This document shows, one piece after another, positions 1-64,000 of a stretch of DNA of 64,000 nt (the stretch's first letter is position 1; each line of letters begins with the position of its first letter). Source of the stretch: Bolinopsis microptera (lineage: Eukaryota; Ctenophora; Tentaculata; Lobata; Bolinopsidae); contig NC_087078.1 in the NCBI RefSeq assembly GCF_026151205.1, positions 16,013,118-16,077,117 of the forward strand. The letters are read 5' to 3'. The position numbers and the translations under genes are program-made. A model generated the notes under the pieces. The model did not search any database. It worked only from the letters and a program-made list of their open reading frames with translations, and was not told where the DNA came from.

Positions 1-2450
1 CCTTAAGAAGTTAGGGGCAATGATCTACTGATGGGCAATCGATATGTGCCGACATTCACCTTTTCGGGGCACTCCAAATCTTCCAAATCTGTGCTGTCGA
101 CCAATTTCCGCAGCAAAATTAATAACTATGACGCACAAAAATTCAATCCTGGGAGTTAAGGTCACGAGTTCTGTACATGCTTAATTCATGTTTCTTCGTG
201 GCTCCAGTTCATTGTCTCAATGTTTAGCCCAACTGTTTCGGAAATAGTTCACCCGAATTTTCGGAACAGAAAATTCATAAAAAATTCCTGACTTACAGAT
301 AAAGAGCCATTTATAACGAATTCTATGAAATAGTGTCAGAATTCTACGTATCGTCTAGTTCCCCACATTGAGAGAGGTCAAATTGACGCATGCCTAGATT
401 TAACGGAGACAACTGCAAATGCCCGATGAAAGCCCCCTCACGTGCATAAGACCACCCCAATTCAAGCGGACAGGTTAGTAGCGGAGAAGGGGCGTGGAGT
501 TTGATCTCCGACTGTTAACTCAGAGTCAACCTGTACCACCTAGTTCACACTTCACACTCCAGCAATTATCACAGTGGAACTGCCAGCAGATCTTCAGATT
601 TAACGGCATGAGTTCTGGTGGTGCACCTCCAACATTTGAGAGTTCTATCGGCAGACAGAACAATGAACAATGCAGACATAACAATGAACTTTGGTTATTA
701 TAATCAGCGGGAAAATATAGTTCGGACGACTGATTACAGTTTCCTTGAAACCTCACCCCTTTCTGAAGTCTGTACAGTGTACCCCAATAACCGAGCATAA
801 CCCGCCCACGTGCAACTCACCCCACCAAGTGCAACTCACCCCACCACCCTTCACTGCACATCAATAATTGTATAATAATTACAACTACCACCATAATACC
901 TGGAAGGCAGGTTTCCAGTCCTGGAGATATTCCGTGTGGTATGGTGTTGTGACCTGGTCTCCGTTACTTGAGCCTGATCCCAGCGAGCTGAACGCACTAT
1001 CCTGATCACCTGGTGGAAGTGGTGTGGTGATTAGTTAATAGGTTTAATTAAGAGGTAATTAGTTAATTGGTTTAATTGAGTAATTGAATAGGCCCATGTC
1101 AGGGTATCAAGAAGTGATGGGTTGATGAGAAGCTGGCTGGTCATGAAATATTGGAAAGTTTAAGTAATATTATAACCCCATACGAGTGTAACCGTTTATT
1201 ATAAGCCGGCTTAAAAACACTTTGAATCTTTAGTCTCAGCTACTCCCTTCTAACGATGTTTATTCTAGCTATGTAAAAGGAAGTTAGAACCGAATTATAG
1301 CCAGGTACATATTGGTTCTCCTTCAATTTCTTATCCCTTCTACTAGGTACTGAATAATCTTAACTTAAGTAAATAAATCCGTAATAACTCGTAAATGTTT
1401 GGATCTTCCGAGCTACTCGCGTCAACATCCAAATTGAATATTTCTCCTCCATTAAAATTAGCCAAATTGAACGGTGCACACCATTGCTACATCACGATGA
1501 TTTGCACATCAAAGCAGGGGTATCATTACCAATCTGTTGAAATCTATAAAACTCAATCTTCCTATCGATCAGTGTCACTCAGCCACTGTAACACTGTATC
1601 TAGACCGGTACGAATGACTTAGTATATCGGTTACCATTAACAACAGGTTACCATTAACAACCTATAATTTTGCACAGGTTTGTCTGAGGGTGATCTCAAG
1701 AAGGAAAGAAGGGAGTTGACCCCTGCAAATGATCAGATCAGTAATTAATGAACTTCAAATGAACTGTTGGTACGAATAAACAACTATTTAGAGTCTCCTG
1801 GTATGCGTTTAAAGGAACAAATTTCTATTCAACTTATTCATACTCTTGTCTAATTCTTAGACTACTTTCTTATCTCAATGTGATAAACGTGGATTAGTAG
1901 CATGATCATTCAAATAAAGGCTGTATAAATGAGTATTTAATCTATAATTCAACCCCTAACAACTTCTACAAAATAATTGCTACCGAAACATTAGGGAAAT
2001 AACGCTTTACATTGAAACGCAGGACATTTCAGACATCTTAGATTTAGATGAAGATTCTTTACTTTGATGTGAGTTCTATTCAGGGTTGACAGATGGAATT
2101 AGAGGGGTTAATTTCGTGTCGGGGACAGGATTAAAATATAGGGTATGGCGGCGCTGTAGACTGTAGAGAGGGTTAAAAAGGGCTCGGTCACGCGGAGCTC
2201 ACTGGGATTATTTAAATAACGAATATTCAGTTAACTTGTCGTTGACTCACTATAATAAAATTATTGTTTGTTTTATCTAGGAGATTATGTGGTTTATGTG
2301 AATATGACAGACGAAAGTGTATTATAATATCCAATATTGCAGACATTACCTCTGATGAAAATTAATATAAACTCTGTCATGACAAACCCATCTCAGTTAG
2401 ACTTTAGTTTACTTAACCAGTAGTCGAGACACGAATAATAATCAATCCAA
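1..2450. other. Non-coding flank downstream of the cadherin gene
   Basis: I see no gene here. The short open frames overlap on both strands and have no recognisable domain. The part next to 2451 must contain the cadherin 3' UTR, but I found no canonical AATAAA on the minus strand within a few hundred bases of its stop. Two short direct repeats are visible: a near-duplicate of about 18 bp around 808-846 and a 16-bp duplicate of GGTTACCATTAACAAC around 1630-1662. Confidence 0.6.
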
Positions 2451-5400
2451 CTAATCCATAGAAACGAAACTGAAATCCAAATCAGGATCTATTGTGTTTC
2501 CTGCAGTGGGGTCTGGACAGTAGTTTCGTCCAGAAGTAGTCGGTATTAAAAAATTAACAAAAACATCCATTAGCTTCCAGTACAAACCTAAAAAATGATT
2601 CGATTTGTCGATAACGCTGACATCGTCATCTATATCTGCTAACTTGTTGAAGAGATTATGAGCGTCAATAACTGCGTCACCTTCACCACCTCCTGCAATA
2701 TTACACAATATTAGTATAACATAATATAACATTAGCTGGTCGCCAATGGCAACGGTGCAATATTTACCTAGTCAATGAGCTATTTACATGGCAAAGTAGA
2801 AGGTAAGTTAGAAAATGTATGTCAGGATAATTTTCCGCTATCAAGGATGCTGGAAGCCTTTATGTTCATGATTGGTCAAAGGGTGTAAAATTGTTTGAAT
2901 AATTTATCAAAAATGTTTTGACTTCCACCGTAAATTTATCACCATATCATGGTTTTTAGGCTCACATTGTTCACCTGAAATTAAGATCGTGCGCCTAATT
3001 TCCCAGATTTAAATTATTTGAAATCTAATTATAACATGAATAAATTCAGCCGGACCAGCCAACACATTTTAAAAATACCTCACACAATCACGAACAGGCC
3101 TGATTTCTACAGTAATTCGCAACATCTTCACCCGTAAGCTGGTACAGGGGTAATGTGACGGTAGTAGCCTTGTTTGAGGAGACTAACTAATTAACTTATA
3201 CTAATTAACTAACTACGCTAATTTTAACCGAGCAGTTTCCTGGGTTTCAGAGACAAAGTGATGTGATGTAATAAACAGCAAGGGCCCTTGTACAAATATA
3301 GTGTACTCATACCATAAGAAACATTGCCTATTGGACACCTTACAGACACTGTATACTTATAGTGTGTACAGACGGTACCTTTTACGGTACCTTTTGAACA
3401 TCTTTAAACTCGGCTCTTCGACCACCTACAATCCAAACGCTCGTTCAACTGTTTACTGTGTGATTGTCCCAAAGGATCAAAGAAGATCAAAGGGGCTCAA
3501 AAACAATCTAACACACACTCAAATATTCCGGCACATTATTAATGATTAATCATAATTGAAGAATAATTATGAGTTTTATGATAACGGCTACCATACTCAG
3601 ACGATTTCGGAAGCATCAAATGGCCTACCATTTGAATCTATCGGCAAAAATACTCTACAAACTATATTTCTATGGTTACTTGAGTTGAGTACATAAAATA
3701 TATTCTGTACATAAAATATATTCTGTGAAATAGAAGTCGCCACCACTATAATTTATAAACCGTCATTGTTATAAAGTATAAAATTATAGTTGTTTTCAGG
3801 GATAAGACATCTGGTTATTACCAGGGTAAACTTGTACAAAATGTAATACCAACAATGAATTATAAATTAAATAATTAGTGAACTAATTACCTTCACTGCC
3901 GAACACGTGTACGCTCTCACAGCTCCCAGTTCTAGCGAGGGATCCAGTCAGACGGTGTGGTATTGCTGATACTTGGACATCGTTCCTCATATCTGGAGGG
4001 GGCAGTTTTTTAGTTTATCTGTCAGTTTGTTAGTTTGAAAACATGGGTTGAAAATATCGTGTACAGTACTTCATGAGTAGTACAGTACTTCACAATGATA
4101 ATCCGCCTCCCCAACCAAAACATTTAAGTTTGTTAGTTTGTGTGTTTGTTTGTTTGTGTGTTAGTTTGTGTGTTACACAGTTTTAAGTTTTTATTTATCA
4201 GTCTGTTTTTTACAACCTGTTTGCAAGGTGGGACAGACAAAATATCAAACCCTATACATGAAGATTGGAGTGTTCATGTATAAATTTAACTTAATAATGA
4301 ACTTAATAATTATGTATAGAGTGTCCGTTATCAGATTAGTGGTGAAATATACAGGAGTACTGTAATACAGTACATTCTAGTTTCAAGTATGCCGACTTAA
4401 AGTGGTGCCTGAACGGTGGACACGTTTGGCAAATTAGAAAATTGGAAACTGTTAAAAAATTAGTGACGTTTAAACTTTAAAAGATGAAGTATCATGTACG
4501 TTCATAACAGGATCCTCGTGATAGCCTAGACAGAAAGCACGTGAGATTTATAAAACATTTCCTTGTGTTTGACTTACCAGATAATACTGTAGAAACACTC
4601 ATCTTGTGGGGGACTGTTTTATCTCTAACGTTGAGATACCCGGGATTGGAGGATGTGTGGTATGAAGAGTCTCCCATTTCGAATAGTGGTGTGTCTCTGA
4701 ATTCTCCTCCCAACTGAAAAGACACAGTGGTTAGTTTGAACAAAGGATCAGATTATTACAGCTTTCAAGCCGAAATTTCTTACATAGCATCAATTACTAA
4801 ATAAAATTTCCCCTTTTTTACAGAAATATTCTTTGCTTTAAGTTCGAACGCTATTAATGATTATTTGAAAGGTTTTATTTAAAATAAATGTCCCGAATTT
4901 GAAGCTATACAGAAAATAAAATTTTCACACTGGCCTCTTTCTTTTTGTTTGTTCAACAAATTGCCGGACGATTTGTACATTTACAGCCTAATTTGAAGTA
5001 TGAATGGTATGTGTCTGAATCTCTGTCTGTGCTATTCAGCGAGAGGTGTAATACTTCCATTCAACTCAGTCAAACACAATAAACTTAACAATGTTAACAA
5101 GATTCTAAACAACATTTGAGGTATTACGAAGTGCGGTATGTCAATCGGAATGAAATTACACACGAAATTGAGTAAAGAGTGTAACTTTAGATCGTATAAG
5201 ATATTTGACGCAAACACTAGTAATAGCGTTTCTTCCTCATCTACTAATATAACCAGGGCCATAGTCCATACAGTACTAAAATTCCACACAGTTGGCATAT
5301 TTTAATTTTTAGATGAAATCCTATCAACCAGCCTATAGTAACTCTGACATAAAGTATAACTATTCTTACCTCGTCAACAGAGTAAGGGGTATGTTTCGTG

Positions 5401-5507
5401 GTAACGTTTCTCTTTATTTCACTGAACCCTGACATTTCTTGTAATACTATGTCAATTTCTTTTTTTTCTATGTCACTGCTGTGATACCCACCGTCCCCGG
5501 TTATATT
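2451..5507 (-). CDS. Cadherin exons 24-27: cytoplasmic tail
   Basis: Four exons (5507-5370, 4713-4578, 3992-3891, 2692-2451) encode the last roughly 205 residues. The tail is rich in Ser, Thr and Asp. A tyrosine-containing NPGYLN motif and several Ser/Thr clusters could be signalling sites, but I recognise no known protocadherin CM1/CM2 box or classical beta-catenin site. The final exon has a hydrophobic-aromatic patch (LGLYWKLMDVFVNFL) and ends SFVSMD followed by TAG. Function of the tail is unknown. Confidence 0.8.
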
Positions 5508-8500
5508 CTGTGAGGAACGGATTGTAGATTAGAGGGGATGATAAATTCAAAATATCGTCAAACAGTTACTCATCAAAGTTAATATATTCTGCTATTGTTC
5601 AGAAAGCGAATTTTCTCTTGCTGATTACAGGCGCCATGATAAGATATGTGCCTTGGTTTAAAGGTTTAGAGAGAGATGTCACACGTTGAATGCTGGTAGT
5701 ACATTTGAAGAAGTAAGATTGGAAGTGGTTCAAAAATCGCCTTCACTGGGACTAATTCACGAAGATTCTAGGAAATAAAATAAATGATTCAGTTTAACTC
5801 TCGGTTCTAAAAATTTGAAGTTGCACAGAAGTCAGAAGGGTGGCCGTCTCATTTTTTATTATTTTTAAATTCAAAATCAAAGCTACAAAATAACAGCTTT
5901 TATTCGGGAGAATTCTGACATTTAATTTAATATTCGAAAATTCTAGAGAAAAAATGCGATAGCATATTTTAGTACGCCCCATGACATTTAGTTCCCAAAT
6001 TTTACAGTTGAGTTCCAGGGTTGAACAGGTTCCCGATAAAGAGCTGATAATAAAAACTCTGTTCACGGTCCAAGGGATTTGGTGAAGTTTCATTGTAACC
6101 GCTTCAAGTTTTCATGGAAACGTTAAATGGGCCCACCAATTCCTTGATTTAATTTTCCGGAATATTTTTATTCTTATTTAATAGCAATAATGCTAAAATT
6201 TTAAAATTAGTTGGTGACACTGTACCCAATATTACGATTCTTTGAGTTGGTAAAAAAGCCATACAATTTCCAGAAATTTAACATTTCTAAAGATAAGATT
6301 TGAAACTTCATTCTATTACAACATCATGCGCGCACATTTTAAACAAAATATATTCCATACTTTTTCGAGGATTCCTTTATCAGTGCAAACAATACGCACA
6401 ATTCCACGATATTTCAGAATCACTTTCACGGCATTTCTCCCAACATGCTCTCGTAACCATGACAACCACTCTTCACCATCTAATTAACTTTCCAGAACCT
6501 CTACGGACGCCCAACATAGAACTCCAGAACTACTTAACAGCACTGAATCAGATCTAGCGTGATTTAACAACTTTATCTAATTTCCATTAATTTGACACTC
6601 CATTCAATTCGATATAACGAAGTAGGCATGTATTATATTACGCCGTTTTCGGTGCAATGCAAGGAATGGTGCAGAGTTATTTCATTAAAATTTGGGTACC
6701 TATATTGTGATAATCCAGTCAAGAGACCTTTGGTTTTATTGATTGGCTATTAGATCAAACAAGCAATGCTGCCAAGAAGATTTGCTTTGTCAGTTGTGGT
6801 CAAATATTTGACCACAGATTAGTAGAAAAGGGGCGAAAAGATCTTACAAAACTTTGATGCTGTTGCAGGGCTGCACTGGCAAAAATTTAAGAATACACAA
6901 CCTTGCAACAGCAATTAAAAAATTACTAGATCGTTTCTATTTTTGAAAATTTGGACGCTGCAAATGAAGAACAAAATTTACGATTGGAGTGACAAACGTA
7001 ATGATGGTTGACTTCCTGTCTCGAACAAAGGTAAGCAATTGTTGAGGACTTGGTTGAATGATTTCACGCTTTCAGAAAGGCACAATTAATGTGTAGGTGC
7101 AAAGTGCTTTTGTATAGGTTATATGGGGTGTTTATTGGAGTTTCCAGCAGTTTTCGAACTCCCAAAATCAAGTTAAAAAAGGTGAGAATTGATCAGTTTA
7201 AAACTCTATTCAGATCTAATCTCCCAATTAAGGCGTCCATCAAATGTTAGGTTTTATGAAAAAGGTTTGCTTCACAACAAGATTCTGACCGTGAACATGG
7301 GAGTTCTGAGAGAGTCTCGTGTACTCTAGAGCTGATAACCTAGAGAAGGGCCAATGGAATAAGATTGTGGAAACTGGAACTTTCATGAAGGGTTCAAATT
7401 GGATTATTATGTTGCTCTAACCCTTTTTCCAGCCACTCAGGCAGACACGTTTAAGTTTTATCAGCTGACAGTAATTTTCGAATTTCCACATCTTAAATTT
7501 TAAACTGGACTATTATATATATATTCCCGACATTCAAGAATCTAAGTTTTTAGATGTTTCCCATAGAAGCAGAACGATTTTTTGCTTGCTTGAATATCAA
7601 AAATATTCCTAAAAAACTTCTCAATCTCCTCAGAAAATAAACAGAGAAACCCAACTCACCCGGCCATCTTTATCAGTGTAAGCAGTAGGATTGACGTAAG
7701 TAAGATCCTTAGAACCAGACTTAGCCTTCCTCCGCCTCATCACAATGAAGATACACACTAATATCAGAATGATGAGAAGCAGACCACCTCCTGCTGCCGC
7801 TCCAATTATTACCACCTGGGAGATGTTCTGTACAGCTGTTAGATTGGGAATAAACATGACTTAATAATGGTTTGGAGGTTTGTCGTCTATGAGGCATGAT
7901 AATATGACAGTAAATAATAGATAAAACACTTATTATGGCCTTATAATAGGCTCGTAAACGCTGGTAAATGAGAAATGAACGGCATATTATTTTCACAGAA
8001 ATTGCTAAATTTCTAAATCCAAGGAATATTTGACGATATCATCCTAACTAACCTGGTCAAATTATTTTCAATCAAAGAAATTGCTAAATTTCTAAATCCA
8101 TAGAATTTGCGGATATTGGGTCCCACTAACCTGGTCATTGCCACCTGTGTAAGGATACACACTGATATCCACAGCAGCTCTAGCAGACAAGTGCTCCTCC
8201 TCCTCAGACGGACTATCTCTCACTTCTACTTCTAGTCGCACTGTGTGGAATACTGACCCTGCAACGGTTTTATAGTACAGTTTCAGCTCTTACTGGTGGT
8301 GAAATGGCTTCAAATCAATACCACAATAGTGCACTAGGTACTGTGCACTAGGTACTATGTACTGTGCACTAGGTACTATGTACTGTGCACTAGGTACTGT
8401 GCCCTAGGTACTGTGCACTAGGTACTGTGCACTAGGTACTGTGCACTAGGTACTGTGCACTAGGTACTGTGCACTAGGTACTGTGCACTAGGTACTGTGC

Positions 8501-11500
8501 ACTAGGTACTGTGCACTAGGTACTGTGCACTAGGTACTGTGCTAGGAACCGACCGGAAATCCGGCTGAATCCGGTTCCGGCCGGATATCCGGCTTCAAAA
8601 TCCGGTTCCGGTTCCGGCTCCGGCTGGATTTTTGCCGGATTTCAGTTTTTTTACCGAAAAAAAAATCAAAAAAATATTTTCGGCTAATAATGAACAGGGT
8701 AGCCTGAATCGTGGAAAAAAAGTGGTTTTCAGAAAAACTTTAAAAAAATTTTGACTTAGAAGTTTTTCGGTCCGAGTCGTTCTCGAGACGTACCTCCTGT
8801 ATCGAGAGCTCCCGCTTCCGAGCTCGTGTTGCAAAGGGGAGGCCTGCCTTCCAAGATCACATTACCGGGGGAAACCTCGAGTCCAGAATTGTGTATCGAT
8901 GGGTAGGTGCGGACTTCGAAAAACCGAAAAAATATTTTCGGCTAATAATGAACAGGGTAGCCTGAATCGTGGAAAAAAAGTGGTTTTCAGAAAAACTTTA
9001 AAAAAATTTTGACTTAAAAGTTTTTCGGTCCGAGTCGTTCTCGAGACGTACCTCCTGTATCGAGAGCTCCCGCTTCCGAGCTCGTGTTGCAAAGGGGAGG
9101 CCTGCCTTCCAAGATCACATTACCGGGGGAAACCTCGAGTCCAGAATTGTGTATCGATGGGTAGGTGCGGACTTCGAAAAACCGAAAAAATATTTTCGGC
9201 TAATAATGAACAGGGTAGCCTGAATCGTGGAAAAAAGTGGTTTTCAGAAAAACTTCGAAAAATTTTAACTTGAAAGTTTTCGGTCCGAGTCGTTCTCGAG
9301 ACGTACAGCTCCTGTATCGAGAGCTCCCGCTTCCGAGCTCGTGTTGCAAAGGGGAGGCCTGCCTTCCGAGATCGCAAGGAAATTTTCCGGCAACATCCGG
9401 CAAAAACCGGCAAAATCCGGCTGCCTTTATTTCACTCTGAAACCACCGGTTCCGGTCCGGCAAAATCCGGCTTGCCGGATTTGAGATCCAAATCCGGCTG
9501 AATCCGGTCCGGCAGCCAAAACCCCAATCCGGTCGGTTCCTATAATAACTGTGCACTAGGTACTGTGCACTAGGTACTGTGCACTAGGTACTGTGCACTA
9601 GGTACTGTGCACTAGGTACTGTGCACTAGGTACTGTGCACTAGGTACTGTGCACTAGGTACTGTGCACTAGGTACTGTGCACTAGGTACTGTGCACTAGG
9701 TACTGTGCACTAGGTACTGTGTACTAGGTACTGTGCACTAGGTACTGTGCACTAGGTACTGTGCACTAGGTACTGTGCACTAGGTACTGTGCACTAGGTA
9801 CTGTACACTAGGTACGGTGCACTAGGTACGGTGCACTAGGTACTGTGCACTAAGTACTGTGTATTAAGTACTGTGCACTATATGCTCTGGATTATGTACA
9901 CAGCAGAGTCTTACTGGTACAAAACGGATTTATATCAGTACTACGTATTACGTGTAGGAGGCATGCATATTTGCATATATTTGCATATATTTGCATATAT
10001 TTGCATATATAGCAGGTTAGGTAGACTCTTTTTCTGTAAGACTTCTCGAATGAGGGTGAACCCACGTCGAAATCAGAATGCACGGTGAGAGGTGGCGTAT
10101 GCAACAGACGTAGCGGATAGCCTAAAGTCGCTTTCACAAGTAACAGCTAATTACGAATATAATGACTTTTTCACTAATTCAAAAGTAAGTATGAGGACAA
10201 ACCCACACAGAATTTAGACATGCTGTCTATAATTAAACATGTTGTCTAGTACGGTCATGTCTAGAAAATCATCAATTTCAAATTCAATCATTGGCTAACC
10301 ATCTCAATTCAGTTCTGAACTCCACCATCATTACATATTACAAAAAATTGTGTTACCGAACTTTTAGGTAAATTGGTTGCGCAAGGATTTAAGTTAGCTG
10401 CTTTGCGCAACAAGTTTGTCAAGTTTTATAAATCAAGATTAAATATTTGGGGTAAATATGGTAGTGATATTTATGATGAATTTATTGAAATGTTTCAATC
10501 ACCTAATATTATTTTGTAATTTGTATCGACATATATCGTTTTTCAGTTATATTAGTTACCTAATATCTATTAATTATTCTAGTATTTGTGATTAATTTGT
10601 ATTGATTTATTATTTGTGACTTATAAATTAGTAACCATTATTTTACCGTCTAAAAATTTTTTTTTTGTCAAAAATTAATTTTATGAAGGAGTAAGTTGAC
10701 AAAAGATGCGCATTCGTATATTCATTTATTGCATGTTTAATTTGTTTTTTGTGTTTAATTTACGATTATTTGCATTTGAGATTCTGCGATTAAATTTATT
10801 TTGTTGATTGTAATGTTGTGATATTGCATAATTTATTGTAAATGTAATATATGTTTCAGAAAATTATGTAATGTAATGCGATGGAGGTTCTTTAAGCAGG
10901 CAATTCCAGTCCAAACCCTGGAAACATGACATAAAGGATTTGTTTTACTTGTTGCATGAAAAGCACTAATAGATATGAAGAAGCGTATATATACCTAGAA
11001 ATATGAATCAATATCAAGAACCATTGGGAGCGGCCTCTGTTTTGAGAATTAGAAGAGGAAAAGTCAGCACCAAGTTCAGTATTTTTACACTAGACGGCTG
11101 ATGACGCTGGATTTACGAGGTATTATAGTACACGGAGCACTAATCCAAGTACTACAGCACGTTTTTTCATGATGAGTATTTTAAAGTCGTTTAATAGATC
11201 GAACACGTAGGTTTGAGTTTGTATGCGGTTTTCATTGTTATTTTTTCCTAGCAATTATTTGCGGTCCATTATCATGGGTGTCCTATACATCTAAATCTGA
11301 ATATGATGAGATTTACCAGATTCGTCGACACTTCTTTTGGAAGAAGCATCCTCGTCCAAACTGCGTTTCCTTCTGCTGTCCTCATTCTGTTGTTTCACTC
11401 GCATGATCTCTCCAGTGCTGCGCTTTATCCTCCAACCTGAAATTAAAGGCGTTTAGCAATATCAATAAAAATCAATCGTAATATGGCTGGCTGGCAGCTG

Positions 11501-14500
11501 CTGAACGATTTATTTGAACGATGGTTCAAATTTAAACTCATCCTTGCATGCAACGAAACGATTGTAATATTTTATTCATTGTAACTAAACAAATTGTGCA
11601 GGTAGCCATGTTGCGGGTTCTCCTGACAGTGGCTCTCCTCTCGGTGGTAGCGAGTAAGGTATCGAACAAGGAATGGGAGCACTTCGAAGGTGCCACAGAT
11701 GAGTCTCTAATTCTGGGGCACCCTGCGGCAATCAATGCAAAGAAGATGGCCACCCTAATGCAGAGGCAGGGAGTTGTTTCAACCTGTCGCTACATTCTTT
11801 TCAAGGCTAAGAAGAATTTCTGGGATGCCAGAGATGCATGCAAGTCTGTTGAGTGGCCTTTCAGTCACACGGGAGCTTGGCTGGCCGATGTCCATAACAT
11901 GGATGAGAACATGGATATCAGAATTTTACTGCAGTTAGCCAATGGAATACATAACGAGGGATCACATTTCGACCGTGCCAACTGGGCATGGATCGGCCTG
12001 GAGAAGACGCAGAACAACGACTTCATGTTGGAAACAGAGGACCGTGGAGAAGAAGGCTTTAAACCAGAAGAGTGGGAATGGCAAGATGGAACTCACCCCA
12101 ACTTTACACATTGGATGAGAAACCAGCCGGACCAGGAGTACAAAAGACCCTACAAGGATTACCAAAGGTTTGTCATGGTCAACAAGAGGGGACGATGGGA
12201 TGACACTTTTGGACAAATGGAGGCACCTTATGTCTGTAACTACTGTGGAAGGTACATCGTCATAGCTGAACATGTTACTTGGTATCATGCCAAGGATCTG
12301 TGCGAGTCGTACGGTTTGACCATGGCCATTGTAGACAGCAAAGAAGACAACATTGAGCTGGGATGGGCAGCCAACACCACCTTCGGACCTATACCAGAAG
12401 ATCAGAGATGGGATGATAACAACTGGATCTGGCTGGGCACCCAGGAAGTGATGGATGATGCTGAGGTCGGGACAGGAGAGTGGATCCACCACAATGGAGA
12501 TGACATGAAGTGGGCACCCAAATGGGACAGAAAGAGGCAACCCGACAACAGGGTGAGGAAGAAAGGTGAGCAAGCAGTGGTGGCTTTCTCTAGACTTAAC
12601 TGGAGGTGGGACGACTCTTTCGCTTGGAGGAAACGACCTTTTGCTTGCATGTGCCCTCATAGAGCTTGCAGCTACGATCATGTCTGGAAAGGTGGTCCAG
12701 GTAGCGGCGAAGATGGTCCTCGTAAGTTGAAAAAAGAAAAGGCTCCTGATAGCCTTTAAGATTTTAGACTGAAGTAGAATATGGACTTTGAATTGAAACT
12801 TTTGTGATGGAATCATCTAATAAAATTAAGCCAGTAAGATGCATGGAATCTAGAATGTTAAATAAAATATCAAAGTTAACTCTCTGATGAAATTTTGTTT
12901 TTATTTGTAAATTGAACTAGAAGCTAAATATCTTTTTGTTGCTGTCCTATAATAAGTTTTATAAAGTTTTGGACACAAACATGTATTTCAATAAGTATAA
13001 CAACTAGCAGGTCAATTCTACCATTTTTTCTTCTCGACACTCCCTGGTGTCCTTACTTAACAAAATATCCCTTATTCCTCCCCCTCCTCACCCTTGAAAA
13101 AGTGAATAAAAATGTCATGTCTGTATCATCTACAACATTGGCAATGATCGCTCCGAAAAATAGCCCATCCCGATTCAGCTAGAATAAGATGCGGCTATCT
13201 TTACACAAGCCTTTCGAACGAGGTCAAAAGGAAATCGCGGCACGTGCAGAATCGCGATTTTGCCCATTCCCTGCGACAAATCGCGATTTTTGACGTTTGC
13301 CGAGACAAACAGATCTTCGCGACAAATTGCGAATATTCCAGTTCTCTGAGGACCAAATTTGCGCATTCTCCTTTAAATCCGAGGGCCAAATATCACGTTC
13401 TTTATAATTATGGAACTAATCACATCCAAAGCCTTCCGAATGTAGGTACGGACCGAAAAAGTATTTTTGGCTTATAATGCTCAGGGAAGCATGAGACATA
13501 AACAAAAGTAGTTTCCAGAAAAGCTTTGAAAATAATTTCGATTTAGAAATTTTCGGTCCGAGTCATTCTCGATGGGTACAAGGAAAGTGCCTCAATATGT
13601 AAGTTACTCCCCTTGTTTCTATATAATAAACATAACTTTTATAATAATTCTTACGTACGGTAATAATTATAATAATTTTATATTATCACTAGAAGCCGCA
13701 CAGACCTACTATCTACACACAAACCGACTAGTATTTTTCATTACCCTAACCCTATGAACCAGTGCATCCCTTATTCATAATTCGAGTAACAACATCATGA
13801 AGAAGAGTCTGTTTAGATCTTAACACTTAAGATTATTAATATAGATGCTATTGTTTTGCCTAACGAGCCTGTCGCTCCCTAATCTATCTATACTAACAAG
13901 CTAGTTAACAAATTTATGACATCTAACTTAATGCTCTGCAAATACATTATCTTTCGCCGCAAATTCACCGCGATTTTGCCTAGTTTGACTTGTCGCGGCG
14001 CCGCGATTTTTGGCCTAAATAATCGCGATTTTTTTGTCCTTGCTTTCGAACGACTCTACTGATGACTCTAACATGGAGGTTGCAGCCCCACAAGAACCAA
14101 CTGACCTGTTTCTGGACCTTTGCAAGTCTTACGTGCAAACAAACTGGGATGATGTCCATCACAACTCAATTAGCACTGGATGCGACTTAAGACAATAATT
14201 CATATGAACCCTACCTGCAGAGTGCAGGGGTCCACATGAACCAACAGACCTCCGATCTGTTTCCGGACCGTACCAAGTTTAATGTACATCTGGAACGATG
14301 TCTCACTTCACCTGTCTACCCCCTCCCCTCCTTACCATACCCAGCCATGTCGGCGCCATAGGCCTACAAAGGCCTTAGTCTACCACTACAATTTATAAGA
14401 TGATAATATTATGTTGAACTAGAGAAATTTAAATTACTATTTACATGTTACTAGGCCTTTGCAACAGTTTCTTAAATAGAGGCCCCTCTAGCTCCAACTC

Positions 14501-17500
14501 CAAGACTTTTACAGTTTATTTGATGAGGCACACCGGTCTTGTTCAAGCTCGCTTAATGATATTCACATTGATGTTCTGTTTAAGCATTGATTATTGCAAT
14601 TCATTACAATCTCGCTACTAAGGAGATAAACTGGCTTAAAAGTCTTCTAAGAATATGATCATACTCAAGCAAAATAGTTTGTGAAATCTTGGACCAAGAT
14701 ATAACTTTAAGAGCCAAATTATGAGTGCTTTAAGACTTTGATGTTTTAGCTTATGAATATAAGCATAATAAAGCTATAAAATAATATCATCCTCATATTA
14801 TAATTATAATACAAATATTCCAATAACTATTAACAAGTCTCTAGGCTTGTGGTGAGAATTACATAATTATTAAAGCCTTCGCATTCAACTCAGGTCAGTT
14901 TAGCGGCTAATTTGATGAGGCCAAAACTTAACCATTAACAATAAGTCCGTAGACTCATATTTTTTATTTGAATTGATAATTGTAGTCTATTCTACATTTA
15001 ATTATACATATTCTGCACATTTGGTAGTAGCAGTGCCGTTATTTTTTGCTACCGTAATCACACATTCTAAATGCACTGGCTCTCTGCAAGTTGAAAAATG
15101 AAAACTTTGTAACTTTGGTACTGTGACTACGTTCGTTTAATTCTGATAAATTCAATCGAGTTCTCAATGATTATCATGGAACATTCGTTGGGGCTCGAAC
15201 TTCCCCCGTTTTTAAGGTTAATGCCTGCAGGTGATTGGATTTCACAGTTGATTGATTTTCCGACTTCTACGAGGTCTAAGCCTCCAATATGCGTGTTCAA
15301 TCGAAATAGAAATAATTTATTGTACAGCAGCATGATGAACTATAGATTGTTTCAAAACACGCATCTTTGCTACAGTCGCAACAAAAGTGAACGTTAACTC
15401 AACTTCTGATGAATTTTGTCCAACTTAGTAGATCAGATTTCTAGAATCGTCAATCACGATGTAGCTGTGCGTAATAAAGTAATAAGTTTGAAGGGTAGTG
15501 GAGCATGGAATGGCGACATGATGAATTTTCAAGGCTGTGTAATATTCAACTATGAATCCTCGGTGTGTTAGTGAAATGTGTTGGATCAGTGATATTAGAA
15601 CAAAACTATTTCAAACTATTCAAACTTGGCCGGTATTTTATTACATATATTATCACCAATCTTAAGAGGTGCTTTTTCGAAAAATCAAAAGATAGATATT
15701 ACAGCACCGTTAATATCTAAATATCGAATCACCCATTTAACAAATTATCCAGGTAGCCATGATTCGGGTTCTCCTGACAGTGGCTGTTCTCTCTGTGGTA
15801 GTCTGGGGTAAGAAAACAAATTTAGAATGGGAACAGTTTGAAGGATCCACTGACGAAGATTCCATTGCGGAACATCCTGCTTACATCAACGCAAAGAAGA
15901 TGTCTCATCTCATGAAAAGACAGGGAGTGGTGTCCACATGCCGATATATCCTCTTCAAAGAAAAGAAGAACTTCTGGGATTCAAGAGATTCCTGCAAGCA
16001 GCTGGATTGGCCGTTCACCAACAATGGAGCTTGGCTGGCCGACGTCCATAACATGGAAGAGAACATGGATATCAAAATATTGCTGCAGCTTGCGTACGGA
16101 ATAAAAGATGTAGAACATAATTACCATCGGGAGAACTGGGCATGGATTGGGCTGGAAAAGATGGAGAACAATTCCTTTATGCTTGCAAAAGACGAACGCG
16201 GACCGAAGAACTTCAACCCAGAAGAGTGGCAATGGCAAGATGGAACTCACCCCAACTTTACACATTGGATGAGAGACATGCCAGATCAGGAGTACAAAAG
16301 ACCCTACAAGGATTACCAAAGGTTTGTCATGGTCAACAAGAGGGGACGATGGGATGACACTTTCGGACAAATGGAAGCACCTTATGTTTGCAACTACTGT
16401 GGAAGATACATCGTCATAGCCGAGCATGTTACCTGGCACCATGCTAAGGATCTTTGTGAGTCGTACGGTTTGACCATGGCTGTAGTGAACAGCAAGGCTG
16501 ACAATAAGGAACTGGGATGGGCTGCTGATACCACCTTTGGTCCGGTACCGGAGGAGAAAAGATGGAACAACACTAACTGGATCTGGCTGGGCACACAAGA
16601 AGTAATGGGTGAGGACGGTAATGGAACAGGAGAGTGGATTCACCACAATGGTTCTCCTCTCGAGTGGAGTCCTAAGTGGGACAGAAAGAGCCAGCCCGAC
16701 AACTGGGTAAGAAAGAAAGGTGAACAGCAAGTGGTGGCTTTCTCCAGGATAAACTCCAGGTGGGACGACTCTTTCGCTTGGTTGAAACGACCTTTTGCTT
16801 GCATGTGCCCTCATAGAGCTTGCAGCTACGATCATACTTTCAAAGGTGGACCAGGTAGCGGCGAAGATGGTCCTCGTAAATTGAAGAAACAAACGAAGAA
16901 TGAAGTGGCAAACTAAGCTAATAAATTCAAGGAAAGTAGACAGTGGGTTCTAGACGGGAGATATTTAAGTAATTGCATTTGTTCTCAATCAAAATTTTAT
17001 TTTAGATCAAGTTATTTAAGCTTATGTTTCCTTTGAGGGGCAGTAGGTTCAGCCTGAGTTTATTGTGAAATTATGTGTTAGAATTGAACTTAAAAAGGAT
17101 GGTCGAAGTAATGAAGGTATCCGGAACTTGCAAAAACAAGTTTTGGCGACTGTCTCCGATTACAGAAAGAAGTTCCAACCATGATTTTGTCTGTTGTCTG
17201 GCATACTAGTAATATTATTTTCCACAAAATTACCCATTTTCCTTCTCAGTGCACCAAAATGTGTGTATATGGCGGAGGAAAAAGGGTGGGCAGTACGACG
17301 GAATCACATGGTACTCGGATTACTATTCTTGTACATTGAAAAAAGTTTGACTTAACCTGAACGCTTATTCTTCTAGAACCTTCCAATGGAAATAAATTTG
17401 TTATTAACTTTGTTACGCTATGAGCACCAGCCTTCTATGAGTATGCGAGCGTAGTAGACTAGTTTAACAAAGGGTAAGTCATATATTGTTACTGTAAACA

Positions 17501-20500
17501 TTGGCGTCATGTTTACAGTAAAGCCCTCAGTAATCAGTATACATGTTCATCATCTCAGTTTCACAACTTTGGGGGAGTTTGATAAGTTAGTTCCGCCGTA
17601 CTGTCCGCCGTATTGTCCGCCGTACTGTCCGGTACAGTCATGTACCCCATGGTATCAGGTACTACTTTACGGTTTTCAGCAAACTCAAGATGCAGGCTGA
17701 ATCCCCAAACCCAACTTTACTATATATTTTCAGTATGATCGTTTTATGAATTTTTGAGCCAATATCATGGTTTTCGAATAAAGCAATTAATTTAATTTGA
17801 TTAGTGTTGTTTGACATTCGGGATATAAAATCTTTTACAAAAATTAATTCCCCGTCTTTTATTTGCTTCATTACCTTACAAGACATTTTTGTGGCGGACC
17901 AATGTGCGACGACCGAAATTTTGGCGGTCCGAAAATATGGCGAAATTGAACAAAAACCGTCACATTTCGGACGTCACAGAAAATAAGGGTATTTTTCATC
18001 ATTTTGTTTTCTGACACAAAGGAAATTCAAAATTTTCTAAAAATCGGTAAAATCATGTTGAAACAAAATGAAACTTATAAATCGATTTCTTCATCTTCCT
18101 CTAAGGGGTCCGGCTCGAATCTTTCAGTTTCACTTATTGAGTTTGGTATTAAATTGTTTATCTTGACTTAGTCTATAAGACGTTTATGTTAGCACATAAA
18201 TGTAATTTATTGTAAATTTAAAACGTATAACTTGACATTAAATTCATCATGGAATATTGTGTTTATTTGTCCCACCATCATATCACTAACTTTTCAAGAA
18301 CAAAATGAATCGATGAAGCCACAATTGTCAATTATTGGAATAAGCTAAAAATAATGCGACGGATTCTATTACGACGACCGAAATTTTGGCGGTCCGAAAA
18401 TATGGCGAAATTTCGGGAAAACCGTCGCATTTCGTACGTTATAAAAATGTCTTGTAAGGTACACGATTATACGAATGCTCTTCCCTCCTAAATCTCGGAC
18501 AACCAGTAAATTTCCCGCTCCCAAATATTGACGAGTCACAACACCACATCCGACCACAACTCCTCCCTGTTCACTTGACATTAAATAACTCTTCACTCGC
18601 ACAATAAACAATTAAACCTGAATGTCGTGTGGTGTTTACCACCAGAGCATACAATAAGAAGCTTTAATAAGAGAGTCCAGATCATTTGTACAATGTTTGT
18701 ATCAGCAGGCTTAAAAGGCGGATACCAGTGGAGTTTGCCTCTCCGAAAGACGGCACAATGCCACAATTACGAAGGAGGAACATCGAGCAGCACTCGCTCA
18801 TTGGTTACTTACTAATTTAAAAAACTTTGTGAGGTTTTATTTTCGACCAAATCTTCCTGACAGACAGTTGTGATTTATTTAGTTGTGGTCAAAAGATCTC
18901 CTAGAAAATGAGGGTGCTGCTAGTTCTGCTGGTATGTGTGGTCGGTCTGGAAGGAGCAAAGCAACCAAAGCTTACAAACAACGAATATGAAGCGTTTGTT
19001 GGAGCCACTGATGAGGCCATTATTATGGACGACCCGGTGGCAATCAAAGCAAGGAAGATGAGCAAGCTTCTTAAAAGGCAAGATGTGGTCGCTAACTGCC
19101 GTTATCTCCTCTTCAAAGCATACAAGAACTACACGGACGCCAAAAGTTCATGCAGAAACCTGGAGTGGCCCTTCACCCACAAAGGTGTTGACCTGGCAAG
19201 TGTGAACAGCGAGGAGGAGAACAAGGAGATCAGGATCCTGCTGCAGCTAGCTCACGGTGTCAAACAGGTCGGGAAGCTCTACAACAGAGACAACTGGGTC
19301 TGGGTTGGGTTGGAGAAGACACTCAACAACAAGGTTCTGCTAGCTAAAGAAGAGCGAGGTCCCGAGAACTACAACGCCTCAGAATGGCAGTGGTTGGACG
19401 GTACCCACCCCAAGTACACCAAGTGGATGAGAGACATGCCGGACCAGGGATACAAGAAGAAATACGATGATTTCCAGAACCACGTCATGGTTAACAAGAG
19501 AGGCCGATGGGACGATACCTTCCCTGAGATTGAGGCACCCTACGCCTGCAATTACTGTGGAAAGTACATTGTGGTTGCAGAGCACGTGACCTGGTTCCAC
19601 GCCAAGTCTGCCTGCGAGTCCTACGGTCTGACCATGGCTATAGTGAACAGCATGGCTGAGAACATAGAGTTGGGCTGGGCTGCCAACATCACCTTCGGGT
19701 CGGACCCGGAACACAAGAGATGGAACAACACTAACTGGATCTGGCTGGGAACTGAGGAGATAATGGACGCGGAGGATCACGGAACTGGGGAGTGGATCCA
19801 CCATGATGGGAGCGAGCTGGGATGGAACCCCGTCTGGGACAGGAAACTACAACCGGACAACAGGGTCGCTAAGAGGGGAGAGCAGAAAGTGGTGGCATTC
19901 TCAAGGATCAACCAGAAGTGGGACGACTCTTTCACCTGGAGGAAACGACCTTTCGCTTGCATGTGCCCTCACAGGTCATGTCACTTCCCCGAATAGACGA
20001 GAAAGTGAAGAGTAGTGATGTTAGTGTACGAGGAGGAGGAGGTTAGAGGCACTGATGAACTACATTGTGAATTTTACTCTTTGAACACAACTATATTGTC
20101 GGTTAATTAATGGTCTAAAATTTTATTTGAAGAGTTTTAGAAAAATTTCTAGTGACGGCTCACCAATATTTGAATTCTTGAAAATGTCGCTAGCTGTATG
20201 CCTGCAAAAAATCTATCGTTTTCGATTTCTATGATACGAAATATGTATTGAAATTATTGTAACATGATAATATTGTGCTTTACGTTTTAGGATAGTTATG
20301 ATTTAGTATTTCATTTTGTGGATAAGAACAAACCCAGTGCACACTATTTTCAGTTAGTTCGAACCAAACGTTAAATTCGGCCATTAAAACACGAATACCT
20401 ACCGCAATTTATCAATAAAATCAGGGCGCCCTGTCCTCAAAGGACCCCATTCATCTTCATTATAATTCACGGTCAATCGAAAAATTACAGAGATTTTCAT

Positions 20501-23500
20501 TCCACGTAACGATGTGATAACATGATGATTATTCAGAAATAACACGTCTGATGACACGTCTGTGAGTCGTTGCTGATAAAACTGATATTAAAGAATGGGT
20601 ACTGCGGAGTAGGTAATTTCAGGTGGGCCGATACCATATTATCGAGATAAGATGTTGTGAAAATAAGGTGCAAAAACTTAAACAGGAGGTCATTCCAGAA
20701 GACGTGATTAATCATTTGCATTATCCTCAATTCTGTAGATCAATAGATACAGCGCGACCGATTTTGTGATCGTCTAGAGCCTGATGGATCATTAAATTTG
20801 TCAAAATGGAGAGGACGGAGGACACAGACATCTAAAATTTGGATTAAATAATATCAGATCATCATAATATCATAGTACAGTTTCAGGAGACTATCTAACA
20901 TCAAGGTGTTAGAATGTTGGACTTAAGTAAAATAATCACAAAACGTACAGACCAATAAGCGTACAGAGAGCTGAAATTTAAGTAAACAAATTTGTTGCTG
21001 ATTTACGCAATCACTTTTTATGCAAGCTAACCAAAACAAAATTTCTGATTTGATTGATCACATGTAAAGCTATTACATCACTGATCAACTGGAACGCGGT
21101 GGTCGTTTGTGTGTACACGTGATTTGTAACTTGGATTTTTATTGGTCCCCTCAAATTCCGATTTATCAGTTCGTCGCAGCGGGAGACTTAAATGTTTTGA
21201 AAACAAAATGTGATCAGTAACAGAGTCCCACAAGTATACAGTTCAGAGCACATGTTATCTGATGATATTACACCGGTAGGGCACGGTAGGGGAGTTCCAG
21301 TTCTCATAGACAATCTTTCCATTCTTTACGGGCAAAAACAATCTATAATCGAAACTTCTATGCTTCTACTCGCGACATGTCCTTTAATAAACACAGTGTT
21401 GGCACAGTTATGGGCTGATGACTGCAGAAGTAAAATACAGCATGCATCACGCACCATGAACTTGATGACATGAAGTGAGCTAAATCAAAGCTCAGTTCAC
21501 CGTTCCAACGCCGTGCAGCGCGGGAAATTTCAAAAGTATAGTTACAAGCACCAGGACAGCACTTTGAGTGCAAATGTTTACCTTTACAGCTACAGTACTT
21601 ACGAACTTTACTTGTAACGTTGTAAGTACATAAAGTGCGTGTTAAGATAAACACACGAGTGATTTGTACTGCATCAGACTAAGAAGCAGAAGAAGTGAAA
21701 TCCGCTATAAACTGGTAATCTCGCTAGTTTTTAAACTCTAAACACCAAGCAAGCATGTCAGAAATCCCCTTACGATGATTCTTATTAGTGAGCCGCATTA
21801 CACTTTAGTGCGGAGGAATTAAAAATAGAAATCAAATAACTAAATTACTTATTAGTTTTCTATTTAACTGAAAATATTAGTTATTGACCTGGCTGATCTC
21901 CGAGAAGGATATACTGGAGGATTCCATCATTTCCCTTGTCAGCATCGGTTGCTTCAACTTTCCCAATAACCCTGAAATCGAGATCAATGTAACTTCATGG
22001 TGATTTCCACACACTTACACACTAAATGATTGCCAGTAAATCACTTCGAAAAGTTTCGAATAAAAGTTAAACATGACTAACTTGTCTTGCTCCACGGGGT
22101 CGTATGCATCGAAAGAGAAGATAGATTTAGTAAATTCGGGGGCAAACTCATTGATACCTTCCACTTTCACAGTAACAGTAGCGTCTGTAGATTGATCGTG
22201 AATATTTGTGACGCTGCAAGTCAACCTGAATCAATAGATACTGTTAAATAGACATATTATATATACTCTATAGAGTGGAGAAAAAAAATGTATCTTCCAT
22301 TTCCAAATCCCTTGTTTGGTTGAGTTTTTATAAGATCATATCCCAGAAAGACAGAACGTTTGACTTCCAAATATTCTACAAGATCAACTAACGAGTAAGA
22401 TTGGTGTTGTTCGTAGTCCAGTTGGCTGGTAGTGGTGATGACCCCACTCTCTCCGTCTATCACAAAGACAGACTTGTAGTTTTCGTTTTCTGCATCCCAA
22501 GATAACTGGTACCTGGACGAAGAGGTAGTGTGGGTTTAATTAGGATAATTAAGAGGTAGTGTGTGTTTTATTAGGATAATTAAGGCTACCATTGGTTTGT
22601 AATGTGGTGCCAAGATCATTGTTCTATTTAAAATGGTCAACGTCTTTCTTACCTAATGGGACTGCTAGAGGACCCAGTACACTTCCCTGCGGTACTCCCG
22701 ACTTCAGCTGTCTCTGACAACTTCTCTCCTGGTAAGACATGACCATATTAGGAAGTATAGCAAGGGAGTTTACCATTTTACCAATGACATATATTCACGG
22801 ATCATCAAATTGAAAAGTAAATCATGTTAACATTGAAAGGCCATAAATATGTTACACTCAAATCATAAATATATTTGGCAAATTAATTGCGTTTAAAATA
22901 TTCATGTCACACACGACGTATTTACCATTTTGTGAAACTAAGGGTGCCTGTCCATCGTCTTTATAAACATTTACTACGAGATCTGTAGTGGTGACATATC
23001 TTCCATCTGATGCTCTGACCTCAGAAGTTAGCTGTGAAGAAGAGACCCCTTTCAGGGTGTTGAAAATGCTTATCTCTCCTGGCGAGAAAGTTTGTTCAAC
23101 ACTGATTCTAGTTCTAGTTTCTACACTAATTTTCGACGTATTCGGTTCAAATATTTCGACAGTACCAATTCGACCTGATCATTCATGTATCCTTTAAGAA
23201 ATAAGAACTGCAAGCCGATTAATTTATGAAAGTAAACCTGTTTCTGAATCTATCACAAAATATGGACTAGATATTGCGAATGTGATAGTATCGTCAAGGT
23301 CTGCATCCATTGCTTCTACTTTTGCAACAACCTGTAACAGTTTAGGATACTGTTTGAAAGCTATTTGGATTTATAATCTCTTTTACGCATTTTCTAATAA
23401 TTCTTCGTTACTGTTATTTTATGAACAAAATCGGAATTTCTTATTCAACCCTATAACAATAAAAGCTATTTTCAAATTATCTGTAGCAACAAAATCCAAC

Positions 23501-26500
23501 CTGATCAACAGAAGCCAGCTCGGATAGGTCCACTATATAAGGGGTACTGAGAAAGACAGGTTTAGTATCACTGACATCTAAAACCTGTATCTGTATTTGT
23601 ATTGTATCGTTGTGGATATGATCGCTGTCGTACACAGCTACTTCTATCATGTAGTGGTCTTCAGTTTCTCTGAAATAAGGTTTTGGTTAGAACTTTTGAG
23701 GGTTCTGATTTTTCGGAACTGTGAGATGAAACTGTGCTTGGTACTGGTAGTAAATAAGGTTTGGTGGTTTTGATGCCAAGGAGGAGGGGGAAGTTTTGAT
23801 ATTGTCGAATGTTTTGTTAATAATTTTCTGGGAAAATAAATAGAGACGAGGCAAACATTTTGGCACAATGGCGATGGATGGTTTGTGTGATGGAAAAATG
23901 GACCGGTACGGGTAAGCTTGGAAGGTAACCGGGAATTAATATGGGGACTTACTGATTTACCGAAACTTTCGACTACAATATACTTCATACTTCAAGAGAC
24001 AGTACTATGCTAATTAGTGCACGAATTTGATCACGTGATAAGAAGTTTTGTGCCCCGAAAAGGAGTAATGACGGCAAATAAGTGAAATGTGTGTCACCTT
24101 TATGCTTGTTGGACAGCCTGTCGTGATTTGTGACATTTCCTCCAAATTTCATCTTTACCAAAATCACTAAACTATTCCATTATTAATTTTAAACATTTAA
24201 CCCTAACTTTTGAATACGAACCTGTTTTGATAGGACTCGAAAGGTTAAGAAAGCGTCTACGATATTTCTAAAAGGGCCGGATATCATAAGCTTCTCTATT
24301 GTTGGTTTCCATTAATGCCATAATATGCACTTTAATGATCATTTTATGATCATATTTTACTCATTTTAATCTTCGTAGGTGGCCATAGTCACACACATAG
24401 AGTTGATCACTTTGGAGTGGTAATCAGTGATTGGAATGTAACGCCCAGTAGTAACACTAGACATTCAGCCTGATATCATCTACCTCCTGCTGAGAACATG
24501 TTTTTTAGCACACTGAACACTGAGATTGGCTCAGTTTAAAGGACACACTGAACATCGAACACTGAGATTGGCTCATTTTAGTATATTTCATTTTTTATCA
24601 ATAAAATAATCAAAATTTAGGAATCGGTTACCAAGATCGAGTTCAAAACCTGAAGATAATGGTTCGGTACCTTGAACGATATTTAGAAATGGAAAACTTA
24701 GTCCCCTGTTTCAAAGTAAAGGTGTTATATGCGTATGAGATAAAGGACCTGTCATTTTAAACAGGGTAATTTAGTCCCTGCTTCGAATGATAAAGGTGTT
24801 ATAAGCTAATATAATAAGATAAAGGAGCTGAACCAACGACGGGCTTAACTACTGGTTGAGTTCACCACGCCTCTAAGGATTCTGTTAAACAGGGTTAATG
24901 TGGATTGTGGTTTAATGTGAGGGCAACGAGTCGTTTATAATGAGTATGGTTAATAAATATTAATGTAATATACATCATGTGTAATATATATCATGTGGCA
25001 AGGCGTCCTCCAATGTGAACGCGAGTGTCAAAAAGAGTTTCAATAACTTGATTCGTAGCTTTTTGAGAAAACTTATTTAACAGAATATCAGAATATCACA
25101 AACCATCTGATTTATTATATGATATATCTGTGTCAAGTTTTCCGTGAGCGACGTATTTAGTCTCTGCCAAGTCCCAGTTACCCTGGTATAAAGTGTGAAC
25201 CAGGTATGTGGGAGTTCATGCTCTCTTCCCACTGATGACGTGTCACACGGTGTCACACTGTCACACAGACACCCTGGAACAAGGCACTAATTACCTCTTC
25301 AGTCTTCACCTAGTCTGGTTCTGTGATGCTGATCTACTCTCAGATCATCAGCTCAGATAGCCCTGTTAGCTCACCCTCTCTCAGACATACAAGGTTTGTC
25401 CACATTATCACGTAACATTTACAGATTTACGTTAGGGGTTGAGAGTAGGGCGGGTGCCAAATGTACCGAATAACGGTTTAGATAACAGCCTCGGAATAAG
25501 GTGACAGTTTTACTACTAAAATTGGGGACCGGGGCTTATCGAATCTCAGAAAGTTTACAGCCTCAGATTGGCAGAGTAAATATGTTATGTAATGAGTGTA
25601 TTAATGTATGACGTCTGAGTAATGAAACTCTGTGGAACGCAGGTGGGAATGTTAAGAATGTACCACAGCTGGTGCTACGGTTAGTTCTGAGTTTACAGAC
25701 ATTGTGGGACCAGGATCATGTTTCCATGGAGTCTGAAAACTCTGACATCCACCACCTAATAAAAATGCAGTATTCACAGATTTATCCAATGGGAAATGAG
25801 CAGCAGAGTCTCGTGACATAGTTTTAGAAACTTCTATAGAGCGATGTAGTAAGTGCTGGCCGGGGGACGGCTGTGTTATAACGTCAGACATGTTGAGGAT
25901 TTCATGGGGAGTTCTCAAAATTACCCACTTACAGAATACTGGTGGGTGTCACCATGGTAACCCCTGACAATACCCATTAATCACAATATTCACAACTTCG
26001 TGTGAATACCGTATTATTATGTTTTAATATTGCTACCTTGCTGCATCTCTCATTAATTTGGCAGACACAAACATCTCCCTAATTTGATTCAAGGACCCCA
26101 GCTATCTTACTCGAGCATTGTCTGGGTCCTTGAACAAGGCGTGTTAAAGCTAACTTGGTGTGTTACCGTAGTACTCAGTAATCTCGACTAGTTAGTGGTT
26201 GATAATCTTCCAACAAACTCGGAAGAGTCGGTTCCAGGGTGATCAGGTGTTAACCCTTTGCCTGCTAGTGACGTCATCACATCACAACACATGGCACGAT
26301 AATGTGGACATGGTAATTTTAAATGTTAACTAGTTAGTAGCTATGTTGGGATACATCCCTGATATAAACCACATGGTGGAACTGGAGAGTGTGTGGGAGT
26401 GGCACAGGAACAACCCTCCCAATTTAAGAGTTTGGCGGCCAAATTTCAGTATGAAATTTTGCAAGGTGATCTGTAGCAAAACAAAAAGTTTCAGTTCACT

Positions 26501-29500
26501 AAGCAGGTACGGATCATGCTGAAGAATTATTTGTGAAGTAGTTTTAAGTTATTGTTGTAATCACGGTTTTTAGTAAAAGCCATATACCCAGGATGTTACT
26601 TTACTTTAATTAGTTGATATTTTGGTTTTATTAATTAAGTTGTTGAGCAACTAATAAATGCTTTTCTTAACCTTTCTTATCCCAATATCATGCCACTTCT
26701 TTACTTCATTTCTGAACTTAAAATTTAACTTCTTTCAATCTAGACAATTTGTTTACACGCACATACAAACTAATTACACACTATACACTCTATTATTAAG
26801 ATCCTGTATACACATCATATTGTGGTAGTTGACTCGAAAAGCTAACGGCGAATGTGGGATTTTGAGTTGATTACTATTGATGTATCGTACGCAAGCAGAT
26901 TTCAATAATAAACTCTCAAGTGATTGTGAACCTTCGATCTGGTCAGGTTAGTATGAGGTGTTGTACAAAACTGAAAACAGGTTACACACGTTGTACGTGT
27001 TGATACTTAATCAGCGTGTGCAAGTGTGGGTAGTGGGTACTGGGTATGCTAAACACAAATTCATCTGGATACAAATCCTTGCGCCATGAGATACCTTTGT
27101 TTTATACTCATAGAATAATGCCCCATCTAGGAGGAGTTCGATGTCAAGCTCAAAGTTTCTTAGCCGGCTCTAGTGACTGTTTACAAGATTATGTTTAGAA
27201 GTTTATTAGCTTTTTTTGCTCACAAATTGCCATTTTGAACTCTGGTCGAATTTGTCTTGAATTTCGTAACCTTCTCCGCTTTTTACCTATTTCTAGGATA
27301 CAATCAGCACACAGTGATCAATTTCAAGGCTTGTTTCTTCATCGTGTATCTTTAGAAAAATATAATTCTGCATAGAGGACCCGAGCGTGATTCCATTTCA
27401 TTTCTTTCTAGTTTTAAAAAAAATGTTTATACGGTACCGATCGTAAGCTTTTCAGAGTAATGGAGCAGGCAAAATGTACTAGAATTTAAAGATGAGATGA
27501 GGACGGAAGATGAATGTATTTTGCCGGAATTTATAAATACAGAGATCAAGAAAGATGAAGATGATTTACATATCAAATCAGAAATGTATTCGAATCCTAC
27601 TTTGCAGATGCAGTATATAACAGAACCTCGTCCACACTATGATTCTACGGTTATCGCTGGAGACACATATAAATATGAAGGCCAAACATCACCACAAAAT
27701 GTACAAAACAATGCTCATTTAGAACTTAACCAAACTTTTGTTGCCGAAACAGAATGGATGAAAGTAACCCAAAATCAATTAGAATTCTCTGATACTGTTT
27801 GCAGTCCCAGCAAAACATCAACATTACCTTCCGATCAGCGATCTCATACCGGCGAGTGTTCCTACAGTGCAAGCAAAAAATCATCTTTATTTTTACATCA
27901 GAGGAGTCATACCGGTGAAAAACCGTATAAATGCTCTGAATGTTCCTTCAGTGCAAGCCAAAGATCATCTTTAGTTCGCCACCAGAGGATTCATATCGGT
28001 GAAAAACCGTATAAATGCTCTGAATGTTCCTTCAGTGCAAGCCAAAGATCATCTTTATTTTTACATAAAAGGATTCATACCGGTGAAAAACCGTATAAAT
28101 GCTCTGATTGTTCCTTCAGTGCAAGCCAAAGATCATCTTTAGTTCGCCACCAGAGGATTCATACCGGTGAAAAACCGTATAAATGCTCTGAATGTTCCTA
28201 CAGTGCAAGCCAAAAATCAAATTTATTTTTACATCAGAGGATTCATACCGGTGAAAAACCGTATAAATGCTCTGAGTGTTCTTACAGTGCAAGCTACAAA
28301 TCATCTTTATTTTTACATCAGAGGATTCATACCGGTGAAAAACCGTATAAATGCTCTGAGTGTTCCTACAGTGCAAGCCAAAAATCAAATTTTATTTTAC
28401 ATCAGAGGACTCATACCGGTGAAAAACCGTATAAATGCTCTGAATGTTCCTTCAGTGCAAGCCAAAGATCATCTTTAGTTCGCCACCAGAGGACTCATAC
28501 CGGTGAAAAACCGTATAAATGCTCTGAATGTTCCTACAGTGCAAGCCAAAGATCATCTTTAGTTCGCCACCAGAGGACTCATACCAGTGAAAAACTGTAT
28601 AAATGCTCTGAATGTTCCTACAGTGCAAGCCAAAAAACATCTTTATTTTTACATCAGAGGATTCATACCGGTGAAAAACCGTATAAATGTAATAGATGTT
28701 CCTACAGCGCAAGCCTAAAATCACCTTTAGTTCGCCACCAGAAGGTTCATGCCAGTAAAAAGCCAAACCAATCTTCTGAATGTTCTTATAGAGATAGCCA
28801 TGAGTCAAGGTTGGTTTCTAATCAGCGGAATGATATCGGAGAAAACTCACATACTTTTTATAAAAGTGGCCAGGCTTCCAATCCTCTACAAAACGATACT
28901 GTTGGAGGACCAATAATTTTCGTTAAGCCTCTACCTTTGACGAAGCTTCTAACATTTGCAAAGCCTCTGACCTTATTTAACCCCTTTCACCCCAGTTTCA
29001 GCTTACCTCCCAGTTCCTCCTTCAGTTATCAACCAGCATCTCAAATGTCTCACCCTGCAGCTCCTCTCACCTTCTCACCTGGTGAGTCTGTCTTCACACC
29101 TCCTCCCTCTGTCTCACCTACCTACTCTACAACAAATCCTCCCCCTCTCATATCTCCAGTCAGTACAGTGGTTACGGGGCGTAAATAACTGGAGCATATC
29201 GCTATTGAAATGTATGTAATATCAAACGCCGGGGGATCACTAGTTATAAGTTAACGTACAGTGATCACTGAGGTCATATCTTGTTCCTGAACAGCATTAT
29301 ATCATATATCAGTCAAGACTGAGATTGTTAACAAGTTCAAGTGACACTCAACTCCTACGCATCAAATGAATGGGATAAATAATTGGATTTTGCAAGTTTT
29401 CTTCTCTATCCATCCCGAAACCCGGAATTTGAAACTGACAAACATTCCTTTCTCCGATCCCGGCTCCCTTTGTCTATTTTGACATAGAAGTCTGAGCGGC

Positions 29501-32500
29501 GCGTGGCAGTGGGGTATTGTTTTGTTTGGTGTGAAATATTGTGAAGATATATTGTGTGAAGATATATTCTCTGTTGAAGATACGAACGATCAGTGGAAGA
29601 TGATGCGTAATTTAGCCACTCTAGTCTGGGAAAAATTACGGCAAATCAATTATTTTCCCCGGAACATCACAGTCAATGATATTGTAGTTGTACCTAACTG
29701 GAAGAGATGATTACATTTTCCTTGATCGGTCTCCTCCCAAAAACAAGTCTGGCTTTCTTGTCATCTTTTCTTGAAAAAATCATGGAACTTGCAATGGCCA
29801 AATTTTAAAATGTCGTTATTAATTTGCAAGAAAAGATGTGTGAAACATTACTTAGCTTGGACTGCTCGCAATGTTTTTCTTTGTGACAAGCACAAACTTG
29901 AATGACAATTGACACGTTTTAGTAAAATAGCCGACTGTTTTACGCGTATTGGGCGTGCTTGTTTACGATAAATAGCAAAACATGATGTTTTAATAGTATT
30001 AAATTAGTATAAAAGTAATGACTCAAGAGAACGGAAAGTGTTTTAAAACTGTTTTGTTTACGAATGATAGCACGGTATTTTCTAACAAGCCTGATGATTT
30101 CACGTTTAATCGTGACGTGTGAAGTTACACCGCAGATGATGTGATTTTACGTGATGAAGTAGAGATTTACTTGTTGAATATCTAAAATATGAAGTAAAGT
30201 TTTAATATATTTAAAACATCTTCCTGGACTAGGGACGGAATGCCAGAATGTCGGAATGAGAGTCACACGTACACAGTGAGAAAGTGTCCCATATAAAACA
30301 TGGTGTGTGGTCTCCTGCAATAATTCATCTTGTTTGAGGATATTTTTCATTTTTATTTAATATTTTCCTTACGTCATTCGATTTTTTAACGTTGGTTAAT
30401 CTTTTGGACAATGTAAGTGATAGATCTTCTTGAAGATATATTTAACGTTCGTTGCGTAAAATTCTACAACTAAACTTGAAGATTGTCAGCAATAAATAAC
30501 CAAAATAATATTTGTCATATAAACGGCAATCTGATAGCGATATCACTTTATTTCGGAAGAAACTGTACCTGTGTGTAGTAATTGAGTTTGCGGATGTGTA
30601 ATACGCAATAAGGGCACGACATAATACTATTTTGTTTCCCGGAATTTGGATTTTGACATTCTTGAACGATCCGGATCTTATCATAAAAGAGTGCCGAGTT
30701 TAAGTCGGAATCAAAACGAAGGAACCCCAAATATATTGAGAATATTGACACCTACAGTTTCTGTTAAATACCAGAGATCAGTTAGAATGACACAAAAACT
30801 TAACATTCCCACAACTTAATTATCACCTTAATAACACCAGAATGTGTGTGTGTGTGTGTGTGTCTGTCTGTCTGTCTGTCCGTGTGTAATTTCCGGTCGG
30901 TTATACAAAAAAAACGGTAAGAGTTACGGGACTGATTTTTTCGGTATAGTGTCGACAAAACTCTGATGAAGCCCATAGGAAATTTTTTTTAAAATCGGCC
31001 GGTGGTAAGTGGTTTTATTGATGGTTTTGTACCACAAATGTTACATAAAGTTGCTTGAGCAGAACGGCAAGAGTTACGGGGCCTGCTCTCTCTTTCTCTC
31101 GCTCTCTCTCATTACTGTGTAATATGTTATCTGCTGCATTTAAGTAGCGTCATAATTGGATTAGCCCGGAAGATTTGCTGTAATGTTATACCTTAAGCTT
31201 ATTAGGGGAGGGAGTACTGTTAGTGTTTGGGGTCTGTTTGGACTGCAGAGAGAGAGAGAGAGAGAGTTCATACGACAATGTTATGCGTGTTTTCAAATAT
31301 AATATGCGGGTGTGGTGCGGAGTTAACAAGGGTTAATTTCTATAACGATTTAAATAAAAATAGAAAGCGGTTCAGGACGGGAGTGATGAGGTGTAATACT
31401 CGGTGTTCAGACCTTATGATCATGGAATGTGGTGCCTAATAATGATTAAATTATCCACAAGAAATAACTGATTATGAGATTATTGTTTAAGAAACTATTG
31501 GGTCACCTAATGCGGGTTTTGACTCAGCGGGTAATTACTCCTACCCTTTTTAACTGCGGCAGTGAAATCCCGGCCGTAGGCCGGGTTACACTAGTAAATA
31601 ATAATATGTAAAAGAGTGTTATACTATTATATCATATTATTATAATATTACCTGTCAAGTAGTACTTTGTTTCTGACCACCCCCGCCACACTATCCACAG
31701 AGAAAACATCACTATCAGTCAGCAGAGAGAAAGTCATCTTGTCTTCATCACTCGTATCTACATCTGTAGCTACCAGTGTCGTTATTTCCGACCCTGAGTT
31801 GTAGTAAAATTATAATCTATATTATACAAAACGATACAAGAGTAGGTATCTCCCGGTGTCGGGATTTCCTGAGGCTTGCTTATCTCCTTTTTAGTTAAAC
31901 TCTAAGCCACTTTGTGCCAATTAGTAATCTATATCAGACAGCAATCCACCGTACGAGCAAAATTATTAATTTCGTAGTCCAAAAATCTGATTCAACAAAA
32001 AATAAAAACTGTGACTGTGAGTGAGGTTTTACAGTTAATATAGATTGTTGCTAATACCAATATTTTTACCGTAAGTTTATATACCGGGAGATATTTAGTT
32101 AATAATTAGTAACCAATTATTTAATAATTAGTTACTTGAGGTTTGAGTGGTCAAGATTGTTAGGTACACAAATAATTTTCAGTTATAGACCGTTAAACAC
32201 CGAATTTAGTATTAAATAATTAAATTTCGCAACCACAGCGCCCCTTAAATCACCTATTTTGCAGCTATAAAAGAACATGAACTATTTACCTCACGACCTT
32301 TTGAAGTTCGAAAAGTTGCTTAACTAATTTGTGCAACTTTACCACTCGCAATGAAACATGACGCAAATCAAGCACCTCCATTTTCCACCATACACAACTA
32401 AACACGTGTTTCAGATGTAACCACTATACGGGGCCCCGCAATCCGAATGGTCCATCCTCCTTCGACAGTGACTGGTCATACTCGAGAACTAAAATAAACA

Positions 32501-35500
32501 CTAATTTTGACACCTCACTGCACAGCCCACAGGAGACACAAAAACAAACCACCACCTTCAAGCTTCAGTACTTTCAACAATAACATTGACTCACTTCACG
32601 ACCGGCACATAACAGAATCTGCTCTCTATTCTTATGCCTGAACAACATCCAACAAGCTCTTATATTTAATAAATATTAGAGCATGTGAATAACTAAGATA
32701 TCACCTATAATTTACGTCGTTCCATTGCGTATCCATCTCACTCATTCTACACCTCTATTACAGATTACAATTGTTCATTGTCTGTCCACATGCACACGTT
32801 ATATTGATACTGATAGAGTTGAACTGCCAGCAGAGATAAAAAGGCCACCTAAGTTTCAATAATACAGGGTGGGCCAAAAGTCAGTGTGCAAACGTTGGGT
32901 CTTATACCTCCGCCGTGTTTTATATTTGAGAGCTGTTGCTTTGCAGATGGCATACTGTACTTACTGGTTCGAGGATTCCGTCGTCAAAATTTGAAAATTC
33001 GAATATTTTAGACCACGCCCATTCAATATTAAAACACCTATATTGTTTTCTCTGAACATGCTGAACGCCTAATTTTTTTAGAAACGGTAGATTATCAAAT
33101 TTTGCATATGATCTGAAAACATGAGGTAAAACGGATTAGAAATGACGAAGTTATTAAGCATTTTGTGTATCTCGTTAACAAAATTGACTGGGTGATTATG
33201 TGACACCATGACACGACACCTTAATTGGGCACTCTTAACAATTCCCATAATGTTTAACGGGGTAGTTAACGGGGTCACCTTATCACGTGATTAGGTAAAC
33301 CAATCACCTGATCACACGTAATGAATAAACTCGTTATGCTTCATATCTCGGTCATCTGAGAAGCTACAGTTCTAATTCTTTCAGGACAAACGTAATTCGA
33401 ATGGCCAAACACAATTCAATAACATTTAGCTTGATCCGACTATCCAAACTATCAAATAAATGTGAAAATGAACCTCCATTTGAAAAAAATGAACGCGAAT
33501 ATTTTTCGAGTTGACAAATTCCTCGAACCAGTGGTGGTACTAAGTCATACCAGAAGGAAGTATTTCAATTGGGCACTCAGTGACTGAGCTATTAAGGCCA
33601 ACGTTTGCACACTGACTTTTGGCCCACCCTGTAGAATATACTGATATTGAAACGTCATGTGCAGCCGTTATTATTCTGTATTGTCGTAATGTGGGCCAAG
33701 TAAAGGAAAGAAAACAGTTGAATTGTCGCCTGTCAAGCAAGAGTAGCGCACATGCGGTTTACAAACATCGGCTGTTCATCTGGTACCAGTCTCTGTGACT
33801 TCAGTGAAACGTAAATTCATGAGAAATAATTCTAGAAATTTATCTACGACTAAAACAGCTAGTTTGTCGATCAACAATTATTCCATGTCATGTACTCGCT
33901 ACTGTTCCACAGCCTGCACAGTTCACTGCCCTAGTGTCCTCGCTGTCAAACTCTAAATTTCTCCACTTTCCCACCTGATCACTTTCCCACTTCTCCACAG
34001 ACTCCACTCCTCACATTCTACTCTGCCCCGTTACTCCACTGCTCTGAGTGCTGCCCTGCCAATATTCTACAGTTGTTCCGGTACTCTATATTGTTGAGTG
34101 TGCTGGTGATATTCTGGTAATGAATTGGAGGTTCTTTAACAGCAATTATAAATCCCAGCATCATTATAAGCCCGTCGCAATAAACCCATGACTGACCTTT
34201 CAATTGACAGAGGTGCGAACTCTGCGAAGTTAACGGAGAAATTTCCCACTATCTTCATGATTAAAACTCCAGTTTCTCCCTCTCTTCACTGGTCCGACAA
34301 TCGAGATACTAAATATTTTACCGAGCCGAAAGTTGGGAAGATGCGAATTCCTGACATTGTTGCCATGGCAACTCAAATTTAAGTTATCACGCGAAATATA
34401 TCATTTCAACAAGCTTCTCCGTGATTTTAATGGAGGGTCGGATAAATGTGTGGAAGGTTTCCAACGCACGCCTCAACTTGGCTAGGTCTCCTAAAACCAG
34501 ACGTAACTCATTCTTACTCAAGTATGTGTCATGTTCAACTCAATTAGACGTTCATGTAAAATTAACATTGTGATTAGTTTTTGAAATGAGAAAGGCGGAT
34601 ACTTGGTGTCTTTCTCTCACAGAATCTCAGATAGAGGTCACGTGATAACACATTATTAGGTAAGGGTAACTGTGCACGCTAAGATATGGGCAGGGCAGCC
34701 CTATTACGACACAGCACATACAAGTTAGCATGTATTTCAATTAAGAAGTTCATTAATATTTATGGGTAGATTTAAAGGAACCATGTTCAAGGTAGGACCT
34801 AAGTAGATAATATCTTGATATCCACACTTCTATATACACGACCTACATACATGAAAAGCGGAATGAGCCTTTGAGGATAACTTGGTGAGATTCTGATCTA
34901 TAACCTGTTCTGTTTCAGAGAATAAGAAAGATGCAATAATTTCAAAAAATATAAAATTGAACCACTAACCTATCCCAACGTCCTCTTTAACAGTGACCAG
35001 ACCCAGATCTTGCAGAACAGGAGGGTTATCATTAACATCAGATACGATAAGGTTGTAGTTACAGACAGTAGAGAGGGTGTTACTGGTGCTGTTATCTGTT
35101 ACTGTTACTTCTACTGTCGTGCTCTTTGTCACTTCGTAGTCAAACTCCTTCTGTGGATGGAAATAGTGGTAAAGATATTAATCGTCAGATTATGAAAAAG
35201 AAGGTTGAAATTTTGTTGTGTCGTAATAATCTCAACATATCGAATCATAACATTTGTGAGCTGATTTCGATGTTTCACGACTAGTTGTCTCCTAAAGCGA
35301 ACGATAGTTAAGGCCCCTAATAAGTCAAACTCTAAGAGAAACTGAAGAATTCAATAAATATTACATGTATTTACCTTAACATTAACAGCTCCATCCTCAT
35401 CAACTGAGTACCTCGCTGTGTCCACTATACTGTAAATCAGTTCTGCATTACGACCTATATCCTCATCATCTGCTTCTATGTTGAACACCTTTCCAACCTG

Positions 35501-38500
35501 AGCATTAATCAAGACGTCATAATTAATTTAATAACGACATCATGCACAAGGAAGGGGCTTGGTAGCATGGTTAATCTGACATGGTGTCAACTTTCATGCC
35601 AGCGTCAAATTACGGCAATTATGTAATACATTTCTGAAATTGGAACCAACTCAGTTGTTTAGTCTAATGGGAGTAAATTAGATCATATTATTATTATTAT
35701 TTAAAACAAAGAAATAGCTTACAAAGTTTTCAGCAACAGTGAAACTCTGGTCACAGTTAATTATAGAAGGTTCATTATCGTTATCATCCAATACTCTCAA
35801 AATGAATTGAACTTCTCTAGATCGGACTGGGGTGCCGCTATCTTCGGCTCTGAGATGTTTTTGGTGATCATGAATCTGATGTTTCAAATGTTAGGAGATT
35901 CATGTTTTAAATTTAAGAAAGTGAAACTGTAACCTAGGGGAACACATTCCACAATGAAGTTAATAACTAGAGAAAGTCTCACTTGATTATAAGAGTGTAA
36001 GAGTCAGTCTCCTCTCTGTTTAACACTGCTTTAGTAACTATCTGCCCGATATCACCTTGTTTTACTGCGTACTCGAACCTATCACTGTACCCTCCCTCGA
36101 TTGTAACTGATATCTGTAACATGTATCTGTTACAAAATATACAGGTATCTGTTACGAGAGTGGATTTGTTAAATCTTACTCGTTGTGATAAACTATTATT
36201 TAAAATAAAGCTAACATAGTCCGACACGACAATTTAATCAAATTACAAAACAACCTTACAAACAAATCTTTTAAAATTCATAACCGAACCTTGGAATTGT
36301 CTCCAGAATCCTTGTCTGATATCTGAACTTTACACACAATACTTCCTATAGGGAGATTCTCCCTCAACTCCACTGTCTCACCGTTTGTAGGGGATAATAT
36401 CACCGGTCTGAAAATAAAATCAGTAAAATACAGATAATTATGGTGATAAACGACGATTCTGTAATGGCGCAAATCTGGTTGCAACCGTCTGAAGTTATTG
36501 TCAACTTATACTACACATTTCCGTCACATTATATCATGGATAAAGTAATAGGTCTCATTTCACTCTCATAATATCTGGGTTCTCATAAAGCTAAGTGAAT
36601 ATTTTCCGTATCAGTAAGCCAATAACGCATATCACCAGCATGCCCAGTACGTTTAGTGTAGCACATTGTACAGTTTTGCTTGTTTTATGTCTGCAGCTGG
36701 GAACAACCAAGAAACACCAGGACGATCAGAAAATAATGATAATCTTGATGAAGGAGCAGTATCACCACTGAAAATAGAACAGCCAGACAACGATATTGTT
36801 AATGAAGGAGCAACACCTCCACAGGATCTGCAGCTTAGAAGTGAAGAGAACCAAGAACCCACCATCCAGGTTCACAAGAGAGAATGTACACTAGCAACGG
36901 AGAGATTAGATAACTTTACATCAGTTCAGCCAGCAACAGAAGATGAAGCAAGAGATGGAGGAGAAGTAGGGGAAGGAGGTTCAATCCCCTCCTACAGACT
37001 GACAGTTCAAGAGTTCTTCACCCAGTCAGGGTTAGGAAAATTCCAGTATCTTCACGCCCTGTGTTTCGTCTTCGTCTTCATTAGAGATGGTATGGAGGTG
37101 ATCTACGCCGCCCTAATCAAACCCTCCCTTGCCTGTCTGTGGCAACTTAACACATTTGAGGGAGCCCTGATTCCGGCACTGCCTGCACTTACATACGCAG
37201 TAGGTTCTCAGGTTGCGGGTATAGCAGCTGATAAACTCGGGAGGAAACCGGTTCTACAGGTCTGTCTTGGTCTGTCTCTTACACTGGATATCGGGTGTGC
37301 CTTTTCAGAATCTTTCCTTGTGTTTATAATTCTTAGGGCGTCATCAGCCTTCTTTTTGGGCGGTGCTTTTGGGACGGTTCTGACTACATGGATTGAAATA
37401 GTCCCTAAAACAAAGAGGTTCAAATCTCTGTTTTACTTCGCTCTATTCTGGACAACCGGAACAGTTGTGGCTGTCGCTGATGGCTGGTTCATGGACAAAC
37501 ATGACCGACTAGACTATCACTTCTTTATCCTTGTTCTCTGCATCCCCTCACTGCTGGCTTTTGTATTTTCCTTCCTTGTGTACGAGACAGCAAGTTACTA
37601 TATAGCTGCAGGGAAGGTGGATAAAGCAGTTAAACTGATAAAGGAAGTGATAGAGATAAATAAGATGGAACCAGCATCTTACGATGTGCTCTGTGAGGGA
37701 ATGCACTACGACAGAGGTGCTGTTATCAAGCTCTTCCAGATGCCTTACGCTAAAGTTTCTCTCTGTTTCATGGCTATTTCATATTCTGTCGGTTGGACAT
37801 TTGGTGGGTGGACTGTTTTGATATCGAGCTTGTTTACCAACGAGTTCTGTACCTACAGGAGCATGTTTGCGTACTCCTCTGAGTACTGTAAAGCGCTGAC
37901 TGACGAAGCGTACCTTCTCATACTCTTAGCAGTGTTAGGCGGGTACCTGGGATACATCGCAGCTTACACCATTTCCAACAAAACAGGACCTATGAACTAT
38001 GTTTCAGTGACCTACTTCTGCGCGTTCTACCTGTTTGTTGTGTTGAACTTCTGCTTGCTCCCCTTCCCACTCTCCTACTACCTGTATTATCTGGAATTGT
38101 TTTCGACGCGCGCATTGTTGGGAGGTGGATATCTGATGTTGTGGCTTTACACTCCCGTCTACTATCACACACAAGTCAGAGCAGTGGGTGTTGGGTTGGG
38201 GATATGTAGCCTGAAGCTAGGGACAGCCAGTGCTGCGGTGCTGATCGCGTATCTTGATATGCCGTTTAAGTTGTATAGTTTCGCTGCGTTTTGTTTAGTA
38301 GTGATGTTCCTGGCGGTGGTGCTCAGCGAGCCACGCACACGGAAAATATTGTTTGCAGAAACTGACGCTGTGATAGAAACACGAGATCTGGATGAGCTCT
38401 ACAAACACCACCATGTTCCACCCTCAGATCTAGGCTGGCACATCCGGAACATACAGATCAAGGAGGGCCAGAACAAGAAGAAAGTAGCGCCGTTTGCTAA

Positions 38501-41500
38501 TGATCACAGTAGTACACACGGGCCTGATTTCAACTGGGTAGATTTAACACCCTCCGCAGCAACAACCACTACTAGTACCAAATCTCTCAAATACAGCTTC
38601 AGTGTGGATTCTTCCAGGACACCCGATGCGGAGCTGCCATTGAACGCATTCCGGGGACGGCAAGTGTACCGTGACGCATCAACACCCGGTAAACCAACAT
38701 TCAACTTTGACCGCTCTATCTATCCAATCAGAAAAGTAAAGAAAGTGAAGGATAAGGGAAAGTTCCACATTAGGCCCATGTCAGTAGCAGGGCTGGTAGA
38801 CGAGCGGACCTATATTCTAACCCCGACTGAAGTAAGGTCCGAGGGTAACACGCCGGATCCTAGTGCCGCACTGAGGGAGCGTGTTATTGTGAAGAGGACT
38901 GTTGTTGAGAGACCTCCGGAGCCGGTATATGAGAATGTGAAGAAGAGGACTCGTGGAAGAAGTTCAGGTAGTGAGAAGTAGAATGTGTTTGAAATCTTTT
39001 AACACTGATAATGACGTGCCAAAATAATTTGGATTATGCGTCTTACCACAGATTTCATTACAAATTAATAGTCTTTTGGTTTTCGATGTATGTAGTTTTA
39101 AAATGGCAGCGCCGTTATTAACATGATGTAAATATTTGTGGGTGGTATTAAAAACTAATTGAATTTCGAGATTTACTTTTAACATTTGTTAAGGAAATTA
39201 AAAAACCACCAAAATCCGCTTCCACACTGTCACTACATATTCATAACCAAACATTTGTAAACTAAATATCTAGATTCAAAACAACTAACTGGTTGTCGTT
39301 GACATCCAGCACAGCTACCACCACACTAACGCTACTCTTCCTGGAGACAGTACCACTGTCCTGAGCTTCCACTTGGAACGTGTAACTTGATACTGTTTCT
39401 CTGTCCAGCGCACGTGTTACTATTATATCGCCGTTATCCTGGGGCAATAAGTTAAATCAACTTGGCATTTAACAAATCGTTTAAGTAACTAAATAACAGC
39501 GCTATAAAAACAAGAGTAGTTTACAAATTTTCATTCGATTTGTGATCCTCAAAATTGAGTTTCTGCACTGGAAATGACCCTCAATTAAGTTCCTATAACG
39601 AAGGTCAACTCCAGTAAACACTAACAGTCGACTTACTCGCACAGCAAAAGGTAAGTTATCTCCCAGTAACGAGTACAGAACTTTGCCGTTATCCCCCGAG
39701 TCGGCGTCAATAGCCACCACTGTCAGCACTACTGTCTGTGTCCCTGCATCTTCTGCTACTGAATCAGTGTAGGAGGAGGATTCAAACTCTGGTCTGGGAG
39801 TGATGTTTGTTAAGTTTCTATGTACCGATCGGGAATAATTATTCTTGAGTCTGTGTTTGAAGACTGTACATTTCTTCTTATATTATTAATTATTTAGATC
39901 TTAAATAATTCAATGACTTATTCCATATTTAGCATAATACTCTTATTTATTTATACGGAGTACATAATATTCAGTCCATTATCCATCTATAAATATACCG
40001 CACAGAAATTACCCTTACTTTAAAAAACTATACATTTTTTCTTCATTTTCCATAGTTTCTCGCTAATATGCAGATGATTTGAGACTAAAGTTACTGTAGC
40101 GAATAATGGCTTTAGAATGTTTCACGTAACTGTTCGATACATATAATAATATTCTGACTCATTAAGTTAAACTTTGAACAATGACAAGCACAAAGTACAT
40201 TGTTGAAAAAGTGGGCATGCTAAACTCCTTCAGTCGCTGCTTGCTAACAACTTCTTAAATATAAAACTCTTTAAAACTCGGTTAAGTTGCATAAGTCCCA
40301 TTTAATCAAAACCAATCAGTTTGAGTGGTGTTTGTTTGTTAGACAGTATGGCGAGGAGGACAAGTAGATGAGCTTCTCAACCTCATTAAGTAGATGAGCT
40401 TCTCAACCTCATTAAGATCATGAGACTGGTAACCTTTTACTTATCTCCTAATTTTACTGAGCTTCTTACTGTTGTACCACATAACCACATTTAACGTTTA
40501 AAATGCACATAAAATATATTCTACTAGTTAAAACTCCTGATGCATCTCGTGTACTCATGAGAAATTTCCAGAAACATTCCACGAAATCCACACATTTTGT
40601 CCCACGAATAATATTTGGACTGCAGCAGTAGAATAACAGCATGCATGACAGGAGCGGAAGATGTAGAGTGCAGTGTAAACACGACTTCTGGCTCTACAAT
40701 GGGGGAGATACTGCACAGCTTATCGACTTGCAACAATGTGGAGAATGGGAAATATGCGGGGCATTGTTAACAAGATCATGGTAATTGTGTTATGATACAT
40801 TTATATCGTGAGAAGTTGTTTTCTTAACTACACTCAATTACACTTCATGAGCAGTGGGCTGCATTCTATGAATCATATAAATTCAGCTTTAGATCAAAGA
40901 CATAATATGAATATAAAATGCACATTAAATGTACAACATGTGCTTTAAAACGCCTAGTAATTTGAACCAATTAAGAAGCCCTCACTTGTGATCATTAATG
41001 TCGTTAACAGTGACGGTTAACACCAGGGTGTCTGACTTATCATCTTTGTCGTAGGCTCTGATATTCAGCACAAAAGACTTGTCTCCCGTGTCGTAGTCCA
41101 GTTCCTGTGAAGATCACAGTTTAAATCAGATTCTGAGGGTTTAGATTCAGAGAGTAGTGGGGAGTGAGGGTTGGTAATCTGGAGGAAATGGAGATATGTG
41201 GTCTAGTAGAAATGGAGAATGTGGCTGCATACTGTGTGTTGGATACTCAAGATGTCTAAAGAAGGGTGAATAAGAATGTATAATTTTAAGGGTTGATGAA
41301 AGTGTACCTTGATAATTTTAAGCGAAAGTGGTAAAGTGCCCCCTGACCATGTTCCAGTAACGATCTCGAACTTATCTGTGTCTGTCGTCAACTCATATCC
41401 CGATACACTGAAAAGAAATGTACATTCATAGATACAAATCACTTAGTTTAACTTCCAGTTTTCAGACCAATTACTCGTTACAATATCGATAAAGTGAAAT

Positions 41501-43039
41501 TTTAAGCCGAAGGAAATTCAGTATCTTCCCGTATTAACTATATTCGCACCAACTATTATCAAAACCTATCAAACAAGTCATACAGCTTGACACAAATCAA
41601 ATTGATTGAGAAATTGTTGTTATTTAAAACAAGTCTATCATCTTGATCTTACAGCTTATCAATATTGCTGCCTTGGCTTACCTGTTAGGTTGTGTATCTT
41701 TGTCAGTGGCACCAACTAGAGGATATTCAACCGGAACTGAGGTCTTTTCATTAACATTTAACGACTGGGCCGGTTGTGAAAACACCGGACTATTATCGTT
41801 CTTATCAACTGATGGATTTAAAATCATGTAACACTTAGATAAAACATGGTAAAACAGCAATTTATGTTGCATAGTGTACTAATATGCAACTATGAGTAGA
41901 TATCTAAAAGCGTAAGTACTGTTAAACAGAAACTATCTCAATCAGGTCGTGAAACCAACGATTTTGGGCAGTATCGAGATAGCCCGACCACTGGTCCGCG
42001 GACCACTGTCATGAACAACAACAACTATTCCAATTCCTGACAGGGTACTCTTCTGTCTAATGGACGAAATTAATGGACCCACCGCCTCCCTAGAGAATGC
42101 TCAAGACTTCCTATTCCAGAAAAACCTCCTAAAGAGCTCCATGTCCTGTCCTGGGTGTAATGCATCTATGTTGATGGTAGAAATGATTGATGCAGTCTGA
42201 TAATAGTTATTCTTTATATATTGCATGATGTGAACTGATCTCGAAAGCTTGCTTAATCGTTTAATAAGCCTTGACACCACCGCTGATTGGAATTCGCGTG
42301 CGATGATGTGAACCCTGCTTGATTCAGGGGATGATGTGAACCCTGCTTGATTCAGGGGATGATGTGAACCCTGCTTGATTCAGGGGATACTGTTATTATA
42401 CAGTAATATGATCTGGTAGACAGTGGTCCGCAGACAGTGGTCCGCGGACAGTGGTCCGCGGACCAGTGGTCGGGCTATCTCGATACTGCCCGATTTTGCT
42501 GGGCACAAATGTATAAAAATGTTTTTTTCCCTGATAGCAGACAACTTGACTCACCAATATTAACGGTAATTTGATAAGTAATAAAGTAAGGGTTGACATC
42601 TAATGTACAATCTAAAGATCCGAAATAACTTGATGTGGTTTCCCTGTCCAATTCCTTTGCAACTTGCAAATAACCACTGTCATTTATTTTACAGCATTCA
42701 TCTAAATCCTGAAATGGTTTTGGTAAAGTATCATGCGTATTTGTCTGAATTAATAGCAGACAATCTCAAAAGTGAATAATCATAATTGATTAAAAATGGA
42801 TTATGGAACTGTGGAAGTAACATAAAATCAAGAAGAATAAAAAGTTCATGTGAAAGGAATTTGAGTCACTACACAAATCCACAGTCCAGTATACTTACTT
42901 TGAGTTCATATTTTGAACAGATGCCAGATAGATCATAAAAGATATCATTAATTGTAGCATCTTCGCGTAGGCTTAAATCATAGTCTGTTCCAGTAGCAGA
43001 CACAATCTCATATAGCAATAGCGTCAAATAGATGATCAT
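2451..43039 (-). CDS. Protocadherin-like adhesion receptor, 27 coding exons
   Basis: A single-pass cadherin-superfamily receptor for calcium-dependent cell adhesion or recognition. Exons in transcript order: 43039-42899, 42708-42555, 41808-41682, 41407-41308, 41104-40986, 39793-39637, 39438-39290, 36407-36290, 36113-35983, 35849-35723, 35497-35375, 35150-34970, 31793-31652, 23669-23501, 23331-23238, 23174-22926, 22728-22653, 22512-22393, 22225-22082, 21971-21889, 11436-11317, 8258-8131, 7827-7660, 5507-5370, 4713-4578, 3992-3891, 2692-2451. Every junction keeps frame and the sum is 3738 nt, 1245 residues plus stop. Signal peptide 1-16; nine cadherin repeats at about 17-104, 105-213, 214-315, 316-424, 425-524, 525-625, 626-755, 756-852 and 853-975. 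Linkers read DKNDN, DINDH, DVNDN, DDNDN, DVNDN, then degenerate DVSDT, KDDGQ, GINEF. Membrane span about 989-1013, then RRRK and a 230-residue tail with no recognised catenin site. No EGF or laminin-G domain is seen. Exon joins are inferred, not confirmed by RNA. Confidence 0.9.
7660..8258 (-). CDS. Cadherin exons 22-23: end of EC9 and membrane span
   Basis: Exon 22 (8258-8131) encodes the end of the last extracellular repeat with an acidic EEEE stretch. Exon 23 (7827-7660) starts NISQVV, gives a span of about 25 hydrophobic residues beginning VVIIGAAAGGGLLLIILILV, then the stop-transfer RRRK. A near-duplicate of about 70 bp (7991-8060 and 8066-8139) repeats the end of exon 22 and its donor site inside the intron. 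Confidence 0.88.
8333..8545. repeat. 14-bp minisatellite, left block
   Basis: About fifteen direct copies of TACTGTGCACTAGG with minor variants (TACTATG, GTGCCCT). It lies in a cadherin intron. The same unit resumes at about 9548 after an inserted element, so the two blocks were originally one array. Confidence 0.97.
8545..9543. mobile_element. 1-kb terminal-inverted-repeat element inside the minisatellite
   Basis: The element begins TAGGAACCGACCGGAAA and ends with the inverse complement TCCGGTCGGTTCCTA. The ends are built of CCGG-rich repeats (AATCCGGCTGAATCCGG and variants). The centre holds three tandem copies of a roughly 258-bp unit, starting near 8673, 8931 and 9189, the last truncated near 9370. 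No transposase is encoded; the open frames on the minus strand are just this repeat read three times. It is a non-autonomous DNA transposon or a satellite-carrying MITE. The target duplication is masked by the surrounding minisatellite. Confidence 0.8.
9548..9885. repeat. 14-bp minisatellite, right block
   Basis: More than twenty further copies of TACTGTGCACTAGG, decaying at the right edge into variants such as TACGGTGCACTAGG and TACTGTGTATTAAG. It continues the block that ends at 8545. Confidence 0.97.
9965..10013. repeat. Short tandem repeat TTGCATATA
   Basis: Four to five direct copies of a TTTGCATATA unit. No coding potential. Confidence 0.9.
10352..10519 (+). pseudogene. Possible retroelement coding remnant
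   Basis: An open stretch of 55 codons without an ATG ends at TAA 10517-10519 and reads like ordinary coding sequence, with motifs such as KLVAQGF, KFVKFYKSRL and WGKYGSDI. Just upstream, open sequence continues in another frame, as expected of a frameshifted fragment. I cannot name the family; it may be the C-terminal end of a retroelement polyprotein. It lies in a cadherin intron on the strand opposite to the cadherin. Confidence 0.4.
11317..11436 (-). CDS. Cadherin exon 21: middle of EC9 with dibasic sites
   Basis: A 120-nt phase 1-1 exon with acceptor TTAATTTCAG and donor GTAAATC. It has no start codon and no long open frame of its own; it was found because EC9 lacked its central strands. 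It supplies the TGEI motif that matches the usual cadherin strand, followed by a very basic insertion with RRKRS (about residues 923-927) and SSKRS. Because it is phase-symmetric, skipping it would keep the frame. It ends only about 170 bp from the start codon of the first nested lectin gene on the other strand. Confidence 0.8.
11608..12759 (+). CDS. Secreted double C-type lectin domain protein, copy 1
   Basis: A 383-residue secreted protein. Signal peptide at about 1-16 (MLRVLLTVALLSVVAS), a short pro-region ending near QRQG, then two C-type lectin domains at about 60-210 and 213-349. Both show the fold signature: paired Cys, WxWxGLE or WIWLGT core strands, and a terminal C. Both carry QPD (173-175 and 311-313), the triplet linked to galactose-type sugar binding, while the usual WND is RWDD (196-199, 333-336). 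A hydrophilic tail with GGPGSGEDGPRKLKK follows. An in-frame ATG at 11548 exists, but it would bury the signal peptide, so I start at 11608. AATAAA lies at 12819. It is nested, antisense, in a cadherin intron. Sugar specificity is inferred only. Confidence 0.92.
   Translation: MLRVLLTVALLSVVASKVSNKEWEHFEGATDESLILGHPAAINAKKMATLMQRQGVVSTCRYILFKAKKNFWDARDACKSVEWPFSHTGAWLADVHNMDENMDIRILLQLANGIHNEGSHFDRANWAWIGLEKTQNNDFMLETEDRGEEGFKPEEWEWQDGTHPNFTHWMRNQPDQEYKRPYKDYQRFVMVNKRGRWDDTFGQMEAPYVCNYCGRYIVIAEHVTWYHAKDLCESYGLTMAIVDSKEDNIELGWAANTTFGPIPEDQRWDDNNWIWLGTQEVMDDAEVGTGEWIHHNGDDMKWAPKWDRKRQPDNRVRKKGEQAVVAFSRLNWRWDDSFAWRKRPFACMCPHRACSYDHVWKGGPGSGEDGPRKLKKEKAPDSL
12819..12824 (+). promoter_or_regulatory. 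Polyadenylation signal of lectin copy 1
   Basis: AATAAA 60 bases after the stop codon; a second AATAAA follows near 12860. Confidence 0.7.
13436..13580. repeat. Diverged copy of the 258-bp repeat unit
   Basis: This stretch aligns by eye with the unit found three times at 8673-9370. Shared landmarks are GGTACGGACCGAAAAA, TATTTTTGGCTTATAATG, TTTTCGGTCCGAGTCATTC and a following TCGATGGGTA. It shows that the unit also exists outside the inverted-repeat element. Confidence 0.7.
13893..14047. repeat. Dispersed GC-palindrome repeat, copy A
   Basis: About 155 bp that recur in the same orientation at 50521-50690. Shared blocks include ATGACATCTAACTT, CATCTTTCGCCGC, CCGCGATTTTGCCTAGTTTG and GGCGCCGCGATTTTTGGCC. 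No coding potential. Related CGCGATTTT words also occur at 13240-13330. Confidence 0.75.
15759..16916 (+). CDS. Secreted double C-type lectin domain protein, copy 2
   Basis: A 385-residue paralogue of the gene at 11608, about 4.15 kb downstream on the same strand. Signal peptide MIRVLLTVAVLSVVVWG, pro-region, two C-type lectin domains and the same C-terminal tail GGPGSGEDGPRKLKKQ. In the first domain the sugar-binding triplet is MPD rather than QPD; the second keeps QPD with RWDD. The bases before the ATG are almost the same as in copy 1 (CAGGTAGCCATG after an AT-rich stretch), so the promoter-proximal region was duplicated too. Long stretches are identical to copy 1 even at silent sites. The whole frame is open without introns. 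Confidence 0.92.
   Translation: MIRVLLTVAVLSVVVWGKKTNLEWEQFEGSTDEDSIAEHPAYINAKKMSHLMKRQGVVSTCRYILFKEKKNFWDSRDSCKQLDWPFTNNGAWLADVHNMEENMDIKILLQLAYGIKDVEHNYHRENWAWIGLEKMENNSFMLAKDERGPKNFNPEEWQWQDGTHPNFTHWMRDMPDQEYKRPYKDYQRFVMVNKRGRWDDTFGQMEAPYVCNYCGRYIVIAEHVTWHHAKDLCESYGLTMAVVNSKADNKELGWAADTTFGPVPEEKRWNNTNWIWLGTQEVMGEDGNGTGEWIHHNGSPLEWSPKWDRKSQPDNWVRKKGEQQVVAFSRINSRWDDSFAWLKRPFACMCPHRACSYDHTFKGGPGSGEDGPRKLKKQTKNEVAN
16920..16925 (+). promoter_or_regulatory. Candidate polyadenylation signal of lectin copy 2
   Basis: AATAAA only four bases after the stop codon. If used, the 3' UTR is extremely short; no other AATAAA was seen nearby. Confidence 0.4.
17873..18461. mobile_element. MITE with TA target duplication
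   Basis: The left end CCTTACAAGACATTTTT and the right end AAAAATGTCTTGTAAGG are inverted complements, flanked by TA on each side. Just inside, a block of about 40 bp containing CGAAATTTTGGCGGTCCG occurs in direct orientation near both ends (about 17910 and 18375). No transposase frame. The TA duplication suggests a Tc1/mariner-type derivative. Confidence 0.8.
18908..19996 (+). CDS. Secreted double C-type lectin domain protein, copy 3
   Basis: A 362-residue third paralogue. Signal peptide MRVLLVLLVCVVGLEGA, pro-region, then two C-type lectin domains. The first domain has MPD, the second QPD, and both have RWDD or KWDD in place of WND. It is clearly more diverged than copies 1 and 2 and more GC-rich in its coding sequence. 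It ends shortly after the last Cys of the second domain (HRSCHFPE) and lacks the Gly/Lys-rich tail of its neighbours. CTCCTAG directly before AAAATG could be a 3' splice site. The nearest AATAAA is at 20414, over 400 bases downstream. Confidence 0.92.
   Translation: MRVLLVLLVCVVGLEGAKQPKLTNNEYEAFVGATDEAIIMDDPVAIKARKMSKLLKRQDVVANCRYLLFKAYKNYTDAKSSCRNLEWPFTHKGVDLASVNSEEENKEIRILLQLAHGVKQVGKLYNRDNWVWVGLEKTLNNKVLLAKEERGPENYNASEWQWLDGTHPKYTKWMRDMPDQGYKKKYDDFQNHVMVNKRGRWDDTFPEIEAPYACNYCGKYIVVAEHVTWFHAKSACESYGLTMAIVNSMAENIELGWAANITFGSDPEHKRWNNTNWIWLGTEEIMDAEDHGTGEWIHHDGSELGWNPVWDRKLQPDNRVAKRGEQKVVAFSRINQKWDDSFTWRKRPFACMCPHRSCHFPE
20414..20419 (+). promoter_or_regulatory. Candidate polyadenylation signal of lectin copy 3
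   Basis: AATAAA in an AT-rich context, about 420 bases after the stop. Confidence 0.4.
23670..27496. other. Cadherin intron sequence upstream of the zinc-finger gene
   Basis: Part of the intron between cadherin exons 13 and 14 (23670-31651). I see no exon in it. It holds AT-rich sequence, a few short tandem words (for example around 24500-24570 and 24965-25000) and an unsupported minus-strand frame at 25652-25918. Confidence 0.55.
27497..29188 (+). CDS. C2H2 zinc-finger protein, ten intact fingers
   Basis: A 563-residue probable sequence-specific DNA-binding nuclear protein. Residues 1-100 are acidic and without a known domain. From about 145 there are ten intact C-x2-C-x12-H-x3-H fingers of 28 residues joined by HTGEKPYK linkers, ending near residue 420. 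Before them are two damaged fingers: one with only a single Cys (GECSYSAS) and a remnant around 102-117. One damaged finger follows. The fingers belong to two near-identical classes, with SQRSSLVRH or SQKSNLFLH helices, so the array grew by recent duplication of 84-bp units. The tail (about 430-563) is Pro/Ser rich. Two upstream ATGs (27462, 27492) open frames that stop at once. It is nested antisense in a cadherin intron, with no intron of its own in the frame. Confidence 0.9.
   Translation: MRTEDECILPEFINTEIKKDEDDLHIKSEMYSNPTLQMQYITEPRPHYDSTVIAGDTYKYEGQTSPQNVQNNAHLELNQTFVAETEWMKVTQNQLEFSDTVCSPSKTSTLPSDQRSHTGECSYSASKKSSLFLHQRSHTGEKPYKCSECSFSASQRSSLVRHQRIHIGEKPYKCSECSFSASQRSSLFLHKRIHTGEKPYKCSDCSFSASQRSSLVRHQRIHTGEKPYKCSECSYSASQKSNLFLHQRIHTGEKPYKCSECSYSASYKSSLFLHQRIHTGEKPYKCSECSYSASQKSNFILHQRTHTGEKPYKCSECSFSASQRSSLVRHQRTHTGEKPYKCSECSYSASQRSSLVRHQRTHTSEKLYKCSECSYSASQKTSLFLHQRIHTGEKPYKCNRCSYSASLKSPLVRHQKVHASKKPNQSSECSYRDSHESRLVSNQRNDIGENSHTFYKSGQASNPLQNDTVGGPIIFVKPLPLTKLLTFAKPLTLFNPFHPSFSLPPSSSFSYQPASQMSHPAAPLTFSPGESVFTPPPSVSPTYSTTNPPPLISPVSTVVTGRK
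29200..30840. other. Cadherin intron downstream of the zinc-finger gene
   Basis: No gene seen. The sequence is AT-rich; short frames on both strands lack domain features. No clear AATAAA for the zinc-finger gene was found close to its stop. Confidence 0.5.
30845..30885. repeat. TG/TCTG microsatellite
   Basis: A (GT)n run followed by four TCTG units. It lies at the left side of a segment that may belong to the Helitron-like element ending at 31594. Confidence 0.9.
30845..31594 (+). mobile_element. Possible non-autonomous Helitron (3' end supported)
   Basis: The right end has the form expected of a Helitron terminus: a perfect GC hairpin CCCGGCC-GTA-GGCCGGG, a 5-base spacer TTACA, then CTAG followed by T. 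A motif AACGG-(C/T)AAGAGTTACGGG occurs twice inside (about 30914 and 31063), and an AG microsatellite lies at 31243-31266. The left boundary is a guess; I set it at the microsatellite. No Rep/helicase is encoded. Confidence 0.45.
32865..33631. mobile_element. Mariner-like non-autonomous element
   Basis: A 767-bp element with inverted ends of about 35 bp beginning CAGGGTGGGCCAAAAGTCAG, flanked by TA on both sides. CAGGGTGGGCCAAAAGT resembles ends typical of mariner-family transposons. Only short unrelated frames are inside, so it is an internally deleted or MITE-type copy. It lies in the cadherin intron between exons 12 and 13. Confidence 0.85.
36687..38981 (+). CDS. SVOP/SV2-like major facilitator transporter
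   Basis: A 764-residue multi-pass membrane transporter. Residues 1-115 are acidic and probably cytoplasmic. The core then starts with SGLGKFQYLH and carries about twelve membrane spans, with the major-facilitator loop signature ADKLGRKP after the second span, IEIVPKTKR after the fourth, and YYHTQVRAVGVGLG in the second half. This layout matches SVOP/SV2 relatives of organic-ion carriers (SLC22 group); the substrate is unknown. A tail of about 200 residues, rich in Lys, Arg and Pro, makes it longer than vertebrate SVOP. I start at the ATG 36687; a possible acceptor CTGCAG lies inside the first codons, so an alternative spliced start cannot be excluded. It is nested antisense between cadherin exons 7 and 8. 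Confidence 0.88.
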   Translation: MSAAGNNQETPGRSENNDNLDEGAVSPLKIEQPDNDIVNEGATPPQDLQLRSEENQEPTIQVHKRECTLATERLDNFTSVQPATEDEARDGGEVGEGGSIPSYRLTVQEFFTQSGLGKFQYLHALCFVFVFIRDGMEVIYAALIKPSLACLWQLNTFEGALIPALPALTYAVGSQVAGIAADKLGRKPVLQVCLGLSLTLDIGCAFSESFLVFIILRASSAFFLGGAFGTVLTTWIEIVPKTKRFKSLFYFALFWTTGTVVAVADGWFMDKHDRLDYHFFILVLCIPSLLAFVFSFLVYETASYYIAAGKVDKAVKLIKEVIEINKMEPASYDVLCEGMHYDRGAVIKLFQMPYAKVSLCFMAISYSVGWTFGGWTVLISSLFTNEFCTYRSMFAYSSEYCKALTDEAYLLILLAVLGGYLGYIAAYTISNKTGPMNYVSVTYFCAFYLFVVLNFCLLPFPLSYYLYYLELFSTRALLGGGYLMLWLYTPVYYHTQVRAVGVGLGICSLKLGTASAAVLIAYLDMPFKLYSFAAFCLVVMFLAVVLSEPRTRKILFAETDAVIETRDLDELYKHHHVPPSDLGWHIRNIQIKEGQNKKKVAPFANDHSSTHGPDFNWVDLTPSAATTTTSTKSLKYSFSVDSSRTPDAELPLNAFRGRQVYRDASTPGKPTFNFDRSIYPIRKVKKVKDKGKFHIRPMSVAGLVDERTYILTPTEVRSEGNTPDPSAALRERVIVKRTVVERPPEPVYENVKKRTRGRSSGSEK
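39794..40985. other. Cadherin intron 5
   Basis: No gene seen. A 26-bp direct duplicate of AGATGAGCTTCTCAACCTCA lies at about 40365-40415. The rest is AT-rich. Confidence 0.6.
41967..42490. mobile_element. MITE with 8-bp target duplication in a cadherin intron
   Basis: A 524-bp element flanked by a perfect duplication CGATTTTG (41959-41966 and 42491-42498). The ends GGCAGTATCGAGATAGCCCG and CGGGCTATCTCGATACTGCC are inverted complements; the inverted region goes on with GACCACTGGTCCGCGGACCA. The right part has extra copies of the ACAGTGGTCCGCGG word. Inside lie three tandem copies of a 28-bp unit starting GATGATGTGAACCCTG (about 42302-42388). The 8-bp duplication suggests an hAT-like origin. 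No transposase. Confidence 0.9.
42899..43039 (-). CDS. Cadherin exon 1: signal peptide and start of EC1
   Basis: It starts MIIYLTLLLYEIVSATG, a short hydrophobic secretion signal. The ATG follows an AG two bases upstream, with a branch-point-like TTTAACTAAAA about 20 bases before that AG, so a 3' splice site may lie directly before the start. An in-frame ATG further upstream (43123) would add 28 residues with no signal-peptide character, so I prefer 43039. The exon ends in phase 0 at a good donor, GTAAGTAT. Confidence 0.85.
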
Positions 43040-44165
43040 TCCTGTTTGAAGGATATTTTTAGTTAAACACAATATTTCAAGAATATTACCTGCCTCCCAA
43101 AAAATACACTCTGGATAAGGCATTCAAACTAGAGGCTTGCAGTATAGCGATTTCAGAAAGAACTTAATATCATGTAAGAGCCAGCCGCAAAAATAATGCA
43201 AACAAAATTATGTCTATATTACGTCATTTGGTAACAACTCCATTTGATAACCCTCCAAACCCGCAGAAATCTCAAAACAACACCAGCAGAAATCTCAAAA
43301 CAACTGAGAGAGTGGCAAAAAAATTGGTTCTCTATCTTGCCACATAATTAAATTACAGAGATGATCCAATTATATAGGAGCAAATCATGTCTACACAATA
43401 ATAAATTGCCCTTCTCAAGAGGACCTCCGTAATATTGCTGTAAAATGGGCTCCTGAAAGGCGTATTTATCAGACCTGACTAAGAAAGTTTGAAAGTTCTG
43501 ACACAAACGAAAATAAGTTTTAAATTTGTTGAAAATCTGTATAAAAGGCTTCACTGTTCAAACAAGAGTTACTATTGTGGTGTCCCTATTAGCGCACCCC
43601 TCGGCTTAAAATAACAAACCCTAATTACACAGCAACAATTGCTGTAAGACGTTTAAACTTCTGACCTCTTTGCAGTCTACATTACTATAACCTGTTATAA
43701 AATTATTACTTTGCAGTTTCACATTTTGAAACTGATATTTCATTAACAGTTCCATTGTCCAAAGCCTCTTTTACATTTTATAGAAATGATAACCATTTAA
43801 CCAACCCATTGAACTCCAACCAAACGGATTGGCAGAAAAATTGCAGGTTCCAATCTAACCATCAAAACGTATAACAAAACATTTTTGGAAACATTCTACA
43901 CAATCTCTCTTCTATTTCAACTATAACTTCATGTTCTAAATAACTGCACCACTTATAACGATCCAGACAATGATTTCCTCTCTTCTATAAAATGTTATTA
44001 ATCACAAAAGAGTTTTAATATAATAAGGATTTCATCTAATTAATAAATACAGATACTGAAATATCATGGGCTTGATCAAATTAAAAGTCGTTACTAATAC
44101 TTAATATCATCTTGGCATTGGATGAGGTTACAATTTATAAACTAATTTAGTATAAAAAGGTTTTT
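43040..44165. other. Region upstream of the cadherin start
   Basis: No gene seen. It should contain the cadherin promoter or a 5' non-coding exon, but I recognise no core promoter motif that stands out from the AT-rich background. Confidence 0.5.
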
Positions 44166-44168
44166 TAA

Positions 44169-44414
44169 AGTGGAGTTCCCACCTACGAGTGCAACACTCG
44201 AGTGGTGGCTGAGAGGTGGGCCGCGCCACCTGAGAGGTGGCGCGGTATATGCAGAGTATGATAATGTCAGCCTTGCGGTGCGGCTGACATTAGCTTTCAT
44301 TACGTTTGGATTATCGCGTCCGCGGCAAGGCTGACATTATCATACTCTGCATACACCGCGCCACCTCTCAAGCGCGCCACCTCTCAGCCATCACTCGTAG
44401 GTGGGAACTCCACT
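44169..44414. mobile_element. Foldback element, about 245 bp
   Basis: The outer arms AGTGGAGTTCCCACCTACGA and its inverse at 44395-44414 enclose further inverted blocks: GAGAGGTGGCGCGG and GCAGAGTATGATAATGTCAG pair with CTGACATTATCATACTCTGC on the other side. Only a central loop of about 45 bp is unpaired. GAGGTGGC words are repeated. No coding capacity and no clear target duplication. Confidence 0.88.
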
Positions 44415-44984
44415 GTGATAGACTACTTAGTAATATTACGCCTACTTAGGCATAAACACAATTATTATCCATAAAATTTGCAATATTATATAAAACTAGA
44501 AAACCCGTGGTCATAGGGAGGAAGCTAATAGTATTTTTTGTTAGTAAGTTTTTCTCGCATCAAAAAATATCCGTCACAACCAAAGATACAGCCGATTTAA
44601 ATGTTGCTTGTACTAAACACAGCGTAATATCAACAAAACCGATCAAAATGACGTTAAAACAATCATTGCACGTGCACGTGCGTGTAACAATTCTCGTTAC
44701 TATGGTTACTTTGCAACCTTTTTCTTTTTTACCTAATTTGCACGTGGGCGGTCGTACATACATACATTCTACAGAAACAATTCTCTGAATTATAGTAGAG
44801 ATAAGCCGAAATAAGTTATAGAGTTCATTCTGTAACTGACTTCATATTAAAAATTGACTATGTCCATAACTCGAGTATTTTCGTTCACCCTATCTGCATT
44901 TTCCATGACGGAAACAAACAAATCCTGGACTTCCTGGGCATCTTTACAATTATTGTCTTCGTCACAGCAGCAAGTTTTTTTTTT

Positions 44985-47008
44985 AAAAAAACAAGGTTAC
45001 AAGATAGTGCGGGTGATGCTAAAAAGACTTATTCCATCGTTAATAAGTTGCTCAATAAAGAAAAAGTTAGTACTACTACACCTTCTTGCTCTTCAAATCT
45101 TGAGAGTGCTAATAACTTTGCACAGTTCTTTAAATCAAAGGTCGACAACATATACAACAACATTTATTTAGAACAACAATCCCAAGATTCTCCTAACTCA
45201 GATGAATTTGTTCCTCTTTCTAATAGCCCAAAGATAGTACAATTCCGTCATGTGTCTGATGAAGAACTAGTAAGCATCATAAAGAATATGTCAAACAAAT
45301 TCTGTGATCTTGACCCCATACCTACAAAGATTCTCATCAAGTGTCTCCCAGAACTCCTTCCTCTGATCTCATTTATAGTCAATGAATCATTAGTTAAAGG
45401 TGAGTTTCCTATAAAACTTAAGGAGGCTCTCATTCGTCCAAGTTTGAAGAAACGTGGCCTTGACGGTGAATCTCTATCTAACTATAGGCCTATTAGCAAT
45501 CTCTCATTCTTGTCAAAAATCATTGAGAAGTGTGTATCTATACAGCTCACCAGTTATCTTGAGGATAACAACTTGCTTTCTAAAGTTCAGTCCGGCTATA
45601 GGAAGTTTCATAGCTGTGAAACTGCAACAACCAGAATCCATAACGACATCTTGATAACTATTGACAAGAAAACTAAAGTTGTTCTTTTACTTCTAGATTT
45701 GAGTGCTGCCTTTGATACTGTCAATCACCCAAGATTAATCAAGAAGCTAAGATCTGCTTATGGCATTACAGGCATTGCTCTTACATGGATCAGGTCCTAC
45801 TTGGCTAACCGTTCATTTTGTGTCAAAGTCAAGGATTCGTCTTCCTCAGCAACTGTTCTTGAGATAGGTGTGCCACAAGGTTCAATCCTTGGCCCCCTGC
45901 TATTCATATTGTACACCAAAGATCTTGAGAACATTGCAAGTATGCATGGGTGCTGTATTCATTTGTATGCTGATGACACCCAGCTGTATTTCACTCTTGA
46001 TTCTGATGACCCATCACAGCTAGAGCACAATATGGAACACTGTATGTCTGATATCAAGAAATGGATGACAAACAATTTCCTTCAACTGAATTCTTCTAAG
46101 ACTGAAGTCATCGTTATATCCTCTAAATTTGACTCACAAAATATTCCAGCCTCTCTACAGATTGTTAAGGATCAAGAGCCACATGTTGTTAGTGGAACTG
46201 TGAAGAGTCTTGGGCTGTATTTGGACAGTTATCTTTCAATGAGTGATCAGATTACGTCAGTGGTTCAAGCATGTAATATTCAGATCAGAAATTTGTGGTT
46301 TATTGCATCAAAACTGTCTTTTAACCTTAAGATTCAGCTTGTTCATGCTCTAGTACTCTCTAGAATTGATTATTGCAATAGCGTATATTTTGGACTGAGC
46401 TCTTATGATTTAAGTCGTTTACAGAAGGTGCAAAATTCTGCTGTAAGATTTATTTTCGGGAGAGGAAGAAAGGCACACACTACTCCACTACTTAAGAAAG
46501 TTCATTTTCTACCAGTTAGATTTAGAATAGATTTTAAGATTGCCCTACTTGCCTACAAGTGTTTAAATAATATAGCTCCTCCTTACTTAAAAGAGTTGAT
46601 ATCTCCTAGGCAGCAAAGTTTTAAAAATGTACGTCTTGATAATGATTATTTTTACCTTAGTTTTCCGCCCTCTCCTAACTATGTAAACACAGAGAAAGCT
46701 TTTAGTCACTGTGCAGTTAAAGTATTTAATTCCTTGCCATACGACATAAGATCAGCTGAGTCAGTTACATCTTTCAAGACCAAACTTAAAACATACTTCT
46801 TTTCTCTAGCATTTGATTGATTTTGCATTTACATAGGTAAAATGAACTTGTCATGTCTAATTTTCAATTAAACTAAGCTCAGTTAATGTAAGAGCCGCTT
46901 TAGAAAGCACTGGAGTTTATCTCCAGGATTAAACTATATCGAGTTATATGATTTAGCTATAAGGCGGTTTATAAATGTTGTATTTATTATTATTTATTTT
47001 ATTATTAA
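44985..47008 (+). mobile_element. 5'-truncated L2/CR1-like LINE
   Basis: The coding frame is open from about 44985, where it follows a T-run/A-run junction, so the 5' part with the endonuclease is missing. After the stop comes a short 3' UTR with the hairpin-like GCACTGGAGT...CTCCAGGATT and a GGCGGTTTATAAATG word. It ends in TATT/TTA microsatellite repeats, as usual for this LINE group. Confidence 0.88.
45048..46820 (+). CDS. Non-LTR reverse transcriptase (partial, open)
   Basis: An uninterrupted 590-residue frame, in frame with sequence back to about 44991; there is no native ATG at the start. It contains the ordered reverse-transcriptase motifs: NYRPISNLSFLSK, the catalytic strand LLLDLSAAFDTV, GVPQGSILGPLLF and LYADDTQLY with the YADD catalytic pair. 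Downstream come the thumb region and a C-terminal part with SRIDYCNSV and LPVRFRIDFK, typical of the L2/CR1/jockey side of LINEs. The endonuclease is absent through 5' truncation, so this copy cannot move alone. The lack of stops or frameshifts suggests a young insertion. Confidence 0.92.
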   Translation: MLNKEKVSTTTPSCSSNLESANNFAQFFKSKVDNIYNNIYLEQQSQDSPNSDEFVPLSNSPKIVQFRHVSDEELVSIIKNMSNKFCDLDPIPTKILIKCLPELLPLISFIVNESLVKGEFPIKLKEALIRPSLKKRGLDGESLSNYRPISNLSFLSKIIEKCVSIQLTSYLEDNNLLSKVQSGYRKFHSCETATTRIHNDILITIDKKTKVVLLLLDLSAAFDTVNHPRLIKKLRSAYGITGIALTWIRSYLANRSFCVKVKDSSSSATVLEIGVPQGSILGPLLFILYTKDLENIASMHGCCIHLYADDTQLYFTLDSDDPSQLEHNMEHCMSDIKKWMTNNFLQLNSSKTEVIVISSKFDSQNIPASLQIVKDQEPHVVSGTVKSLGLYLDSYLSMSDQITSVVQACNIQIRNLWFIASKLSFNLKIQLVHALVLSRIDYCNSVYFGLSSYDLSRLQKVQNSAVRFIFGRGRKAHTTPLLKKVHFLPVRFRIDFKIALLAYKCLNNIAPPYLKELISPRQQSFKNVRLDNDYFYLSFPPSPNYVNTEKAFSHCAVKVFNSLPYDIRSAESVTSFKTKLKTYFFSLAFD

Positions 47009-47429
47009 GTTGTGTAGTTCAAGGCCCCGTTAACACTGTGATATAGCACCACTTGGTTTGAAAAGAAAGGACACCAGTAAGATACCACCGTATCGGTTGA
47101 AGTCATCTCACCCCAGCTGTATTTGGTGGGGTACTTGAACCCTACCTGGTTACTCGGCAGAAACTCGCAGTAGGTTCCCTCTATCTGGGTGAGAGTTGAA
47201 GTACTCGGAGTGTGTCCCTGTCTCCACTCCTTCTTTGTACTTCGCAAACAAAGGAAACCTCTTCTCCTCGATACAAGATTTGAGCTGGTGGCTGATCTTT
47301 TTAGCCGTCTCCAAGAGCGTGGTCTCTTTGGTTATCTTCTCACTTGTTTCAACCTCAGCAATGCAGAGCATAAAGCTCTCATCCCCTGGATCTGGATCTA
47401 CCCGGCTCCTGAGGTTAGCAACAACGGCT

Positions 47430-47797
47430 CTTACTAAATCGCTCGCCCAAAAATTTCACGTGACTTTGGTTTTTTTGGTTTTGCAGCCGTACAAAACGGT
47501 TTTACATAAACCCTAATCCCAACCCTAACCCTAACCATAACCCCGAAGCTATCCATAATCTTAACCAGAACCCTAACCCTAACCCGAGCCCTAAATAATC
47601 GAATTCACGTTTTACTAGCCTGTCACGTGACCAAAACGGTTTTTTGCCCATAACTCTCCAGGGAAGCATTTTAACCCTACGTCATGGGGGGTGATTCGGA
47701 ATCAGCGTCCAAAAATACACCGATCTAGATCACTTTCATGCCTAAAGGGCCTTTTCACAAGAATTTTCTTAAAATTTGGGCGAGCGATTTAGTAGGA
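47430..47797. mobile_element. Small TIR element inserted in a coding frame
   Basis: The inverted ends GCTCTTACTAAATCGCTCGC and GCGAGCGATTTAGTAGGAGC share about 22 bp. On the minus strand both sides carry GTTGTTGC, an 8-9 bp target duplication. The interior has no protein frame but contains runs of CCCTAA (about 47515-47596). Confidence 0.75.
47510..47600. repeat. Degenerate telomere-like CCCTAA repeats
   Basis: About ten units of CCCTAA/CCCTAAC mixed with variants such as CCATAA and CCCGAAG. It resembles the metazoan telomere repeat TTAGGG on the minus strand and lies wholly inside the small inverted-repeat element. Confidence 0.8.
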
Positions 47798-47999
47798 GCG
47801 AGCAACAACATCGGTGTACAATTTTGGAACCCCCTCTTCGGGAGACTCTCCTCCTTTTCTCTTAATGTGAACTGCAGCTACCGCGTAGAACAAAGCTGCA
47901 AAGCTGTAACAACCAACAGTCACCCTGATCTCTTGCACAGAGATAAATGGTGGCAATCTAAAAAGGTCGAAAGCCAAGGGAATTAACTTTGAATCCAAG

Positions 48000-50900
48000 A
48001 TTGACCATTGTTAATAGTCTGGCCCGGCGCGCGCTACTTCGTAGCACTTGCGCGTTACTTACATCCGTCAAATCCAAGGATAAATTGAAAATTTACAGCA
48101 ATTACAAATTATGTTTTTTACTTTGGTAATGGTAATAGCAACATGACACGAACAATTACAAATAAAAAGTGATATTTGGCCAATAGTGTTGACGAATTTT
48201 TTGTCCAGGCCATTATGAACGTACTAACTGCTAACCCGACGCGCGCCTTTTCGTAGCACTTGCCTCTATTCATAATATTTCGAGAAGAAAGCGACGCGCG
48301 TTGTACATTGTACCGAGATGCGTTACTGTGCCGCGCCGCGCACTCAATGAGGCTTCTCTCTAGATCGGCGAGATGCGCTATTGTGCCGCGCCGAGCTGAA
48401 ATGAATTGACATCGTCAATATTTAACAAGATTGCAATGAAATTTAGACGACTATCATCCGACATCCGTCGACGCGGTCAATAGACATTAGTGATCAGTCC
48501 ACTAACAACTAGCTAACAATGAACAAATAGTATATAATTATAAAAATTACGATAATTTAATTTTAACTTTAACGGGTGATACTCCTAAAATATTCGTTCC
48601 AAATATTAAATTGTCAACGAAGCGAGTCCAAACTTCAAGCCGACTCGGCCTCGGCCTCGGCGTGCGTTTTGGTAAATTATAAACCTATTCTTTTTACTAC
48701 ACACTAAACTATTACGTGACTTATTTTGTGCTTTGATAAATTTTCTTTGACGCTCTTGAATTTGGTTCTGTCAAACAAATCCTTGTAGCACAATGCACTC
48801 ATGACATACGTTGCATGCCACTTTTCGCGCACTTATATCAATTATTATCAACTAACTATAAACTATTATATTGGCAATTAGGCTGCGCCGCGCATCCAAT
48901 AATTATCTTTCTTGCAGCCACTTTTCTTCGTTAGATCAGCAAAATGCACTATTGAGCCAAACAAAGTCGATCAGGATCAGGATTGACATCGTAAATTGAA
49001 ACAAACCCATGCCGGCCATTCCCTAGCTTTTCTCATCCCGATCCTTTATGGATGACAACCTTGGAGGACTTCGCCGCTTCGACGCGCTGCGCAAACTAGC
49101 ACCTTTGCTTCGCATCGTCGATCTCGATGGATTGACATCGTCAATCAAATGACAACCTTAATTATTTTTAAAACATCTCATCGTTCCAGGGTCAAGGGTT
49201 AAGTGATTTATAATTTATTTAGCACGCTCGCAATTATTATACTTATACTTATAGACCAAACATTGTTTAGTGTTTAGATATTTAGTCTACTTTTAAAGTG
49301 AAAAGTCTACTCCTGAAATCCCGAGTGATAGACGATAGTTTCCTTTTGGCGAGTAGTCAGTCCTCTGAAGAATTTTGTATACCTGCTTTAATTCCTTAGC
49401 TCCGGCTTTCTCCATATCAGGACGATAGGATTTGTCAAGAGTAGACTTTCACTTATCTCCAGAAACCCAAGCATTATTCCACTAATCGTCCTTTCCTTCT
49501 CTAAGTAGAGCTACGGAATATTCTAGAGTGTTGTCACCAGGACAAGGAAGAGGTGGGAGACATGGCAGATGACGTAGAGTGAGGACACCATGATGATATT
49601 GATGGTGATAGCTTATGATTATGATGTTATTAGAGATAACATTGTAGGTTTATAACCTACCAGGACGCGCGCCGAGTTGGACTTGTCGACGGTCCTAATA
49701 TATGGTCCTAATATATGGAACAAATATTTTACGAGTATCACCCGTTAAAGATAATAAAGAGTGATAGAGGGATAAAGGGAGATTATGCGGGATTAGGTCG
49801 TAAGACTAAGTGTACCCTTTCAGGAACTCCAGATATGTATCTTCTGCGGTTTTCTTCAGAGAGTATAATGTTAGAGCCTTCATTTGTTACACTTTGCTGA
49901 TTACCCTTCTAAGAGAGTTTCTTGTTTAAGATTAAAGATTAGACTTTGACAACATTTCACGATATCAATATTGAATGCAGTGGACAAAAGATTGTACGTT
50001 ATTGACCATTTATCATTGTACAATTAGTGAAATAGAAGATTCCAGGTCCCTTCCGGGCCCTTACTTCATGGTAATCTCTGTCAACAAGCCGAGGGAGGTT
50101 ATGAATATTAACTAATCTGACAATTTAAATATAATTATTACAACAGCAAACTGGGGATACCACTTGCCAGTGTGCGCTATTATAATAATAGACGTACAGC
50201 GTGCGACAATTTCGTACGACAATTTCCTGTCTAAGAGAGGCTTTGACGGTACTTCAGGGCATCAATATTGATTATTGAATGCAGTGGACAAAAGATAATA
50301 CGACTTTGGCCATTAACCTAATTGTGAAATTAGTTGATCGGAAGCACCCAACCGGTCTCTTTATGGCCATCTTTAATTAACCTTTAATGCTGGAGTCGAT
50401 GAAATGAAAGACACGAATCAGATAATTCAAATTACATTGTCACAACTACAAGTACAACAAAGTCAGCGACGTGACTATATATATAATTGGCAGTGAAATG
50501 TTTTATTGATGGAGTTCTAACTAGACTAACAAGCTAGTAAACGAATATATGACATCTAACTTTGCTCTACAAATACATCATCTTTCGCCGCGATTTTTGA
50601 AATGTTTCCGCGATTTTGCCTAGTTTGTCATGTTGTGGCGCCGCGATTTTTGGCCTAAATAATCGAGATTTTCTATTTTCCTTGCTAGCTTATAATTTGG
50701 GACCTGTACTAGGGCTGGTTCACCGTCATATCAAACCTTTTAGGAAAATACCTAGTTTACGTCTCATACACTGTCGTGTCTTGTATCCCAGACCATATGC
50801 AGATCATGAACCATAGCTAAACAGTACACGTAATGTGTTAGGTAATCGATCACATTACACAATCTTTGTTCTCAGTAAGTACCACCAATACTTTTACTTT

Positions 50901-53265
50901 TTAGAGAGCATGATGTGGTAGTTTTACTAAACTGGACGGTAGGAAACACATGACGTGATGTGTTACAAGATCCAGTCGTTGTCCTGCAGAGGCGGTATAA
51001 GTAACGTGGCACATGCCTGCATGGTTATTGTTACAGTTACCATGGTAACAGTGGTAAATTTAGTAGCGCTAACCGGGGGACATCACTCTCAGATGGTTCA
51101 GTGGAGAGGAAGTGGCTACAGTCATGTATAAGGCCTTGTTAATGGTTTCGTCGACAATAATATTTTCCTGAATGTGATCATAATGTTGTTATGTTCTGCA
51201 TAATGTTGTTATGTTCTCCACACAGGGAGACTTTAGTGCAAACCATAACAGTAAACCTTTACTATCTCTTATCCTCCCGGGACATCTGCAAAACATGTTA
51301 ACAAAACGATCCGTAGAGCCAAAGATGTGATCCATCCCGGGTCCTTAGAGTTGGTTCACTCTTAATTAGATTACACGCCGGGTTTTTGATATCACTATCA
51401 GATGAGGTCAGAGTTTTGGTTTCACAGAAATTCTTAAATCTGATCTCATGCCGAGTGATGAATATAAATCTCCAAACTTCAGTGAGTTTTAGCTCAAGTT
51501 TGCCTCTACCTCCATCCTACATCGACCGAGAGTGAGCGGTCCTTTCTTTGGTATATATTGCATGAGGCAGTGCCTTTTCTAAATAAAGGATACGTATCAC
51601 CTTGTGAGTGCTCCATGCGGCTATTGATGTGTTTCTTAACAGCATGTTGTGCTGCTGTACGCGTCTACCAATCTTAATAAATTGTCGTACACACTGCACG
51701 GCTGATAATAACTAATAATCCATTATCTGATTACTGGTTATTATATAATAACTAATAATCCATTATCTGATTACTGGTTATGTTGATCGTACCAGCGACC
51801 AGAGAAGCACCGGTTATTGGTTGCATTATAGTAGCTTTTATTGGTTATGTTAATTTCTAATGGCTATTACCCGAGGACTTCACTATCAGTTGTTCATTGT
51901 TCCGTATCAAAGATTCGGCGGAGAAATAGGCCGCCAAGTTTTCGCTCAGCTTTCGGTAATGCTATTTTCTAACATTATAATGTCTATTGGTTTAATTAGA
52001 ACTTTTATAAATCAAACACAGTTTAGCTAAACTGGGCCACTACTAACCCCCTCCAGTAAGTTTTAAGCTTGTCGCCAAGATTATAAGAATATTTAATTGT
52101 ATTTTTAATTGTTTCGAATGTAATGATTATGTAAATAGTACCTGCAGGGAGGTGAAACCTGTCTTTTATCTATCGCGTAGTTTTTAAATAACACACCCTT
52201 TTCTGGTAAAGATCTTCACAGGTGTTTGAAATCTTCACAGCCGATAAAATTAAAGATTTCACCGAACCCCAATTCATTTACATTTCCCCTACTTTGTTAA
52301 ATAAACATGGAAACTTAAGATGAAAATACAATAACTTTGGTAAGAATACATTAGCCTTTGTTACGAATTCGTTCCCAAGTGGTCTATGATACCCACTCTA
52401 CTGTTTCACTATATCCGTACTACCTCACGAGACCTGGCGTCAACCAGAAGAACCGCTATAAGTTTCTTCCGCCAATAGTGTTATTTATTCTGTACACCGA
52501 CAATTTTTCTTTGTTTGTAATTGTTGAATGTTGCGGTACATAATTGCTTTAATATTTTAAATTGTATAATTGAGACCTTTACCAAATTAGTAGTACATTA
52601 CTTTAATTTCATGCGACTGTTTTCTTTTGTATGCGTAAATTATATTCGTCGTTAATTCTGTCTCGAAAACATTATATTATATTAATTATAGTATAAATTC
52701 AAACTAAACACCCAAGGCTATGCGACATTAGGATGAATGATTGTCGTTTTATTGTATGTTTCTTTATTAATGTATGGTCCACGTTGTTTATCCTGCGTGT
52801 GGCCTCGTTGTGAGCGTTAGTGTTAATTTTACTATGATTAAGGGTCCCTCAAATGAAAACGTTTGGAGTTCACATAGCTTATATAATATATATCATGCTG
52901 CAGGTGCCCTCTGTTTCATCGAGATAGTCGACAGGTGCAAGATAATATACTAAGGGTTTGAAAGGGAGCTAATCTGGCAAACAGGCGGACAAAAGCTCAC
53001 CGCTGGTCCGTTGTTTTTAATCTTATTTCCTCTTATTCAACAACAATATTTTGTTGGTTGTTTGCGCAACTTCAATGTTAGCCTGGTCTTGTGGCAGTTC
53101 ACTTAACGTTCAGTCCTTCAGTTGAATATAGTTTACTTTCAAAGGTAGCCATTTCTCAGTCCGTTTGGATTGTTTTTATTTCAAGCCATAAAGGAACCGT
53201 TCTCATAGCGTCAACACATTGACCTACCAAAAGGATACTCGCAACAGGAAGCAGTTATCAACAGA
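48000..53265. other. Gene-free interval upstream of the receptor gene
   Basis: No gene seen. GC-rich words recur in AT-rich DNA: GCGCGCGCTACTTCGTAGCA (about 48028) and a related GACGCGCGCCTTTTCGTAGC (48238), TGCGCTATTGTGCCGCGCCG variants, and ATTGACATCGTCAAT at 48405 and 49130. Short tandem duplicates occur at 51180-51215 and 51706-51780. The start of the receptor promoter should be near the right end. Confidence 0.5.
50521..50690. repeat. Dispersed GC-palindrome repeat, copy B
   Basis: Second copy of the repeat at 13893-14047, same orientation, with the same ordered blocks ending GGCGCCGCGATTTTTGGCC-TAAATAATCG. This copy has about fifteen extra bases (GATTTTTGAAATGTTTCC region). Confidence 0.75.
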
Positions 53266-56200
53266 ATGAAGAAGTGGGCTTTTTGCTCTTTTCTATTCAT
53301 CTTAGGAGCTTCTGCTCAGGAACCTCAACCAGGTCAGTTTAATTTTAGATCAGAAAATCAAAATTCAAATACTGCAGATTTGTGTTAAAAGCATGTAATA
53401 ACTTATGTGGAGGACACCCCGGTTCGTGCTCCGTAAGACGAGTAAAGCTTATGATCAATTATTTGCTTGTAGGCACGGAAGAACTTAGCTCCGACCAAAA
53501 TTATCACCGTCTTATATGTGCTTTTAGGGTATGTATTCATTATATACAATTTAGAGATAACAATAACTAATAAATTTCATCCCAGCTGCCACAATAACAC
53601 CCACCACGGAGATAGTGTACGCGGTTGAAGAGCACGTGATTAGATGTGAAATTACTGGTATCCCCAGACAAGTCAATGGTGTCCGTTGGAGACCTGCACA
53701 GCAGAGGATAATAGGATATAATCTAAATGATGGAACTTTCGATCGGAAAACGAAGTCTCAAGTTTCCAGGCTGAGGATATCAGCTGCAAAACTGGTCGAA
53801 CTGAGAAACAGTACGCGCGAACATACCTTCACGTGCAGTTTCGATATTGGTAACACTAAATTTAGTGCTAACAAAATCATCACTATCTTTAATCCGAGTA
53901 AGAAACTCAGTTTTAATTTATCCTTTTTTTCTTCTTTATGTTTATCGCCTATTTTCATATAAAATCATATTTTCATTGATTGAACGTTTCGTGGTTCGGT
54001 GAAGTAAAAACGGATTCGTGTTTTGAGTGATTTTTAGTGGTCCAGTTCGGGATCAGGAAACAAAATTAAGCCGAATTTGTTTCCGTGGTAAGATGTTGTA
54101 ATATTTCAATAATACCTTTAGCCAGGGTTTGTTCAATAGCACAAAATATTTGGTTAGATTCAGTTCGGAATAAAATGAGTGGTTCGGTTGAACGTGCGAT
54201 TCAGTCGTTTGCTAAATACCCTTCAAATTATTTTGACAACATTGAATCATTTCCCAACATAATTGTATTAACTCAAATACATTCCCAGGTGTGAGAATAC
54301 ACACAGCTACAGAGAATGTATATGCTACCAAATCCCATTCCATAAACTGTCACTTGGATGATCATCCTAACAAAGTAACTGGCGTGCAGTGGCCTCCTGC
54401 AACAGGAGATACAAATGGATACTCTTTTGACGATGGCATTTTCTATGAAATTGAACTCCCCCTTCAATACCATCAAACTCCAATTCTGACGATATCAGCT
54501 GCCAAACTTGTTGAGCTGAGAACTTCTGCTGCTTCACACACTTTTACGTGCAAGATTGTTGTTGGTTCCACCAAAATACCGGTTACTGCTACTCAAACCA
54601 TTACCATCTTCAACCCTGGTATGTGAATTCAAATTTATTTACATTTTGTTTATTTATTAACAGTTGATATCATCATTGATGGCGAAATTTGAATAAAAAT
54701 TCAACTATATTCTTAAATCAAAAACGGACTGACCAAAAGTTTAAAAATAGACTGCTTTGAATTGATTTAAATCTTATTTCAGGTTTATCAATAGGTCCGT
54801 GGATGCAGAATGTGTATACCACGTACAATCATATCATCAGTTGTATGTTGTCCGACATCACTGAAGAATATATTTTCTTATGGACTCCTCAACGGTATTG
54901 GGATTCAGGAATTACTTTGTCGAATGGAACTTTCGATTCGACTTCGAGCTCTCAAGTGTCCACGATGACGATATCGCCTGTTAGTTTGAGAGATTTCCAG
55001 AGCTACTCCAATCCACAAACTTTCAGATGCAGTGTTACAATAAACGATACTGATTTAATCACTGCTAGCCAAGTTATCACTTTCTTTAATCCAAGTAAGA
55101 AAATATAGACAATTTTAATAATCAGTCGTCAGTCACTGCCAAATTCCAATGGACGTTTAAGCTGTTTTAGTCACAGAAATTCAAAAAAGACTTAAAAGGC
55201 GTTTATAAAACCACACATTTACCTCCATGGGAACCTTTAAACAAACGAATACAATTTCAGCTGCAATTATAACGTCAAATACGTCAAACGCGTACATTAT
55301 GGAAGATCTTGTCATAAAGTGTAGACTGTCTGGTATCTTTGGCCAAATAACTGGTGTACTCTGGAACCCTGCAGTAGAGACACCCAAAGAGTATATTTTG
55401 ACGGACGGAACTTTCGATTCTAAAACCAATTCCCAACAGTCCACGTTAACGATAACAGCGTCAAAACTTGCCTTACTTAAATCTGATCAGGCGATATGGA
55501 GATTCACTTGCGAGTTCGTGGTGGATCCTGATTCTAAAAAATCAGTACAGGCAACTGAATCTGTCGCTATCTTCAATCCATGTAAGATTATTCCAGATTA
55601 TTTTGACTTTATTGTTGTAATTATTTGATATATAGCACTCTTTGCATAATAAATAAAAGACAATCTGTCAAAAATGTATGAATTCTGTTCATTATGATTA
55701 AGGTAAGGCAAAAGGACTGTTTATCAGAAACCCAGAAAATTGGCAAGTTATCGACAGGCTTATAATGAGTAAAAATTGATGGTCAATAAAGGTTGGATAA
55801 TGTTATAACAATTCTTATATCGCGTGTTTTTCAATTGGAAGCTTTAAGAGAATGTATAATACCGAATCACCATTGTCATTGCAACATGATACTCACCATT
55901 TAGCTTATGTAGCTGGTCGGCCGTTCTTTAATTTTGCTTTTAGTGAGCGACAAATGATAGTAACCATTAATAATAATTATCAAAAATATGCTCATAAAAA
56001 TACATTTATCACGTATTTAAATGTAATTGACTATTTCAGCTGTTACGATAACGCTCAGTTCTGATACTGTATATACAGTGAAAGACTTTAAAATAACTTG
56101 CACTTTGAACGATGTCTCATATGCAATGGCTGAAACTCTGCTTTGGACTACAACACCAATAAAAGAACCATCCAAGTTAATAACATTAGATGGATTTACT

Positions 56201-59200
56201 GCAGATCTTGTGAAGAACGGATCCTACGTGTCCATCCTGACAGTCCCAGCTGACGAGCTTAGTGCCGCTTCACACATGTTTACTTGTCAGATAACCGTTG
56301 GTTCCAGCAACACGATAATTTCCGATACCAAATTTATCACCATGATTGATCCAAGTAAGAAAATTGGTTTTGATAGATCGACCATAATGTTATTGTTAAT
56401 CAGCTGAACATGATCTTCAGTATATTTGCTCAGTTTTTTTCTTTTAGTCGAAAAGATCAAACAGAATCAATAGAAATTTACCCAAGAAAACAGAATCATA
56501 GCGATCCCAAACAATACATGCCAAGTTTCACAACCTTATGCTCTCATAAAGAAATCATTACAGTCAAATGTCACAAAATTGTCTTTCTGATGCGCCCACA
56601 GCAGCTATAAAAGTTCCCATGATTGATTTCAGTTTCTTCTTCACGTGTAATTTCGACTACAGATAATTCACAATTAAATTTAACATCTGTTATCGGCATG
56701 CAAAATGTTCAGGGCAGGTCATGTAAGAAATGTTTTATCACATAGAAAATTCATTCAAACAATTCATTAATATTTCCTATATTTCAGTATCATCGCTTTC
56801 TTCTTTCGACATAGAAAGTGAAAAAGTCATTAAGCATACACGCAGTGAAGGTTTGCTCTCGCTGTCGTACGGGGACTCGGATGGTAAAGAAATGATGGGA
56901 ACTGTTTGTGGTGATTTCAACTTTGACATGTCAGACGAATTTTGCATGAAATTTGGTTATCAATATGGAGAATGGGGAAAAAGTAGATATCGAAAGCAAT
57001 ATGCTACTCAACAGTAAGTAATATGCTACTCAGCAGTAAGTAATATGCTACTCAACAGTAAGTGATATGCTACTCAACAGTAAGTTATATGCTACTCAAC
57101 AGTAACTGTAAGTAATATGCTACTCAGCAGTAAGTTATATGCTACTCAAGAGTAAGTAATATGCAACTCAACAGTAAATTATATGCAACTCAACAGTAAG
57201 TAATATGCTACTCAACAGTAAGTAATATGCTACTCAACAGTAAGTAATATGCTACTCAACAGTAAGTAATATGCTACTCAACAGTAAGTAATATGCTACT
57301 CAACAGTAAGCAATATGCTACAGGCTACTCAACAGTAAGCAACAGGTTGGGCAGGTTGGGCAGAACCATGAGCGGTGAGCCTCAATAAGCTTACGTCGTA
57401 GTACTCACTAGTAGACTTCAATGGAGTTTAATCTAATATTCCCTTCTAAACCTAATGCCATGATTTTGCTATACTGTTTCAGTTTACTAAACTCACTAAT
57501 TTACTCAGGACGGTTCTTAACGATCAAGATTATCAAATCCTGCAATGCAATATGACCGGTTCTGGCACGATATTCTGCAAAGAGCTATCATCTGATTTGC
57601 AAACTTGTAGCCACGGTGATGATATTTGGTTACAATGCGCAAATTCGACAGGTAAAATATGATAATTTCATTGTTTGACAATTTTGTTAATTTGCTCAGA
57701 GACGGGTAATCAGTAAGTAATCTAGCCTCAAAATTAAGTTGTTCTTAATCTGAGAATCCTTCAATGCTCAAGTTTAAAAATCATTGAGTAATTTACCTTA
57801 TCCCTATAAAATCCCAAATGATTGACTATTAGTTTCACTTCTTACCGTTATTATCCGTTATTATAGAAATTAAAAGTTTGATCGCAGATACGGAAAGATG
57901 GCGAGTTGACGGCAAGTGTGGTCCGGATTATCCTTTACGGGATGGAAGTGCATCCGAATGTGATCCTTCCGGAGAGGACCCTTGCTGTAACCAAGATGAT
58001 CAATCTTGTGGAAACACTCAAAATTACTGTACATGCGAAAGATGTATTGATTACAGAACACAAGTACAAGAAGAGGGGTGTAAGATATCAGAGGTGGGCA
58101 GGTTTCTCAAAAACTTTTGTTTCACTAAAATTCTCAAGGAGCATTACAAGTGTCTCCATTCCGATGTAGTTTACAAAGAGGAGTTAGGAACATGGGATCA
58201 GGATCTCGGTGGGGCCACGCTGTCCAGTGTTACAGATGTGTGTGAAAATGATCCGTTTGTTTACCAAGCTTGTGGCTTCAACACTCCCATCAGCAACAGT
58301 GAGGTTCTTTGCAACGGATTCTTTTGTCCAGATGAAGAAACTACCCAGAGAAATCACAAATATACTGATTTCGCCGGAGAAAAGACTTGTGGGGACACTA
58401 CCAAAGTTGAATCTGAAGAAGATACCTCGGAGGTTTGTGATGGTAAGTGTGACACTGCTAACACTTGTGCTGATGAAAGTGAGTGTAATGGAGAGATTTA
58501 TGGATTGAAATGTGATAAATCAGAGAATGAAACAAGCTACATCCCTGTACACTGGATATGTAATGGAAATCCAGGATGTGAAGATGGAGCGGATGAAAGC
58601 AGGTGTGAGGTTCCAAATGAAAAGGAAGTAAAAACCTGCATGCATTACTACGGTAATTTAATTTTGGGGAAAGACATCATAGTGCCCATCTTGAATTTCA
58701 CGAGATGTGCTGTTTTCGACATAGCCAACGGAGTCTACCCTTATTGTTTGGATTTCATGGACCAAACCAACTGTACAGATGTCCAACGGGTCGGAGGAAA
58801 GTGCAATGTCAACAACATGTTGACAAGAATCTCTATGAGTATGGTTTGTTACAATCATAAACTTTGTGATGATAATATTGAAAATGTGTGTGAATCCCCT
58901 TCCAGTCTGACGAATTGCAAGGTCCACCGACACAGGATGTGTGATGGTGTGAATGACTGTGACGACGGCAGTGATGAACTTCATGACGACTGTAAACTTA
59001 CCGCTGAAAGCTTCCAGTGTAAAAGAAGATTTGGCATCGATAAAGAAATGAGCCTTCCACTAGCTTGGACTATGGACGGTATAGAAGACTGTATAAATGG
59101 GTATGACGAGAATCAGGATGAGTGGAAACGATGTGGAAATGAGACAAAGAAAACTCTTCGATGGATCCATAATAAAAAAGGTGACGAAAAAAATTACTGT

Positions 59201-61279
59201 AATGACGTTTTCCTATGCTCAAAGGGAAACACGACTTTTGTGAGCCTTGATATTGTGTGCGACGGTGTTGAATCCTGCGGGGCGAGTCTTGAGAACCAAA
59301 TCTGCAGAATTTCCAGAGACTTTCCTAACATCAGAAGGATTCCATTAGTTAGTGACAAAGTTGCAGAATTGTGTGCTGAAACGGACTCGAAAGAATGTGA
59401 GCAGAAGGATTTCATAGGACCAGCAGGCCCAACCTTTGGAGTTTCTAAAACTCTTAATGTTCCGAAGACTAAGGTCGACTGCAATGGCTTGTTTGGAGAG
59501 TTATATGTCTACCTCAGCTGCATGAACCTCTGTATAAACTCCACTTGCCCACTATCAGAAACTCCTGTGAAGTACGATGAGTGCCCCGGTCAGTACCCTG
59601 ATCGCGTGTACTCTTTAGCAAACAACAAAGATCTCACCTTCGTCACCAAATCTGATACACAAAATTATCAGAGCAACAAATTTCAGTGCAACAACTCACG
59701 TTGCGTGGATTACAGCCAGGTTTGTGATCTCACAAATGACTGTGGTGACATGTCTGACGAAATAAATTGCAAGAATAATGTTCGCTGCCTTGATGATACA
59801 AATCATCTCATTTCCCTGGACCAGCAGTGTGATGGCATGTTCGATTGCTTCGACTTAAGTGATGAGTGCAATCTAAAATGTAAGAAGCAGATTCTCGAGA
59901 ACTGGTTTCTGAAAGCGATTTGTTGGATAATGGGTGTCCTTGCTACCATATTCAACTCTGTACTCATTGTTCAAACAGTTTCATCTTTCAGAGCAATAGA
60001 GACAGGAAACATGCTCCAAACCAAGGTTCTTGTGACTCTGATCGCCATAGGAGACTTGCTGAATGGTGTTTACTTAGTTGTTATGTCTGTTTACGATAGC
60101 TTTGTATTCGGACATGACTACTGCACATATCAAGTGCAATGGCTGTCAGGCACAGCATGTGCCCTGTTAGGGGTGATCAGCACTATGGGATCTCAGCTGT
60201 CGTTATTCGCCATGACAGTTCTCAGTCTTACCAGAGTCATTGGACTTACTTGCAGCTCTATGACCGCTCCTTCAGTCGTGAACAAGAAAATAAAAGTTAA
60301 AATCGTCGCATTGGTGACATCAATTTTGGCTTTGTCTGCAGCTGTAGCATTGGTTCCTCTAGCACCTTCCTTGGAAGATTACTTTGTGCAAGGCTTATAC
60401 TACGAGCCGGAAAACAAAGTATTCATTGGTTTTCCAAATAAAGAGAAGCATGTCAAAGTCCTGAGAGTCTACGAAAGTGATCCAGAATTACCCATGGACA
60501 TGAAGTGGAGTCTTATTCACGAGAAGGTAAAAGAAATGTTTACCAATGACTACAAAACACTCAGCTGGAAAACAATACATTTCTACGGAAATGACGGTGT
60601 GTGTTTGTTTAAATTCTTCGTTCGAAGTGACGATGCTCGAAGAAGCAGACAAACGCTTGACATCAAAACAGGGGTCCTCGATTACATTGATTTCCAGGGG
60701 AATCTTATGTTATGGATCATGCTGGTAATCAATATTGTCTGTTTCATGATAATGACCGTATCATACGTATTGATAACAATCCAGACATGGAAATCTTCGT
60801 CTGAATCAGGTCAAAACAAAAACGTTCACGCTGTTCGACAAAACAAGAAAGTTCAGCTCAGGATAACATTGATAATCGCGACTGACTTTCTCTGTTGGGT
60901 GCCTTTCATCATTGTCTGTACTCTCCATAACCTACAGCTGATTGATGCGACAAAATGGTACACATACTTTGCGATGATAGTGCTCCCGATAAACTCAGTG
61001 ATAAATCCCCTGCTTTATGACAACACAGTAACAGGGTTATTTGGAACGTTTTTCAAACGTTCAGGCTCTCTCCTTAACTCAACAGTAATTACATCTGTCC
61101 GTAGAGCATCTCTTACAGTCACTTCTCAGCAGCAGGGAGAAAGCATTCGTCTTGATGCTATTCAGCATTCAGCCCTTCGTTACAAAGTCAAACTGCATCC
61201 AGCTGATGAGATCCATCATAACCCTTCAACACCAATTGTTGCAATTCATCCAGACGATCCAGCAATGAGCAAAGTATGA
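53266..61279 (+). CDS. Ig-SRCR-LDLa seven-transmembrane receptor, nine exons
   Basis: A 1812-residue cell-surface receptor. Exons: 53266-53332, 53586-53897, 54289-54618, 54783-55094, 55261-55581, 56040-56354, 56788-57013, 57509-57651, 57867-61279; all phases match and the total is 5439 nt. Signal peptide 1-18, five Ig-like domains (about 23-552, one per exon), an SRCR domain (about 565-675), a hevein-like Cys motif (about 691-735), LDLa-type repeats through about 1345, then seven helices (about 1356-1730). The helices match relaxin-receptor/LGR and GRL101 types: GDLLNGVYL in helix 2, WLSGTACALLGV in helix 3, TDFLCWVPF in helix 6, NSVINPLLY in helix 7. The leucine-rich repeats usual in that family are absent. 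Likely couples a ligand or surface-recognition event to G proteins; the ligand is unknown. AATAAA lies at 61308. Confidence 0.88.
53586..56354 (+). CDS. Five single-exon Ig-like domains of the receptor
   Basis: Five exons of 312, 330, 312, 321 and 315 nt, all phase 1 at both ends, so each can be lost or duplicated without frame change. Each has the Ig pattern: a first Cys (as in VIRCEITG), a Trp about 14 residues later (GVRW, GVQW, FLW, GVLW, LLW), an L-x-I strand, and a second Cys in HTFTC-like context, ending in IxIFNP or a variant. Several share the phrase ISAAKLVELR or DGTFD, pointing to tandem exon duplication. They match no specific Ig family that I can name. Confidence 0.85.
56788..57651 (+). 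CDS. SRCR domain split over two exons
   Basis: Exon 7 (56788-57013) gives the first half with GTVCGDFNFDMSDEFCMKFG, which matches the usual GTVCDD...A..VCRQLGY pattern. Exon 8 (57509-57651) gives the second half, with FCKELSSDLQTCSH and WLQC for the last cysteines. The intron between them starts with a minisatellite that repeats the end of exon 7 together with the splice donor. Confidence 0.85.
57014..57350 (+). repeat. Minisatellite built from a 5' splice site
   Basis: About fifteen direct copies of a 22-bp unit, TAATATGCTACTCAACAGTAAG and close variants. The unit equals the last bases of exon 7 plus its donor (CAACA|GTAAGT), so the intron begins with a row of intact-looking donors. Unit lengths vary slightly near 57108 and 57320. 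Confidence 0.95.
57867..61279 (+). CDS. Receptor exon 9: LDLa region and seven helices
   Basis: One large exon of 3413 nt. It opens with a Cys-rich segment (GKCGPDYPLRDGS, then ECDPSGEDPCCNQDDQSCG) that resembles hevein-type chitin-binding spacing. LDLa-like repeats with C-D-G-x2-D-C-x-D-x-S-D-E signatures follow, best seen at CDGVNDCDDGSDE, CDLTNDCGDMSDE and CDGMFDCFDLSDE; at least three others are degenerate (ICNGNPGCEDGADE, TMDGIEDCINGYDE, VCDGVESCGASLE). The helices follow at about 1356. The second extracellular loop is unusually long, about 110 residues. The helix 3 end reads SLTRVIGL, without the usual acidic residue before Arg. The tail of about 85 residues is Ser/His rich. Confidence 0.88.
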
Positions 61280-61307
61280 TATTAACCAAACGAAATACAG
61301 CTGAATT

Positions 61308-61329
61308 AATAAAACAAATGTTTAATAAA
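61308..61329 (+). promoter_or_regulatory. Polyadenylation signals of the receptor gene
   Basis: Two AATAAA hexamers (61308-61313 and 61324-61329), 30-50 bases after the stop codon. Confidence 0.75.
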
Positions 61330-61549
61330 ACAAATATTTATTTTTACGGCACAATCAAACAATATCAATAATAAATAAATCAGGGGAGGTTTGAAGAGGT
61401 TTCAAGTGCCGAAGGCCACTGCTTATCTTTAGGATTTGAGAGTGACCTGTGCTTGAAACCCCCTCAACCATCCACTACGTCAATACAAATATCACAGTGC
61501 TGGCAAGCACGACCGTTGCATTTATTGTGGGTATACTATGTTCCCCATT

Positions 61550-61606
61550 TACTATTATACCCCCTTTACTATTATACCCCCTTTACTATTATACCCCCTT
61601 TGGTAC
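61550..61606. repeat. 17-bp tandem repeat
   Basis: Three to four copies of ACTATTATACCCCCTTT. Confidence 0.92.
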
Positions 61607-61621
61607 ACGTTACAAGCCTCT

Positions 61622-61690
61622 TTTGTGCACGCGAAGCGTGCACTCCGGCCGGAGGCGGCGGCCGAAGGCCGCCGCCTCCGGCAGGAGTTT
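61622..61690. repeat. Cluster of GC-rich perfect hairpins
   Basis: Two adjacent palindromes: GTGCACGC-GAA-GCGTGCAC and GGAGGCGGCGGCC-GAA-GGCCGCCGCCTCC, both with a GAA loop. They sit in AT-rich DNA and look like a small transposable palindrome or element terminus. Confidence 0.75.
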
Positions 61691-63070
61691 TCCAGGCATT
61701 AAGACTCATCGGAAGTCGTTAAGCAGAATTATTTTTAGTTCAAAACATTCTAATTTGATGTCAAAGATGACAGGAATAAAAAATAGTTATGTTGAGATTT
61801 TTAAGAAATTTGCATAAAATACTCGCCAGCACTGTTATACGAAATTCGGTAAAAAACCCAAAATCGCCATATTCAGGTGCCTTAAAAACCATGTTAAAAT
61901 TGAGTTAGAGATCTGAAATTTTTCAGGGCGTCTAGACGTTGATCAAATCGACTGCAAAAAAAAGTTTCAGGTTTCAGGAGTATCGGGAAATGGGTTTTCT
62001 AGAACCCCTGTTTTACGACAGATTGTCGTGATATATATATACATACATATTCAGGGATAGACGCTTTGCCAGTCAATTGTAGCCTGTATTTAATTGTCCA
62101 TAGATTCAAAAGTATAAAAGATAAAGCCATTTCCGACCACAGGTCTTGCGAATAATTGTTTACACTTTAGTTTACATTGTATAAAAAAATTATTTGACGT
62201 CATAAACACCCCTTGATGACGTCATCAAGTTAACCGTTTTTAAAACTTGATTTTTGACAAAGTAATAACTTTTAAAATTAATTTTAAACCATTAAGGAGT
62301 AATTTTATTCAAAATCTGAGGAGATTTTCATCTTAGATAATTGTTCAAGCATTCTGAAAATCTACCGGAAAGTTTTTCTAGCTTGCTCCTTCATAAAGAT
62401 ATTCGTCATTGAAGTTTGTGCTTTTTTGAAGAATTATTTTATAAAAACGTCAATTTTGCGATTTAGTATTCTCTGGTGTTGGGCCATGCCTTGAGTTGAG
62501 GAGCTCAGTTCTGCTTTCTATAGGTATAAATTGTGCATTAGGCTAGTTTTGAAGTTGAAAATCGAAAAGTTGCACACGTGGGGACACGCCCAAATTGATA
62601 GAAAATTGCTAAAATCACTGAAAATTGCTGTTTTCGTCATTTTCTGTCAACTTTAGAGTGCCATTGTGATTACAGTTCTTCTTGAAATACTTTAAAACTT
62701 TGCATGCTTATCAAGCTATATATAAAACAATTACATGAAAAAATTTACGGCGATTCAATATTGGATGCGCACGCAACGTCCGCTCAAAGTTTGCACGTGC
62801 GAAAGGTGAGAATTTTGCTCATTCGTGATTTCCAACAAATTCTGCTTTGCCACGACAGTTTAATGTCATTATATATGAATTTAATGCCAACTTGAATGAG
62901 TATTAGGTGGCATATTCAGTCAGTGATCGACCGATATGCTTACCTAAACACAAGGAAATGTTTTTAAAGGAAAATTTCGAAATCGTTGAAACTTCCTCCT
63001 TATTAATTAATGAAGATATCAGTTTATATTTCGACTTTATAAAGTACCCTGACATTATAATCAAAAAGAG
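61690..63070. other. Gene-free AT-rich sequence
   Basis: No gene or clear repeat recognised. Short frames are present but have no support. Confidence 0.5.
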
Positions 63071-63073
63071 ATG

Positions 63074-63582
63074 ATATTTTACCAAAACCCATATTCATGG
63101 GTAGAGTGGACCGCTGCCAGTGTCTCTCTTTCCCAAACAAAAGGAAATGATATTAATTTGATTGACCGTTCTCAAATGCAAAATGATACCGAGAATGAAA
63201 TCGGTCGCTCGCTTTTCCCATTCATTTACAATTGTAATAGATTAAGAAGATCTACCCAAAGGCAGCTGTACTCGGCAATAAAGATTCAATAAACTTCAGC
63301 TAATTCAATAAGCAATAACTACTACCCTTACCCCGAAATACTAGGTATCGATCCGAACGCAACCCAAAGAGATTTTTACAGCATCTGACTGATGTAATCA
63401 ATCGAAATTTATTACAATTCGTAAGCCGTGAATGAATGGAAAAAGCGAGCGACCGATTTCATTCTCGGTATCATTTTGCATTTGAGAACGGTCAATCAAA
63501 TTAATATCATTTCCTTTTGTTTGGGAAAGAGAGACACTGGCAGCGGTCCACTCTACCCATGAATATGGGTTTTGGTAAAATA
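63074..63582. mobile_element. Foldback element with arms of about 150 bp
   Basis: The left arm, from ATATTTTACCAAAACCCATA to the ATTCATTTA near 63230, is repeated as a near-perfect inverse complement from about 63430 to TATGGGTTTTGGTAAAATAT at 63582. The loop is about 200 bp. The 73-codon frame at 63071-63292 lies largely in the left arm and is probably incidental. No target duplication could be fixed with confidence. Confidence 0.88.
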
Positions 63583-64000
63583 TAATAATATAAAATTACT
63601 TATTGGTTTAGTTTGGTGACATAGGAGAGCCCAGTTGAGTTTTAGTTTAGGTTTAGGTTTTAAGTTATAGTTTAAAAGGTTAGCCATGTTTCATGGCAGA
63701 GAGAGATATCATGTGTGCAGAGCCGTACCGGATTTAGAATTTGAGATATAATATAAAGTAGTTACCATGTATTAGGGTCATCTCGATTTTGGAGGGATAG
63801 CAAGTGCTTTTTAAGGTTAGATTCAATAATACCTGACGAGGCTGACAAGTCTGAATTCTTGGAAGAACCCGGGATTATTATCCCATCTTCATTAGCATCA
63901 CAAATTTCGAATACATAGGGGCTGAGGTCATTCCAAATTTTCGTAGAGGTGTAAAAAAAAATCTGTTGGGAGATATCTAACCTCAGTAATGGGACAATCA
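63583..64000. other. Right edge, no gene seen
   Basis: Short GTTTAGTTTAGGTTTA-type low-complexity sequence around 63640-63680, otherwise nothing recognised. Confidence 0.5.

What the first reader, a model, noticed from the sequence alone, without database searches (positions are those of the whole stretch)
53266..61279. Receptor fusing five Ig domains, SRCR, LDLa repeats and an LGR-type 7TM
Relaxin-type and GRL101 receptors carry LDLa modules with leucine-rich repeats. Here the leucine-rich repeats are absent and the ectodomain has Ig and SRCR domains, both classic immune or recognition modules. I know of no described receptor with this order. It would link an innate-recognition-like ectodomain directly to G-protein signalling.
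Basis: partly seen in the sequence, partly recalled or inferred. Interest (0 to 1): 0.85.

Follow-up and report, generated by a model that had tools for sequence, protein, structure and literature searches.

The report
Comb-jelly receptor with immune-like sensor domains
A comb-jelly gene appears to join five immunoglobulin-like, one scavenger-receptor-like, one lectin-like and several LDL-receptor-type domains to a hormone-receptor-type signalling core, and it belongs to a large comb-jelly family whose outer domains vary from copy to copy, so these animals may sense microbes, prey or other surfaces directly through G proteins.

Summary
Nine GT-AG exons (53266-61279) splice into one 1,812-aa frame: signal peptide, five Ig-like modules, SRCR, Cys-rich/LDLa stalk and a 7TM core closest to RXFP1; no leucine-rich repeats were detected. 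The Ig and SRCR copies score below Pfam cut-offs, but a fold model (pLDDT 90) and a family profile support them. The genome is a ctenophore's, probably Bolinopsis. At least 172 places there carry this 7TM core. Of 105 examined, 34 have hevein-like and 17 SRCR modules upstream; the window's Ig type lies near 1 of 172. One other gene (C13) has a different Ig in front of SRCR-hevein-LDLa-7TM. So the order is not unique, and the larger find is a family with shuffled, immune-type ectodomains on an LGR-like core. Function is inferred: most likely a surface or pattern receptor signalling through G proteins, with chemosensing the main rival. No transcript was available, so a split gene is not excluded. 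New variant of a known kind.

The parts
53266..53332 (+). exon 1: signal peptide (MKKWAFCSFLFILGASAQEPQP), ends in phase 1
   Evidence: only separate signal-peptide exon found by the scan of 53000-57900
53586..53897 (+). exon 2: Ig-like module 1 (phase 1-1 exon)
   Evidence: fold model pLDDT 90.3, Ig fold
54289..54618 (+). exon 3: Ig-like module 2
54783..55094 (+). exon 4: Ig-like module 3
55261..55581 (+). exon 5: Ig-like module 4
56040..56354 (+). exon 6: Ig-like module 5
56788..57013 (+). exon 7: first part of SRCR domain (226 nt, phase 1 to 2; same length as the matching exon of paralogue L007)
56994..57321 (+). 22-bp minisatellite, 14.6 copies, that begins in the 3' end of exon 7 and repeats its splice donor through the intron
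57509..57651 (+). exon 8: second part of SRCR domain
57867..61279 (+). exon 9: hevein-like module, Cys-rich/LDLa stalk, 7TM, cytoplasmic tail, stop
57893..58057 (+). hevein-like module with eight cysteines; aromatic chitin-binding residues absent in this copy
58889..58993 (+). LDLa repeat (aa 1017-1051)
59687..59770 (+). LDLa repeat (aa 1283-1310); best Pfam stretch aa 1277-1310
59879..61063 (+). LGR-type 7TM core with about 115 residues between TM4 and TM5
   Evidence: hydropathy flags six of the seven helices

Best explanation
This is one gene for a large class-A receptor of a ctenophore. Shown from sequence: a secreted-side array of five Ig-fold modules, one SRCR domain, one hevein-like module and an LDLa/Cys-rich stalk sits on a 7TM core of the relaxin/glycoprotein-hormone receptor type that keeps most residues usually needed for G-protein switching. 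Inferred: the N-terminal modules bind a surface ligand (microbial, prey or foreign-cell glycoconjugate, or a partner protein). Binding moves the LDLa stalk, and possibly the long loop between TM4 and TM5, against the 7TM bundle and so activates a G protein, as the LDLa module is thought to do in RXFP1/2. The five Ig exons are symmetrical phase 1-1 units of a kind that occurs elsewhere in this genome in Ig arrays and other proteins, so exon shuffling onto an existing SRCR-hevein-LDLa-7TM gene is the likely origin. The family (at least 172 places) varies the outer modules and keeps the core, the pattern expected of a recognition repertoire.
For: Open nine-exon model with matching phases. The scan for separate signal-peptide exons found one in 53000-57900, upstream of the Igs; the in-frame Met upstream in exon 7 is only weakly hydrophobic (1.33). 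SRCR-bearing paralogues L025 and L026 have a signal-peptide exon before their SRCRs. LGR-type core. Ig fold. SRCR profile. Hevein-like/PGRP3 profile. Family size at least 172. Upstream same-strand proximity among 105 places: SRCR 17, hevein-like 34, window-type Ig 1; opposite strand 0/0/0, downstream 1/0/0. In 17 of 17 aligned cores the TM2 Asp, the two loop cysteines, the Arg of DRY and the TM6 Trp are kept; NPxxY in 16 of 17. Window-type Ig modules in other proteins. Gene at C13 whose Ig exons fit the phase of its SRCR exon. LDLa module described as the activating, possibly tethered, element of RXFP1/2 (passages of PMC4561518).
Against: No transcript, protein or ligand data. The Ig and SRCR copies of this gene miss Pfam cut-offs. 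The hevein-like copy lacks the aromatic residues that bind chitin in PGRP3 (against passages of PMC4610682). A strong alternative acceptor at 56448 and an ATTAAA at 56673, both between Ig5 and SRCR, could end an Ig-only transcript. In the close relative L002 a strongly hydrophobic Met start runs straight into the SRCR exon (3.03), so that gene may begin at SRCR without Igs. No convincing first exon was found for L007. The acidic residue of the DRY motif is replaced in 17 of 17 cores, so coupling may differ. Window-type Ig lies near 1 of 172 7TM places, so it is not a general part of the family. Of 18 family loci read, 3 (L001, L009, L014) show neither SRCR nor hevein-like modules in the DNA held.
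Confidence: 0.5

Rival explanations
1. The receptor, like its family, is mainly a chemosensory or prey/environment sensor rather than an immune receptor; the outer modules are generic binding domains.
For: Large copy number fits chemoreceptors. A GRL101-type receptor is enriched in starfish sensory tentacles (passages of PMC6267866). In Mnemiopsis, four copy-number-variable GPCRs belong to clades that radiated within ctenophores, and 79 GPCRs lie in the top 10% of XP-CLR regions (passages of PMC13231562).
Against: SRCR, Ig and PGRP-type hevein-like modules together are more typical of surface or pattern recognition than of small-molecule sensing (inference); no expression data here. In Mnemiopsis 8 of 12 differentially expressed SRCR genes rose after a second Vibrio exposure, none after the first (passages of PMC11797021), and these need not be GPCRs.
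Confidence: 0.26
2. Two products or two genes: a secreted five-Ig protein (exons 1-6 plus a short tail) and an SRCR-hevein-LDLa-7TM receptor started elsewhere.
For: A good acceptor at 56448 would add eight residues and a stop (sequence, site), and an ATTAAA lies at 56673. Window-type Igs lie near none of the other 171 7TM places. L002 has a hydrophobic start running into its SRCR exon.
Against: No second signal-peptide exon was found between Ig5 and SRCR and the in-frame start in exon 7 is weak (1.33 against 3.03 in L002). Exon 6 donor and exon 7 acceptor are in compatible phase. L007 has Ig exons in phase with a 226-nt SRCR exon.
Confidence: 0.15
3. A cell-cell recognition or adhesion receptor (self/non-self or neuronal) that uses the Ig array for homophilic or heterophilic binding.
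For: Among the Ig model's best structural matches are adhesion molecules such as Dscam, basigin, DIP proteins and NCAM.
Against: These matches show the fold only; shark VNAR and T-cell-receptor domains score almost as high. The other recognition modules would be unexplained.
Confidence: 0.09

Closest known systems
Type-C LGRs (RXFP1/2, GRL101-type)
   Same: 7TM core: RXFP1 is the best PDB hit; LDLa modules above Pfam cut-off
   Different: No leucine-rich repeats reported (and 0 of 6 paralogue exons); Ig, SRCR and hevein-like modules instead; about 115 residues between TM4 and TM5
[quoted passage not shown]
   Different: Treated there as leucine-rich-repeat receptors; no Ig, SRCR or hevein-like module is mentioned in the passages seen
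Adhesion GPCRs of sponge and amphioxus with SRCR, Ig or LDLa (passages of PMC4302439 and PMC2246102)
   Same: SRCR, Ig or LDLa modules on a 7TM receptor
   Different: Adhesion-class 7TM, GPS in 28 of 40 sponge members; here class-A 7TM and no GPS or 7tm_2 match
Ctenophore SRCR proteins of Mnemiopsis (section 6, part 1, of PMC11797021; passages)
   Same: SRCR combined with LDL, Ig and other domains in a ctenophore
   Different: The legend lists 7TM with the C-type-lectin panel, not with the SRCR panel; figures were not seen
Amphioxus BbtPGRP3 (passages of PMC4610682)
   Same: Eight-cysteine hevein-like module over the whole domain (E 1e-16)
   Different: No PGRP domain match here; this copy lacks the chitin-binding aromatics

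Membership tests
Type-C LGR | LGR-type class-A 7TM | tested here: met
   7tm_1 3.8e-12 on the core; RXFP1 9.4e-14, then LH/CG, FSH, TSH receptors
Type-C LGR | LDLa module(s) in the ectodomain | tested here: met
   Pfam 2.1e-10, four stretches
Type-C LGR | Leucine-rich-repeat domain | tested here: not met
   No LRR family at E up to 1 on the full protein; none on the large exons of 6 of 6 paralogues sent, at E up to 0.1
Adhesion GPCR | GPS/GAIN and 7tm_2 | tested here: not met
   Neither family reported at E up to 1
SRCR superfamily | SRCR domain | tested here: met
   Family profile to CD163 2.4e-13; 5 of 5 members match PF00530 at E up to 1; the window copy alone is below cut-off (E 8.5e-4)
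Immunoglobulin superfamily | Ig fold with B/F cysteines and C-strand Trp | tested here: met
   C20, W34 and C83 invariant in the 19 modules aligned; model and fold matches. Sequence-only Pfam tests stay weak
Immunoglobulin C1-set | C1-type sequence and strand pattern | tested here: inconclusive
   Profile's best PDB sequence hits are mostly antibody light chains, matched in the constant domain; C1-set matches 4 of 19 members, best E 0.0042; structural matches shown do not single out C1 domains
Hevein-like chitin-binding domain | Eight cysteines in hevein spacing | tested here: met
   The window copy has all eight; invariant in the 12 copies chosen for A2, while 4 of the 18 copies found (all in L013) lack the last two; PGRP3 1e-16, hevein 0.048; PF00187 in 4 of 12 at E up to 1
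Hevein-like chitin-binding domain | Chitin-binding aromatic residues | tested here: not met
   No aromatic in the loop after CC in the window, L002 and L007 copies; at least one in the other 9 of 12
Peptidoglycan recognition protein | PGRP/amidase domain | tested here: not met
   No such Pfam match at E up to 1 on the full protein
G-protein-coupled receptor (function) | Coupling to a G protein | not testable with these tools
   Motifs largely kept; coupling needs an assay

The most novel reading that the evidence does not exclude
Ctenophores built a large receptor repertoire in which immune-type recognition modules (Ig, SRCR, PGRP-type hevein-like) are shuffled onto an LRR-less relaxin-receptor-like core, so that pattern recognition is wired directly to G-protein signalling; the window gene is an extreme member with an added Ig array.
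Probability: 0.3. Interest if true: 0.87.

Novelty: new variant of a known kind. Interest (0 to 1): 0.66.

Why it matters
[quoted passage not shown] A family of at least 172 places with a constant signalling core and swapped recognition modules gives concrete candidates and a direct test: whether a class-A GPCR can serve as a pattern receptor. It also bears on type-C LGR evolution: an LDLa-bearing, LGR-like core without leucine-rich repeats in a ctenophore is either an early or a stripped form, and the comb-jelly LGR described in the passages of PMC4079206 that I read has 20 leucine-rich repeats.

Tried and rejected
The single-sequence fold of Ig1 was poor (pLDDT 53.8) and was replaced by the five-module alignment. 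A claim that the Ig modules are antibody-like C1-set domains was considered because antibody constant domains top the profile search, and dropped: the structural matches shown do not single out C1 domains and the PDB is rich in antibodies. Chitin binding by the window copy was considered and dropped. I first took the Ig fusion as unique; L007 ended that. A 2,802-aa open frame reported for C4:9411034 is a run of N read through, not a longer receptor. L003 shows its ectodomain broken over several frames and may be a pseudogene; L001 lacks the N-terminal part of the stalk. Ig-like exons about 3.9 kb upstream of SRCR in L002 may belong to a neighbour, as L002 has a start of its own at SRCR. GPCR motif names are recalled. 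Kringle in L020 is recognised by eye.

Limits of counts. One search used 105 of the 125 rows (20 second fragments left out), 119 of the 120 rows (the window's own exon-8 row left out), all 150 and all 113; its single downstream hit is an SRCR. One search used 43 representative positions of the 113 Ig hits, with a 20-kb margin. The 18 family loci read (L001-L016, L025, L026) are not a random sample; L025 and L026 were chosen because SRCR hits lay upstream, and sequences of the window, L002, L007, L025 and L026 built the SRCR profile. The signal-peptide scan sees only separate first exons of 46-130 nt; starts running into the SRCR exon were checked later. A2 took 11 of the 18 hevein-like copies plus one more from L010. 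Paper searches: searches listed only 15 of 34, 15 of 1,912, 12 of 82 and 8 of 29,549; the library holds open-licence papers only.
Full report
Gene model. The stretch 53266-61279 gives nine exons, all with GT-AG borders, that splice into one 1,812-aa frame. Exons 2-6 are symmetrical phase 1-1 units of 312-330 nt, one Ig-like module each. Exons 7 and 8 share one SRCR domain (junction in phase 2). Exon 9 (3,413 nt) holds everything else, to the stop at 61279, with AATAAA at 61308 and 61324. A scan for separate signal-peptide exons found one in 53000-57900, exon 1, against 15 in 128 kb of both strands of the window. A later check of starts that run into the SRCR exon gave a weak one here (hydropathy 1.33) but a strong one in the close relative L002 (3.03). 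Paralogues L025 and L026 have a signal-peptide exon before their SRCRs. Between Ig5 and SRCR lie a strong acceptor (56448) and an ATTAAA (56673) that leave room for an Ig-only product. One gene is the better reading, but only a cDNA can settle it.

Domains. Pfam on the whole protein reports only 7tm_1 and LDLa. The 7TM core is nearest to RXFP1, then LH/CG, FSH and TSH receptors. Single Ig modules stay weak in Pfam. The five window modules aligned together give a confident model (pLDDT 90.3, pTM 0.81); Foldseek and VIA return Ig domains (best E 2.5e-5; best Z 11.5, rmsd 1.9 over 92 residues). The SRCR is weak alone (E 8.5e-4) but secure as a five-member profile. In PGRP3 Trp53 and Trp55 of this module are involved in chitin recognition (passages of PMC4610682). 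The copies in the window, L002 and L007, the three sampled genes with both SRCR and this module, have no aromatic residue in that loop; the other 9 of 12 copies have at least one. The window copy is thus unlikely to bind chitin in the known way.

Organism. An ionotropic glutamate receptor of the same assembly matches ML032222a (3.7e-75) and 4zdm (4.4e-60), with the next structure at 1.9e-32. The assembly is 264.65 Mb. Mnemiopsis has 248 Mb and 13 chromosomes (abstract of PMC11797021). I take it as a ctenophore, probably Bolinopsis; the species is a guess.

Family. The window's 7TM core matches 105 places in its genome and a divergent member's core 110; together 172 distinct places. Each search scored only the best of 565 and 580 candidates, so the count is a lower bound. 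Among the 105 places of the first search, hevein-like modules lie upstream on the same strand within 12 kb at 34, SRCR at 17 and window-type Ig at 1; on the opposite strand 0, 0, 0, and downstream 0, 1, 0. Within 20 kb on either strand, window-type Ig lies near 1 of all 172. In the 18 loci read, SRCR occurs in 10 and hevein-like modules in 7, two having both, with up to seven in a row in L013; three show neither, and there were no antisense hits. No LRR was reported in the large exons of 6 of 6 paralogues sent. In 17 of 17 aligned cores the TM2 Asp, both loop cysteines, the Arg of DRY and the TM6 Trp are kept; NPxxY in 16 (NPxxF in L014); the acidic residue before the Arg is missing in 17 of 17 (motif names recalled). 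A tree of the 17 cores places the window gene with L001-L003 (98/96).

Where the Igs come from. Window-type Ig modules occur elsewhere in arrays, on C9, C10 and C3 among other places, and in a protein of kringle-like and Ig modules (L020). Symmetrical phase 1-1 exons suit insertion by exon shuffling. At C13:5836667 (L007) a two-exon Ig domain of ordinary type (Ig_2 7.3e-5, below cut-off) lies in phase with a 226-nt SRCR exon, the same length as exon 7 here, followed by hevein-like, LDLa and 7TM; its first exon was not found. The Ig-SRCR-hevein-LDLa-7TM order is thus seen twice in this genome with different Igs.

Mechanism. Inferred by analogy: in RXFP1/2 the LDLa module, not involved in ligand binding, is thought to act on the TM domain (passages of PMC4561518). 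Here an LDLa repeat ends about 50 residues before TM1, so binding at the outer modules could move the stalk against the 7TM and the long loop between TM4 and TM5 (about 115 residues). Ligand class, partner G protein and cell type are unknown.

Comparison. The gene fails the LRR test for LGR membership and the GPS/7tm_2 test for adhesion GPCRs, so I file it in neither; its core is related to type-C LGRs and it may work like one. SRCR, Ig and LDLa on adhesion-class receptors are in print for sponge and amphioxus, type-C LGRs with added CUB domains for cnidarian and placozoan, SRCR combined with Ig and LDL for Mnemiopsis, and GPCR clades that radiated within ctenophores. The combination on a class-A, LRR-less core did not appear in the listings of nine paper searches, four of which showed only part of their hits.

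Verdict. New variant of a known kind; interest 0.66.

Noticed in passing
window 56994-57321: A 22-bp minisatellite of 14.6 copies starts in the coding end of exon 7 and repeats its splice-donor sequence, giving nine further donor-like sites in the intron.
   Followed up: partly
window 11536-12756, 15741-16913, 18905-19993 (+): Three neighbouring open frames with C-type lectin domains (Pfam 4.9e-9, 1.4e-7, 6.3e-7), about 33-42 kb upstream of the receptor.
   Followed up: partly
window 27461-29185 (+): C2H2 zinc-finger frame that contains an 84-bp tandem repeat of 10.4 copies.
   Followed up: partly
window 44805-46817 (+): Open frame with a reverse-transcriptase domain (5.9e-34), probably a retroelement.
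   Followed up: no
L028 (C13:8499500-8509400) and L029 (C13:13039500-13047000): Family members whose open frame runs on after the 7TM into a very long tail of short repeats (such as DNPDQDDIGQGKKT), over 1,000 aa in L028.
   Followed up: no
L020 (C9:9853000-9860000): A 1,520-aa open frame alternating modules that look like kringles (by eye) with window-type Ig modules.
   Followed up: no
L011, L013: Tandem hevein-like modules (six and seven copies) in the 7TM exon; copies differ in loop aromatics, and four of the seven in L013 lack the last two cysteines.
   Followed up: partly
L001-L016 and window, 7TM core: The acidic residue before the conserved Arg at the end of TM3 is replaced by T, I, S or V in 17 of 17 cores, while the Arg is kept in all.
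   Followed up: no
L002 reverse strand, start of SRCR exon: A hydrophobic in-frame Met start (MHCMVLIILHIL...) runs straight into the SRCR exon, unlike in the window gene.
   Followed up: partly
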